Assembly (NCBI GenBank): GCA_964020085.1
Contig: OZ026599.1
Coordinates: forward strand, 30,769,974-30,833,973
Reading direction: 5' to 3'
Length of the DNA stretch: 64,000 nucleotides
DNA from: Micromussa lordhowensis
Taxonomy: Eukaryota; Cnidaria; Anthozoa; Scleractinia; Lobophylliidae
The position numbers were made by a program, and so were the translations under genes. Shown here in pieces: positions 1 to 64,000 of the stretch. Numbering within the stretch: position 1 is the stretch's first letter; the number at the start of each line of letters is the position of its first letter. The notes below the pieces were generated by a model, which did no database searches, was not told the origin of the DNA, and worked only from the letters and a program-made list of their open reading frames with translations.

Positions 1-330
1 AAACTAAAATATGAAATTCAACAAAAAAGTGCAGCCCGTATTCTCTTGTTGAGCGGTTTTTTACATTTTTTACAATCAACAGTATCAGTCGAATCCCGCT
101 CAGAGCCTGAAAATTTTTTTCAGGTCTCTGTTCAAGTAGTGTTACGGCCGCACTTGCATTAATTACCGTTAGTATCACATTGAATTTGGATGACGCTCAG
201 TAAAGTCTCCGCGGTGATATTTACCTCGTGAAAACCAAAAATGAAAACGAAAGACTTATATTTCAGTGAACCAATAGGCGGAAAAATATTATCGCTAGAA
301 ATTTGTTTCTGGAGGTGGTGCGAGGTATCT

Positions 331-476
331 TGCATTGTAAATCATTTTTAAACTTTATCCTGTAGCAGATTTAAACTCTTTTATATTTTATGTAGGGAGC
401 GTCCTCGATAGGGATAACCTCTGACGTTTCCGTTTATGTATATTTTACATGATAAATAAACTTCTACTTCTACTTC
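331..476 (+). mobile_element. 5'-truncated LINE 3' end with short tandem-repeat tail
   Basis: Compared with the sister units this 146-bp stretch is extra. It is flanked by a 5-bp direct repeat, TATCT, at 326-330 and 477-481; the sister units have this site once. It ends in GATAAATAAA followed by CTTCTA-type short repeats. A microsatellite tail instead of poly(A), together with severe 5' truncation, is typical of CR1/L2-group non-LTR retrotransposons. The family assignment is inferred; the insertion itself is seen by comparison. Confidence 0.75.
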
Positions 477-774
477 TATCTCCTAGGCTCAACTAAAGTT
501 GCCCGAGATGTCGGCCATTTTAGACCTCTTTAGAGGCCCAAATCATGATGTGGTGATGTCCATCCGTTGCCTCATGCGGGTAAGGAGAGTGTGATCGCTC
601 CATCGATACAAGGTTTTGTATGGACATATCTTTGCATTGATGAGATATAAAATTGATTTTTCGTTTAGCATTGGGTATGAATTCCAAGCGCAGGCTTCGA
701 GATTTGTTTTTTCCTTCTTTGGTATAATTTAGGAGATCTTAGAAATAAAAAAAACTATATGTTAACCTTGGAAT

Positions 775-888
775 CACTATATCGCGAGAACTGCATCGCG
801 TATCGTCTGATCAACGAAGTTAAGCCCTGTTCGGCGGGGCTCCTACTTAGCTGGGTGACCAAATGCGAATACCCCGTGTAGTAATGAT
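775..888 (+). pseudogene. 5S-rRNA-like sequence, diverged copy
   Basis: The oldest of five 5S-like cores. The 3' two thirds match the other copies (box A-like AAGTTAAGCC, then CTTAGCTGGGTGACC and GAATACCCCGTGTAG). The first ~25 bases do not match them, and box C carries a G-to-A change. A T-rich tract follows, as after RNA polymerase III genes. It is unlikely to make a functional 5S rRNA. Confidence 0.6.
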
Positions 889-1502
889 TTCTTCTTTTTC
901 CTTTTCTTTTTTCCCTTGCCCTTTCCAGATGGATAATGGATATCAAAGACTGTCAACAACACGATAAACTTCATATTGGTAACCATGTCATATAGATAGT
1001 TTTTGTTTCACCAGTATCTCTCTAGAGAAGTTAAAAACACCATTTGAAAGCTAGCTGAGTGTAGAGTCCGCACTCGATAACGATTTAGAGGCCAAAATAC
1101 GTTGAACAACAAAAAAGTCATGCCGCATTTCACTAGTTACCACGGTCGAATTGAAACACGGTTCATTTATCCGCCATTTGAAAGTTAGATAAATGTAGAT
1201 TTTGCAGTATGTCACGATCTAGAGGCTACAATACGTTAAACACCCAAAACATCATGCCGTATTTCACTGTAGTTGCCGCGCTCGAATTGAAATACGATTT
1301 ATTTATCATTGGAATTCACCATGCTAATCGACTTAAGTGATTATCTTTTATCGACTACAACTCTACAGTTCTCTAAGTTAAATACGCAAATTGAAAGCTA
1401 GATAAATATAGATTTCGCAGTACGTAACGACTAATAGGCGGTGAAAACATCACGCCATATCTTATTGTAGGTTCCGCGGTCGAATTGCAACACAATTCAT
1501 AG

Positions 1503-2742
1503 ATACCCCGCAGCCGGGAAGTGTTTTTAAAATACTACATACCCGGCAGTCTGAAATTATTCCAGAATATCCACGGAAAAACTCATCCAATTCTCCTTAA
1601 CACTGTAGATCTTTGCTCACAAATGTCACAGGATTTCATTTATAACATTGGCTTTCTAGTCGAGGAAATTTTCGAGATTTATAAGCATACTAAAATATCT
1701 CGATGTTTCAACGCTTTGAGAAAATTCGTATTCTGACTCCGTTATCAACTCTCATGGAATAATTTCTGTGCGAGTATTTGCTATGTGTCAAAAATGTGAA
1801 GGGATTCTAAATGATGTTTTGCATTTGTTGTGGAAGAATTCTTTTAGCTTCGGCATGCTATAAAAACCTCGATTCACGGGCTCGGTTGTTCAGAAATTCA
1901 TGAATAATCATTAATACCTTCAATATCCACAAAAATGATTATTGAAACCTCCCAAGAGTATTTCAGCATTTCGATGTTTGGTCGGAAACACGTTTGCCGT
2001 TTAGCTTACAGTGTAAATAACTTAGAGAACTTCGTCGCTTCCCACGCGAAGTTCCTTTTGGCGCGAAAACAAACACCATGTGCGACGTTTGTCACGCAAC
2101 TGAAAGTGCTACACTCTGGGTCCATAATCGTCACCGAACGCTCAAGCGTTTTGTAGCTATTTGTACTACTTTGCTGAGGTAATTGCTGAGGCCTGAACTT
2201 CGAAAGTCACTTGGTATTTCTACACCGACATCTCAGCAGGTTCAAATGGATATTTTGGTGGAAAAGCGGGAAGAATTTCTCGGGTAAGTAGATGTTGTTT
2301 TCGAAAAAATCATGTCCGTGATTCACACAAAGTTCGTACAATTTGTGCAAAAACCAAAACATTGTAAAAAAAATTGAAATGCTCAAATACTCTCGGGAGG
2401 TTTCAATGATCATTTTAGTGAACATTGAATGTAATGATTATTCATCATTCATGACACAAGGTTCCAACTTCAATTTTTGTGGAAATTATTCTACGAGAGT
2501 TGACAACGGAGTAAGAGTCGAAGTGTGGGAACATCGAGATTTTCTAGAATGCTCAAGCTCGAAAATTTCCTAAACCACCAAGCCAAAATTTTAATTGAAA
2601 TCGCTTGACATTTGTAAACCAATATCTACAGTTTTAAGATCGATTGGATGAGTTTTTCTGCGGAAATCCTAGAATAATTTCTGACTGCCGGGTGTGTAAC
2701 ATTTTAAAAACACAGACACAGTGTTTATTGTAGCGGGCACCA
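1503..2742. mobile_element. Foldback / MITE-like element, long imperfect inverted repeat
   Basis: The sequence from about 1519 reads as the diverged reverse complement of the sequence ending at about 2714. The match continues, with gaps, to a centre near 2190. Matched landmarks include GTGTTTTTAAAAT at the left edge against ATTTTAAAAACAC at the right edge, and the AAACTCATCCAAT / ATTGGATGAGTTT pair. The outermost tips are less certain. It interrupts the first 5S-like unit. No transposase is encoded; the small ORFs inside are products of the palindrome. No target duplication could be fixed. Confidence 0.7.
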
Positions 2743-3457
2743 AAATCCATGAAAAGTGCAGAGCCACATGACCAACGTATGTTAGTGCAGAAATAGAACT
2801 ATACCAAAGCTGAATAATGGATCATTCAACCATAGCTTGTATTCAAAAGGATCTCTTTCTTAATTTTCTCGCGAGACGGTCAGTTCATTGGAACTATGAG
2901 TGAAACATAAAAGGGTTTTATTTCCCGCAAGTGAAATTGAGTAACAAATTTTCGCTTCGGTCACTCATCTAGCCTATGTCACGCTCAGGTTAATTGCGTG
3001 TTAGCCTCACCCTGGTTTATTGTTTACGTCTAGCTCTCAATCACGGTTTCGCTTGTGTCTTTGAATTCGTTTGTTTCGCTTGTTTCACTGCCCGTTTCGC
3101 TGGTTTCGTTTCAGATGTTTTGGTGGTTTCGCTCGTTTCGCTTCGGTCGCTTGACGTAGCCCTTGCAATCATCCCGCTATGAATGGCTCTTTACGATTAA
3201 TATGTAACATGACATTCGCAACTATGTTCACATGTAAAGAATCATTTTGTTTCCTTAAAAGTATATATGTAATAAAACTGAATATAACCTTAGACTTGTT
3301 GTTTCTATATTATACTGTAGTTGTGTAATTGCATGAATGCCGTATATCGATAAAAGAGTAGGCTATATGCAGGTGAAACTAGAAATGTACGAAATTGATT
3401 ATCTTTTAAATCATCTTAAAATGCAATAAAACAGCTGTCAGTATTCCTTCCGGAATT
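2743..3457. other. Non-coding stretch with TTTCGCT-rich low complexity
   Basis: No convincing gene is seen. About 3046-3150 is a degenerate run of TTTCGCT/GTTTCG words, and this explains the small open frame there. The rest is A/T-rich and unassigned. It belongs to the sequence that replaced part of the 5S-like unit. Confidence 0.5.
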
Positions 3458-3812
3458 CTATAAATATCTACGTTCTTTGAATTTTTGAAGCCAATTTGCA
3501 GCCATCCCACAGCGGCGACCGCAATTTCGTGAGTTTTCCATATCGCTGCTGAAGCGCTTTTTATCGCTTCCGATATACCGTAAACTGATATCTCGTAAAC
3601 ACATTCTTGGCATATTCGAAGCCCATTTGCAGCCTTTCGGAAGCGCTGATCGTGATGTCAAATCGCTGTTTAAAGCTGCTACATGGCTGCCCGTGGCAGC
3701 TTTAAGCAGCTAAAATTTGTGACTGCTGCAGCCAGCCACTTCACAGCGGTTTTGTAGCGCTTCCTGAAGCTGTTCTGCAGGGCTGTAACAGCGCTGCCCA
3801 TTTCGTACGGGT
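3458..3812. repeat. Two diverged ~130-bp direct repeats, hairpin-rich
   Basis: The words GAAGCCAATTTGCAGCC (about 3487) and GAAGCCCATTTGCAGCC (about 3618) begin two similar segments about 130 bp apart, each preceded by an ATATCT-containing lead. The right part (3670-3800) is rich in GCAGC/GCTGC words that can pair with one another. It ends where the 5S-like unit resumes at AGAAATAAAA. It is probably a non-autonomous element fragment; the family is not recognised. Confidence 0.45.
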
Positions 3813-3836
3813 AGAAATAAAAAAAAACTATGTTGA

Positions 3837-3959
3837 GCGTGAAATCCATATACCCCAACGACCGCATCGCGTATCGTCTGATCAACGAAGTTAAGCCCTG
3901 TTCGGCGGGGTTCTTACTTGGCTGGGTGACCGAATGTGAATACCCCGTGTAGTAATAAT
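3837..3959 (+). rRNA. 5S-rRNA-like sequence (copy 2)
   Basis: Collinear with eukaryotic 5S rRNA over most of its length: a CCATATACC lead, TCGTCTGATC, box A-like GAAGTTAAGCC, and box C-like TACTTGGCTGGGTGACCG followed by GAATACC. The internal promoter order is therefore kept, and a T-rich tract (TTTCTTTTTTCC) follows. The helix formed by CGGGGT and ACCCCG differs from the usual 5S sequence on both strands but still pairs. The terminal helix is not of normal 5S form. It is either a degenerate 5S gene or the head of a 5S-derived repeat; function is doubtful. Confidence 0.6.
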
Positions 3960-5374
3960 TTCTTTTTTCCTTTTCCTTTTTCCCTTTCCCTTTCCAGATC
4001 GATATCAAAGACTATAGATCTCTTAGTTCTGTGTGATGTCTTTCCTTCTATTCATCAGTTATTTTTATCATATAACTCTTGCCGTGTTTCTGGCCTGCCA
4101 AATTGCAGCATGATCAAGATAAGTTCAAAGTTCAACAACTCGATTAACTTCACATTGAGAACCATGTCATCTAGATAGTTTTTGTTTGGCCAGTATATCT
4201 CTAGAGATTTCAAAGTTAAATACGCCATTTGAAGGCTAGGTGGTGTAGAGTCCATATTCGATAACGATTTAAAGGCCAAAATACGTTAAACAACAAAAAA
4301 GGCATGCCGCATTTCACTAGTTACTACGGTCGAATTGAAACATGGTTCATTTATCACTTAAATTCACAGTGCTTACCGACTTGACCACAACTTCTACAGT
4401 GTTGTAAGTTAAATACGCAAATTGAAAGCTAGATAAATGTAGATTTCGCAGTACGTAACGACTTAAGGGCTAAGATGCGTCAAACGGTGAAAACATCACG
4501 ACATCTATCTTACTGTAGGTTCCGCGGTCGAATTACAACACAATTCATTTATTGTTGAAAATCACAATGCCAACCGACTATATTAAAAAGTTTTTCTCCA
4601 TTTCAACTCCACAGATTTCTCAGTTTAAGATGTCATTTGAAAGCTAAGTAAATGCGAATTCCGAAGTATACATCGACTTATAAAATAGGAAACTGGCGAG
4701 AATTATAACTCATAAGTTTTCGCTTATAATAAACGCTTCTATATAGTTTTAAAATAATCGTCCTTTCAACAGAAGGCGCTAGAGATCAAATCACATAACT
4801 GCTTCTTTCCTGATTTCAATGGTCTCTTGGAACGCTTAAAGTTTTCTTGATTTTCTTCGCTCGTTCAAAACTAAGATAGGAATTTCAACAAACACGTGCA
4901 GCCTATTATCTTGTCGAGCGGTTTGACAATTTTAACAATCAACAGTATAACATTGTATTTGGGTCACGCTCATTACCGATTCGGCGGGGATATTTGGTAC
5001 CTCGTGAAAACCGAAAATAAATACGAAAGACTGATATTTCAGTGAACCAATAGGCGGAAAAATATTATCCCTAGAAATACGTTTCTGGAGGTGGTGCGAA
5101 GTATCTCCTAGGCTCAACTAAAGTTGGCCGAGATGTCATTTCAAACCGCTTGAGAGGCCAAAATCATGATGTGGTGATATCCTTCCATTGCCTCATGCGG
5201 GTAGGGAGAGTATGATCGCTCCATTGATATAAGGTTTTGTATGTACACATGAGATATAAAACTGATTTTTGCTAAGGCACGGGGTATCAATTCCAGGCAC
5301 AGGCTTCGAGATTTGTTTTATCCCTCTTTGTTATCCTTTAGGAGATCCTAGAAATAAAAAAAAAACTATGTTGA

Positions 5375-5497
5375 GCGTGAAATCCATATACCCCAAGGAC
5401 CGCATAGCGTATCGTCTGATCAACGAAGTTAAGCCCTGTTCGGCGGGGTTCTTACTTGGCTGGGTGACCGAATGCGAATACCCCGTGTAGTAATAAT
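5375..5497 (+). rRNA. 5S-rRNA-like sequence (copy 3)
   Basis: Nearly identical to copy 2; GCATAGCG replaces GCATCGCG. Internal control region words and the downstream T-tract are kept. The same doubt about function applies, because the 5' end does not pair with the 3' end in the usual 5S way. Confidence 0.6.
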
Positions 5498-6918
5498 TTC
5501 TTTTTTCCTTTTCCTTTTTCCCTTTCCCTTTCCAGATCGATATCAAAGACTATAGATCTCTTAGTTCTGTGTGATGTCTTTCCTTCCATTCATCAGTTAT
5601 TTTTTCATATAACTCTTGCCGTGTTTCTGGCCTGCCAAATTGCAGCATGATCAAGATAAGTTCAAAGTTCAACAACTCGATTAACTTCACATTGAGAACC
5701 ATGTCATCTAGATAGTTTTTGTTTGGCCAGTATATCTCTAGAGATTTCAAAGTTAAATACGCCATTTGAAGGCTAGGTGGTGTAGAGTCCATATTCGATA
5801 ACGATTTAAAGGCCAAAATACGTTAAACAACAAAAAAGGCATGCCGCATTTCACTAGTTACTACGGTCGAATTGAAACATGGTTCATTTATCACTTAAAT
5901 TCACAGTGCTTACCGACTTGACCACAACTTCTACAGTGTTGTAAGTTAAATACGCAAATTGAAAGCTAGATAAATGTAGATTTCGCAGTACGTAACGACT
6001 TATAGGCTACGATACGTCAAACGGTGAAAACATCACGACATCTATCTTACTGTAGGTTCCGCGGTCGAATTACAACACAATTCATTTATCGTTGAAAATC
6101 ACAATGCTAACCGACTATATTAAAAAGTTTTTCTCCATTTCAACTCCACAGATTTCTCAGTTTAAGATGTCATTTGAAAGCTAAGTAAATGCGAATTCCG
6201 AAGTATACATCGACTTATAAAATAGGAAACTGGCGAGAATTATAACTCATAAGTTTTCGCTTGTAATAAACGCTTCTATATAGTTTTAAAATAATCGTCC
6301 TTTCAACAGAAGGCGCTAGAGATCAAATCACATAACTGCTTCTTTCCTGATTTCAATGGTCTCTTGGAACGCTTAAAGTTTTCTTGATTTTCTTCGCTCG
6401 TTCAAAACTAAGATAGGAATTTCAACAAACACGTGCAGCCTATTATCTTGTCGAGCGGTTTGACAATTTTAACAATCAACAGTATAACATTGTATTTGGG
6501 TCACGCTCATTACCGATTCGGCGGGGATATTTGGTACCTCGTGAAAACCGAAAATAAATACGAAAGACTTCTATTTCAGTGAACCAATAGGCGGAAAAAT
6601 ATTATCCCTAGAAATACGTTTCTGGAGGTGGTGCGAAGTATCTCCTAGGCTCAACTAAAGTTGGCCGAGATGTCGGCCATTTCAAACCGCTTGAGAGGCC
6701 AAAATCATGATGTGGTGATATCCTTCCATTGCCTCATGCGGGTAGGGAGAGTATGATCGCTCCATTGATATAAGGTTTTGTATGTACACATGAGATATAA
6801 AACTGATTTTTGCTAAGGCACGGGGTATCAATTCCAGGCACAGGCTTCGAGATTTGTTTTATCCCTCTTTGTTATCCTTTAGGAGATCCTAGAAATAAAA
6901 AAAAAAAAACTATGTTGA

Positions 6919-7042
6919 GCGTGAAATCCATATACCCCAAGGACCGCATCGCGTATCGTCTGATCAACGAAGTTAAGCCCTGTTCGGCGGGGTTCTTACT
7001 TGGCTGGGTGACTGAATGCGAATACCCCGTGTAGTAATAATT
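6919..7042 (+). rRNA. 5S-rRNA-like sequence (copy 4)
   Basis: Same structure as its neighbours with one box C change (GTGACTGAA for GTGACCGAA). It is preceded by a slightly longer A-run. It lies 1544 bp after copy 3. Confidence 0.6.
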
Positions 7043-8464
7043 TCTTTTTTCCTTTTCCTTTTTCCCTTTCCCTTTCCAGATCGATATCAAAGACTATAGA
7101 TCTCTTAGTTCTGTGTGATGTCTTTCCTTCCATTCATCAGTTATTTTTTCATATAACTCTTGCCGTGTTTCTGGCCTGCCAAATTGCAGCATGATCAAGA
7201 TAAGTTCAAAGTTCAACAACTCGATTAACTTCACATTGAGAACCATGTCATCTAGATAGTTTTTGTTTGGCCAGTATATCTCTAGAGATTTCAAAGTTAA
7301 ATACGCCATTTGAAGGCTAGGTGGTGTAGAGTCCATATTCGATAACGATTTAAAGGCCAAAATACGTTAAACAACAAAAAAGGCATGCCGCATTTCACTA
7401 GTTACTACGGTCGAATTGAAACATGGTTCATCAGTTTATCACTTAAATTCACAGTGCTTACCGACTTGACCACAACTTCTACAGTGTTGTAAGTTAAATA
7501 CGCAAATTGAAAGCTAGATAAATGTAGATTTCGCAGTACGTAACGACTTATAGGCTACGATGCGTCAAACGGTGAAAACATCACGACATCTATCTTACTG
7601 TAGGTTCCGCGGTCGAATTACAACACAATTCATTTATCGTTGAAAATCACAATGCTAACCGACTATATTAAAAAGTTTTTCTCCATTTCAACTCCACAGA
7701 TTTCTCAGTTTAAGATGTCATTTGAAAGCTAAGTAAATGCGAATTCCGAAGTATACATCGACTTATAAAATAGGAAACTGGCGAGAATTATAACTCATAA
7801 GTTTTCGCTTGTAATAAACGCTTCTATATAGTTTTAAAATAATCGTCCTTTCAACAGAAGGCGCTAGAGATCAAATCACATAACTGCTTCTTTCCTGATT
7901 TCAATGGTCTCTTGGAACGCTTAAAGTTTTCTTGATTTTCTTCGCTCGTTCAAAACTAAGATAGGAATTTCAACAAACACGTGCAGCCTATTATCTTGTC
8001 GAGCGGTTTGACAATTTTAACAATCAACAGTATAACATTGTATTTGGGTCACGCTCATTACCGATTCGGCGGGGATATTTGGTACCTCGTGAAAACCGAA
8101 AATAAATACGAAAGACTTATATTTCAGTGAACCAATAGGCGGAAAAATATCATCCCTAGAAATACGTTTCTGGAGGTGGTGCGAAGTATCTCCTAGGCTC
8201 AACTAAAGTTGGCCGAGATGTCGGCCATTTCAAACCGCTTGAGAGGCCAAAATCATGATGTGGTGATATCCTTCCATTGCCTCATGCGGGTAGGGAGAGT
8301 ATGATCGCTCCATTGATATAAGGTTTTGTATGTACACATGAGATATAAAACTGATTTTTGCTAAGGCACGGGGTATCAATTCCAGGCGCAGGCTTCGAGA
8401 TTTGTTTTATCCCTCTTTGTTATCCTTTAGGAGATCCTAGAAATAAAAAAAAAAACTATGTTGA

Positions 8465-8588
8465 GCGTGAAATCCATATACCCCAAGGACCGCATCGCGT
8501 ATCGTCTGATCAACGAAGTTAAGCCCTGTTCGGCGGGGTTCTTACTTGGCTGGGTGACCGAATGCGAATACCCCGTGTAGTAATAATT
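8465..8588 (+). rRNA. 5S-rRNA-like sequence (copy 5)
   Basis: Last copy of the array, 1546 bp after copy 4, with an intact box A-like/box C-like core and downstream T-tract. Sequence downstream of it (about 8750-9566) is more diverged from the other units than the core is. Confidence 0.6.
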
Positions 8589-8826
8589 TCTTTTTTCCTT
8601 TTCCTTTTTCCCTTTCTCTTTCCAGATCGATATCAAAGACTATAGATCTCTTAGTTCTGTGTGATGTCTTTCCTTCTATTCATCAGTTATTTTTTCATAT
8701 AACTCTTGCCGTGTTTCTGGCCTGCCAAATTGCAGCATGATCAAGATAAGTTCAAAGTTGAACAACACGATTAACTTCACATTGGTAACCATGTCACATA
8801 AATAGTTTTTGTTTGGCAAGTATCTC

Positions 8827-9530
8827 TCTAGAGATTTCCAAGTTAAATACGCCATTTGAAAGCTAGGTGGGCGTTGAGTCCGCATTCGATAACGATTTAG
8901 AGGCCAAAATACGTTAAACAACAAAACATCATGCCGCATTTCACTAGTTACCGCGGTCGAATTGAAACATGGTTCATTTATCGCTTAAATTCACAGTGCT
9001 AAGCGACTTAAATAAAAAGAATTTATTCTCCACTACAACTCAACAGACCTCTAAGTTAAATACGCCATTTAAAAGCTAGATAGATGTAGATTGTGCAGTA
9101 TGTTACGATTTAGAGGCTACAATACGTTAAACGCCCAAAACATCTTGCCGTATTTCACTGTAGTTTCCACGCTCAAATTGTAGAACGATTCATTTATCAT
9201 TGAAATTCACCATGGTAATCTACTTGAGTAGTTAATTTTTTCCACTACAACTCCACAGATTTCTAAGTTAAATTCGTCAAGATATATCAATGTAGAATTT
9301 GTAGTACATAACGATTAATAGGCTAAGATACTTCAAATGGCAAAAACATCACGCCATATTTTACTGTCGGTTCCGTCGTCGAATCACAACACAATTCAAT
9401 TATCGTTGAAATTCACAATGCTAGCCGATCATAGTAAAAACAGTTTTTTCCATTACTAGTCCACAAATTTCCAAGTTTAAGATATCATTTGAAAGCTAAG
9501 TAAATGCAAACTCCGCAGAATGCGGCGAGA
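8827..9530 (+). repeat. Internal ~210-bp subrepeats of the 1.54 kb unit
   Basis: The phrase AAGTTAAATACGCCATTTGA, or a diverged form of it, recurs near 8830, 9050, 9262 and 9468. Each is followed by an AGCTAGATAAATGTAGA-like word, a CACGCCAT/CATGCCG word and a CGGTCGAATT-like word. The same four-step pattern is visible in the other units, for example near 1029, 1169 and 1376. The unit is therefore itself built from older tandem repeats. Confidence 0.7.
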
Positions 9531-9566
9531 GTTATAAGCCATAAGTTTTCGCTTCTTATAAATGCG

Positions 9567-10385
9567 TCATTGTAAATCAATATGTACGTAAAGCAAAATC
9601 AAACCGCTCCTGTTTAGAATCTGTGTTCGTAGAAAATAAAGTAAAATAGGTAAGATTTTGCTTCCTTTCAAGTTGTTTACAAGTCATCTAAGTGTTGTTT
9701 GTTTTGTGTTTTATTCGATAACATGCATAACATTTTTCGCCGCTCTCAGACATAGCGCTAGCCAACGTCGCCAACGAGAATAGCACATTGCCGGAAAATA
9801 GTTTATCGCATTTAGAGTTGCCCATTTAATGAGGCCCAAAGCTAACAATAGTTAACTAAAAATACGAAAGCCGCGAGAATAATGCTGATAAATATCTAGC
9901 GCTTGCTGTGTCGATTAACAACAACGTATCTAAAGAAAGTGGAGACAAGATTTATTTGTTCAGGATTAACCAAAATCTCGGATTACAAAGTCAAACCGAA
10001 GTTACGCTTTGCAAATAAATTTCTTCAAAACCTTGACTTCGATGCGATTTATCTCTTCAGCGTAAATAGCAACCACATATCGGCACACAAAAAATCTGTT
10101 CCTTATCAATCCTGCTTCATCGTGTTAAAATTTCAGCGAAATCGAACAAAACCACAGATAGTTATAATTTTATTTGTGACCCAGCTTGATGTTATTCGCT
10201 CAAGTAGTAAATACCGAACAAAAGTTTCCATTTCCTTAACATTTCGCTCAAACAACTCCTGAAAGTGTAGACGTGTTTTGTTTTATAATTGTTTAAGCAT
10301 AGACAATTTAAAAGGTAATTAAATTGATTAGGAAAACAACAACTTTCGAGATGGGTGCAATAGATTAAACCACAAGTATAAGGAT
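9567..10385. other. No gene recognised
   Basis: This is A/T-rich sequence between the 5S-like array and the minisatellite. An open frame at 9903-10262 has no recognisable domain, begins with a non-ATG codon and has unremarkable composition, so it is not called. A TATA-like TTATAAAAAG at about 10386 lies just before the minisatellite block. Confidence 0.4.
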
Positions 10386-10422
10386 TTATAAAAAGAGCAC
10401 TATATCAAGTGAAACGTTGCAA

Positions 10423-10524
10423 TGGAGGTGGGTGGGGTGGCTGCAAAAGGAGCGAAAGGAATAAGCGCTCCAGTGGAGGTGGGTGGGGTGGCAGGAGAAG
10501 CAGCGAAAGGAATAAGCGCGTGAG
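10423..10524 (+). repeat. Two 51-bp direct repeats bordering the minisatellite
   Basis: TGGAGGTGGGTGGGGTGGC begins at 10423 and again at 10474. Both copies run on through AGCGAAAGGAATAAGCGC with a few differences. They abut the left edge of the 15-bp array, and the words GAGCGAA/CAGCGAA resemble part of the 15-bp unit. Confidence 0.85.
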
Positions 10525-10530
10525 GCACAG

Positions 10531-13500
10531 GAGAGCGAACCCTAACAGAGCGAACCCTAACAGAGCGAACCCTAACAGAGCGAACCCTAACAGAGCGAAC
10601 CCTAACAGAGCGAACCCTAACAGAGCGAACCCTAACAGAGCGAACCCTAACAGAGCGAACCCTAACAGAGCGAACCCTAACAGAGCGAACCCTAACAGAG
10701 CGAACCCTAACAGAGCGAACCCTAACAGAGCGAACCCTAACAGAGCGAACCCTAACAGAGCGAACCCTAACAGAGCGAACCCTAACAGAGCGAACCCTAA
10801 CAGAGCGAACCCTAACAGAGCGAACCCTAACAGAGCGAACCCTAACAGAGCGAACCCTAACAGAGCGAACCCTAACAGAGCGAACCCTAACAGAGCGAAC
10901 CCTAACAGAGCGAACCCTAACAGAGCGAACCCTAACAGAGCGAACCCTAACAGAGCGAACCCTAACAGAGCGAACCCTAACAGAGCGAACCCTAACAGAG
11001 CGAACCCTAACAGAGCGAACCCTAACAGAGCGAACCCTAACAGAGCGAACCCTAACAGAGCGAACCCTAACAGAGCGAACCCTAACAGAGCGAACCCTAA
11101 CAGAGCGAACCCTAACAGAGCGAACCCTAACAGAGCGAACCCTAACAGAGCGAACCCTAACAGAGCGAACCCTAACAGAGCGAACCCTAACAGAGCGAAC
11201 CCTAACAGAGCGAACCCTAACAGAGCGAACCCTAACAGAGCGAACCCTAACAGAGCGAACCCTAACAGAGCGAACCCTAACAGAGCGAACCCTAACAGAG
11301 CGAACCCTAACAGAGCGAACCCTAACAGAGCGAACCCTAACAGAGCGAACCCTAACAGAGCGAACCCTAACAGAGCGAACCCTAACAGAGCGAACCCTAA
11401 CAGAGCGAACCCTAACAGAGCGAACCCTAACAGAGCGAACCCTAACAGAGCGAACCCTAACAGAGCGAACCCTAACAGAGCGAACCCTAACAGAGCGAAC
11501 CCTAACAGAGCGAACCCTAACAGAGCGAACCCTAACAGAGCGAACCCTAACAGAGCGAACCCTAACAGAGCGAACCCTAACAGAGCGAACCCTAACAGAG
11601 CGAACCCTAACAGAGCGAACCCTAACAGAGCGAACCCTAACAGAGCGAACCCTAACAGAGCGAACCCTAACAGAGCGAACCCTAACAGAGCGAACCCTAA
11701 CAGAGCGAACCCTAACAGAGCGAACCCTAACAGAGCGAACCCTAACAGAGCGAACCCTAACAGAGCGAACCCTAACAGAGCGAACCCTAACAGAGCGAAC
11801 CCTAACAGAGCGAACCCTAACAGAGCGAACCCTAACAGAGCGAACCCTAACAGAGCGAACCCTAACAGAGCGAACCCTAACAGAGCGAACCCTAACAGAG
11901 CGAACCCTAACAGAGCGAACCCTAACAGAGCGAACCCTAACAGAGCGAACCCTAACAGAGCGAACCCTAACAGAGCGAACCCTAACAGAGCGAACCCTAA
12001 CAGAGCGAACCCTAACAGAGCGAACCCTAACAGAGCGAACCCTAACAGAGCGAACCCTAACAGAGCGAACCCTAACAGAGCGAACCCTAACAGAGCGAAC
12101 CCTAACAGAGCGAACCCTAACAGAGCGAACCCTAACAGAGCGAACCCTAACAGAGCGAACCCTAACAGAGCGAACCCTAACAGAGCGAACCCTAACAGAG
12201 CGAACCCTAACAGAGCGAACCCTAACAGAGCGAACCCTAACAGAGCGAACCCTAACAGAGCGAACCCTAACAGAGCGAACCCTAACAGAGCGAACCCTAA
12301 CAGAGCGAACCCTAACAGAGCGAACCCTAACAGAGCGAACCCTAACAGAGCGAACCCTAACAGAGCGAACCCTAACAGAGCGAACCCTAACAGAGCGAAC
12401 CCTAACAGAGCGAACCCTAACAGAGCGAACCCTAACAGAGCGAACCCTAACAGAGCGAACCCTAACAGAGCGAACCCTAACAGAGCGAACCCTAACAGAG
12501 CGAACCCTAACAGAGCGAACCCTAACAGAGCGAACCCTAACAGAGCGAACCCTAACAGAGCGAACCCTAACAGAGCGAACCCTAACAGAGCGAACCCTAA
12601 CAGAGCGAACCCTAACAGAGCGAACCCTAACAGAGCGAACCCTAACAGAGCGAACCCTAACAGAGCGAACCCTAACAGAGCGAACCCTAACAGAGCGAAC
12701 CCTAACAGAGCGAACCCTAACAGAGCGAACCCTAACAGAGCGAACCCTAACAGAGCGAACCCTAACAGAGCGAACCCTAACAGAGCGAACCCTAACAGAG
12801 CGAACCCTAACAGAGCGAACCCTAACAGAGCGAACCCTAACAGAGCGAACCCTAACAGAGCGAACCCTAACAGAGCGAACCCTAACAGAGCGAACCCTAA
12901 CAGAGCGAACCCTAACAGAGCGAACCCTAACAGAGCGAACCCTAACAGAGCGAACCCTAACAGAGCGAACCCTAACAGAGCGAACCCTAACAGAGCGAAC
13001 CCTAACAGAGCGAACCCTAACAGAGCGAACCCTAACAGAGCGAACCCTAACAGAGCGAACCCTAACAGAGCGAACCCTAACAGAGCGAACCCTAACAGAG
13101 CGAACCCTAACAGAGCGAACCCTAACAGAGCGAACCCTAACAGAGCGAACCCTAACAGAGCGAACCCTAACAGAGCGAACCCTAACAGAGCGAACCCTAA
13201 CAGAGCGAACCCTAACAGAGCGAACCCTAACAGAGCGAACCCTAACAGAGCGAACCCTAACAGAGCGAACCCTAACAGAGCGAACCCTAACAGAGCGAAC
13301 CCTAACAGAGCGAACCCTAACAGAGCGAACCCTAACAGAGCGAACCCTAACAGAGCGAACCCTAACAGAGCGAACCCTAACAGAGCGAACCCTAACAGAG
13401 CGAACCCTAACAGAGCGAACCCTAACAGAGCGAACCCTAACAGAGCGAACCCTAACAGAGCGAACCCTAACAGAGCGAACCCTAACAGAGCGAACCCTAA

Positions 13501-15390
13501 CAGAGCGAACCCTAACAGAGCGAACCCTAACAGAGCGAACCCTAACAGAGCGAACCCTAACAGAGCGAACCCTAACAGAGCGAACCCTAACAGAGCGAAC
13601 CCTAACAGAGCGAACCCTAACAGAGCGAACCCTAACAGAGCGAACCCTAACAGAGCGAACCCTAACAGAGCGAACCCTAACAGAGCGAACCCTAACAGAG
13701 CGAACCCTAACAGAGCGAACCCTAACAGAGCGAACCCTAACAGAGCGAACCCTAACAGAGCGAACCCTAACAGAGCGAACCCTAACAGAGCGAACCCTAA
13801 CAGAGCGAACCCTAACAGAGCGAACCCTAACAGAGCGAACCCTAACAGAGCGAACCCTAACAGAGCGAACCCTAACAGAGCGAACCCTAACAGAGCGAAC
13901 CCTAACAGAGCGAACCCTAACAGAGCGAACCCTAACAGAGCGAACCCTAACAGAGCGAACCCTAACAGAGCGAACCCTAACAGAGCGAACCCTAACAGAG
14001 CGAACCCTAACAGAGCGAACCCTAACAGAGCGAACCCTAACAGAGCGAACCCTAACAGAGCGAACCCTAACAGAGCGAACCCTAACAGAGCGAACCCTAA
14101 CAGAGCGAACCCTAACAGAGCGAACCCTAACAGAGCGAACCCTAACAGAGCGAACCCTAACAGAGCGAACCCTAACAGAGCGAACCCTAACAGAGCGAAC
14201 CCTAACAGAGCGAACCCTAACAGAGCGAACCCTAACAGAGCGAACCCTAACAGAGCGAACCCTAACAGAGCGAACCCTAACAGAGCGAACCCTAACAGAG
14301 CGAACCCTAACAGAGCGAACCCTAACAGAGCGAACCCTAACAGAGCGAACCCTAACAGAGCGAACCCTAACAGAGCGAACCCTAACAGAGCGAACCCTAA
14401 CAGAGCGAACCCTAACAGAGCGAACCCTAACAGAGCGAACCCTAACAGAGCGAACCCTAACAGAGCGAACCCTAACAGAGCGAACCCTAACAGAGCGAAC
14501 CCTAACAGAGCGAACCCTAACAGAGCGAACCCTAACAGAGCGAACCCTAACAGAGCGAACCCTAACAGAGCGAACCCTAACAGAGCGAACCCTAACAGAG
14601 CGAACCCTAACAGAGCGAACCCTAACAGAGCGAACCCTAACAGAGCGAACCCTAACAGAGCGAACCCTAACAGAGCGAACCCTAACAGAGCGAACCCTAA
14701 CAGAGCGAACCCTAACAGAGCGAACCCTAACAGAGCGAACCCTAACAGAGCGAACCCTAACAGAGCGAACCCTAACAGAGCGAACCCTAACAGAGCGAAC
14801 CCTAACAGAGCGAACCCTAACAGAGCGAACCCTAACAGAGCGAACCCTAACAGAGCGAACCCTAACAGAGCGAACCCTAACAGAGCGAACCCTAACAGAG
14901 CGAACCCTAACAGAGCGAACCCTAACAGAGCGAACCCTAACAGAGCGAACCCTAACAGAGCGAACCCTAACAGAGCGAACCCTAACAGAGCGAACCCTAA
15001 CAGAGCGAACCCTAACAGAGCGAACCCTAACAGAGCGAACCCTAACAGAGCGAACCCTAACAGAGCGAACCCTAACAGAGCGAACCCTAACAGAGCGAAC
15101 CCTAACAGAGCGAACCCTAACAGAGCGAACCCTAACAGAGCGAACCCTAACAGAGCGAACCCTAACAGAGCGAACCCTAACAGAGCGAACCCTAACAGAG
15201 CGAACCCTAACAGAGCGAACCCTAACAGAGCGAACCCTAACAGAGCGAACCCTAACAGAGCGAACCCTAACAGAGCGAACCCTAACAGAGCGAACCCTAA
15301 CAGAGCGAACCCTAACAGAGCGAACCCTAACAGAGCGAACCCTAACAGAGCGAACCCTAACAGAGCGAACCCTAACAGAGCGAACCCTAA
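10531..15390 (+). repeat. 15-bp minisatellite with telomere-like motif, 324 copies
   Basis: The unit CAGAGCGAACCCTAA is repeated 324 times (4860 bp). Reading the block line by line shows no substitution or length change; only the first base of the first copy differs. Each unit contains CCCTAA, the complement of the animal telomere repeat TTAGGG. Because 15 is a multiple of 3, several frames on both strands stay open for the whole length (RANPN on +, LGFAL and VRVRS on -). These are by-products, not proteins. At the right edge GAACCC-TAAGTC-GGGTTC forms a small hairpin. Copy number depends on how the assembler treated the block. Confidence 0.97.
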
Positions 15391-15520
15391 GTCGGGTTCC
15401 TTTCTGTAGGGTAGTGAAAACTCCAAAAAATATCACATTTGCGCAAGCAAAGCATGGCGTGAATAACTCTCTGGTACACAGATGAATAAAATAGGACTTT
15501 GGTTTCCAAAACCTAACAGA

Positions 15521-15538
15521 CTTCTTTTCTTCCCACAG
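15521..15538 (+). other. Probable 3' splice site before the recombinase exon
   Basis: A strong pyrimidine tract ends in TTCTTTTCTTCCCACAG at 15538, inside the open frame that runs on into the recombinase. This suggests the mature exon starts at 15539. In that case the upstream residues of the open frame (15482-15538) are intron, and a short upstream exon may exist beyond it, possibly on the far side of the minisatellite. Confidence 0.5.
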
Positions 15539-15574
15539 GTAACTTTCCAAAGTCAGCACTCTGGTTCCGAAGAA

Positions 15575-17776
15575 ATGCTCGCACCCCAACGGCGTAAAAT
15601 CGAACCAGTATCATGTCATGGAAGTCTCTACTTTGTCTTCGTTGAGGTCTGTGATAAACTCTTTCCTCACATTCCAAGAGCTACCATTAAAAGTAGGATG
15701 AGAAATCTCGGTCTTAAGCTAGTGAAGGCGCCTCAAGAAATTCTGGACAAGCTGAGAACTGCCAGACCTTACTTGGCTTGTTACAAGGTGCTGTCGCTAA
15801 TTTCCAAGCGAGAAGTTGCGATTCTCGAGGCTTACCAAGATTCACGCGAAGAAAGAAGAGAAAATTCTAGAAAAAATTCTGGACCGTTCTTAACTAATGC
15901 TAGTGTTAATGATAGTAACTACACACAGGGGGTAGAGCAGTCTGGAGAGGAAGTTTTTTTAAGGGATAAGGTACAAGACACTATGCCTCCCAAAAAACAT
16001 GGGTTTAGTAGCAGTTTCTTGGTAGAAAATCTCTTGAATGCCGCTTGTCCGGAAAGTTTAGCCGTCGAAAAGCCGTTGACTGGGTTTTCAGACTCGCAGG
16101 AACAAATGGAAATAGTCGATAGGCAGATTTCCTCGGATTCGGAACCCGAGCTCAGTGATTTCTCGCCCAGCGATAGCAATTTGGAGTCGTCATCCGGGGA
16201 AGAAAGCGGTGGCGAACAAGATAATGATATTGTTGAGCTCTTTAAGAAAAAAAATCTAGATATAGATTCGTTTCCTGGCGTCGTTAAACGTTTAAGTGAG
16301 ATGAAGGAATTCTTTCAAACAGACTTCAATTCTAAGCGCAGGCAGTCGAAAATATCCGATGTGACGTGGGCGAAAACGTTGGAACGGTTAGTGATCTTTT
16401 TAGCTTATTGTTCGCGCACGTTAGAGCGAGATATGCGATTGGAATTGGTGGAAGATATGAATATCGTGGAATCCTTCATCAAGCACATAAAGCAAAGCCG
16501 GCGCGTTAAAAACAACACTGCTGCTGCTTATGTAACGTGCTTCATAAAGGCTGCAAAATTCCTGCGTGCCAACGAGAATCGCAGCAATTACGACGCAGTG
16601 GAAAGCATATCTGATCTTCGCGCCCTTCAGAACCAACTTATGCGAGAACACGCTGTTTTAGAATCTACCAAAGGACCTGAGAAGAGACGGCTTTTTTGGC
16701 CTCAGCTCCAAGAATTAACACGTTCCCTTCATCAACAGTTTGAGGATGAAATAGACGACCTTCAGCAGAAGGCACGGCTGCACATGAATTTCACACTCTT
16801 GTTACTTTTCGCGATAAATCCAGGTCGTGCTAAAGAGTTCAGAACCCTGCGCATCGTTAGAGATATCCCAGAGAGCGAAATTGACCTTCTCGTCAGAAAA
16901 TTACCGAGCGGAGAGAATTTTATGGTCTTTGGGAAAAATGGAGTCACACGTCTTGTAGAAAAAGGTTACAAAACCGTAAAAAGATATGGTTCGAATGTAA
17001 TAGAGATTAGTGAATTTGATTTCGTGGATTTTCATCTTAAGCGCTACGTCGAACGGTCGCGACCAAAGCTCGTACCCCGGGGCTGTATGCACGACTTCTT
17101 CTTCGTCAACAAACGAGGTTCACCATTTAAGTCACCAGGATCTTTCTCCAGTTACTTGGCGAAAATCTTTCGGGAGAATCTCGGCTTTCATTGCACAATG
17201 AACGAGATGCGACACGCCTTGGTGGAGAACTTTAGGTCTAGCAAAGAGAGTTCCGATGTACAGTTGGCAGAGAGCTTAGCTCGTGTCTGCAAGCACAGTT
17301 TGCGCACTCAAATAAAGGTATACGACCAAAGAAGTCAGCAGGAAAGAACGAAGCGCGCCTTGTATTACCTTAATCAATCAGCAGTTAACGCCATAGTTGA
17401 TGACGCTCCAGGTACATCTTACAATGCTGACGACGAATCGGACGATTCGTTAGGGGAAGAAAGTTACCCACCCGCTCCTGGAGAGATCTGCGCGCTTATC
17501 CCCGCGGACGCACGCGCTGCAACGTCTGAGATTTTCTTGGCTAAGGTTTTAAAGTACAGTTCAGACGGTCAGACCGTGCGCTTAGCGTGGCTGCAACAGG
17601 TAGAAGGAAAGCCAAACCACTACAAGTTTCAGGTTGGCCATTCGGCCTGGGAAGAAAAGATTTCGAGTCTGATTTACCCACTGGACGTCAGCTATAATCG
17701 AAACGAAGGCAGCTATGAGCTTAGGAGTCCCAAGGAAGAGATTTATCAACAACTGCGATCAGCTGTTTCTGTCTAG
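15575..17776 (+). CDS. Tyrosine recombinase, Crypton/DIRS-like, with N-terminal SKI/DAC-like domain
   Basis: A 733-residue protein from the ATG at 15575; the open frame extends upstream to 15482, but a splice acceptor lies in between. Residues ~12-87 (CHGSLYF ... LISKREVAILEAY) resemble a SKI/SNO/DAC-type DNA-binding fold. An acidic Ser/Glu linker spans ~183-217. A helical core-binding region lies at ~259-345, followed by a tyrosine recombinase catalytic domain with Arg418 in NPGRAKEF, Arg546 in MNEMRHAL, and His574 and nucleophile Tyr583 in KHSLRTQIKVY. His-to-Tyr spacing is nine, as in XerD-type enzymes. The first His of the HxxR box is Asn543. A C-terminal beta-rich SH3/BAH-like segment spans ~632-719. 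Such enzymes cut and rejoin DNA through a covalent tyrosine link and mobilise Crypton or DIRS elements. No reverse transcriptase is adjacent, so Crypton-type is favoured; a domesticated host gene is possible. The frame is intact. Confidence 0.8.
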   Translation: MLAPQRRKIEPVSCHGSLYFVFVEVCDKLFPHIPRATIKSRMRNLGLKLVKAPQEILDKLRTARPYLACYKVLSLISKREVAILEAYQDSREERRENSRKNSGPFLTNASVNDSNYTQGVEQSGEEVFLRDKVQDTMPPKKHGFSSSFLVENLLNAACPESLAVEKPLTGFSDSQEQMEIVDRQISSDSEPELSDFSPSDSNLESSSGEESGGEQDNDIVELFKKKNLDIDSFPGVVKRLSEMKEFFQTDFNSKRRQSKISDVTWAKTLERLVIFLAYCSRTLERDMRLELVEDMNIVESFIKHIKQSRRVKNNTAAAYVTCFIKAAKFLRANENRSNYDAVESISDLRALQNQLMREHAVLESTKGPEKRRLFWPQLQELTRSLHQQFEDEIDDLQQKARLHMNFTLLLLFAINPGRAKEFRTLRIVRDIPESEIDLLVRKLPSGENFMVFGKNGVTRLVEKGYKTVKRYGSNVIEISEFDFVDFHLKRYVERSRPKLVPRGCMHDFFFVNKRGSPFKSPGSFSSYLAKIFRENLGFHCTMNEMRHALVENFRSSKESSDVQLAESLARVCKHSLRTQIKVYDQRSQQERTKRALYYLNQSAVNAIVDDAPGTSYNADDESDDSLGEESYPPAPGEICALIPADARAATSEIFLAKVLKYSSDGQTVRLAWLQQVEGKPNHYKFQVGHSAWEEKISSLIYPLDVSYNRNEGSYELRSPKEEIYQQLRSAVSV

Positions 17777-17954
17777 GATTGCATCGAAACTCGTGCGCGC
17801 CCCAATCGTTTCCTAAATCTAGAGTCGTTATAACAATTCGTCCGTGTACCTCTACCCGTTGCATTTAAAGTTGTGTAGACGAGCAATATATACCAGTGAG
17901 CAGAGAAATATCGAGTTTTTTAGCTGAATTCACAAAGTCCAGACCCATAATATA

Positions 17955-18254
17955 ATGGATAAGAAACGCAAAAATGTCCAGAGGGATAAACAGCGTCTAC
18001 AAACGTTTCTGCAGACTAAGTGTTTAATTTGTTATACTCCTGGGCCAGTGCCTTCTCGGAGGCTTCCATGTTGCAAGGTTTTTATGCACGAGAGCTGTTT
18101 GCTTAAGTGTTTTGAGCATGCGAGTACTAGTAAAAGAAAGTGCCCCCATTGTAGACAGGAAATTTATCCCATTAATAAAGGGGAACTCGAACCTTCGTGC
18201 ATTCCGGAGGGAGTTTTCTTATTTCGGTTAGAATTTGAAACCATATATTTGTGA
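17955..18254 (+). CDS. Small RING-finger protein, copy 1 (truncated C-terminus)
   Basis: A 99-residue protein with a basic start (KKRKNVQRDKQR) and one RING-type zinc finger: CLIC at residues ~23-26, then RRLPCCKVFMHESCLLKCF, then KCPHCRQEI. The Cys/His order (C-x2-C ... CC-x4-H-x2-C ... C-x2-C) fits a cross-brace RING in which the usual Gly-His after the third ligand is Cys-Lys. RING proteins usually act as E3 ubiquitin ligases; no substrate domain is visible. The start is AATATAATGG, 178 bp after the recombinase stop. After FET the frame ends at once (IYL), where copy 3 instead continues, so this copy looks C-terminally truncated by the duplication. It differs from copy 2 at residue 2 (Asp for Gly). 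Confidence 0.7.
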   Translation: MDKKRKNVQRDKQRLQTFLQTKCLICYTPGPVPSRRLPCCKVFMHESCLLKCFEHASTSKRKCPHCRQEIYPINKGELEPSCIPEGVFLFRLEFETIYL

Positions 18255-18892
18255 TGCTTTTTTCGAATTTATCTGCCTCAACATGATGTTTTCTCAAACC
18301 TATATGACGCTGAATGGAAGACCATTCGTGTCAAATCAGCCATACGGATTGCTCGCTGTACTGAAAACCCAAGTCAAAACAAAATGAAATGTCGTGTCAA
18401 ATCAAATGGAGGGTTGCTTGAGTTCGTTCGGACAAAACAAGAGATTTTCTCAGTTATAATACTGTATTTCCTTGAACTAGCGTCCTGAACATCAATTTCA
18501 AGTCTCGCCTTTTTCGACTTTAAAAATCACAAATTTACACCAGCTCACATCCTGTATCTTGACATTGTCCGGCCAATGGACGTCACGTAACATTTTCTTA
18601 CCTGTTTGTAGTAAGCTGTTATTAGGATGCCTAGTTAAGGAAATGTGGTATTAAACTCACCCAGCATTTAATCGGAAAACTCTGTTGATTCTCGTCTTAA
18701 TGTATACAGAATACAGTTAAGCTGTCCAGAACGTTCTTGTTTTATTTGTGATTCAGAGACAACTAATGATTGGTAATTTCTGACTGTCCCGAGGACGTAC
18801 TTTCCCATATGGAAATTATAGAGGGAATCCTGTCAGAATATTAATTCTGACCCTTTTTGTTTTTTTCTGTGTTTTTTGAGAATCCATTACTG
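18255..18892. other. Non-coding part of the 1 kb duplicated unit
   Basis: No gene is seen here. The same sequence recurs at 19255-19892 with almost no change. It contains no obvious splice acceptor linking the RING ORF to a downstream exon. Confidence 0.5.
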
Positions 18893-18954
18893 CCAGTGAG
18901 CAGAGAAATATCGAGTGTTTTAGCTGAATTCACAAAGTCCAGACCCATAATATA

Positions 18955-19254
18955 ATGGGTAAGAAACGCAAAAATGTCCAGAGGGATAAACAGCGTCTAC
19001 AAACGTTTCTGCAGACTAAGTGTTTAATTTGTTATACTCCTGGGCCAGTGCCTTCTCGGAGGCTTCCATGTTGCAAGGTTTTTATGCACGAGAGCTGTTT
19101 GCTTAAGTGTTTTGAGCATGCGAGTACTAGTAAAAGAAAGTGCCCCCATTGTAGACAGGAAATTTATCCCATTAATAAAGGGGAACTTGAACCTTCGTGT
19201 ATTCCGGAGGGAGTTTTCTTATTTCGGTTAGAATTTGAAACCATATATTTGTGA
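18955..19254 (+). CDS. Small RING-finger protein, copy 2 (truncated C-terminus)
   Basis: A 99-residue near-duplicate of the preceding gene, exactly 1000 bp downstream, with all zinc ligands kept and Gly at residue 2. It ends in the same truncated FETIYL tail. Silent changes (for example GAACTT for GAACTC) separate it from copy 1. The upstream ~60 bp is also duplicated, so any proximal promoter within it would be shared. It could be an expressed paralogue or a by-product of tandem duplication. Confidence 0.7.
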   Translation: MGKKRKNVQRDKQRLQTFLQTKCLICYTPGPVPSRRLPCCKVFMHESCLLKCFEHASTSKRKCPHCRQEIYPINKGELEPSCIPEGVFLFRLEFETIYL

Positions 19255-19954
19255 TGCTTTTTTCGAATTTATCTGCCTCAACATGATGTTTTCTCAAACC
19301 TATATGACGCTGAATGGAAGACCATTCGTGTCAAATCAGCCATACGGATTGCTCGCTGTACTGAAAACCCAAGTCAAAACAAAATGAAATGTCGTGTCAA
19401 ATCAAATGGAGGGTTGCTTGAGTTCGTTCGGACAAAACAAGAGATTTTCTCAGTTATAATACTGTATTTCCTTGAACTAGCGTCCTGAACATCAATTTCA
19501 AGTCTCGCCTTTTTCGACTTTAAAAATCACAAATTTACGCCAGCTCACATCCTGTATCTTGACATTGTCCGGCCAATGGACGTCACGTAACATTTTCTTA
19601 CCTGTTTGTAGTAAGCTGTTATTAGGATGCCTAGTTAAGGAAATGTGGTATTAAACTCACCCAGCATTTAATCGGAAAACTCTGTTGATTCTCGTCTTAA
19701 TGTATACAGAATACAGTTAAGCTGTCCAGAACGTTCTTGTTTTATTTGTGATTCAGAGACAACTAATGATTGGTAATTTCTGACTGTCCCGAGGACGTAC
19801 TTTCCCATATGGAAATTATAGAGGGAATCCTGTCAGAATATTAATTCTGACCCTTTTTGTTTTTTTCTGTGTTTTTTGAGAATCCATTACTGCCAGTGAG
19901 CAGAGAAATATCGAGTGTTTTAGCTGAATTCACAAAGTCCAGACCCATAATATA

Positions 19955-20353
19955 ATGGGTAAGAAACGCAAAAATGTCCAGAGGGATAAACAGCGTCTGC
20001 AAACGTTTCTGCAGACTAAGTGTTTAATTTGTTATACTCCTGGGCCAGTGCCTTCTCGGAGGCTTCCATGTTGCCAGGTTTTTATGCACGAGAGCTGTTT
20101 GCTTAAGTGTTTTGAGCATGCGAGCACTAGTAAAAGAAAGTGCCCCCATTGTAGACAGGAAATTTATCCCATTAATAAAGGGGAACTCGAACCTTCGTGC
20201 ATTCCGGAGGGAGTTTTCTTATTTCGGTTAGAATTTGAAACGTTCCGCGCTATTAAGTCTCTTGCTGAGATAGCAGATGAGCTTTGGGATTACTTGCCTA
20301 GCCTGATACCGCCTCCTGGGTGGTCAGAGTATCGAAGAATGCATAGGAGATAG
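19955..20353 (+). CDS. RING-finger protein, copy 3 (full-length form)
   Basis: 132 residues: the same RING module as the two upstream copies, with Lys-to-Gln in CCQVF. After FET it continues with FRAIKSLAEIADELWDYL and PPPGWSEYRRMHRR instead of stopping. The extra ~33-residue tail has an amphipathic helix-like part and a Pro/aromatic part, so this is probably the parental gene end. A presumed E3 ligase-like role rests on the RING alone. It is followed by A/T-rich non-coding sequence. Confidence 0.7.
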   Translation: MGKKRKNVQRDKQRLQTFLQTKCLICYTPGPVPSRRLPCCQVFMHESCLLKCFEHASTSKRKCPHCRQEIYPINKGELEPSCIPEGVFLFRLEFETFRAIKSLAEIADELWDYLPSLIPPPGWSEYRRMHRR

Positions 20354-21580
20354 CCAGTTTATGAAGAGGTTTAAATTGTCGACTCTATTTTTACATTTTT
20401 TAGAATATTTTCAATATATTATAAAACAACTTAGCATCTTTATATCATTTTATATACTTTATAACTTAGTCTTTTTAAACGTTTCGTAGTTTCGCTATTA
20501 ATAGGTTTTCTGGTATATATAACCATTGTATAGCTATTATCCTAAGAAGAATCAAACGCGTTCAGAGTTTCAAATGTGTCAATAGCTGATGACAGAGATA
20601 ATGGGACGATTTCTGTGTGATCGATGTAGATGAACAGACGAAACAATTTGATTCGTTTCGCGAACGTAGTTAACGGCGTGAAGTCAAGGCTTGGTCCAAT
20701 ATAGTTCTTCCCGAGAACGTAAAACAGTATTTTTCAAGGTCATACAGAAATCGCCCTACGAATTGTTTTTGTGATCATCATAATCATAGGAATTTGCCCT
20801 TCGACCCAGAAAATGATCAATATGGTGTTTTTTCGTCACTGTCTTGAGACTAATCTTACTTTATTGCGTTGGCTGAAGATTTTGTCTTTTTAAAGGGTCT
20901 ATTTTGGTGTTTTTAATGCCATTTTCAACGCTTATCTGTTTTTTTCAATTGTGGCGCACTGAACAGGGACATCTGTTATCTTTTATCCTTCAAGCAAATG
21001 GCTTTAGACAGTGAGAAAAATTTAGGTATTGATCATAGGGGTTAAGATAGAGACAAAAACGTTTTCCATTTAGAGACGACTCGGTATTAAATAGCCTAAG
21101 CGTTGTTATCTTATCTTCTTGTGGTCTGCAATGTAAAGCTTACTGAGTTCTAGGAATTAAATAGTGTTGAAAAGACAGTTTGTATCAACAATTTTTGTGA
21201 TTTTTTCAGGAGAGTAATGGTGTTATGACATCAGACTAGCTTAGATCACCCGACCAACCTCGGTTTCAGGATGTAAATTTGAAATTTTATCATGAACTTT
21301 TTCCCAAAGCAGCTATGAAGGTTTGAGAACGTGTCGCGCAAACGAAGCCTTGGTGGTGAATTTTTGAGCAAGTCACGTAATCACGTGAAATGGGGTAACG
21401 CATCTTTGAACTCCTTTGTTTTCTTTGCCTGCTTGCCGGGTTATTACGCTTGTTATACCGATCGTCGGATAAATTAGCCATCTCTGAAGCCCTTCCTATT
21501 TCCTAAACCCTGCCATCCGTTCCAGACTCGGAAATTGTCCCCTTTGTCACGTTCGCCATTCTAGCAACAGCACTTGGCAA
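20354..21580. other. No feature recognised
   Basis: A/T-rich sequence downstream of the third RING gene. No ORF with recognisable content, no tandem repeat and no tRNA-like signal were seen. Confidence 0.4.
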
Positions 21581-21716
21581 TAGCACAGAAACTGCAGTGA
21601 CAAACATGACAATAAAACGCATGTTGGAACACAAAATTATTTGACTTGACGTTTCGTATGTTTCGACATTCAACATGCGTTTTATTGTCATGTTTGTCAC
21701 TGCAGTTTGTGTGCTA
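21581..21716. repeat. Inverted repeat, ~46-bp arms
   Basis: The 36 bases at 21591-21626, starting ACTGCAGTGACAAACATGAC, are matched perfectly by the reverse complement at 21671-21706. The match extends outward with one mismatch to 21581 and 21716. The loop is about 44 bp. It could be a small MITE or foldback element; the short antisense ORF over it is not meaningful. Confidence 0.85.
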
Positions 21717-22067
21717 CTTCTTATTAAGCTACGATGGCCAAAGAAAAAGAATTTTTACAGCACTTGGGAAACTGGTTTGTGGCTTGTTGGGGTACTTTCT
21801 ATGACGTTTGTCTTGCCATAGCCGACTTAGGCCCCAGTTATATGGTCTCGGATACCCGAGACAACCTTCCCCCTGAGGCAACTTTATCAAGCGTTTATAT
21901 GTGAAAACGTATACCCTGTAGGCCGCGTCGAAGTTGACCCTGCATGATTATTCTAAACCTTTATTGAATAACCAGATGTACAGATAGCCCTCTTTCTTTG
22001 AGTTTTCCCCGGTCATTTGATCACCGTGGGTTTTGCCGAGTTAAATTTCACTTCTTTGATAATGAAT

Positions 22068-22465
22068 GGAAACCTCCACTCTTAAATAAAGCAAAATGAC
22101 GTTTAATTGTAGGAAATACGGTCTTATTTCAAATTTCGGTTGAAAACCCAGCGATGAAGAATCAGTGTCGGCAAAATAGAGTTTGCCTATCACCTATATT
22201 TGCTTTTAAATTTCCCGCGCGCAGCCATCTTGGATTACGCGACGTCATATGCTTACCCAATTAATTTACACAAAAGATGCTCTGCTTCCTAACAATATCG
22301 GCAACCGAAGACTTCACAAAATCTAAAATGGCGGTGCACGGGAAATTTAAAAGCGAAAACAGGCGATAACCTTAACTCCATTTTTGTTACTCCTGAATGT
22401 TATTTTCACCTTGTGATTGCTTCAAACAATTCAAAGCCAACTTGTTGTAATAGTGGAGGTTCCCC
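22068..22465. mobile_element. ~400-bp MITE-like element with long inverted arms
   Basis: The left end (GGAAACCTCCACT) and right end (AGTGGAGGTTCCCC) are inverted repeats. Further matched pairs lie inside: TTGCTTTTAAATTTCCCG (about 22199) against CGGGAAATTTAAAAGCG (about 22338), and AGCCATCTTGGATT against AATCTAAAATGGCGGT in reverse. It is non-coding and hence a non-autonomous DNA transposon. No target duplication is clear, so the superfamily is open. Confidence 0.75.
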
Positions 22466-23220
22466 TTCAAATCCTAAATCTATTGTAGGCATTGCGTGAC
22501 ACTCTCCTTGCCGGTTTGGTGAGTCAAAGCATTCATATGAAGAAAAGTTGTCCCGCTTGTCCCAGCTTCTAGCTGGATTATTTCTGCAAGTTGATCTTTT
22601 CTCTTTCCGGAACTTGGATATAGACGTATCTTTTAATTTGATATTATCCTACAATAAAATGTGTACAGTACTGTGTATTTGACTTAATTTACAGTTACCC
22701 TGCTAAGGCGGGATTTAACATGAAGGTCGTATTTTGGCTGGGTATTAAGGTTTTAACGCAAATATCTCGTTCGCGTTTCAAGCATTTAAAAGTCTCTCTG
22801 CTCATCCCAGATACCTTCGCCTTGAGTTGTATTTAACCTTTTTTTTAATGAATTTTGGGTATTTTGATATTTGGGGTTTTCTCAAAGGGTAAGTGAAATT
22901 GATGTTATGTTATTGTTTTCTCGTATTGAAGTCAGTTGTGTTTTAAACATTCGGTTCTTTCTCAAAAACAAAAATGTGACCAGGCGCCCATTTCTCGAAA
23001 GATCCGGTAACTTCACGGGCCCGAAATCAGATTTGGAAATCGAAATCTCAAGAAAAGTAGGGTGTGTTGTGAACTCTAACAAAGTCCATTTTGTTTCTTT
23101 AGCTAATAACTTTACTGCATAATATTTAAAGCTTTTGAAACTCCCATCTGGAATGGAAAACAAAACAACTTAACGGGCCTGGTAATTACCGGGAGCCCCA
23201 GCTTCCACATAGCCCCCAGT
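22466..23220. other. No gene recognised
   Basis: Overlapping open frames on opposite strands at 22871-23163 have no domain and no codon bias that would favour either. Nothing else was seen. Confidence 0.35.
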
Positions 23221-23318
23221 AGGCTTCATAGCTCAGAGCACTGCACCAGTATCGCTGAGGCCATAGGTTCGAATCCCGTTCAGGCCTGTTTTGTTTTGTT
23301 TTGTTTTTTTTTTTCAGC
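23221..23318 (+). repeat. tRNA-derived SINE head with TTTTG tail
   Basis: 23221-23287 has a tRNA layout: box A-like TAGCTCAGAGCA, box B GGTTCGAATCCC, and a first stem in which AGGCTT pairs with the terminal GGCCT (one G-T pair). It is about 67 nt long, short in the D-loop for a working tRNA, and the anticodon stem is poor, so no amino acid is assigned. GTTTTG repeats and a T-run follow directly. It is best read as a SINE or tRNA pseudogene. Confidence 0.7.
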
Positions 23319-23508
23319 CTTAAATTTCACAACTGCTAAAAGTTGTGTAGCTGCGATGATCAATCGTTTCTTCACATCATTTCTGCAGTTCAAATATTTG
23401 AACTTTCATATATTCACTTGTAATCGTCATTCATGTGCGTTTAAATATTTCGTCAAAATTCGTAAACATTTCGCCAAAGTTGCAAAACCAACTTCCCTTT
23501 ATAACTTG

Positions 23509-23607
23509 GTTTTATCAACTGGGTTGATACTGTGAAGTGGCCACTGTAAAGAGCTTCCGAATCTCTTTACGGTGGCCAGTTCACATTATCAACCCAGTTG
23601 ATAAAAC
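23509..23607. mobile_element. Short foldback element, 45-bp arms
   Basis: The arms are 23509-23553 and 23563-23607, reverse complements with three mismatches around a 9-bp loop. Their outer ends GTTTTATCAACTGGGTTGAT and ATCAACCCAGTTGATAAAAC pair perfectly. It is a compact MITE- or hairpin-type repeat. Confidence 0.85.
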
Positions 23608-23624
23608 GAAATTATCTTGCAATA

Positions 23625-23660
<36 letters not shown>

Positions 23661-23758
23661 GTACTCCCTTAGCCTGCTACGCTGAAATAAGTTGATCGTG
23701 TAAACGTGCGGTAACTTTCCACGTTCAATAATTTTATTTGATAATAGTCCCCTTACTT

Positions 23759-23774
23759 CCCCCCCCCCCCCCCC
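23759..23774 (+). repeat. Poly-C tract
   Basis: An uninterrupted run of about 16 C residues that will be prone to length error. Confidence 0.9.
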
Positions 23775-23939
23775 TCCCCTCGCGTTTATTTGCGAAGCAA
23801 CACCGAAAACACGCGATGATTTTATTGGCTCGTTTAACAAAGGCAAAGATGCATTCTATTGGTTGTAGAGGACGCAAACGCTCTTTATTTCATTCTGTAA
23901 CACAAAACTTAGCCAGTTCCATTTGAACATTTGTGCAAA

Positions 23940-25182
23940 ATGGAACGCTTGATAAAAGTTCCAGAGAAACTTTTACTAGAAGCTCTAAAAATCTGCCAAG
24001 AGATGTCGAGAGAAATCCCAGCGAATGTACGAGGGCTGTTTGGTCAATTGCAGGTCACGTTGCGCCAACTCAAAGAAAAGTCAAAAAGAGACGACGACAT
24101 CGTTACTTGTGAGAACTTCTTTACAATAACAGCCATAATAGCGCTAATTCATATTGCTTGAATCGCCTGGTACACTGTTAAAGGCTAATATCTCAGCAAC
24201 ATTTCACAATTTCTAACTTTCGGACCAAGCCAAGATTGATCGATCCCCCTAGCTAAAAGAGTCCGTTTTCTGATACGCTTCCACGCCCATTTCAGGCGAT
24301 AGTATTCAGCACATTAACATAACATAACACAACATTGACTATATACATGTAAATAGCTAAATGCGGAACTAAGAGCAAAGTATCAATCTAGGACATGAAG
24401 TATTAGTTCAAGTTTCTAAAAATACACACAAGCACTCTCTTCATCAGGATGTAGGGGAAGTTGAACTGCCGAAAAATTCTCCTTGTGTGATTGTTGACTT
24501 TAGACCCCTCCCTTATCAGGAACAATGTATGTCACATATGCGTTTTTCACTAAGTCACAATCTGATCTCCACTTAAACACAGCTCAAAGAAGCATGGAAT
24601 TTAGCCAGACACCTTCTCCGCAGATTCAAGAACAGCAATTACAAGGTGAGCTCAAGGACTTGACTTGTTACATATTAATTGTTTTTGAGTTCTTTAAATC
24701 ATACATCAGCTGCGGTACATATATTGTCAGATCACCAGCATATCTGGTATGCTTTCTTTACTATTTCAGCCCAGGCAGACATGGAAAGTTTACAGTCAGA
24801 ACCTTCAGAACATCAGGAAATTTCAACTCAAGCAGACGTGGAAAGTTCACAGTTAGACTGTCCAGGTAATCGGGAAATTGAAGGTTACTAACGACAAGAC
24901 ACTTGACTAATCGAATAGGAAAAATATACAATTACCCTGACAGTAGGCCTCTATACTAGGCCAAGGTCTAAAAAAGGTCATAGAAGTTGTTTTAACTTAT
25001 TTTGGCTTGCCAGTTTTGTACTTGTGGCATCCACGGTGGAAATACATTAAAGCCTATTGTCAAGGAAAGATGATTAAATTTTAATCTTACAAGTATTCTT
25101 TTTCATAGGAGGCAGTAGCCATAACATAAAAGTTGTGCAAAGACGAAAGAGACGAGTTTCCAGGAAAACAGAGAACATAAAG
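23940..25182 (+). CDS. Split gene fragment, four exons, unknown product
   Basis: The exons are 23940-24108, 24583-24645, 24770-24865 and 25109-25182, joined by GT-AG introns. The first three introns are all phase 1 and join without a stop. The fourth exon ends at AAG before GTATGG in phase 0, so more exons should follow, toward or beyond the assembly gap at 25452. The start ATG at 23940 sits in AAAATGG. The 134 visible residues are: a helical N-terminus (MERLIKVPEKLLLEALKICQ); a Gln/Ser/Glu-rich middle with a 19-residue internal repeat (QADMESLQ / QADVESSQ); and a very basic segment (VVQRRKRRVSRK) that could be a nuclear localisation signal. No family is recognised. Agreement of phases across three introns is the main support. 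Confidence 0.6.
24171..24295 (+). repeat. Dispersed repeat, copy 1 (in intron 1)
   Basis: Starts CACTGTTAAAGGCTAATATC and continues with TTTCACAATTTCTAACTTTC and a TTCCACGCCCATTT end. A diverged copy occurs at 25338-25451 in the same orientation. It looks like an interspersed repeat, otherwise unrecognised. Confidence 0.6.
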
Positions 25183-25337
25183 GTATGGAATTTAAATTTG
25201 AAGTTTCCTTGTCTGAAGTCTTGAATTAAACCCCCGACGGTTACCAATATGGGCGTGGCTATATTTAACACCACGCCTTGACCCACGTGAATTCTTGAAA
25301 GTAAAACCTGTTGCACGTTCTGCCAAACTACACATCC

Positions 25338-25451
25338 CTGCACTGTTTAAGGCTAATATGTTAGCAATTTTTCACAATTTTCAATTTTGGACAACACCCC
25401 GATTGACTGCCCTTATTGATTCTATTTTCCTGTAAACTTCAATGCCCCTTT
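25338..25451 (+). repeat. Dispersed repeat, copy 2 (cut by the gap)
   Basis: CACTGTTTAAGGCTAATATG, then TTTCACAATTTTCAATTTTG, then CTTCAATGCCCCTTT, parallel to 24171-24295. It runs directly into the N-gap, so its end is missing. Confidence 0.6.
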
Positions 25452-25651
25452 NNNNNNNNNNNNNNNNNNNNNNNNNNNNNNNNNNNNNNNNNNNNNNNNN
25501 NNNNNNNNNNNNNNNNNNNNNNNNNNNNNNNNNNNNNNNNNNNNNNNNNNNNNNNNNNNNNNNNNNNNNNNNNNNNNNNNNNNNNNNNNNNNNNNNNNNN
25601 NNNNNNNNNNNNNNNNNNNNNNNNNNNNNNNNNNNNNNNNNNNNNNNNNNN
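25452..25651. other. Assembly gap (200 N)
   Basis: Exactly 200 N, a typical arbitrary scaffold-join length. The true distance between the four-exon gene and the LINE fragment is unknown. Confidence 0.99.
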
Positions 25652-26889
25652 CATATGCTCCCTCTTGCCTGTTGCGGATGAATTTGTGAAGGAGTTAAAT
25701 CGACTAGTTTACAAATTCTTGTGGAATGGACCAGATAAGACAACTCGTCTTTCTACAATTAACGATTACGCCAAAGGCGGTTTAAGAATGATTGACCTAG
25801 ATTGTATGATTAAATCTTTGCGTTTGGCCTGGCTACATAGGATATATAATGTCACGAAAGGCCCAAACAAAGTGCGGAGGCCTGTTCTTGTTTAACTGTA
25901 ATTACGATGTTAAGGACATCTCGGTTCCTTCTCTATTTTACTCTCAACTTTTAAAATGGTGGTCAGATTTTCGGGAAGACTTTGCTTCTGCAAAGGACTG
26001 GCAAAATATAATATGGAATAATCGGGATATTCGTATAGACGGCAGTCCAGTTTTCTATAAAAATTTCTTCCTTTCAGGTGTAGTGTACCTGAGGGATCTC
26101 CTTTTAAATTGCAATAATATCGATTCCTTTGAGATTGCTGCAAGGAACATAGAAAAATCTAATTTTCTTATCTGGACGGGCCTTCGGGACTCCATTCCTT
26201 TCCACCTGAAGGACAATAACACAAGTACATCTCCGTCTTCTACTATACCATCTTTCTCCACAGGCAATGGTGACGAGGTATTTTGTGTGAACCAAAAAAA
26301 GTCAAGGGATTATTATTCACTACTTATTAGCAAAAAAGCCAAACTACCTAATGCAATCACCATTCTTCATAGGGATTTCAACCTATCAGAAAAGCAACTG
26401 CAACAAGCCTTTTCACTCCCACATATAGTTGCTCTTGAACCTTACGTCAGAGCTTTTCAGTATAAAGTACTTAATAGAATCCTTTATACAAATGAGAAGC
26501 TCTACAAAATTGGTTTTATTTCACACAAAGATTGTACCTTTTGTAAAAGCGCATCAGAAACTTTAACCCATTTGTTGTACCACTGTCCCTTCTCGATAGC
26601 ATTTTGGAAGGATTTTGAATGGTACTGGTCAGTGGTAAAAGATGAGCAAATTCATCTAGCATTAGAGGATATCATAGTGGGCGTCATAACAAGACCATGC
26701 CCCTTACTAAACTACTTTTTACTGATTGCAAAGATTTACTTGTGGGACTGTAGAAGAAACCAAACTTTGCCAAATATCGTTGGATTTAAGACTAAAATTG
26801 AACTCAAGTATGAAACAGAAGCATACATTGCACGAAAAGGCAATAATATAAAATTTCTACAATCGAAATGGGCAAATTGCTTTCTTTAA
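25652..26889 (+). pseudogene. LINE ORF2 C-terminal fragment, frameshifted
   Basis: The first frame (to about 25875) carries the RT thumb-type segment FLWNGPDKTTRLSTINDYAK with GGLRMIDLDCMIKSLRLAWL. Homology continues in another frame from GGLFLFNCNYDVKD to the stop at 26889, so one indel lies at about 25865-25880. A C-terminal zinc knuckle is seen at CTFCKSASETLTHLLYHC, followed by FW, as in L1/Tx1-group proteins. The endonuclease and catalytic RT motifs are absent, so it cannot move on its own. Confidence 0.8.
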
Positions 26890-27293
26890 CTTTACTATTA
26901 CTCTTACATGTACCATTAATTTAAGTATGCAGGATAAATATTTTGTCTTCCAGCCCTGATTTTAACGTTTACGTTTTGCACTGAAATATTCTTCGCTAAT
27001 TTGGAAGTACTAAGATATGTAAGCTGTTTGTATGAGAACAATTATGTAAATGTGGACGCAGCTGTTGATGTACTTAGTTAATGACGTTGTAGACTTGTAT
27101 ATACCATAAGTTACTGTAAGAAATGTTAATAGCTGTATCGTAAGTAATGTTACTTAGTGTACTGTAAGTAATGTAAATATCCGTGTCATTAGTAATTCAA
27201 GAAGTTGTACTGTACGTAACGTAAGGTAACTGTATCGTTTCTTGTAAGTGATGTGATATCGAATAAATAACGTATTTATAAAAAAAAAAAAAA
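25652..27293 (+). mobile_element. L1/Tx1-type LINE, 3' portion with poly(A)
   Basis: The C-terminal part of a reverse-transcriptase ORF (25652-26889) is followed by a ~400-bp 3' UTR. The UTR has GTAAGTAATGT-type repeats (27100-27240), an AATAAA at about 27263 and a poly(A) of about 14 at 27279-27292. Satellite monomers begin directly after the tail. The 5' part is lost in the gap. Confidence 0.85.
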
Positions 27294-30200
27294 ATGCCAT
27301 CATCTCCTAGTTAGTATGCACTTAAAGTGCAAACAGAGGACAACATTTTGCTGCAAACTGCCGCTCCATAAGTGTCCGTATAGCCAAGTTATGACAATGT
27401 TGGCAAGGACACCTAAATCGGCCATTTTCTGAGATTTTGCCAAGGGGGGACCAAGGGAAAATTCTCAAAAAAGTAGGCCGACTATAGGGGCTTCAAAAAC
27501 ACCCGGGCGCAAATGCCATCATCTCCTAATTAGTATGCACTTGAAGTGCAAACATAGGACAACATTTTGCTGCAAACTGCCGCTTCATAAGTGTCCGTAT
27601 AGCCGAGTTATGACAATGTTGGCAAGGACACCTAAATGGGCCATTTTCTGAGATTTTGCAAAGGGGGGACCAAGGGAAAATGCTCAAAAAAGTAGGCCGA
27701 CTATAGGGGCTTCAAAAACACCCTGGCGCAAATGCCATCATCTCCTAATTAGTATGCACTTCAAGTGCAAACATAGGACAACATTTTGCTGCAAACGGCC
27801 GCTCCATAAGTGTCCGTATAGCCGAGTTATGACAATGTTGGCAAGGACACCTAAATCGGCCATTTTCTGAGATTTTGCCAAGGGGACACCAAGGGAAAAT
27901 GCTCATAAAAATAGGCCGAATATAGGGGCTTCAAAAACACCCTGGCGCAAATGCCATCATCTCCTTATTGGTATGCACTTGAAGTGCAAACATAGGACAA
28001 CATTTTGCTGCAAACTGCCGCTCCATAAGTGTCCGTATAGCCGAGTTATGACAATGTTGGCAAGGACACCTAAATCGGCCATTTTCTGAGATTTTGCCAA
28101 GGGGGGACCAAGGGAAAATGCTCAAAAAAGTAGGCCGACTATAGGGGCTTCAAAAACACCCTGGCGCAAATGCCATCATCTCCTAATTAGTATGCACTTC
28201 AAGTGCAAACATAGGAAAAAATTTTGCTGCAAACTGCCGCTCCATAAGTGTCCGTATGGCCAAGTTATGACAATGTTGGCAAGGACACCTAAATCGGCCA
28301 TTTTCTGAGATTTTGCCAAGGGGGGACCAAGGGAAAATGCTCAAAAAAGTAGGCCGACTATAGGGGCTTCAAAAACACCCTGGCGCCAATGCCATCATCT
28401 CCTTATTAGTATGCACTTAAAGTGCAAACATAGGACAACATTTTGCTGCAAACTGCCGCTCCATAAGTGTCCGTATAGCCGAGTTATGACAATGTTGGCA
28501 AGGACACCTAAATCGGCCATTTTCTGAGATTTTGCCAAGGGGGGACCAAGGGAAAGTGCTCAAAAAAGTAGGCCGACTATAGGAACTTCAAAAATACCCT
28601 GGCGCAAATGCCATCATCTCCTAATTAGTATGCACTTCAAGTGCAAACACAGGACAACATTTTGCTTCAAACGGCCGCTCCATAAGTGTCCGTACAGCTG
28701 AGTTATGACAATGTTGGCAAGGACACCTAATTCGGCCCTTTTCTGAGATTTTGCCAAGGGGGGACCAAGGGAAAATGCTCAAAAAAGTAGGCCGACTATA
28801 GGGGCTTCAAAAACACCTGGCGCAAATGCTATCATCTCTTAATTAGTATGCACTTGAAGTGCAAACATAGGACAACATTTTGCTGCAAACTGCCGCTCCA
28901 TAACTGTCCGTATAGCCAAGTTATGACAATGTTGGCAAGGACACCTAAATCGGCCATTTTCTGAGATTTTGCCAAGGGGGACCAAGGGAAAATGCTCAAA
29001 AAAGTAGGCCGACTATAGGGGCTTCAAAAACACCCTGGCGCAAATGCCATCATCTCCTAATTAGTATGCACTTCAAGTGCAAACATAGGACAACATTTTG
29101 CTGCAAACGGCCGCTCCATAACTGTCCGTATAGCCGAGTTATGACAATGTTGGCAAGGACACCTAAATCGGCCATTTTCTGAGATTTTGCCAAGGGGGGG
29201 GGACCAAGGGAAAATGCTCATAAAAGTAGGCCGACTATAGGGGCTTCAAAAACACCCTGGCGCAAATGCCATCATCTCCTAATTGGTATGCACTTGAATT
29301 GCAAACATAGGACAACATTTTGCTGCAAACTGCCGCTCCATAAGTGTCCGTATAGCCGAGTTATGACAATGTTGGCAAGGACACCTAAATCGGCCATTTT
29401 CTGAGATTTTGCCAAGGGGGGACCAAGGGAAAGTGCTCAAAAAAGTAGGCCGACTATAGGAACTTCAAAAATACCCTGGCGCAAATGCCATCATCTCCTA
29501 ATTAGTATGCACTTCAAGTGCAAACATAGGACAACATTTTGCTTCAAACGGCCGCTCCATAAGTGTCCGTACAGCTGAGTTATGACAATGTTGGCAAGGA
29601 CACCTAAATCGGCCCTTTTCTGAGATTTTGCCAAGGGGGGACCAAGGGAAAATGCTCAAAAAAGTAGGCCGACTATAGGGGCTTCAAAAACACGCTGGCG
29701 CAAATGCTATCATCTCTTAATTAGTATGCACTTGAAGTGCAAACATAGGACAACATTTTGCTGCAAACTGCCGCTCCATAAGTGTCCGTACAGCTGAGTT
29801 ATGACAATGTTGGCAAGGACACCTAAATCGGCCCTTTTCTGAGATTTTGCCAAGGGGGGACCAAGGGAAAATGCTCAAAAAAGTAGGCCGACTATAGGGG
29901 CTTCAAAAACACCCTGGCGCAAATGCCATCATCTCCTAATTAGTATGCACTTCAAGTGCAAACATAGGAAAACATTTTGCTGCAAACTGCCGCTCCTTAA
30001 GTGTCCGTATGGCCAAGTTATGACAATGTTGGCAAGGACACCTAAATCGGCCATTTTCTGAGATTTTGCCAAGGGGGGACCAAGGGAAAATGCTCAAAAA
30101 AGTAGGCCGACTATAGGGGCTTCAAAAACACCCTGGCGCAAATGCCATCATCTCCTAATTAGTATGCACTTCAAGTGCAAACATAGGAAAACATTTTGCT

Positions 30201-31167
30201 GCAAACTGCCGCTCCATAAGTGTCCGTATGGCCAAGTTATGACAATGTTGGCAAGGACACCTAAATCGGCCATTTTCTGAGATTTTGCCAAGGGGGGACC
30301 AAGGGAAAATGCTCAAAAAAGTAGGCCGACTATAGGGGCTTCAAAAACACCCTGGCGCAAATGCCATCATCTCCTAATTAGTATGCACTTCAAGTGCAAA
30401 CATAGGACAACATTTTGCTGCAAACGGCCGCTCCATAAGTGTCCGTATAGCCGAGTTATGACAATGTTGGCAAGGAAACCTAAATCGGCCATTTTCTGAG
30501 ATTTTGCCAAGGGGGGACCAAGGGAAAATGCTCATAAAAGTAGGCCGACTATATTGGCTTCAAAAACACCCTGGCGCAAATGCCATCATCTCCTAATTGG
30601 TATGCACTTGAATTGCAAACATAGGACAACATTTTGCTGCAAACTGCCGCTCCATAAGTGTCCGTATAGCCGAGTTATGACAATGTTGGCAAGGACACCT
30701 AAATCGGCCATTTTCTGAGATTTTGCCAAGGGGGGACCAAGGGAAAATGCTCAAAAAAGTAGGCCGACTATAGGGGCTTCAAAAACACCCTGGCGCAAAT
30801 GCCATCATCTCCTAATTAGTATGCACTTAAAGTGCAAACATAGGACAACATTTTGCTGCAAACGGCCGCTCCATAGGTGTCCGTATAGCCGAGTTATGAC
30901 AATGTTGGCAAGGACACCTAAATCGGCCATTTTCTGAGATTTTGCCAAGGGGGGACCAAGGGAAAATGCTCAAAAAAGTAGGCCGACTATAGGGGCTTCT
31001 AAAACACCCTGGCGCAAATGCCATCATCTCCTAATTGGTATGCACTTGAAGTGCAAACATAGGACAACATTGTGCTGCAAACTGCCGCTCCATAAGTGTC
31101 CGTATAGCCGAGTTATGACAATGTTGGCAAGGACACCTAAATCGGCCATTTTCTGAGATTTTGCCAA

Positions 31168-34100
31168 GGGGACACCAAGGGAAAATGCTCATAAAAATAG
31201 GCCGACTATAGGGGCTTCAAAAACACCCTGGCGCAAATGCCATCATCTCCTTATTGGTATGCACTTGAAGTGCAAACATAGGACAACATTTTGCTGCAAA
31301 CTGCCGCTCCATAAGTGTCCGTATAGCCGAGTTATGAAGATGTTGGCAAGGACACCTAAATCGGCCATTTTCTGAGATTTTGCCAAGGGGGGACCAAGGG
31401 AAAATGCTCAAAAAAGTAGGCCGACTATAGGGGCTTCAAAAACACCCTGGCGCAAATGCCATCATCTCCTAATTAGTATGCACTTCAAGTGCAAACATAG
31501 GAAAACATTTTGCTGCAAACTGCCGCTCCATAAGTGTCCGTATGGCCAAGTTATGACAATGTTGGCAAGGACACCTAAATCGGCCATTTTCTGAGATTTT
31601 GCCAAGGGGGGACCAAGGGAAAATGCTCAAAAAAGTAGGCCGACTATAGGGCTTTCAAAAACATCCTGGCGCCAATGCCATCATCTCCATATTAGTATGG
31701 ACTTAAAGTGCAAACATAGGACAACATTTTGCTGCAAACTGCCGCTCTATAAGTGTCCGTATAGCCGAGTTATGACAATGTTGGCAAGGACACCTAAATC
31801 GGCCATTTTCTGAGATTTTGCCAAGGGGGGACCAAGGGAAAGTGCTCAAAAAAGTAGGCCGACTATAGGAACTTCAAAAATACCCTGGCGCAAATGCCAT
31901 CATCTCCTAATTAGTATGCACTTCAAGTGCAAACATAGGACAACATTTTGCTTCAAACGGCCGCTCCATAAGTGTCCGTACAGCTGAGTTATGACAATGT
32001 TGGCAAGGACACCTAAATCGGCCCTTTTCTGAGATTTTGCCAAGGGGGGACCAAGGGAAAATGCTCAAAAAAGTAGGCCGACTATAGGGGCTTCAAAAAC
32101 ACGCTGGCGCAAATGCTATCATCTCTTAATTAGTATGCACTTGAAGTGCAAACATAGGACAACATTTTGCTGCAAACTGCCGCTCCATAAGTGTCCGTAT
32201 AGCCGAGTTATGACAATGTTGGCAAGGACACCTAAATCGGCCATTTTCTGAGATTTTGCCAAGGGGGACCAAGGGAAAATGCTCAAAAAAGTAGGCCGAC
32301 TATAGGGGCTTCAAAAACACCCTGGCGCAACTGCCATCATCTCCTAATTAGTATGCACTTCAAGTGCAAACATAGGACAACATTTTGCTGCAAACGGCCG
32401 CTCCATAAGTGTCCGTATAGCCGAGTTATGACAATGTTGGCAAGGACACCTAAATCGGCCATTTTCTGAGATTTTGCCAAGGGGGGACCAAGGGAAAATG
32501 CTCATAAAAGTAGGCCGACTATAGGGGCTTCAAAAACACCCTGGCGCAAATGCCATCATCTCCTAATTGGTATGCACTTGAATTGCAAACATAGGACAAC
32601 ATTTTGCTGCAAACTGCCGCTCCATAAGTGTCCGTATAGCCGAGTTATGACAATGTTGGCAAGGACACCTAAATCGGCCATTTTCTGAGATTTTGCCAAG
32701 GGGGGACCAAGGGAAAATGCTCAAAAAAGTAGGCCGACTATAGGGGCTTCAAAAACACCCTGGCGCAAATGCCATCATCTCCTAATTAGTATGCACTTCA
32801 AGTGCAAACATAGGAAAACATTTTGCTGCAAACTGCCGCTCCTTAAGTGTCCGTATGGCCAAGTTATGACAATGTTGGCAAGGACACCTAAATCGGCCAT
32901 TTTCTGAGATTTTGCCAAGGGGGGACCAAGGGAAAATGCTCAAAAAAGTAGGCCGACTATAGGGGCTTCAAAAACACCCTGGCGCAAATGCCATCATCTC
33001 CTAATTAGTATGCACTTCAAGTGCAAACATAGGACAACATTTTGCTGCAAACGGCCGCTCCATAAGTGTCCGTATAGCCGAGTTATGACAATGTTGGCAA
33101 GGACACCTAAATCGGCCATTTTCTGAGATTTTGCCAAGGGGGGACCAAGGGAAAATGCTCATAAAAGTAGGCCGACTATAGGGGCTTCAAAAACACCCTG
33201 GCGCAAATGCCATCATCTCCTAATTGGTATGCACTTGATTTGCAAACATAGGACAACATTTTGCTGCAAACTGCCGCTCCATAAGTGTCCGTATAGCCGA
33301 GTTATGACAATGTTGGCAAGGACACCTAAATCGGCCATTTTCTGAGATTTTGCCAAGGGGGGACCAAGGGAAAATGCTCAAAAAAGTAGGCCGACTATAG
33401 GGGCTTAAAAAACACCCTGGCGCAAATGCCATCATCTCCTAATTAGTATGCACTTAAAGTGCAAACATAGGACAACATTTTGCTGCAAACGGCCGCTTCA
33501 TAGGTGTCCGTATAGCCGAGTTATGACAATGTTGGCAAGGACACTTAAATCGGCCATTTTCTGAGATTTTGCCAAGGGGGGACCAAGGGAAAATGCTCAA
33601 AAAAGTAGGCCGACTATAGGGGCTTCTAAAACACCCTGGCGCAAATGCCATCATCTCCTAATTGGTATGCACTTCAAGTGCAAACATAGGACAACATTGT
33701 GCTGCAAACTGCCGCTCCATAAGTGTCCGTATAGCCGAGTTATGACAATGTTGGCAAGGACACCTAAATCGGCCATTTTCTGAGATTTTGCCAAGGGGAC
33801 ACCAAGGGAAAATGCTCATAAAAATAGGCCGACTATAGGGGCTTCAAAAACACCCTGGCGCAAATGCCATCATCTCCTTATTGGTATGCACTTGAAGTGC
33901 AAACATAGGACAACATTTTGCTGCAAACTGCCGCTCCATAAGTGTCCGTATAGCCGAGTTATGAAAATGTTGGCAAGGACACCTAAATCGGCCATTTTCT
34001 GAGATTTTGCCAAGGGGGGACCAAGGGAAAATGCTCAAAAAAGTAGGCCGACTATAGGGGCTTCAAAAACACCCTGGCGCAAATGCCATCATCTCCTAAT

Positions 34101-34500
34101 TAGTATGCACTTCAAGTGCAAACATAGGAAAACATTTTGCTGCAAACTGCCGCTCCATAAGTGTCCGTATGGCCAAGTTATGACAATGTTGGCAAGGACA
34201 CCTAAATCGGCCATTTTCTGAGATTTTGCCAAGGGGGGACCAAGGGAAAATGCTCAAAAAAGTAGGCCGACTATAGGGGCTTCAAAAACACCCTGGCGCC
34301 AATGCCATCATCTCCTTATTAGTATGGACTTAAAGTGCAAACATAGGACAACATTTTGCTGCAAGCTGCCGCTCCATAAGTGTCCGTATAGCCGAGTTAT
34401 GACAATGTTGGCAAGGACACCTAAATCGGCCATTTTCTGAGATTTTGCCAAGGGGGGACCAAGGGAAAGTGCTCAAAAAAGTAGGCCGACTATAGGAACT
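31168..34500 (+). repeat. 12-monomer higher-order repeat (~2628 bp)
   Basis: Marker variants recur 12 monomers apart: GGGGACACCAAGGG at 31168 and 33795, and CTATAGGAACTTCAAAAATA at about 31863 and 34491. Related but differently spaced copies lie to the left (27883, 28577, 29454). Confidence 0.8.
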
Positions 34501-35179
34501 TCAAAAATACCCTGGCGCAAATGCCATCATCTCCTAATTAGTATGCACTTCAAGTGCAAACATAGGACAACATTTTGCTTCAAACGGCCGCTTCATAACT
34601 GTCCGTACAGCTGAGTTATGACAATGTTGGCAAGGACACCTAAATCGGCCCTTTTCTGAGATTTTGCCAAGGGGGGACCAAGGGAAAATGCTCAAAAAAG
34701 TAGGCCGACTATAGGGGCTTCAAAAACACGCTGGCGCAAATGCTATCATCTCTTAATTAGTATGCACTTGAAGTGCAAACATAGGACAACATTTTGCTGC
34801 AAACTGCCGCTCCATAAGTGTCCGTATAGCCGAGTTATGACAATGTTGGCAAGGAAACCTAAATCGGCCATTTTCTGAGATTTTGCCAAGGGGGACCAAG
34901 GGAAAATGCTCAAAAAAGTAGGCCGACTATAGGGGCTTCAAAAACACCCTGGCGCAAATGCCATCATCTCCTAATTAGTATGCACTTCAAGTGCAAACAT
35001 AGGACAACATTTTGCTGCAAACGGCCGCTCCATAAGTGTCCGTATAGCCGAGTTATGACAATGTTGGCAAGGACACCTAAATCGGCCATTTTCTGAGATT
35101 TTGCCAAGGGGGGACCAAAGGAAAATGCTCAAAAACGTAGGCCGACTATAGGGGCTTCAAAAACACCCTGGCGCAAATG

Positions 35180-38100
35180 CCATCATCTCCTAATTACTAT
35201 GCAGTTGAAGTGCAAACATAGGACAACATTTTGCTGCAAACTGCCGCTCCATAAGTGTCCGTATAGCCGAGTTATGACAATGTTGGCAAGGACACCTAAA
35301 TCGGCCATTTTCTGAGATTTTGCCAAGGGGGGACCAAGGGAAAATGCTCAAAAAAGTAGGCCGACTATAGGTGCTTCAAAAACACCCTGGCGCAAATGCC
35401 ATCATCTCCTAATTAGTATGCACTTCAATGCAAACATAGGACAACATTTTGCTGCAAACTGCCGCTCCATAAGTGTCCGTATAGCCGAGTTATGACAATG
35501 TTGGCAAGGACACCTAAATCGGCCATTTTCTGAGATTTTGCCAAGGGGGTCCAAGGGAAAATGCTCAAAAAAGTAGGCCGACTATAGGGACTTCAAAAAC
35601 ACCCTGGCGCAAATGCCATCATCTCCTAATTAGTATGCACTTGACGTGCAAACATAGGACAACATTTTGCTGCAAACTGCCGCTCCATAAGTGTCCGTAT
35701 AGCCGAGTTATGACAATGTTGGCAAGGACACCTAAATCGGCCATTTTCTGAGATTTTGCCAAGGGGGGACCAAGGGAAAATGCTCAAAAAAGTAGGCCGA
35801 CTATAGGGGCTTCAAAAACACCCTGGCGCAAATGCCATCATCTCTTAATTAGTATGCACTTGAAGTGCAAACATAGGACAACATTTTGCTGCAAACTGCC
35901 GCTCCATAAGTGTCCGTATAGCCGAGGTATGACAATGTTGGCAAGGACACCTAATTCGGCCATTTTCTGAGATTTTGCCAAGGGGGGACCAAGGGAAAAT
36001 GCTCAAAAAAGTAGGCCGACTATAGGGGCTTCAAAAACACCCTGGCGCAAATGCCATCATCTCCTAATTAGTATGCACTTGAAGTGCAAACATAGGACAA
36101 CATTTTGCTGCAAACTGCCGCTCCATAAGTGTCCGTATAGCCGAGTTATGACAATGTTGGCAAGGACACCTAAATCGGCCATTTTCTGAGATTTTGCCAA
36201 GGTGGGACATAGGGAAAATGCTCAAAAAAGTAGGCCGACTATAGGGGCTTCAAAAACACCCTGGCGCAAATGCCATCATCTCCTAATTGGTATGCACTTG
36301 AATTGCAAACATAGGACAACATTTTGCTGCAAACTGCCGCTCCATAAGTGTCCGTATAGCCGAGTTATGACAATGTTGGCAAGGACACCTAAATCGGCCA
36401 TTTTCTGAGATTTTGCCAAGGGGGGACCAAAAGAAAATGCTCAAAAAAGTAGGCCGACTATAGGGGCTTCAAAAACACCCTGGCGCAAATGCCATCATCT
36501 TTTAATTAGTATGCACTTCAAGTGCAAACATAGGACAACATTTTGCTGCAAACGGCCGCTCCATAAGTGTCCGTATAGCCGAGTTATGACAATGTTGGCA
36601 AGGACACCTAAATCGGCCATTTTCTGAGATTTTGCCAAGGGGGGACCAAGGGAAAATGCTCAAAAAAGTAGGCCGACTATAGGGGCTTCTAAAACACCCT
36701 GGCGCAAATGCCATCATCTCCTAATTGGTATGCACTTGAAGTGCAAACATAGGACAACATTGTGCTGCAAACTGCCGCTCCATAAGTGTCCGTATAGCCG
36801 AGTTATGACAATGTCGGCAAGGACACCTAAATCGGCCATTTTCTGAGATTTTGCCAAGGGGGGACCAAGGAAAAATGCTCAAAAAAGTTGGCCGGCTATA
36901 GGGGCTTCAAAAACACCCTGGCGCAAATGCCATCATCTCCTAATTTGTATGCACTTGAAGTGCGAACATGGGACAACATTTTGCTGCAAACTGCCGCTCC
37001 ATAAGTGTCCGTATAGCCGAGTTATGACAATGTTGGCAAGGACACCTAAATCGGCCATTTTCTGAGATTTTGCCAAGGGGGGACCAAGGGAAAATGCTCA
37101 AAAAAGTAGGCCGACTATAGGTGCTTCAAAAACACCCTGGCGCAAATGCCATCATCTCCTAATTAGTATGCACTTCAATGCAAACATAGGACAACATTTT
37201 GCTGCAAACTGCCGCTCCATAAGTGTCCGTATAGCCGAGTTATGACAATGTTGGCAAGGACACCTAAATCGGCCATTTTCTGAGATTTTGCCAAGGGGGT
37301 CCAAGGGAAAATGCTCAAAAAAGTAGGCCGACTATAGGGGCTTCAAAAACACCCTGGCGCAAATGCCATCATCTCCTAATTAGTATGCACTTGACGTGCA
37401 AACATAGGACAACATTTTGCTGCAAACTGCCGCTCCATAAGTGTCCGTATAGCCGAGTTATGACAATGTTGGCAAGGACACCTAAATCGGCCATTTTCTG
37501 AGATTTTGCCAAGGGGGGACCAAGGGAAAATGCTCAAAAAAGTAGGCCGACTATAGGGGCTTCAAAAACACCCTGGCGCAAATGCCATCATCTCTTAATT
37601 AGTATGCACTTGAAGTGCAAACATAGGACAACATTTTGCTGCAAACTGCCGCTCCATAAGTGTCCGTATAGCCGAGGTATGACAATGTTGGCAAGGACAC
37701 CTAATTCGGCCATTTTCTGAGATTTTGCCAAGGGGGGACCAAGGGAAAATGCTCAAAAAAGTAGGCCGACTATAGGGGCTTCAAAAACACCCTGGCGCAA
37801 ATGCCATCATCTCCTAATTAGTATGCACTTGAAGTGCAAACATAGGACAACATTTTGCTGCAAACTGCCGCTCCATAAGTGTCCGTATAGCCGAGTTATG
37901 ACAATGTTGGCAAGGACACCTAAATCGGCCATTTTCTGAGATTTTGCCAAGGTGGGACATAGGGAAAATGCTCAAAAAAGTAGGCCGACTATAGGGGCTT
38001 CAAAAACACCCTGGCGCAAATGCCATCATCTCCTAATTGGTATGCACTTGAATTGCAAACATAGGACAACATTTTGCTGCAAACTGCCGCTCCATAAGTG

Positions 38101-40000
38101 TCCGTATAGCCGAGTTATGACAATGTTGGCAAGGACACCTAAATCGGCCATTTTCTGAGATTTTGCCAAGGGGGGACCAAAAGAAAATGCTCAAAAAAGT
38201 AGGCCGACTATAGGGGCTTCAAAAACACCCTGGCGCAAATGCCATCATCTTTTAATTAGTATGCACTTCAAGTGCAAACATAGGACAACATTTTGCTGCA
38301 AACGGCCGCTCCATAAGTGTCCGTATAGCCGAGTTATGACAATGTTGGCAAGGACACCTAAATCGGCCATTTTCTGAGATTTTGCCAAGGGGGGACCAAG
38401 GGAAAATGCTCAAAAAAGTAGGCCGACTATAGGGGCTTCTAAAACACCCTGGCGCAAATGCCATCATCTCCTAATTGGTATGCACTTGAAGTGCAAACAT
38501 AGGACAACATTGTGCTGCAAACTGCCGCTCCATAAGTGTCCGTATAGCCGAGTTATGACAATGTCGGCAAGGACACCTAAATCGGCCATTTTCTGAGATT
38601 TTGCCAAGGGGGGACCAAGGAAAAATGCTCAAAAAAGTTGGCCGGCTATAGGGGCTTCAAAAACACCCTGGCGCAAATGCCATCATCTCCTAATTTGTAT
38701 GCACTTGAAGTGCGAACATGGGACAACATTTTGCTGCAAACTGCCGCTCCATAAGTGTCCGTATAGCCGAGTTATGACAATGTTGGCAAGGACACCTAAA
38801 TCGGCCATTTTCTGAGATTTTGCCAAGGGGGGACCAAGGGAAAATGCTCAAAAAAGTAGGCCGACTATAGGTGCTTCAAAAACACCCTGGCGCAAATGCC
38901 ATCATCTCCTAATTAGTATGCACTTCAATGCAAACATAGGACAACATTTTGCTGCAAACTGCCGCTCCATAAGTGTCCGTATAGCCGAGTTATGACAATG
39001 TTGGCAAGGACACCTAAATCGGCCATTTTCTGAGATTTTGCCAAGGGGGTCCAAGGGAAAATGCTCAAAAAAGTAGGCCGACTATAGGGGCTTCAAAAAC
39101 ACCCTGGCGCAAATGCCATCATCTCCTAATTAGTATGCACTTGACGTGCAAACATAGGACAACATTTTGCTGCAAACTGCCGCTCCATAAGTGTCCGTAT
39201 AGCCGAGTTATGACAATGTTGGCAAGGACACCTAAATCGGCCATTTTCTGAGATTTTGCCAAGGGGGGACCAAGGGAAAATGCTCAAAAAAGTAGGCCGA
39301 CTATAGGGGCTTCAAAAACACCCTGGCGCAAATGCCATCATCTCTTAATTAGTATGCACTTGAAGTGCAAACATAGGACAACATTTTGCTGCAAACTGCC
39401 GCTCCATAAGTGTCCGTATAGCCGAGGTATGACAATGTTGGCAAGGACACCTAAATCGGCCATTTTCTGAGATTTTGCCAAGGGGGGACCAAGGGAAAAT
39501 GCTCAAAAAAGTAGGCCGACTATAGGGGCTTCAAAAACACCCTGGCGCAAATGCCATCATCTCCTAATTAGTATGCACTTGAAGTGCAAACATAGGACAA
39601 CATTTTGCTGCAAACTGCCGCTCCATAAGTGTCCGTATAGCCGAGTTATGACAATGTTGGCAAGGACACCTAAATCGGCCATTTTCTGAGATTTTGCCAA
39701 GGGGGGACCAAGGGAAAATGCTCAAAAAAGTAGGCCGACTATACGGGCTTCAAAAACACCCTGGCGCAAATGCCATCATCTCCTAATTAGTATGCACTTA
39801 AAGTGCAAACATAGGACAACATTTTGCTGCAAACTGCGGCTCCATAAGTGTCCGTATAGCCGAGTTATGACAATGTTGGCGAATACACCTAAATCGGCCA
39901 TTTTCTGAGATTTTGCCAGGGGGGACCAAGGGAAAATGCTCAATAAAGTAGGCCGACTATAGGGGGTTGAAAAACACCCTGGCGCAAATGCCATCATCTC
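35180..40000 (+). repeat. 8-monomer higher-order repeat (1750 bp), ~2.7 copies
   Basis: TATAGGTGCTTC variants lie near 35371, 37121 and 38871, TTGACGTGCAAAC at 35641, 37391 and 39141, and GGTGGGACATAGGG near 36200 and 37950. All are spaced by 1750 bp, so whole 8-monomer blocks were duplicated recently. Confidence 0.9.
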
Positions 40001-40080
40001 CTAATTAGTATGCACTTGACGTGCAAACATAGGACAACATTTTGCTGCAAACTGCCGCTCCATAAGTGTCCGTATAGCCG

Positions 40081-40206
40081 AATGGGTGGGGCTTTGTCGA
40101 ACACTTGAACATCGACGATACATGTCTGAACAATTACAAACTCCATCTTAACAAGAAAGGTATTGCTATTTTAGCGAGTAATTTTGTAAATAATATAGTC
40201 CATTGA
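40081..40206 (+). pseudogene. ORF1 C-terminal remnant (SGNH esterase-like)
   Basis: An open frame without a start that reads NGWGFVEHLNIDD and then NNYKLHLNKKGIAILASNF up to the TGA at 40204. The LHLN-KKG element followed by a LA-NF helix is the usual end of the SGNH-hydrolase-like domain in ORF1 of CR1/L2-group elements. Only the last 41 residues survive because of 5' truncation. Confidence 0.65.
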
Positions 40207-40281
40207 TATGATCCTTGCTTAATAACTGTGGCGACACCTGATCTCACTACCTCCCCTAGTGCCCGGATCAGGTCAACCCTA

Positions 40282-43131
40282 ATGCCAAAGTGTCGTGGAT
40301 TTAAAATGGCTAGTTTGAATATTACAAGTCTTTTGAAACATATTGATGAACTTCGCGTTTTTCTAAATGATCAAAACATCGACGTTCAAGCAATAAATGA
40401 GACCAGGCTAAATGAAAGTATTCTCGATCAGGAGGTTAAAGTCCAGGGTTATGATATAATACGTCGTGACAGGTCAACAAATGGCAGGTTTGGTTGGGGC
40501 GTATGCTTTTACATTCGTTCAAACATAAGCTATACTGTCCGCACAGATTTGGACAGTCAGCTCCTGGAAATATTATCAATTGAAATTTGTAAACACAACT
40601 CGAAACCCTTTGTTATTTCTTCATGGTACAGACCCCCAAATTCACCCCATGAACTTTTTATGCATGTCAACACATTATTAGGCAAATTTGATTCTGAAAA
40701 CATAGAACATTTTCTCATGGGGGATCTAAATTGTGACATGCAATCCAAAGACAATGTTAATGTGAAAGCTCTTCTAAACATAACAGACATTTATGGATTG
40801 AATCAACTCATTAACGAACCTACCCGAATTACACCTACTACAAGTACTTTAATTGATCTGATTTTCACAAATCGGCCAGAGAATGTGTATTGTTCGGGGG
40901 TGTCTCATGTTGCCATAAGTGACCACAGTTTAGTTTACGTATATCGAAAAATTTCAATTCCCACTTTCTCCAAAGGAGTTAGCTTGATAACATATAGACA
41001 GTTTAAACATTTTAATAGCGCACATTTTTATGCGGATATTTTAGAACAACCTTGGGATGACATAAAGCAATTGCATGATCCTAATGATATGTGGAAAAGG
41101 TGGAAAGAATTATTCTTGAATGTGTGTGAAAAGCACACACCGATGAAGACCAAGCGGACGCGAAATTCTAAATCCCCATGGATAACCTCTATTCTGAAAA
41201 AGCGGATGAATTTCAGAGACCGCCTCAACAGAAAGGCTATTAAGACAAAAGATCCATTTATTTGGAACCAATTTCGAATGGTTAAAAATCAAGTGAACTG
41301 GGAAATTAATAGCGCGAAAAAAGCTTATTATGAAAATGCCTTCAACAATTGTTTTGGAGATCAAAGGAAAACATGGAAAACAATTAATGAACTGATCTCG
41401 CGAAAGTCCAATAAAACTGTTATTAATAAGATGGAATATAATGGGGTAAATTCTGGCGACCAAACAGCTATAGCAGAAATGCTAAATTCCTTTTTCACAG
41501 AAATTGGGCCAAGTCTTAGTAGAGACGTGACAGAAGTTGATAAATCCTTTGAAGAATTTCTTACTGAAACTGATAAAAATTTTGTTTTTGAAAAAACAAC
41601 ACCAACACATGTTTTTGCACTACTATCAAAACTTTGCAAGTCAAAGGCGACTGGATTAGATAATATATCAGCGAAACTTCTAAGGGAATGTCCCGATGTA
41701 CTAGCGGAATCTCTTACTCATATTTTTAATCAATCCTTAATGACTGGCATCTTTCCCGACGAATGGAAATCTGCCAGAGTCACTCCATTGTATAAAAATT
41801 CTGGGAAGCGCTCTGATCCGACGAATTACCGACCAATTTCATTAATTCCAGTTGTGGCCAAAGTCTTCGAACGGATAATTTACGACCAGCTTTATCATTA
41901 TTTAACTAAAAACAACTTTCTCTCGTGCCATCAATCTGGTTTTCGGTCTTTGCATTCCACGCTTACAGCACTTATCGAAGCTACAGATAGCTGGGCAATG
42001 GATATAGACCGTGGTCTTGTTAATGCCGTAGTCTTTTTAGACCTCAAAAAGGCATTTGATACAGTAGATCACGATATTTTGTTAAGAAAATTGCACTACT
42101 ATGGAATTTGTTGGACCAGCCATAAATGGTTTGCTTCTTATTTAGCTAATCGAACACAGATTTGTCATCTAAATTCTCATAAGTCAACTCCCAAAGGTCT
42201 AAGATGTGGTGTTCCCCAGGGAACAATTTTGGGACCTCTTCTGTTTTTGATTTATATTAATGACTTACCACATTGTCTGACATATTCGGAACCCAGAATG
42301 TACGCAGATGATACCAGCCTGACGCTTGCCAGTACTGACATTGAGCATATAAATTATTGCCTTAATCACGACCTGAGTAATGTGTACGAATGGCTGTCAG
42401 CTAACAAGCTTACCCTAAATATGACAAAAACTGAGTTTATGCTTATTGCATCAAGGCAGAAGTTATCACAATTTATGGAAAGTCCCTCTCTTGCTATAAA
42501 CGTAAACGCAATAGAACAAGTAACCTCTGCTAAATCCCTTGGAGTTTATGTCGATCAAAATATAAACTGGGAGTGTCATATTGAAAATGTCTCTAAGAAG
42601 ATAGCGTGTGCCATTGGTGCAATTAAAAGAATTCGGCATCTTACTCCTTTAAATGTTCTAGTTAATGTTTATAATAGCCTCATTCAACCACATTTTGATT
42701 ATTGTAATGTAGTGTGGGGAAACTGTAACAAGGGCCTTTCTGAAAAACTGCAAAGGCTTCAAAATCGCGCAGCTCGCATCCTAATGTCTGCGAGCTATGA
42801 TAGTAATTTGGATGATCTGTTCCGCGCACTAGGGTGGAGAAGACTCTATTATCAAAGATTGGAACAAAAGTCTATCCTAATGTATAAAACATTACATGGC
42901 ATGACACCTGATTATCTTAGATCAAGATTTGTATATCGCGACAATGTAAGTGCTTATCGTTTAAGGAATACCAAAAACAAATTAGTTCTTCCACAACCTC
43001 GAACAGATTATCTCAAGAGAAGCTTTTTGTATAGCGGAGCTCAGTTGTGGAACAATTTACCTGTAGACCTACGACAAGCGTCTTCACTTACCGATTTCAA
43101 ATCTAAATTAAGTCGCCACAGTTTCAAGTAA
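40282..43131 (+). CDS. LINE ORF2: endonuclease-reverse transcriptase
   Basis: A 949-residue protein from the ATG at 40282 with no stop or frameshift. The N-terminal apurinic-type endonuclease has NETRL (39-43), SSWYRPP, GDLNCD (147-152) and SDHS (213-216). The reverse transcriptase has NYRPISLIPVVAKVFERI, FLDLKKAFDTVDHDIL with Asp587, GVPQGTILGPLLFLIYINDLP, and the active-site YADD at 674-677. The C-terminal segment (LQNRAARI ... LGWRRLYYQR) is typical of this group; no RNase H is seen. The enzyme nicks target DNA and copies the element RNA into it. The intact frame suggests a young insertion, although the copy lacks most of ORF1. The open frame also has an in-frame GTG at 40228; ATG 40282 is preferred. 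Confidence 0.9.
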   Translation: MPKCRGFKMASLNITSLLKHIDELRVFLNDQNIDVQAINETRLNESILDQEVKVQGYDIIRRDRSTNGRFGWGVCFYIRSNISYTVRTDLDSQLLEILSIEICKHNSKPFVISSWYRPPNSPHELFMHVNTLLGKFDSENIEHFLMGDLNCDMQSKDNVNVKALLNITDIYGLNQLINEPTRITPTTSTLIDLIFTNRPENVYCSGVSHVAISDHSLVYVYRKISIPTFSKGVSLITYRQFKHFNSAHFYADILEQPWDDIKQLHDPNDMWKRWKELFLNVCEKHTPMKTKRTRNSKSPWITSILKKRMNFRDRLNRKAIKTKDPFIWNQFRMVKNQVNWEINSAKKAYYENAFNNCFGDQRKTWKTINELISRKSNKTVINKMEYNGVNSGDQTAIAEMLNSFFTEIGPSLSRDVTEVDKSFEEFLTETDKNFVFEKTTPTHVFALLSKLCKSKATGLDNISAKLLRECPDVLAESLTHIFNQSLMTGIFPDEWKSARVTPLYKNSGKRSDPTNYRPISLIPVVAKVFERIIYDQLYHYLTKNNFLSCHQSGFRSLHSTLTALIEATDSWAMDIDRGLVNAVVFLDLKKAFDTVDHDILLRKLHYYGICWTSHKWFASYLANRTQICHLNSHKSTPKGLRCGVPQGTILGPLLFLIYINDLPHCLTYSEPRMYADDTSLTLASTDIEHINYCLNHDLSNVYEWLSANKLTLNMTKTEFMLIASRQKLSQFMESPSLAINVNAIEQVTSAKSLGVYVDQNINWECHIENVSKKIACAIGAIKRIRHLTPLNVLVNVYNSLIQPHFDYCNVVWGNCNKGLSEKLQRLQNRAARILMSASYDSNLDDLFRALGWRRLYYQRLEQKSILMYKTLHGMTPDYLRSRFVYRDNVSAYRLRNTKNKLVLPQPRTDYLKRSFLYSGAQLWNNLPVDLRQASSLTDFKSKLSRHSFK

Positions 43132-43338
43132 TATCTTAGTTGCAAGTAACACCTTAATTTTAAGTATATTTTAGACACCGCCTCCATGAAAAGCAGGATT
43201 TTTATTTATTTTTATTTGAATTGTTACTAATAAATTTTATTGTAGTTAGGTAGATAGATACATTATTATAGATAATTAACTTAATTTACTGATGGAAATA
43301 CCGTGTATAAATAAAGTTATCGTATCGTATCGTATCGT

Positions 43339-45073
43339 AATCGGCCATTTTCTGAGATTTTGCCAAGGGGGGACCAAGGGAAAATGCTCAAAAAAGTAGG
43401 CCGACTATAGGGGCTTCAAAAACACCCTGGCGCAAATGCCATCATCTCCTAATTAGTATGCACTTGAAGTGCAAACAAAGGGCAACATTTTGCTGCAAAC
43501 TGCCGCTCCATAAGTGTCCGTATAGCCGAGTTATGACAATGTTGGCAAGGACACCTAAATCGGCCATTTTCTGAGATTTTGCCAAGGGGGGACCAAGGGA
43601 AAATGCTCAAAAAAGTTCGCCGGCTATAGGGGCTTCAAAAACACCCTGGCGCAAATGCCAACATCTCCTAATTTGTATGCACTTGAAGTGCGAACATAGG
43701 ACAACATTTTGCTGCAAACTGCCGCTCCATAAGTGTCCGTATAGCCGAGTTATGACAATGTTGGCAAGGACACAAAAATCGGCCATTTTCTGAGATTTTG
43801 CCAAGGGGGGACAATGGGAAAATGCTCAAAAAAGTAGGCCGATTATAGGGGCTTCAAAACCACCCTGGCGCAAATGCAATCATCTCCTAATTAATATGCA
43901 CTTGAAGTGCAAACATACGACAACATTTTGCTGCAAACTGCCCGTCCATAAGTGTCCGTATAGCCGAGTTATGACAATGTTGGCAAGGACACCTAAATCG
44001 GCCATTTTCTGAGATTTTGCCAAGGGGAAACCAAGGGAAAATGCTCAAAAAAGTAGACCGACTATAGGGGCTTCAAAAACACCCTGGCGCAAATGCCATC
44101 ATCTCCTAATTAGTATGCCCTTCAAGTGCAAACATAGCACAACATTTTGCTGCAAACTGCCGCTCCATAAGTGTCCGTATAGCCGAGTTATGACAATGTT
44201 GGCAAGGACACCTAAATTGGCCATTTTCTGAGATTTTGCCAAGGTGGGACCAAGGGAAAATGCTCCAAAAAGTAGGCCGACTATAGGGGCTTCAAAAACA
44301 CCCTGGCGCAAATGCCATCATCTCCTAATTAGTATGCACTTGAAGTGCAAACATAGGACAACATTTTGCTGCAAACTGCCGCTCCATAAGTGTCCGTATA
44401 GCCGAGTTATGACAATGTTGGCAAGGACACCTAAATCGGCCATTTTCTGAGATTTTGCCAAGCGGGGACCAAGGGAAAATGCTCAAAAAAGAAGCCCGAC
44501 TATAAGGGCTTCAAAAACACCCTGGCGCAAATGCCATCATCTCCTAATTAGTATGCACTTGAAGTGCAAACATAGGACAACATTTTGCTGCAAACTACCG
44601 CTCCATAAGTGTCCGTATAGCCGAATTATGACAATGTTGGCAAGGACACCTAAATCGGCCATTTTCTGAGATTTTGCCAAGCGGGGACCAAGGGAAAATG
44701 CTCAAAAAAGAAGCCCGACTACAATGGCTTCAAAAACACCCTGGCGCAAATGCCATCATCTCCTAATTAGTATGCACTTGAAGTGCAAACATAGGACAAC
44801 ATTTTGCTGCAAACTACCGCTCCATAAGTGTCCGTATAGCCGAATTATGACAATGTTGGCAAGGACACCTAAATCGGCCATTTTCTGAGATTTTGTTAAG
44901 GGGGGACCAAATGAAAATGCTCAAAAAAGTTGGCCGACTATAGGGGCTTGAAAAACACCCTGGCGCAAATGCCATCATCTCCTAATTAGTATGCACTTGA
45001 AGTGCAAACATAGGACAACATTTTGCTGCAAACTGCCGCTCCATAAGTGTCCGTATAGCCGAGTTATGACAAT
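43339..45073 (+). repeat. 219-bp satellite, block 2 (~8 monomers)
   Basis: Satellite monomers continue between the LINE and the Harbinger element. Variants such as AAGAAGCCCGACTA are shared by neighbouring monomers (about 44490 and 44709). Confidence 0.95.
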
Positions 45074-45098
45074 AGGGAACTTAAGCATCGACGACGAA
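45074..45098 (+). repeat. Left terminal inverted repeat of the Harbinger element
   Basis: AGGGAACTTAAGCATCGACG plus GACGAA, flanked by the AAT target duplicate. It pairs perfectly with 48985-49009. Confidence 0.93.
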
Positions 45099-45255
45099 CT
45101 GGATGACGACGACTTTTCATGTCCGTGAAAGACTGGGGAGACGGTTTCGCTTTCGGCGGGAAAACTAAAAGTTAAGCAGCCGTTCTTAAAAAAAGACGAC
45201 GAAACTTTCTGTACGTGCGATAATTAATGAAAGTTTTCTGCCTTTATGCGGGTTT

Positions 45256-46741
45256 ATGGCTTTTAGCGACGTCCGTAATTTTCTTCTTATAAGCCGTGCT
45301 GATGGTATCATCGATGATGAAGAATTTATTGTGCTTTACGACCTTTATTCTTCGAAAGATCCGGATTTTCCATACGATCATTACACAGCTTTCGACCTTG
45401 ATGCGCTCGATGAATCAGAATGTGTAGCAAAGTTTCGTTTTTGTAAACGGGATGTACGAAAGTTATCAAACGTTCTGCAGATTCCAGACACCATAATCTA
45501 CAATCAACGGTCCATTTGTGACGGCATGGAAGGTCTTTGCATACTACTGAAGCGAATGTCTTACCCGTGTAGATATGGAGATATGATTCACAAGTTTGCT
45601 AAACCCGTGCCAGTTCTGAGTATGATTAATAACCACACGATTGACTACATTTATGATACTCATGGACATAAGGTACTGAACTGGAATCATGAAATTCTTA
45701 GTCCTGTTAACCTCCAAACGTATGTTAATGCTATAACAGCCAAGGGAGCTCCACTGGACAACTGCTTTGGGTTCATTGACGGAACGGTAAGACCTATTTC
45801 ACGCCCCGGAGAACACCAAAGAATTCTTTACAATGGCCATAAGCGGGTACACGCCCTCAAGTTTCAAAGCATAGCACTGCCAAATGGTATCATAGGAAAT
45901 CTGTATGGCCCGGTTGGTAAGTAACAGCCAATATAACTGAATTTGAACTTCAAGCATTTGGATTGCTTAGGGTGTACTTAGTTGCTTTAATGAACTTGCA
46001 ACTCTCATGTGCAAGCTGTACTTGACTTATTTTTAACATATTTCCTAAAAGGGGCATATCCTATTAACTGTAAAATGGTTGTTCATGTAAATTTATGCTC
46101 CTTTAGTTTAACGAAAATATCCAACGAGAACCCCCCCCCCCCCCCAATCCCTAGACCACCATGCCTGCAGTCATTTAATAAAATATGTAGTCAAACAAAT
46201 CACCTGCCATCCAAGTACTGACCCTACTTTACACATCCCCATCACTTCCTCCCTGTCAAAAATACACCTCAATGCTGTTCCTATTCATTTTTTTACCTAA
46301 CGTCTAATATGATATCTGTCCATTTTTAGAAGGAAGAAAACATGATGCTGGCATGCTTGCTGACTCAAGGTTGCTTGATGACTTGGAGCAGTTTGCTTTT
46401 AATCCAGCTGGCCAGCCCCTCTGTGTCTATGGTGACCCAGCTTACCCACTACGAATACATCTTCAACAACCCTTCAAGTATGGTGTTCTTACTCCCCAAT
46501 GGAGGAATACAACCACAGAATGAGTGCTGTCAGGACTTCTGTAGAGTGGCTCTTTGGAGATGTAGTAAATTCATTTAAATTCAATGACTTTAAAAAAAAT
46601 TTGAAGATCTTTCTTAACAGTGTTGGAAAGATTTATGTAGTTTCTGTGATACTTCAAAATGCACTGACATGTTTGTATGGAAACCTGACCTCCACTTTTT
46701 TTGAGCTCACACCACCAAGACTTGAAGATTATTTTGCTTAG
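45256..46741 (+). pseudogene. Harbinger transposase (DDE_Tnp_4 type), two exons, one frameshift
   Basis: Exon 1 is 45256-45916 and exon 2 is 46330-46741. The 413-bp intron has GTAAGT and TTTTTAG ends in phase 1, and joining restores the family hallmark YGPVEGRKHDAGML. Catalytic positions: Asp175 in GFIDGTVRP, Asp256 in VYGDPAYPLR, and Glu in SVEWLFG (codon 46544-46546). Exon 2 changes frame at about 46494-46500 (CCCCAATGG): upstream homology is in the frame reading LTPQ, downstream in the frame reading EYNHRMSAVRTSVEW. Loss of one base, perhaps in the C-run, would explain it, so this copy is either dead or miscalled by one base. The enzyme cuts and pastes the element together with the SANT/Myb partner. 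The intron contains a poly-C run at 46131-46145. Confidence 0.88.
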
Positions 46742-47753
46742 GAAATGGTATGAGCAGGTTACTAAAAACTGCAGCTTTAACTATGTGTAAGCTATAAAGC
46801 CAGCATTAGCTGTTTTTGAATAGGTTGGGCAATACTGTTTAAAAAACTGTGAAATCTAGTTCTATTTTGTTTGCTTATCCTTTTTTACATTTACCAGTAG
46901 TTTTGAAATTTCTCTATAACCATTAAAGCACATATCTCAGATTGCTGGCAATTAGTTTCTAAGTGTTTCCATCTAAGGCAGTCTTGTTTTAAATACATAA
47001 CTAAGACATATATCATTTGGAAAAATGTTTATGAACTTAGTATTCGACGTAAAAAAAAGTGTACAGCTGTGAAATTCTTAATAAAGTAATGCACCTAGCA
47101 ATGTAAATCCTGTTTGTGTGTGTGTGTGTGTGTGGGGGGGGGGGGGGGAGTGCAGGCATAGGTTTGGGATTTGAGCTTAGCTGAGACTTGCTGTTCAATT
47201 GTCCCCACGACAGGACAATAACTATCGGTACTGTCAAGTCCTCACCACCTATGCCCACACCCCCTTCCCCCTCCAAGAATAGAGTAGTTTTTACATTGAC
47301 AGGTGCATCAAAGAATTTACTACATGAAGAGCAATTCCCCCAATGTCATAAGAAATATTTAAAAATATCCCTTTAGTAATTGCACATTAGGGGAAACTTT
47401 GGACAATTAGGCCCCTTTGAACAGAACAATATCTGCCTATTGACAAAGATTTTTTTTTTTTCTTCATGAAAGTCACTAAATTTTATTTAGAAAATGAATA
47501 ATCACATCTATCGACAATGTTCTGATTCAAATATAAAGGAGCTATGGAAGGTTAACATGTTTTTTGTAGCTAATTTTATAAATTAACAGAGAGATAGTAA
47601 CTCGCACAATGTCCAGTGCTCAGTCAAGCTAAGCATTTAACATTTCCAATGAACATATTTCCTGTCACTAATGAATCAGTTAAATGGACACTTGGTAGAT
47701 AAACGAAGTAATAACAAAAGTCAACTCAACAAGTTCAGAGCATAGGTTCGAGC
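46742..47753. other. Non-coding spacer between the two Harbinger genes
   Basis: Contains a TG dinucleotide run followed by a G-run (about 47114-47148). The two genes converge here, so both 3' ends and their polyadenylation sites should lie in it. No further ORF of note. Confidence 0.6.
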
Positions 47754-48690
47754 TTAATGCTTTTTGATATTTTCCAACAATGCCATAAAAACCTTGTTTT
47801 GCTGGCTAAGCATAATTTGAAGGTTTTGCTGTTGAAGCTGCTGCTGTTGCTGCATCTGGTTCATCAGCGCTGAGAACACGGTCTGTTGCTGCTGCGCAGC
47901 CTCTTCTTGTCTGGTTTCTGCTAGATCAAGCTCTCTTTTTTTGACGGCTAACTCTTCCTTCTTCAATTCTCTCTCCTTCTCTGACTTCTCGGCCAAAAAC
48001 TCGATTGCATCAAAGGTGCTTCTTCTCAATTTAGATTTTTTTGATTTCTCACCACTATCATCGCTCTTTCTTTTTATTGTGTGAAGAGCGGCTTGTCTGA
48101 TTTCCTCCGCTGCAGCTTTTTCTTTCTCATCTTTTGCCTTCTTCTCGTTTTTCAGGGCATCAGTCTTTTCTTCTGCGATCTTCTCTCGCTCCCGAATCTC
48201 CTCCAGTAAGGTATCGAGCTCTGTGGGCTCTGGGACATCGATCCCGGATGCTTTCTCTTCTTCTCTTTGCTTTAGTTTGTGCCTGGAAATCAGGAGTGCA
48301 TACCGATCTCTCACCACCCTCGCTGTAACCCTGAACTCCGGCCTCTTCAGAGAATTGAAATAGGCCGCGATGCCTTCCCATACTTTTCCTCTTTCGCTGC
48401 TTTTCGGTTTAAAATTGTAAGCTTCACTCGTTAAAGCTTCGCGAAGCATCAGGATATTATGGTCTTCCGTCCAAACAAAATATCTGGATTTATTTGCTGT
48501 CAAAAGAACACGAAAATATATATTTTGTACCAAAACTGATGATTTATACCTTGAACTGCAGCATAAAATTAGCAAAATGATATGTAGGTCTAAACTAAGA
48601 ACAACATGATTTCAAATTTTCTAAAATTCTCCTTTAAGGGACACAGAAAAACTTACATTTCTTTTGAACTGATTCTTGCTCGCCGGCCAT
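47754..48690 (-). CDS. Harbinger SANT/Myb-like DNA-binding partner protein, two exons
   Basis: Exon 1 is 48690-48657 (MAGEQESVQKK) and exon 2 is 48496-47754. The 160-bp phase-1 intron has GTAAGT and TTTGACAG ends, and the joined product is 258 residues. The start in ACCATGG at 48690 replaces a longer reading that would run into the intron. A SANT/Myb-like trihelical domain follows (RYFVWTEDHNILMLREAL ... VWEGIAAYFNSL ... RVVRDRYALLISRHK). After it come a charged coiled coil, a KRKSDDSGEKSKKSKLRR nuclear signal, and a Gln-rich C-terminal helix (QMQQQQQLQQQNLQ). In Harbinger elements this protein binds the element ends and helps bring the transposase into the nucleus. The frame is intact. Confidence 0.88.
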
Positions 48691-48984
48691 GGTTTCGGAT
48701 CCTTCTGAAAGAAAACTCATTTTAGTTTGTTGAAATTCGCTAAACTGTTAAACTTTTAACCTCCACTGGTCCGCAAATAATACAAAAAACAATTATTACA
48801 ACAGAAGGTGGGGATGGATGTTAATCAGCATGCAAAAGTTTAGTTATTTACTTACGTTTTCACCAGAACGAAAACCTGCTGAGATTCAGTCGTCGACGAA
48901 GGCTAGACGACGTTTTGACAACATCGCACATGCGCAGAACGCTCGCGCGGGAAATTTTACTTCCGCCCGTCGTCGTCGTGCCAT

Positions 48985-49009
48985 TTCGTCGTCGATGCTT
49001 AAGTTCCCT
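48985..49009 (-). repeat. Right terminal inverted repeat of the Harbinger element
   Basis: Reverse complement of the left end, followed by the second AAT and the rest of the interrupted monomer (GTTGGCAAGG). Confidence 0.93.
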
Positions 49010-51439
49010 AATGTTGGCAAGGACACCTAAATCGGCCATTTTCTGAGATTTTGCCAAGGGGGGACCAAGGGAAAATGCTCAAAAAAGTAGGCCGACTATA
49101 GGGGCTTCAAAAACACCCTGGCGCAAATGCCATCATCTCCTAATTAGTATGCACTTGAAGTGCAAACATAGGACAACATTATGCTGCAAACTGCCACTCC
49201 ATAAGTGTCCGTATAGCAAAGTTATGACAATGTTGGCAAGGACACCTAAATCGGCCATTTTCTGAGATTTTGCCAAGGGCGGACCAAGGGAAAATGCTCA
49301 AAAAAGTAGGCCGACTATAGGGGCTTCAAACAAACCCTGGCGCAAATGCCACCATCTCCTAATTAGTATGCACTTGAAGTGCAAACATAGGACAACATTT
49401 TGCTGCAAACTGCCGCTCCATAAGTGTCCGTATAGCCGAGTTATGACAATGTTGGCAAGGACACCTAAATCGGCCATTTTCTGAGATTTTGCCAAGGGGG
49501 GACCAAGGGAAAATGCTCAAAAAAGTAGGCCGACTATAGGGGCTTCAAAAACACCCTGGCGCAAATGCCATCATCTCCTAATTACTATGCACTTAAAGTG
49601 CAAACATAGGACAACATTTTGCCGCAAACTGCCGCTCCATAAGTGTCCGTATAGCCGAGTTATGACAATGTTGGCAAGGACACCTAAATCGGCCATTTTC
49701 TGAGATTTTGCCAAGGGGGGACCAAGGGAAAATGCTCAAAAAAGTAGGCCGACTATAGGGGCTTCAAAAACACCCTGGCGCAAATGCCATCATCTCCTAA
49801 TTAGTATGCACTTCAAGTGCAAACATAGGACAACATTTTGCTGCAAACTGCCGCTCCATAAGTGTCCGTATAGCCGAGTTATGACAATGTTGGCAAGGAC
49901 ACCTAAATCGGCCATTTTCTGAGATTTTGCCAAGGGGGGACCAAGGGAAATGGTTTAAAAAAAGTAGGCCGACCATAGGGGCTTCAAAAACACCCTGGCG
50001 CAAATGCCATCATCTCCTTATTAGTATGCACTTGAAATGCAAACATAGCACAACATTTTGCTGCAAACTGCCGCTCCATAAGTGTCCGTATAGCCGAGTT
50101 ATGACAATGTTGGCAAGGACACCTAAATCGGCCATTTTCTGAGATTTTGCCAAGGGGGGACCAAGGGAAATGGTTTAAAAAAAGTAGGCCGACCATAGGG
50201 GCTTCAAAAACACCCTGGCGCAAATGCCATCATCTCCTTATTAGTATGCACTTGAAATGCAAACATAGGACAACATTTTGCTGCAAACTGCCGCTCCATA
50301 AGTGTCCGTATAGCCGAGTTATGACAATGTTGGCAAGGACACCTAAATCGGCCATTTTCTGAGATTTTGCCAAGGGGGGACCAAGGGAAAATGCTCAAAA
50401 AAGTAGGCCGACTATAGGGGCTTCAAAAACACCCTGGCGCAAATGCCATCATCTCCTAATTAGTATGCACTTGAAGTGCAAACATAGGACAACATTTTGC
50501 TGCAAACTGCCGCTCCATAAGTGTCCGTATAGCCGAGTTATGACAATGTTGGCAAGGGCACCTAAATCATCCATTTTCTGAGATTCTGCCAAGGGGGGAC
50601 CAAGGGAAAATGCTCAAACAAGTAGGCCGACTATAGGGGCTTCAAAAACACCCTGGCGCAAATGCCATCATCTCCTAATTAGTATGCACTTGAAGTGCAA
50701 ACATAGGACAACATTTTGCTGCAAACTGCCGCTCCATAAGTGTCCGTATAGCCGAGTTATGACAATGTTGGCAAGGACACCTAAATCGCCCATTTTCTGA
50801 GATTTTGCAAACGGAGGACAAAGGGAAAATGCTCAAAAAATTAGGTCGACTATAGGGGCTTCAAAAACACCCTGGCGCAAATGCCATCATCTCCTAATAA
50901 GTATGCCCTTCAAGTGCAAACATAGGACAACATTTTGCTGCAAACTGCCGCTCCATAAGTTTCCGTATAACCGAGTTATGACAATGTTGGCAAGGACACC
51001 TAAATCGGCCATTTTCTGAGATTTTGCCAAGGGGGGACCAAGGGAAAATGCTCAAAAAAGTAGGCCGACTATAGGGGCTTCAAACAAACCCTGGCGCAAA
51101 TGCCATCATCTGCTAATTAGTATGCACTTGAAGTGCAAACATAGGACAACATTTTGCTGCAAACTGCCGCTCCATAAGTGTCCGTATAGCCGAGTTATGA
51201 CAATGTTGGCAAGGACACCTAAATCGGCCATTTTCTGAGATTTTGCCAAGCGGGGACCAAGGGAAAATGCTCAAAAAAGTAGGCCGACTATAGGGGCTTC
51301 AAAAACACCCTGGCGCAAATGCCATCAATTCCTAATTTGTATGCACTTAAAGTGCAAACATAGGAAAACATTTTGCTGCAAACTGCCGCTCCATAAGTGT
51401 CCGTATAGCCGAGTTATGACAATGTTGGCAAGGACACCT

Positions 51440-54400
51440 AAATCGCCCATTTTCTGAGATTTTGCAAACGGAGGACCAAGGAAAAATACTCAAAAAATTA
51501 GGTCGACTATAGGGGCTTCAAAAACACCCTGGCGCAAATGCCATCATCTCCTTATTAGTATGCACTTGAAATGCAAACATAGGACAACATTTTGCTGCAA
51601 ACTGCCGCTCCATAAGTGTCCGTATAGCCGAGTTATGACAATGTTGGCAAGGGCACCTAAATCATCCATTTTCTGAGATTCTGCCAAGGGGGGACCAAGG
51701 GAAAATGCTCAAACAAGTAGGCCGACTATAGGGGCTTTAAAAACACCCTGGCGCAAATGCCATCATATCCTCATTAGTATGCACTTAAAGTGCAAACATA
51801 GGACAACATTTTGCTGCAAACTGCCGCTCCATAAGTGTCCGTATAGCCGAGTTATGACAATGTTGGCAAGGACGCCTAAATCGGCCATTTTCTGAGATTT
51901 TGCCAAGGGGGGACCAAAGGAAAATGCTCAAAAACGTAGGCCGACTATAGGGGCTTCAAAAACACCCTGGCGCAAATGCCATCATCTCCTAATTACTATG
52001 CAGTTGAAGTGCAAACATAGGACAACATTTTGCTGCAAACTGCCGCTCCATAAGTGTCCGTATAGCCGAGTTATGACAATGTTGGCAAGGACACCTAAAT
52101 CGGCCATTTTCTGAGATTTTGCCAAGGGGGGACCAAGGGAAAATGCTCAAAAAATAAGGCCGACTATAGGGGCTTCAAAAACACCCTGGCGCAAATGCCA
52201 TCATCTCCTAATTAGTATGCACTTGAAGTGCAAACATAGGACAACATTTTGCTGCAAACTGCCGTTCCATAAGTGTCCGTATAGCCAAATTATGACAATG
52301 TTGGCAAGGACACCTAAATCGGCCATTTTCTGAGATTTTGCCAAGGGGGGACCAAGGGAAAATGCTCAAAAAAGGAGGCCGACTATAGGGGCTTCAAAAA
52401 CACCCTGGCGCAAATGCCATCATCTCCTAATTAGTATGCACTTGAAGTGCAAACATAGGACAACATTTTGCTGCAAACTGCCGCTCCATAAGTGTCCGTA
52501 TAGCCGAGTTATGACAATGTTGGCAAGGACACCTAAATCGGCCATTTTCTGAGATTTTTCCAAGGAGGGACCAAGGGAAAATGCTCAAAAAAGTAGGCCG
52601 ACTATAGGGGCTTCAAAAACACCCTGGCGCAAATGCCATCATCTCCTAATTAGTATGCACTTGAAGTGCAAACATAGGACAACATTTTGCTGCAAACTGC
52701 CGCTCCATAAGTGTCCGTATAGCCGAGTTATGACAATGTTGGCAAGGACACCTAAATCGGCCATTTTCTGAGATTTTGCCAAGCGGGGACCAAGGGAAAA
52801 TGATCAAAAAAGTAGGCCGACTATAGGGGCTTCAAAAACCCCCTGGCGCAAATGCCATCAATTCCTAATTTTTATGCACTTAAAGTGCAAACATAGGAAA
52901 ACATTTTGCTGCAAACTGCCGCTCCATAAGTGTCCGTATAGCCGAGTTATGACAATGTTGGCAAGGACACCTAAATCGGCCATTTTCTGAGATTTTGCCA
53001 AGGGGGGACCAAGGGAAAATGCTCAAAAAAGTAGGCCGACTATGGGGACTTCAAAAACACCCTGGCGCAAATGCCATCATCTCCTAATTTGTATGCGGTT
53101 GAAGTGCAAACGTAGGACAACATTTTGCTGCAAACTGCCGCTCCATAAGTGTCCGTATAGCCGAGTTATGACAATGTTGGCAAGGACACCTAAATCGGCC
53201 ATTTTCTGAGATTTTGCCAAAGGGGGACCAAGGGAAAATGTCCAAAAAAGTAGGCTGACTATAGGGGCTTCAAAAACACCCTGGCGCAAATGCCATCATC
53301 TCCTAATTAGTATGCACTTGAAGTACAAACATAGGAAAACATTTTGCTGTAAACTGCCGCTCCATAAGTGTCCGTATAGCCGAGTTATGACAATGTTGGC
53401 AAGGACACCTTAATCGGCCATTTTCTGAGATTTTGCCAAGGGGGGACCAAGGGAAAATGCTCAAAAAAGTAGGCCGACTATAGGGGCTTCAAAAACACCC
53501 TGGCGCAAATGCCATCAATTCCTAATTTGTATGCACTTAAAGTGCAAACATAGGAAAACATTTTGCTGCAAACTGCCGCTCCATAAGTGTCCGTATAGCC
53601 GAGTTATGACAATGTTGGCAAGGACACCTAAATCGCCCATTTTCTGAGATTTTGCAAACGGAGGACCAAGGAAAAATACTCAAAAAATTAGGTCGACTAT
53701 AGGGGCTTCAAAAACACCCTGGCGCAAATGCCATCATCTCCTTATTTGTATGCACTTGAAATGCAAACATAGGACAACATTTTGCTGCAAACTGCCGCTC
53801 CATAAGTGTCCGTATAGCCGAGTTATGACAATGTTGGCAAGGGCACCTAAATCATCCATTTTCTGAGATTCTGCCAAGGGGGGACCAAGGGAAAATGCTC
53901 AAACAAGTAGGCCGACTATAGGGGCTTTAAAAACACCCTGGCGCAAATGCCATCATATCCTCATTAGTATGCACTTAAAGTGCAAACATAGGACAACATT
54001 TTGCTGCAAACTGCCGCTCCATAAGTGTCCGTATAGCCGAGTTATGACAATGTTGGCAAGGACACCTAAATCGGCCATTTTCTGAGATTTTGCCAAGGGG
54101 GGACCAAAGGAAAATGCTCAAAAACGTAGGCCGACTATAGGGGCTTCAAAAACACCCTGGCGCAAATGCCATCATCTCCTAATTACTATGCAGTTGAAGT
54201 GCAAACATAGGACAACATTTTGCTGCAAACTGCCGCTCCATAAGTGTCCGTATAGCCGAGTTATGACAATGTTGGCAAGGACACCTAAATCGGCCATTTT
54301 CTGAGATTTTGCCAAGGGGGGACCAAGGGAAAATGCTCAAAAAATAAGGCCGACTATAGGGGCTTCAAAAACACCCTGGCGCAAATGCCATCATCTCCTA

Positions 54401-55600
54401 ATTAGTATGCACTTGAAGTGCAAACATAGGACAACATTTTGCTGCAAACTGCCGTTCCATAAGTGTCCGTATAGCCAAATTATGACAATGTTGGCAAGGA
54501 CACCTAAATCGGCCATTTTCTGAGATTTTGCCAAGGGGGGACCAAGGGAAAATGCTCAAAAAAGGAGGCCGACTATAGGGGCTTCAAAAACACCCTGGCG
54601 CAAATGCCATCATCTCCTAATTAGTATGCACTTGAAGTGCAAACATAGGACAACATTTTGCTGCAAACTGCCGCTCCATAAGTGTCCGTATAGCCGAGTT
54701 ATGACAATGTTGGCAAGGACACCTAAATCGGCCATTTTCTGAGATTTTCCCAAGGAGGGACCAAGGGAAAATGCTCAAAAAAGTAGGCCGACTATAGGGG
54801 CTTCAAAAACACCCTGGCGCAAATGCCATCATCTCCTAATTAGTATGCACTTGAAGTGCAAACATAGGACAACATTTTGCTGCAAACTGCCGCTCCAAAA
54901 GTGTCCGTATAGCCGAGTTATGACAATGTTGGCAAGGACACCTAAATCGGCCATTTTCTGAGATTTTGCCAAGCGGGGACCAAGGGAAAATGCTCAAAAA
55001 AGTAGGCCGACTATAGGGGCTTCAAAAACCCCCTGGCGCAAATGCCATCAATTCCTAATTTTTATGCACTTAAAGTGCAAACATAGGAAAACATTTTGCT
55101 GCAAACTGCCGCTCCATAAGTGTCCGTATAGCCGAGTTATGACAATGTTGGCAAGGACACCTAAATCGGCCATTTTCTGAGATTTTGCCAAGGGGGGACC
55201 AAGGGAAAATGCTCAAAAAAGTAGGCCGACTATGGGGACTTCAAAAACACCCTGGCGCAAATGCCATCATCTCCTAATTTGTATGCGGTTGAAGTGCAAA
55301 CGTAGGACAACATTTTGCTGCAAACTGCCGCTCCATAAGTGTCCGTATAGCCGAGTTATGACAATGTTGGCAAGGACACCTAAATCGGCCATTTTCTGAG
55401 ATTTTGCCAAAGGGGGACCAAGGGAAAATGTCCAAAAAAGTAGGCTGACTATAGGGGCTTCAAAAACACCCTGGCGCAAATGCCATCATCTCCTAATTAG
55501 TATGCACTTGAAGTACAAACATAGGAAAACATTTTGCTGTAAACTGCCGCTCCATAAGTGTCCGTATAGCCGAGTTATGACAATGTTGGCAAGGACACCT
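51440..55600 (+). repeat. 10-monomer higher-order repeat (2190 bp), ~1.9 copies
   Basis: TTTTGCAAACGGAGGACCAA lies near 51462 and 53652, CTATGGGGACTTC near 53040 and 55230, and TATGCGGTTGAAG near 53093 and 55283. All are 2190 bp apart with almost no other change between the two blocks. Confidence 0.9.
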
Positions 55601-58600
55601 TAATCGGCCATTTTCTGAGATTTTGCCAAGGGGGACCAAGGGAAAATGCTCAAAAAAAGTAGGCCGACTATAGGAGCTTCAAAAACACCCTGGCGCAAAT
55701 GCCATCTTCTCCTAATTAGTATGCACTTGAAGTGAAAACATAGGACAACATTCTGCTGCAAACTGCCGCTCCATAAGTGTCCGTATAGCCGAGTTATGAC
55801 AATGTTGGCAAGGACACCTAAATCGGCCATTTTCTGAAATTTTGCCAAGGGGGTCCAAGGGAAAATGCTCAAAAAAGTAGGCCGACTATAGGGGCTTCAA
55901 AAACACCCTGGCGCAAATGCCATCAATTCCTAATTTGTATGCACTTAAAGTGCAAACAGAGGAAAACATTTTGCTGCAAACTGCCGCTCCATAAGTGTCC
56001 GTATAGCCGAGTTATGACAATGTTGGCAAGGACACCTAAATCTGCCATTTTCTGAGATTTTGCCAAGGGGGGGCCAAAGGAAAATGCTCAGAAAAGTAGG
56101 CCAACTATAGGGGCTTCAAAAACACCCTGGCGCAAATGCCATCATCTCCTAATTAATATGCACTTGAAGTGCAAACATAGGACAACATTTTGCTGCAAAC
56201 TGCCTCTCCATAAGTGTCCGTTTAGCCGAGTTATGACAATGTTGGCAAGGACACCTAAATCGGCCATTTTCTGAGATTTTGCCAAGGGGGGACCAAGGGA
56301 AAATTCTCAAAAAAGTAGGCCGACTATAGGGGCTTCAAAAACACCCTGGCGCAAATGCCATCATGTCCTAATTAGTATGCACTTGAAGTGCAAACATAGG
56401 ACAACAGTTTGCTGCAAACTGCCGCTCCATAAGTGTCCGTATAGCCGAGTTATGACAATGTTGGCAAGGACACCTAAATCGGCCATTTTCTGAGATTTTG
56501 CCTAGCGGGGACCAAGGGAAAATGCTCAAAAAAGTAGGCCGACTATAGGGGCTTCAAAAACACCCTGGCGCAAATGCCATCATCTCTTAATTAGTATGCA
56601 CTTAAAGTGCAAACATAGGACAACAGTTTGCTGCAAACTGCCGCTCCATAAGTGTCCGTATAGCCGAGTTATGACAATGTTGGCAAGGACACCTAAATCG
56701 GCCATTTTCTGAGATTTTGCCAAGCGGGGACCAAGGGAAAATGCTCAAAAAAAGTAGGACGACTATAGGGGCTTCAAAAACACCCTGGCGCAAATGCCAT
56801 CATCTCCTAATTAGTATGCACTTGAAGTGAAAACATAGGACAACATTCTGCTGCAAACTGCCGCTCCATAAGTGTCCGTATAGCCGAGTTATGACAATGT
56901 TGGCAAGGAAACCTAAATCGGCCATTTTCTGAGATTTTGCCAAGGGGGTCCAAGGGAAAATGCTCAAAAAAGTAGGCCGACTATAGGGGCTTCAAAAACA
57001 CCCTGGCGCAAATCCCATCAATTCCTAATTTGTATGCACTTAAAGTGCAAACATAGGAAACCATTTTGCTGCAAACTGCCGCTCCATAAGTGTCCGTATA
57101 GCCGAGTTATGACAATGTTGGCAAGGACACCTAAATCTGCCATTTTCTGAGATTTTGCCAAGGGGGGGCCAAAGGAAAATGCTCAGAAAAGTAGGCCAAC
57201 TATAGGGGCTTAAAAAAAACCCTGGCGCAAATGCCATCATCTCCTAATTAGTATGCACTTGAAGTGCAAACATAGGACAACATTTTGCTGCAAACTGCCA
57301 CTCCATAAGTGTCCGTATAGCCGAGTTATGACAATGTTGGCAAGGACACCTAAATCGGCCATTTTCTGAGATTTTGCCAAGGGGGGACCAAGTGAAAATG
57401 CTCAAAAAAGTAGGCCGACTATAGGGGCTTCAAAAACACCCTGGCGCAAATGCCATCATCTCCTAATTAGTATGCACTTGAAGTGCAAACATAGGACAAC
57501 ATTTTGCTGCAAACTGCCGCTCCATAAGTGTCCGTATAGCCGAGTTATGACAATGTTGGCAAGGACACCTAAATCGGCCATTTTCTGAGATTTTGCCAAG
57601 GGGGGACCAAGGGAAAATGCTCAAAAAAGTAGGCCGACTATAGGGGCTTCAAAAACACCCTGGCGCAAATGCCATCATCTCCTAATTAGTATGCACTTGA
57701 AGTGCAAACGTAGGACAACATTTTGCTGCAAACTGCCGCTCCATAAGTGTCCGTATAGCCGAGTTATGACAATGTTGGCAAGGACACCTAAATCGGCCAT
57801 TTTCTAAGATTTTGCCAAAGGGGGACCAAGGGAAAATGCTCAAAAAAGTAGGCCGACTATAGGGGCTTCAAAAACACACTGGCGCAAATGCCATCATCTC
57901 CTTATTAGTATGCACTTGAAGTGCAAACATAGGACAACATTTTGCTGCAAACTGCCGCTCCATAAGTGTCCGTATAGCCGAGTTATGACAATGTTGGCAA
58001 GGACACCTAAATCGGCCATTTTCTAAGATTTTGCCAAGGGGGGACCAAGGGAAATTGCTCAAAAAAGTAGGCCGACTATAGGGGCTTCAAAAACACCCGG
58101 GTGCAAATGCCATCATCTCCCAATTAGTATGCACTTGAAGTGCAAACATAGGACAACATTTTGCTGCAATCTGCCGCTCCATAAGTGTCCGCATAGCCGA
58201 GTTATGACAATGTTGGCAAGGACACCTAAATCGGCCATTTTCTGAGATTTTGCCAAGGGGGACCAAGGAAAAATGCTCAAAAAAGTAGGCTGACTAGAGG
58301 GGCTTCAAAACCACCCTGGCGCAAATGCCATCATCTCCTAATTAGTATGCACTTGAAGTGCAAACATAGGACAACATTTTGCTGCAAAATGCCGCTCCAT
58401 AAGTGTCCGTATAGCCGAGTTATGACAATGTTATAAAGGACACCTAAATCGGCCATTTTCTGAGATTTTGCCAAGGGGGGAACAAGGGAAAATGCTCAAA
58501 AAAGTAGGTCGACTATAGGGGCTTCAAAAACACCCTGGCGCAAATGCCATCATCTCTTAATTAGTATGCACTTAAAGTGCAAACATAGGACAACATTTTG

Positions 58601-59522
58601 CTGCGTACTGCCGCTCCACAAGTGTCCGTATAGCCGAGTTATGACAATGTTGGCAAGGACACCTAAATCGGCCATTTTCTGAGATTTTGCAAGGGGGGAC
58701 CAAGGGAAAATGCTCAAAACAGTAGGCCGACTATAGGGGCTTCAAAAACACCCTGGCGCAAATGCCATCATCTCCTAATTAGTATGCACTTGAAGTGCAA
58801 ACATAGGACAACATTTTGCTGCAAACTGCCGCTCCATAAGTGTCCGTATAGCCGAGTTATGACAATGTTGGCAAGGACACCTAAATCGGCCATTTTCTGA
58901 GATTTTGCCAAGGGGGACCAAGGGAAAATGCTCAAAAAAGTAGGCCGACTATAGGGGCTTCAAAAACACCCTGGCGCAAATACCATCATCTCCTAATTAG
59001 TATGCACTTGAAGTGCAAACATAGGACAACATTTTGCTGCAAACTGCCGCTCCATAAGTGTCCGTATAGCCGAGTTATGACAATGTTGGCAAGGACACCT
59101 AAATCGGCCATTTTCTGAGATTTTGCCAAGGGGGGACCAAGGGAAAATGCTCAAAAAAGTAGGCCGACTATAGGGGCTTCAAAAACACCCTGGCGGAAAT
59201 GCCATCATCTTCTAATTTGTATGCACTTGAAGTGCAAACGTAGGACAACATTTTGCTGCAAACTGCCGCTCAATAAGTGTCCGTATAGCCGAGTTATGAC
59301 AATGTTGGCAAGGACACCTAAATCGGCCATTTTCCGAGATTTTGCCAAAGGGGGACCGAGGGAAAATGCTCAAAAAAGCAGGCCGACTATAGGGGCTTAA
59401 AAAACACACTGGCGCAAATGCCATCATCTCCTAATTAGTATGCACTTGAAGTGCAAACATAGGACAACATTTTGCTGCAAACTGCCGCTCCATAAGTGTC
59501 CGTATAGCCGAGTTATGACAAT

Positions 59523-59587
59523 TTCCTCTCTCCATTTTTTTTCTTTCTCCATTTTTTTATTCTTTTTTTTTTTTTCATTTTTTTTAT
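59523..59587 (+). repeat. 65-bp T-rich insertion inside a satellite monomer
   Basis: A monomer is split at GACAAT by TTCCTCTCTCC and long T-runs, then resumes at ATGTTGGC with AT present on both sides. It is pyrimidine-rich, possibly a poly(A)-tail remnant in reverse or an expanded simple repeat. Confidence 0.8.
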
Positions 59588-61225
59588 GTTGGCAAGGACA
59601 CCTAAATCGGCCATTTTCTGAGATTTTGCCAAGGGGGGACCAAGGGAAAATGCTCAAAACAGTAGGCCGACTATATAAGCTTCAAAAACACCCTGGCGCA
59701 AATGCCATCATCTCCTAGTTAGTATGCACTTGAATTGCAAACATAGGACAACATTTTGCTGCAAACTGCCGCTCCATAAGTATCCGTATAGCCGAGTTAT
59801 GACAATGTTGGCAAGGACACCTAAATCGGCCATTTTCTGAGATTTTGCCAAGGGGGGACCAAGGGAAAATGCTCAAAAAAGTAGGCTGACTATAGGGGCT
59901 TTAAAAACACCCTGGCGCAAATGCCATCATCTCCTAATTAGTATGCACTTGAAGTGCAAACATAGGACAACATTTTGCTGCAAACTGCCGCTCCATAAGT
60001 GTCCGTATAGCCGAGTTATGACAATGTTGGCAAGGACACCTAAATCGGCCATTTTCTGAGATTTTGCCAAGGGGGGACCAAGGGAAAATGCTCAAAAAAG
60101 TAGGCCGACTATAGGGGCTTCAAAAGCACCCTGGCGCAAATGCCATCATCTCCTAATTAGTATGCGCTTAAAGTGCAAACATAGGACAACATTCTGCTGC
60201 AAACTGCCGCTCCATAAGTGTCCGTATAGCCGAGTTATGACAATGTTGGCAAGGACACCTAAATCGGCCATTTTCTGAGATTTTGCCAAGGGGGGGGGGG
60301 GGTGGGGGGCAAGGGAAAATGCTCAAAAACGTAGGCCGACTATAGAGGCTTCAAAAACACCCTGGCGCAAATGCCATCATCTCCTAATTAGTATGCACTT
60401 AAAGTGCAAACATAGGACAACATTTTGCTGCAAACTGCCGCTCCATAAGTGTCCGCATTGCCGAGTTATGACAATGTTGGCAAGGACACCTAAATCGGCC
60501 ATTTTCTGAGATTTTGCCAAGGGGGTCCAAGTGAAAATGCTTAAAAAAGAAGGCCTAATATAGGTGCTTCAAAAACACCCTGGCGCAAATGCCATCAATT
60601 CCTAATTAGTATGCACTTAAAGTGCAAACATAGGACAACATTTTCCTGCAAACTGCCGCTCCATAAGTGTCCGTATAGCCGAGTTATGACAATGTTGGCA
60701 AGGACACCTAAATCGGCCATTTTCTGAGATTTTGCTAAGGGAGGATCAAAGGAAAATGCTCAAAAAAGTAGGCCGACTATAGGGGCTTCAGAAACACCCT
60801 GGCGCAAATACCATCATCTCCTAATTAGTATGCACTTGAAGTGCAAACATAGGACAACAATCTGCTGCAAACTGCCGCTCCATAAGTGTCCGTATAGCCG
60901 AGTTATGACAATGTTGGCAAGGACACCTAAATCGGCCATTTTCTGAGATTTTGCTAAGGGAGGATCAAAGGAAAATGCTCAAAAAAGTAGGCCGACTATA
61001 GGGGCTTCAAAAACACCCTGACGCAAATGCCATTATCTCCTAATTAATATGCACTTGAAAAGCAAACATAGGACAACATTTTGCTGCAAACTGCCGCTCA
61101 ATAAGTGTCCGTATAGCCGAGTTATGACAATGTTGGCAAGGACACCTAAATCGGCCATTTTCTGAGATTTTGCCAAGGGGGGACCAAGGGAAAACGCTCA
61201 AAAAAGTAGGCCGACTATAGGGGCT

Positions 61226-63400
61226 TCAAAAACACCCGGGTGCAAATGCCATCATCTCCCAATTAATATGCACTTGAAGTGCAAACATAGGACAACATTT
61301 TGCTGCAATCTGCCGCTCCATAAGTGTCCGCATAGCCGAGTTATGACAATGTTGGCAAGGACACCTAAATCGGCCATTTTCTGAGATTTTGCCAAGGGGA
61401 GACCAAGGAAAAATGCTCAAAAAAGTAGGCTGACTAGAGGGGCTTCAAAAAAACCCTGGCGCAAATGCCATCATCTCCTAATTAGTATGCACTTGAAGTG
61501 CAAACATAGGACAACATTTTGCTGCAAAATGCCGCTCCATAAGTGTCCGTATAGCCGAGTTATGACAATGTTGGCAAGGACGCTTAAATCGGCCATTTTC
61601 TGAGATTTTGCCAAGGGGGGACCAAGGGAAAATGCTCAAAAAAGTAGGCCGACTATAGGGGCTTCAAAAACACCCTGGCGCAAATGCCATCATCTCCTAA
61701 TTAGTATGCACTTAAAGTGCAAACATAGGACAACATTTTGCTGCGAACTGCCGCTCCACAAGTGTCCGTATAGCCGAGTTATGACAATGTTGGTAAGGAC
61801 ACCTAAATCGGCCATTTTCTGAGATTTTGCACAAGGGGAACAAGGGAAAATGCTCAAAACAGTAGGCCGACTATAGGGGCTTCAAAAACACCCTGGCGCA
61901 AATGCCATCATCTCCTAATTAGTATGCACTTGAAGTGCAAACATAGGACAACATTTTGCTGCAAACTGCCGCTCCATAAGTGTCCGTATAGCCGAGTTAT
62001 GACAATGTTGGCAAGGACACCTAAATCGGCCATTTTCTGAGATTTTGCCAAGGGGGACCAAGGGAAAATGCTCAAAAAAGTGGGCCGACTATAGGGGCTT
62101 CAAAAACACCCTGGCGCAAATACCATCATCTCCTAATTAGTATGCACTTGAAGTGCAAACATAGGACAACATTTTGCTGCAAACTGCCGCTCCATAAGTG
62201 TCCGTATAGCCGAGTTATGACAATGTTGGCAAGGACACCTAAATCGGCCATTTTCTGAGATTTTGCCAAAGGGAGACCAGGGGAAAATGCTCAAAAAAGT
62301 AGGCCGACTATAGGGGCTTCAAAAACACCCGGGTGCAAATGCCATCATCTCCCAATTAATATGCACTTGAAGTGCAAACATAGGACAACATTTTGCTGCA
62401 ATCTGCCGCTCCATAAGTGTCCGCATAGCCGAGTTATGACAATGTTGGCAAGGACACCTAAATCGGCCATTTTCTGAGATTTTGCCAAGGGGAGACCAAG
62501 GAAAAATGCTCAAAAAAGTAGGCTGACTAGAGGGGCTTCAAAAAAACCCTGGCGCAAATGCCATCATCTCCTAATTAGTATGCACTTGAAGTGCAAACAT
62601 AGGACAACATTTTGCTGCAAAATGCCGCTCCATAAGTGTCCGTATAGCCGAGTTATGACAATGTTGGCAAGGACGCTTAAATCGGCCATTTTCTGAGATT
62701 TTGCCAAGGGGGGACCAAGGGAAAATGCTCAAAAAAGTAGGCCGACTATAGGGGCTTCAAAAACACCCTGGCGCAAATGCCATCATCTCCTAATTAGTAT
62801 GCACTTAAAGTGCAAACATAGGACAACATTTTGCTGCGAACTGCCGCTCCACAAGTGTCCGTATAGCCGAGTTATGACAATGTTGGTAAGGACACCTAAA
62901 TCGGCCATTTTCTGAGATTTTGCACGGGGGGAACAAGGGAAAATGCTCAAAACAGTAGGCCGACTATAGGGGCTTCAAAAACACCCTGGCGCAAATGCCA
63001 TCATCTCCTAATTAGTATGCACTTGAAGTGCAAACATAGGACAACATTTTGCTGCAAACTGCCGCTCCATAAGTGTCCGTATAGCCGAGTTATGACAATG
63101 TTGGCAAGGACACCTAAATCGGCCATTTTCTGAGATTTTGCCAAGGGGGACCAAGGGAAAATGCTCAAAAAAGTGGGCCGACTATAGGGGCTTCAAAAAC
63201 ACCCTGGCGCAAATACCATCATCTCCTAATTAGTATGCACTTGAAGTGCAAACATAGGACAACATTTTGCTGCAAACTGCCGCTCCATAAGTGTCCGTAT
63301 AGCCGAGTTATGACAATGTTGGCAAGGACACCTAAATCGGCCATTTTCTGAGATTTTGCCAAAGGGAGACCAGGGGAAAATGCTCAAAAAAGTAGGCCGA
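61226..63400 (+). repeat. 5-monomer higher-order repeat (~1093 bp), ~2 copies
   Basis: CACCCGGGTGCAAATGCC at about 61232 and 62325, and GCGAACTGCCGCTCCACAAG at about 61743 and 62836, are 1093 bp apart. A more diverged relative of the block starts near 58095. Confidence 0.85.
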
Positions 63401-64000
63401 CTATAGGGGCTTGAAAAACACCCTGGCGCAAATGCCATCATCTCCACAGTAGTATGCATTTCAAGTGCAAATATAGGACAACATTTTGCTGCAAACTGCC
63501 GCTCCATAAGTGTCCGTATGGCCGAGTTATAACAATGTTGAAAAGGACACCTAAATCGGCCATTTTCTGAGATTTTTCCAAGGGGGGACCAAGGGAAAAC
63601 GCTCAAAAAAGTAGGCCGACTATAGGGGCTTCTAAACCACCCTGGCGCAAATGCCAGCATCTCGTAATTAGTATGCACTTGAAGTGCAAACATAGGACAA
63701 CATTTTGCTGCAAACTGCCGCTCCATAAGTGTCCGTATAGCCGAGTTATGACAATGTTGGCAAGGACACCTAAATCTGCCATTTTTTGAGATTTTGCCAA
63801 GGGGGGACCAAAGGAAAATGCTCAGAAAAGTAGGCCAACTATAGGGGCTTCAAAAACACCCTGGCGCAAATGCCATCATCTCCTAATTAGTATGCACTTG
63901 AAGTGCAAACATAGGACAACATTTTGCTGCAAACTGCCGCTCCATAAGTGTCCGTATAGCCGAGTTATGACAATGTTGGCAAGGAAACCTAAATCGGCCA

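Follow-up and report, generated by a model that had tools for sequence, protein, structure and literature searches.

The window, by which we mean the whole 64,000-nucleotide stretch analysed here (C5:30769974-30833973, in an assembly of 580.8 Mb and 1383 contigs), carries a long array of 15-bp units, the open reading frame (ORF) of a probable tyrosine recombinase and three tandem copies of a RING-finger ORF (Table 1). On scaffold C5 the array is situated at ~30.78 Mb and is bordered by other DNA on either side, which indicates an internal position in the chromosome.

Table 1. Features of the array and its surroundings, in positions of the window
Feature	Position	Strand	Details
Left shoulder: 51-bp unit, 1.9 copies	10423..10519	+	Tandem-repeat program TRF; each copy with run GGAGGTGGGTGGGGTGG
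15-bp minisatellite array, unit AGAGCGAACCCTAAC	10532..15390	.	323 full copies + 14 bases, no variant
Right shoulder: degenerate inverted copy of 15-bp unit	15391..15412	-	Alignment and fold prediction
Probable tyrosine-recombinase ORF, stop to stop	15467..17776	+	First ATG 15482; ORF and relatives
Tandem duplication with RING ORF	17893..20241	+	1000-bp spacing, 98.6-99.3% identical
RING-finger ORF copy 1, 99 aa	17955..18254	+	ORF
RING-finger ORF copy 2, 99 aa	18955..19254	+	ORF
RING-finger ORF copy 3, 132 aa	19955..20353	+	zf-RING_2 23.7 bits, under Pfam cut-off 27.3

To the left of the array, a tandem duplication of ~1.54 kb (3812-9269) is present in 3-4 copies that are 87-96% alike, and diverged pieces of it occur within 1-1500. 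The three RING-finger copies are spaced by exactly 1000 bp; 11 relatives at 58-86% identity were found for this ORF, and none was confirmed in the collection viral_contigs. A 29-nt inverted pair (17886-17914 and 20492-20520, 72% complementary), possibly a product of chance, lies around these copies. Further to the right, a stretch at 23220-23290 (GGTTCGAATCCC) looks tRNA-like by eye and is perhaps derived from a SINE; ARAGORN reported 0 tRNA. An ORF at 25810-26889 with a zf-RVT (reverse-transcriptase zinc-binding) match is followed by a poly-A run and then by a 219-bp satellite, and we therefore read it as the end of a non-LTR element. The 219-bp satellite fills 27292-64000 with 136 matches to one unit on a single strand (mean identity of copies over 200 bp, 96.2%) and is interrupted by mobile-element inserts. 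One of these is a non-LTR retrotransposon (~40082-43338) with an ATCGT-repeat tail and an open endonuclease/reverse-transcriptase ORF of 974 aa (40207-43131). Another, at ~45074-49009, is bounded by inverted ends (GGGAACTTAAGCATCGACGACGA) and matches DDE_Tnp_4 weakly (E 0.028 and 0.0062); we take it to be, perhaps, a Harbinger-like DNA transposon.

Extent and purity of the array

The tandem-repeat program and a script run on the window agreed on an exact period-15 run of 4,859 bases (10532 to 15390), which the program reported as period 15, 323.9 copies (323.93 units), 100% matches and no indels. Only 15 different 15-mers were counted within it by the script, all of them rotations of AGAGCGAACCCTAAC. 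The original prediction that there is no base change in 4.86 kb is thereby borne out for the assembled sequence, and the units are identical as it had claimed; its figure of 324 repeats starting at 10531 has to be adjusted to 323 full copies plus 14 bases starting at 10532, since base 10531 is a G where the period would demand a C. CCCTAA occurs once per unit and also forms the last bases of the array, directly followed by GTCGGGTTCC. Minisatellites are built of head-to-tail units of roughly 10-60 bp, and the 15-bp units here are arranged in the same manner. Four stop-to-stop frames of 1653-1736 aa are open in the array because 15 is divisible by 3 and those frames hold no stop, and the array was accordingly rejected as a protein-coding repeat.

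No Rfam family matched at the gathering score. The paired 15-mer had 0 matches in viral_contigs and 0 in genome_contigs, which says little since these collections consist of viruses or prokaryotes. A text search for pieces of the 15-mer did not find it in print, apart from five papers whose titles point to unrelated subjects, in a literature where repeats are seldom printed in that form and with few subscription journals covered.

Other copies in the assembly

In the whole assembly, a 30-mer of two units had 322 overlapping matches on the strand of the window (+) and 462 on the opposite strand, and the reversed-pattern control had 0 matches on either strand. The first number is the one expected from 323 units, so by count all + strand matches should come from this array, while the 462 opposite-strand matches indicate that the 15-mer forms one or more further arrays. 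The search for other blocks of the 15-mer that had been proposed as a check was thus positive. All 100 matches listed for each two-unit search fall in this array, and if the matches are listed in contig order, as is apparent, the opposite-strand copies seem to lie beyond it. A 30-mer across the right edge of the array occurred a single time in the assembly with up to 3 mismatches allowed, which argues against explaining the 462 matches by an allelic duplicate, save for one that is interrupted within the array.

These counts also bear on whether the array could be an assembly or polishing artefact, that is, a real minisatellite that is shorter or more varied and has been stretched or levelled to one consensus. 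Complete purity across 4.9 kb is unusual in our judgement, and the scaffold, which extends for >30 Mb, seems to have been assembled from modest contigs, given that the contig under which the proteins of the window are recorded is 63,144 bases long; there is also a 200-N gap at 25452-25651. However, no N lies within or adjoining the array, its right edge is unique, and hundreds of two-unit matches elsewhere speak against a one-off accident at this locus. The 219-bp satellite of the same window has, moreover, retained its variants. We regard an artefact of this kind as unlikely.

Age of the array

As a clock for the array, we used the 1-kb duplication that carries the RING ORF (17893-20241), in which ~10 differences were counted over 1349 bases, on the assumption of equal mutation rates. 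Were the array of the same age, 18.0 changes would be expected, and 0 were seen (P 1.5e-8); if the divergence is taken from the 219-bp satellite instead, the expectation rises to ~93. The array should therefore be at most ~1/6 of the age of the duplication at 95%, or have been kept uniform, or have been levelled during assembly. Of the three causes originally offered for the uniformity, recent amplification and homogenisation both fit these numbers, and expansion during assembly is the third that they allow.

Edges of the array

The GGAGGTGGGTGGGGTGG runs of the left shoulder fit a simple two-G G-quadruplex pattern, as judged by pattern match. A degenerate copy of the unit in the left flank was rejected, its score being reached by 34.8% of shuffles, 9.6% of random places and 222 of 3918 45-mers. 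On the right, where an inverted copy had been noticed before it was tested, the 22 bases next to the array aligned to the reverse complement of the unit with a score of 18, which was reached by 1 of 500 shuffles, 0 of up to 300 random places and 2 of 3918 overlapping background 45-mers. Together with the last units of the array, this right shoulder is predicted to form a hairpin, with a fold z of -2.64 and an equally good fold in 1 of 200 shuffles. A sequence common to both flanks was likewise rejected, as they share just one weak 19-bp match (E 0.43).

Likeness to telomere repeats

Nine consecutive bases of each unit (AACCCTAAC) are identical to (CCCTAA)n sequence, and the other 6 of the 15 are non-telomeric. 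At least 9 telomeric bases were found in 11 of 40,000 random 15-mers of window composition and in 11 of 40,000 shuffles of the unit (2.75e-4 each), a post hoc probability, as the likeness had been noticed before the calculation; at least 6 were found in 2.8% and 3.2%, respectively. Neither CCCTAACCCTAA nor TTAGGGTTAGGG occurs in the 64-kb window, so that the unit is better described as a telomere-like variant word than as telomere tract, and a canonical interstitial telomere array was rejected for the same lack of consecutive hexamers. Outside the array, the window has 3 further CCCTAA and 3 TTAGGG.

The cnidarian telomere repeat is given as TTAGGG in one report (PMC10235076), and together with the 9 bases shared by each unit, this is what favours an origin in which a seed of telomeric DNA, captured in break repair or added by telomerase, was later altered to the 15-mer and amplified. 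The post hoc nature of the probability, the absence of canonical tandem hexamers from the window and the position of the array ~30.78 Mb into the scaffold all stand against such an origin. The suggestion that the array comes from telomere sequence is thus permitted by the shared bases; we give it a slim chance and note that the telomeric likeness of the unit may reflect either the seed or coincidence.

The neighbouring recombinase gene

The first ATG of the recombinase ORF lies 92 bases to the right of the array end. One relative, P0002, begins at the Met of MLAPQ, and an acceptor-like ttcttttcttcccacag seen by eye ends at 15538 within the ORF. In the relative P0025, the stretch upstream of the P0002 start codon also translates to a similar peptide, and conservation therefore seems to extend to 15482. 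The relatives P0002-P0017 and P0020 come from other sources and are 97.1-100% alike among themselves and 92-93% alike to the recombinase of the window. No relative was confirmed in viral_contigs or genome_contigs, the virus and prokaryote collections.

An N-terminal core-binding (SAM-like) domain, as expected of a tyrosine recombinase, was found in the protein. Among the 17 aligned of 41 listed proteins, R449, R577 and Y614 are invariant, H605 is nearly so, and Asn574 is invariant at the usual position of the HxxR His; the assignment of these five residues to the catalytic boxes of tyrosine recombinases is our own. The presumed catalytic domain was spanned by 10 of the first 29 structural matches listed, at rmsd 8.6-10.3, in a model of mean pLDDT 61 that is at its lowest there, and a Foldseek search found nothing at E<=0.001. 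Searches of solved structures by sequence with the single protein returned none at E<=1; profile matches to four MBD4 chains (E 0.14-1.5) were taken as chance. Pfam searches with 17 members of the family gave matches to 8 Pfam families at E<=1, and DUF3504 was not one of these. In the full-length model (pLDDT 57.5), a C-terminal beta-rich part is predicted at residues ~669-747 with block means of 54-81, and is perhaps Tudor-like. The protein appears to combine a SKI/Dachshund-like part at its N terminus with a part resembling a tyrosine recombinase and with this C-terminal part.

The array is directly upstream of the recombinase gene and by position might influence its transcription. It is also conceivable that the array is the 5' region of a recombinase element and moves along with it, serving as a set of promoter monomers or of binding sites, and the short distance of 92 bases to the first ATG, the conservation that seems to reach 15482, the many near-identical family members from other sources and the inverted unit copy at the array edge would all agree with this. 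The junction of array and right flank is, however, single in the assembly, even with up to 3 mismatches, and no convincing element ends were found, the flanks sharing only the weak 19-bp match; we hold this to be decidedly unlikely.

The original prediction had also offered the array as a landing site for the recombinase element. A precedent for integration into such repeats comes from some nimaviruses that carry a tyrosine recombinase, which are described as inserting into (TAACC/GGTTA)n with the repeat on their flanks (PMC10871703), and the recombinase ORF here directly adjoins the array. Within the window, the claim is unsupported, since the repeat is present on one side of the gene only: outside the array, GCGAACCC, AACCCTA and TAGGGTT occur at 0, 1 (position 40275) and 0 places, respectively, which leaves no second repeat block between the gene and the right end of the window at 64000. 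The right-edge junction, too, occurs only once in the assembly. We consider integration into the repeat highly improbable.

A broader possibility is that the 15-mer constitutes a telomere-like satellite dispersed over separate loci, where one common process maintains or spreads its identical copies. An example of such a process would be recombination at the repeat by the neighbouring recombinase family, from which array growth would follow as a side effect. The recombination site would then comprise the GAACCC core, present once per 15 bp of array, and the inverted half-site at the edge. We think this reading very unlikely.

Discussion

We prefer to read the array as a minisatellite within the chromosome whose 15-bp units have been multiplied, or made uniform, very recently, and we put the probability of this reading at roughly 0.6. 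It is favoured by the perfect period, the internal position, the 0 changes against 18.0 expected and the 462 opposite-strand matches with a control of 0, with length and purity taken as they are read from the assembly. We tentatively place the array as a further case of the known minisatellite or short-satellite type, with a 15-mer that we did not find in print.

Such a minisatellite would have started locally from a short seed, perhaps one with the 9 telomere-like bases, and the seed could have grown via strand slippage, template switching or unequal exchange. Replication forks that stall at the hairpin or the G-rich shoulders, or alternatively at telomere-repeat-binding proteins on the TAGGGTT core, may have aided growth, and turnover faster than mutation would keep the units identical. 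The vertebrate TRF site requires a purine after TAGGGTT, whereas the base that follows in the array unit is C. In yeast, interstitial human telomere repeats are described as expanding through replication forks that are bound by Tbf1/Vid22 and slowed (PMC9272169), and our extension of this mechanism to a coral array is by analogy. For interstitial telomere repeats in general, a review names unequal crossing-over, gene conversion, replication slippage and rolling circle (PMC6410037).

The array resembles those interstitial telomeric sequences in its internal position, its telomere-like core and the growth mechanisms proposed (PMC6410037). According to the same review, they often adjoin mobile elements and satellites, a likeness that we draw to the array. 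In contrast to them, it has no canonical hexamer run and 6 of the 15 bases of each unit are non-telomeric. Among corals, a study of Porites describes a 188-nt satellite with a palindromic telomeric sequence, not detected by its authors outside Porites (PMC10236652). That satellite is likewise a tandem coral repeat with telomere-like sequence in intergenic regions, but its unit is 188 nt and not 15 nt, and its telomere motif is palindromic where ours is one 9-base match.

The recombinase gene beside the array recalls the endogenous nimavirus recombinases, where a tyrosine recombinase also lies beside telomere-like repeats (PMC10871703); here, however, the array is one-sided within the window and non-canonical, and the likeness is one of description and not of protein sequence. 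Crypton transposons offer another comparison, as these too have an animal tyrosine recombinase gene and the gene here is plausibly mobile, and the study of animal Cryptons did not find terminal repeats in them either (PMC3212892). Unlike animal Cryptons, which are described there as lacking a C-terminal domain, the protein of the window has the C-terminal beta-rich part, and it also differs from Cryptons as presented in that source by its N-terminal SKI/Dachshund-like part.

If real at such purity, the array would offer an unobscured natural example of how a short repeat grows, at a stage when mutation has yet to leave traces in the copies, and with its telomere-like sequence and two edge features it holds elements that can be tested as aids to growth. 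Plain hexamer counting would take such arrays for telomere signal. Should the recombinase use the repeat, the array would be a recombinase-made satellite.
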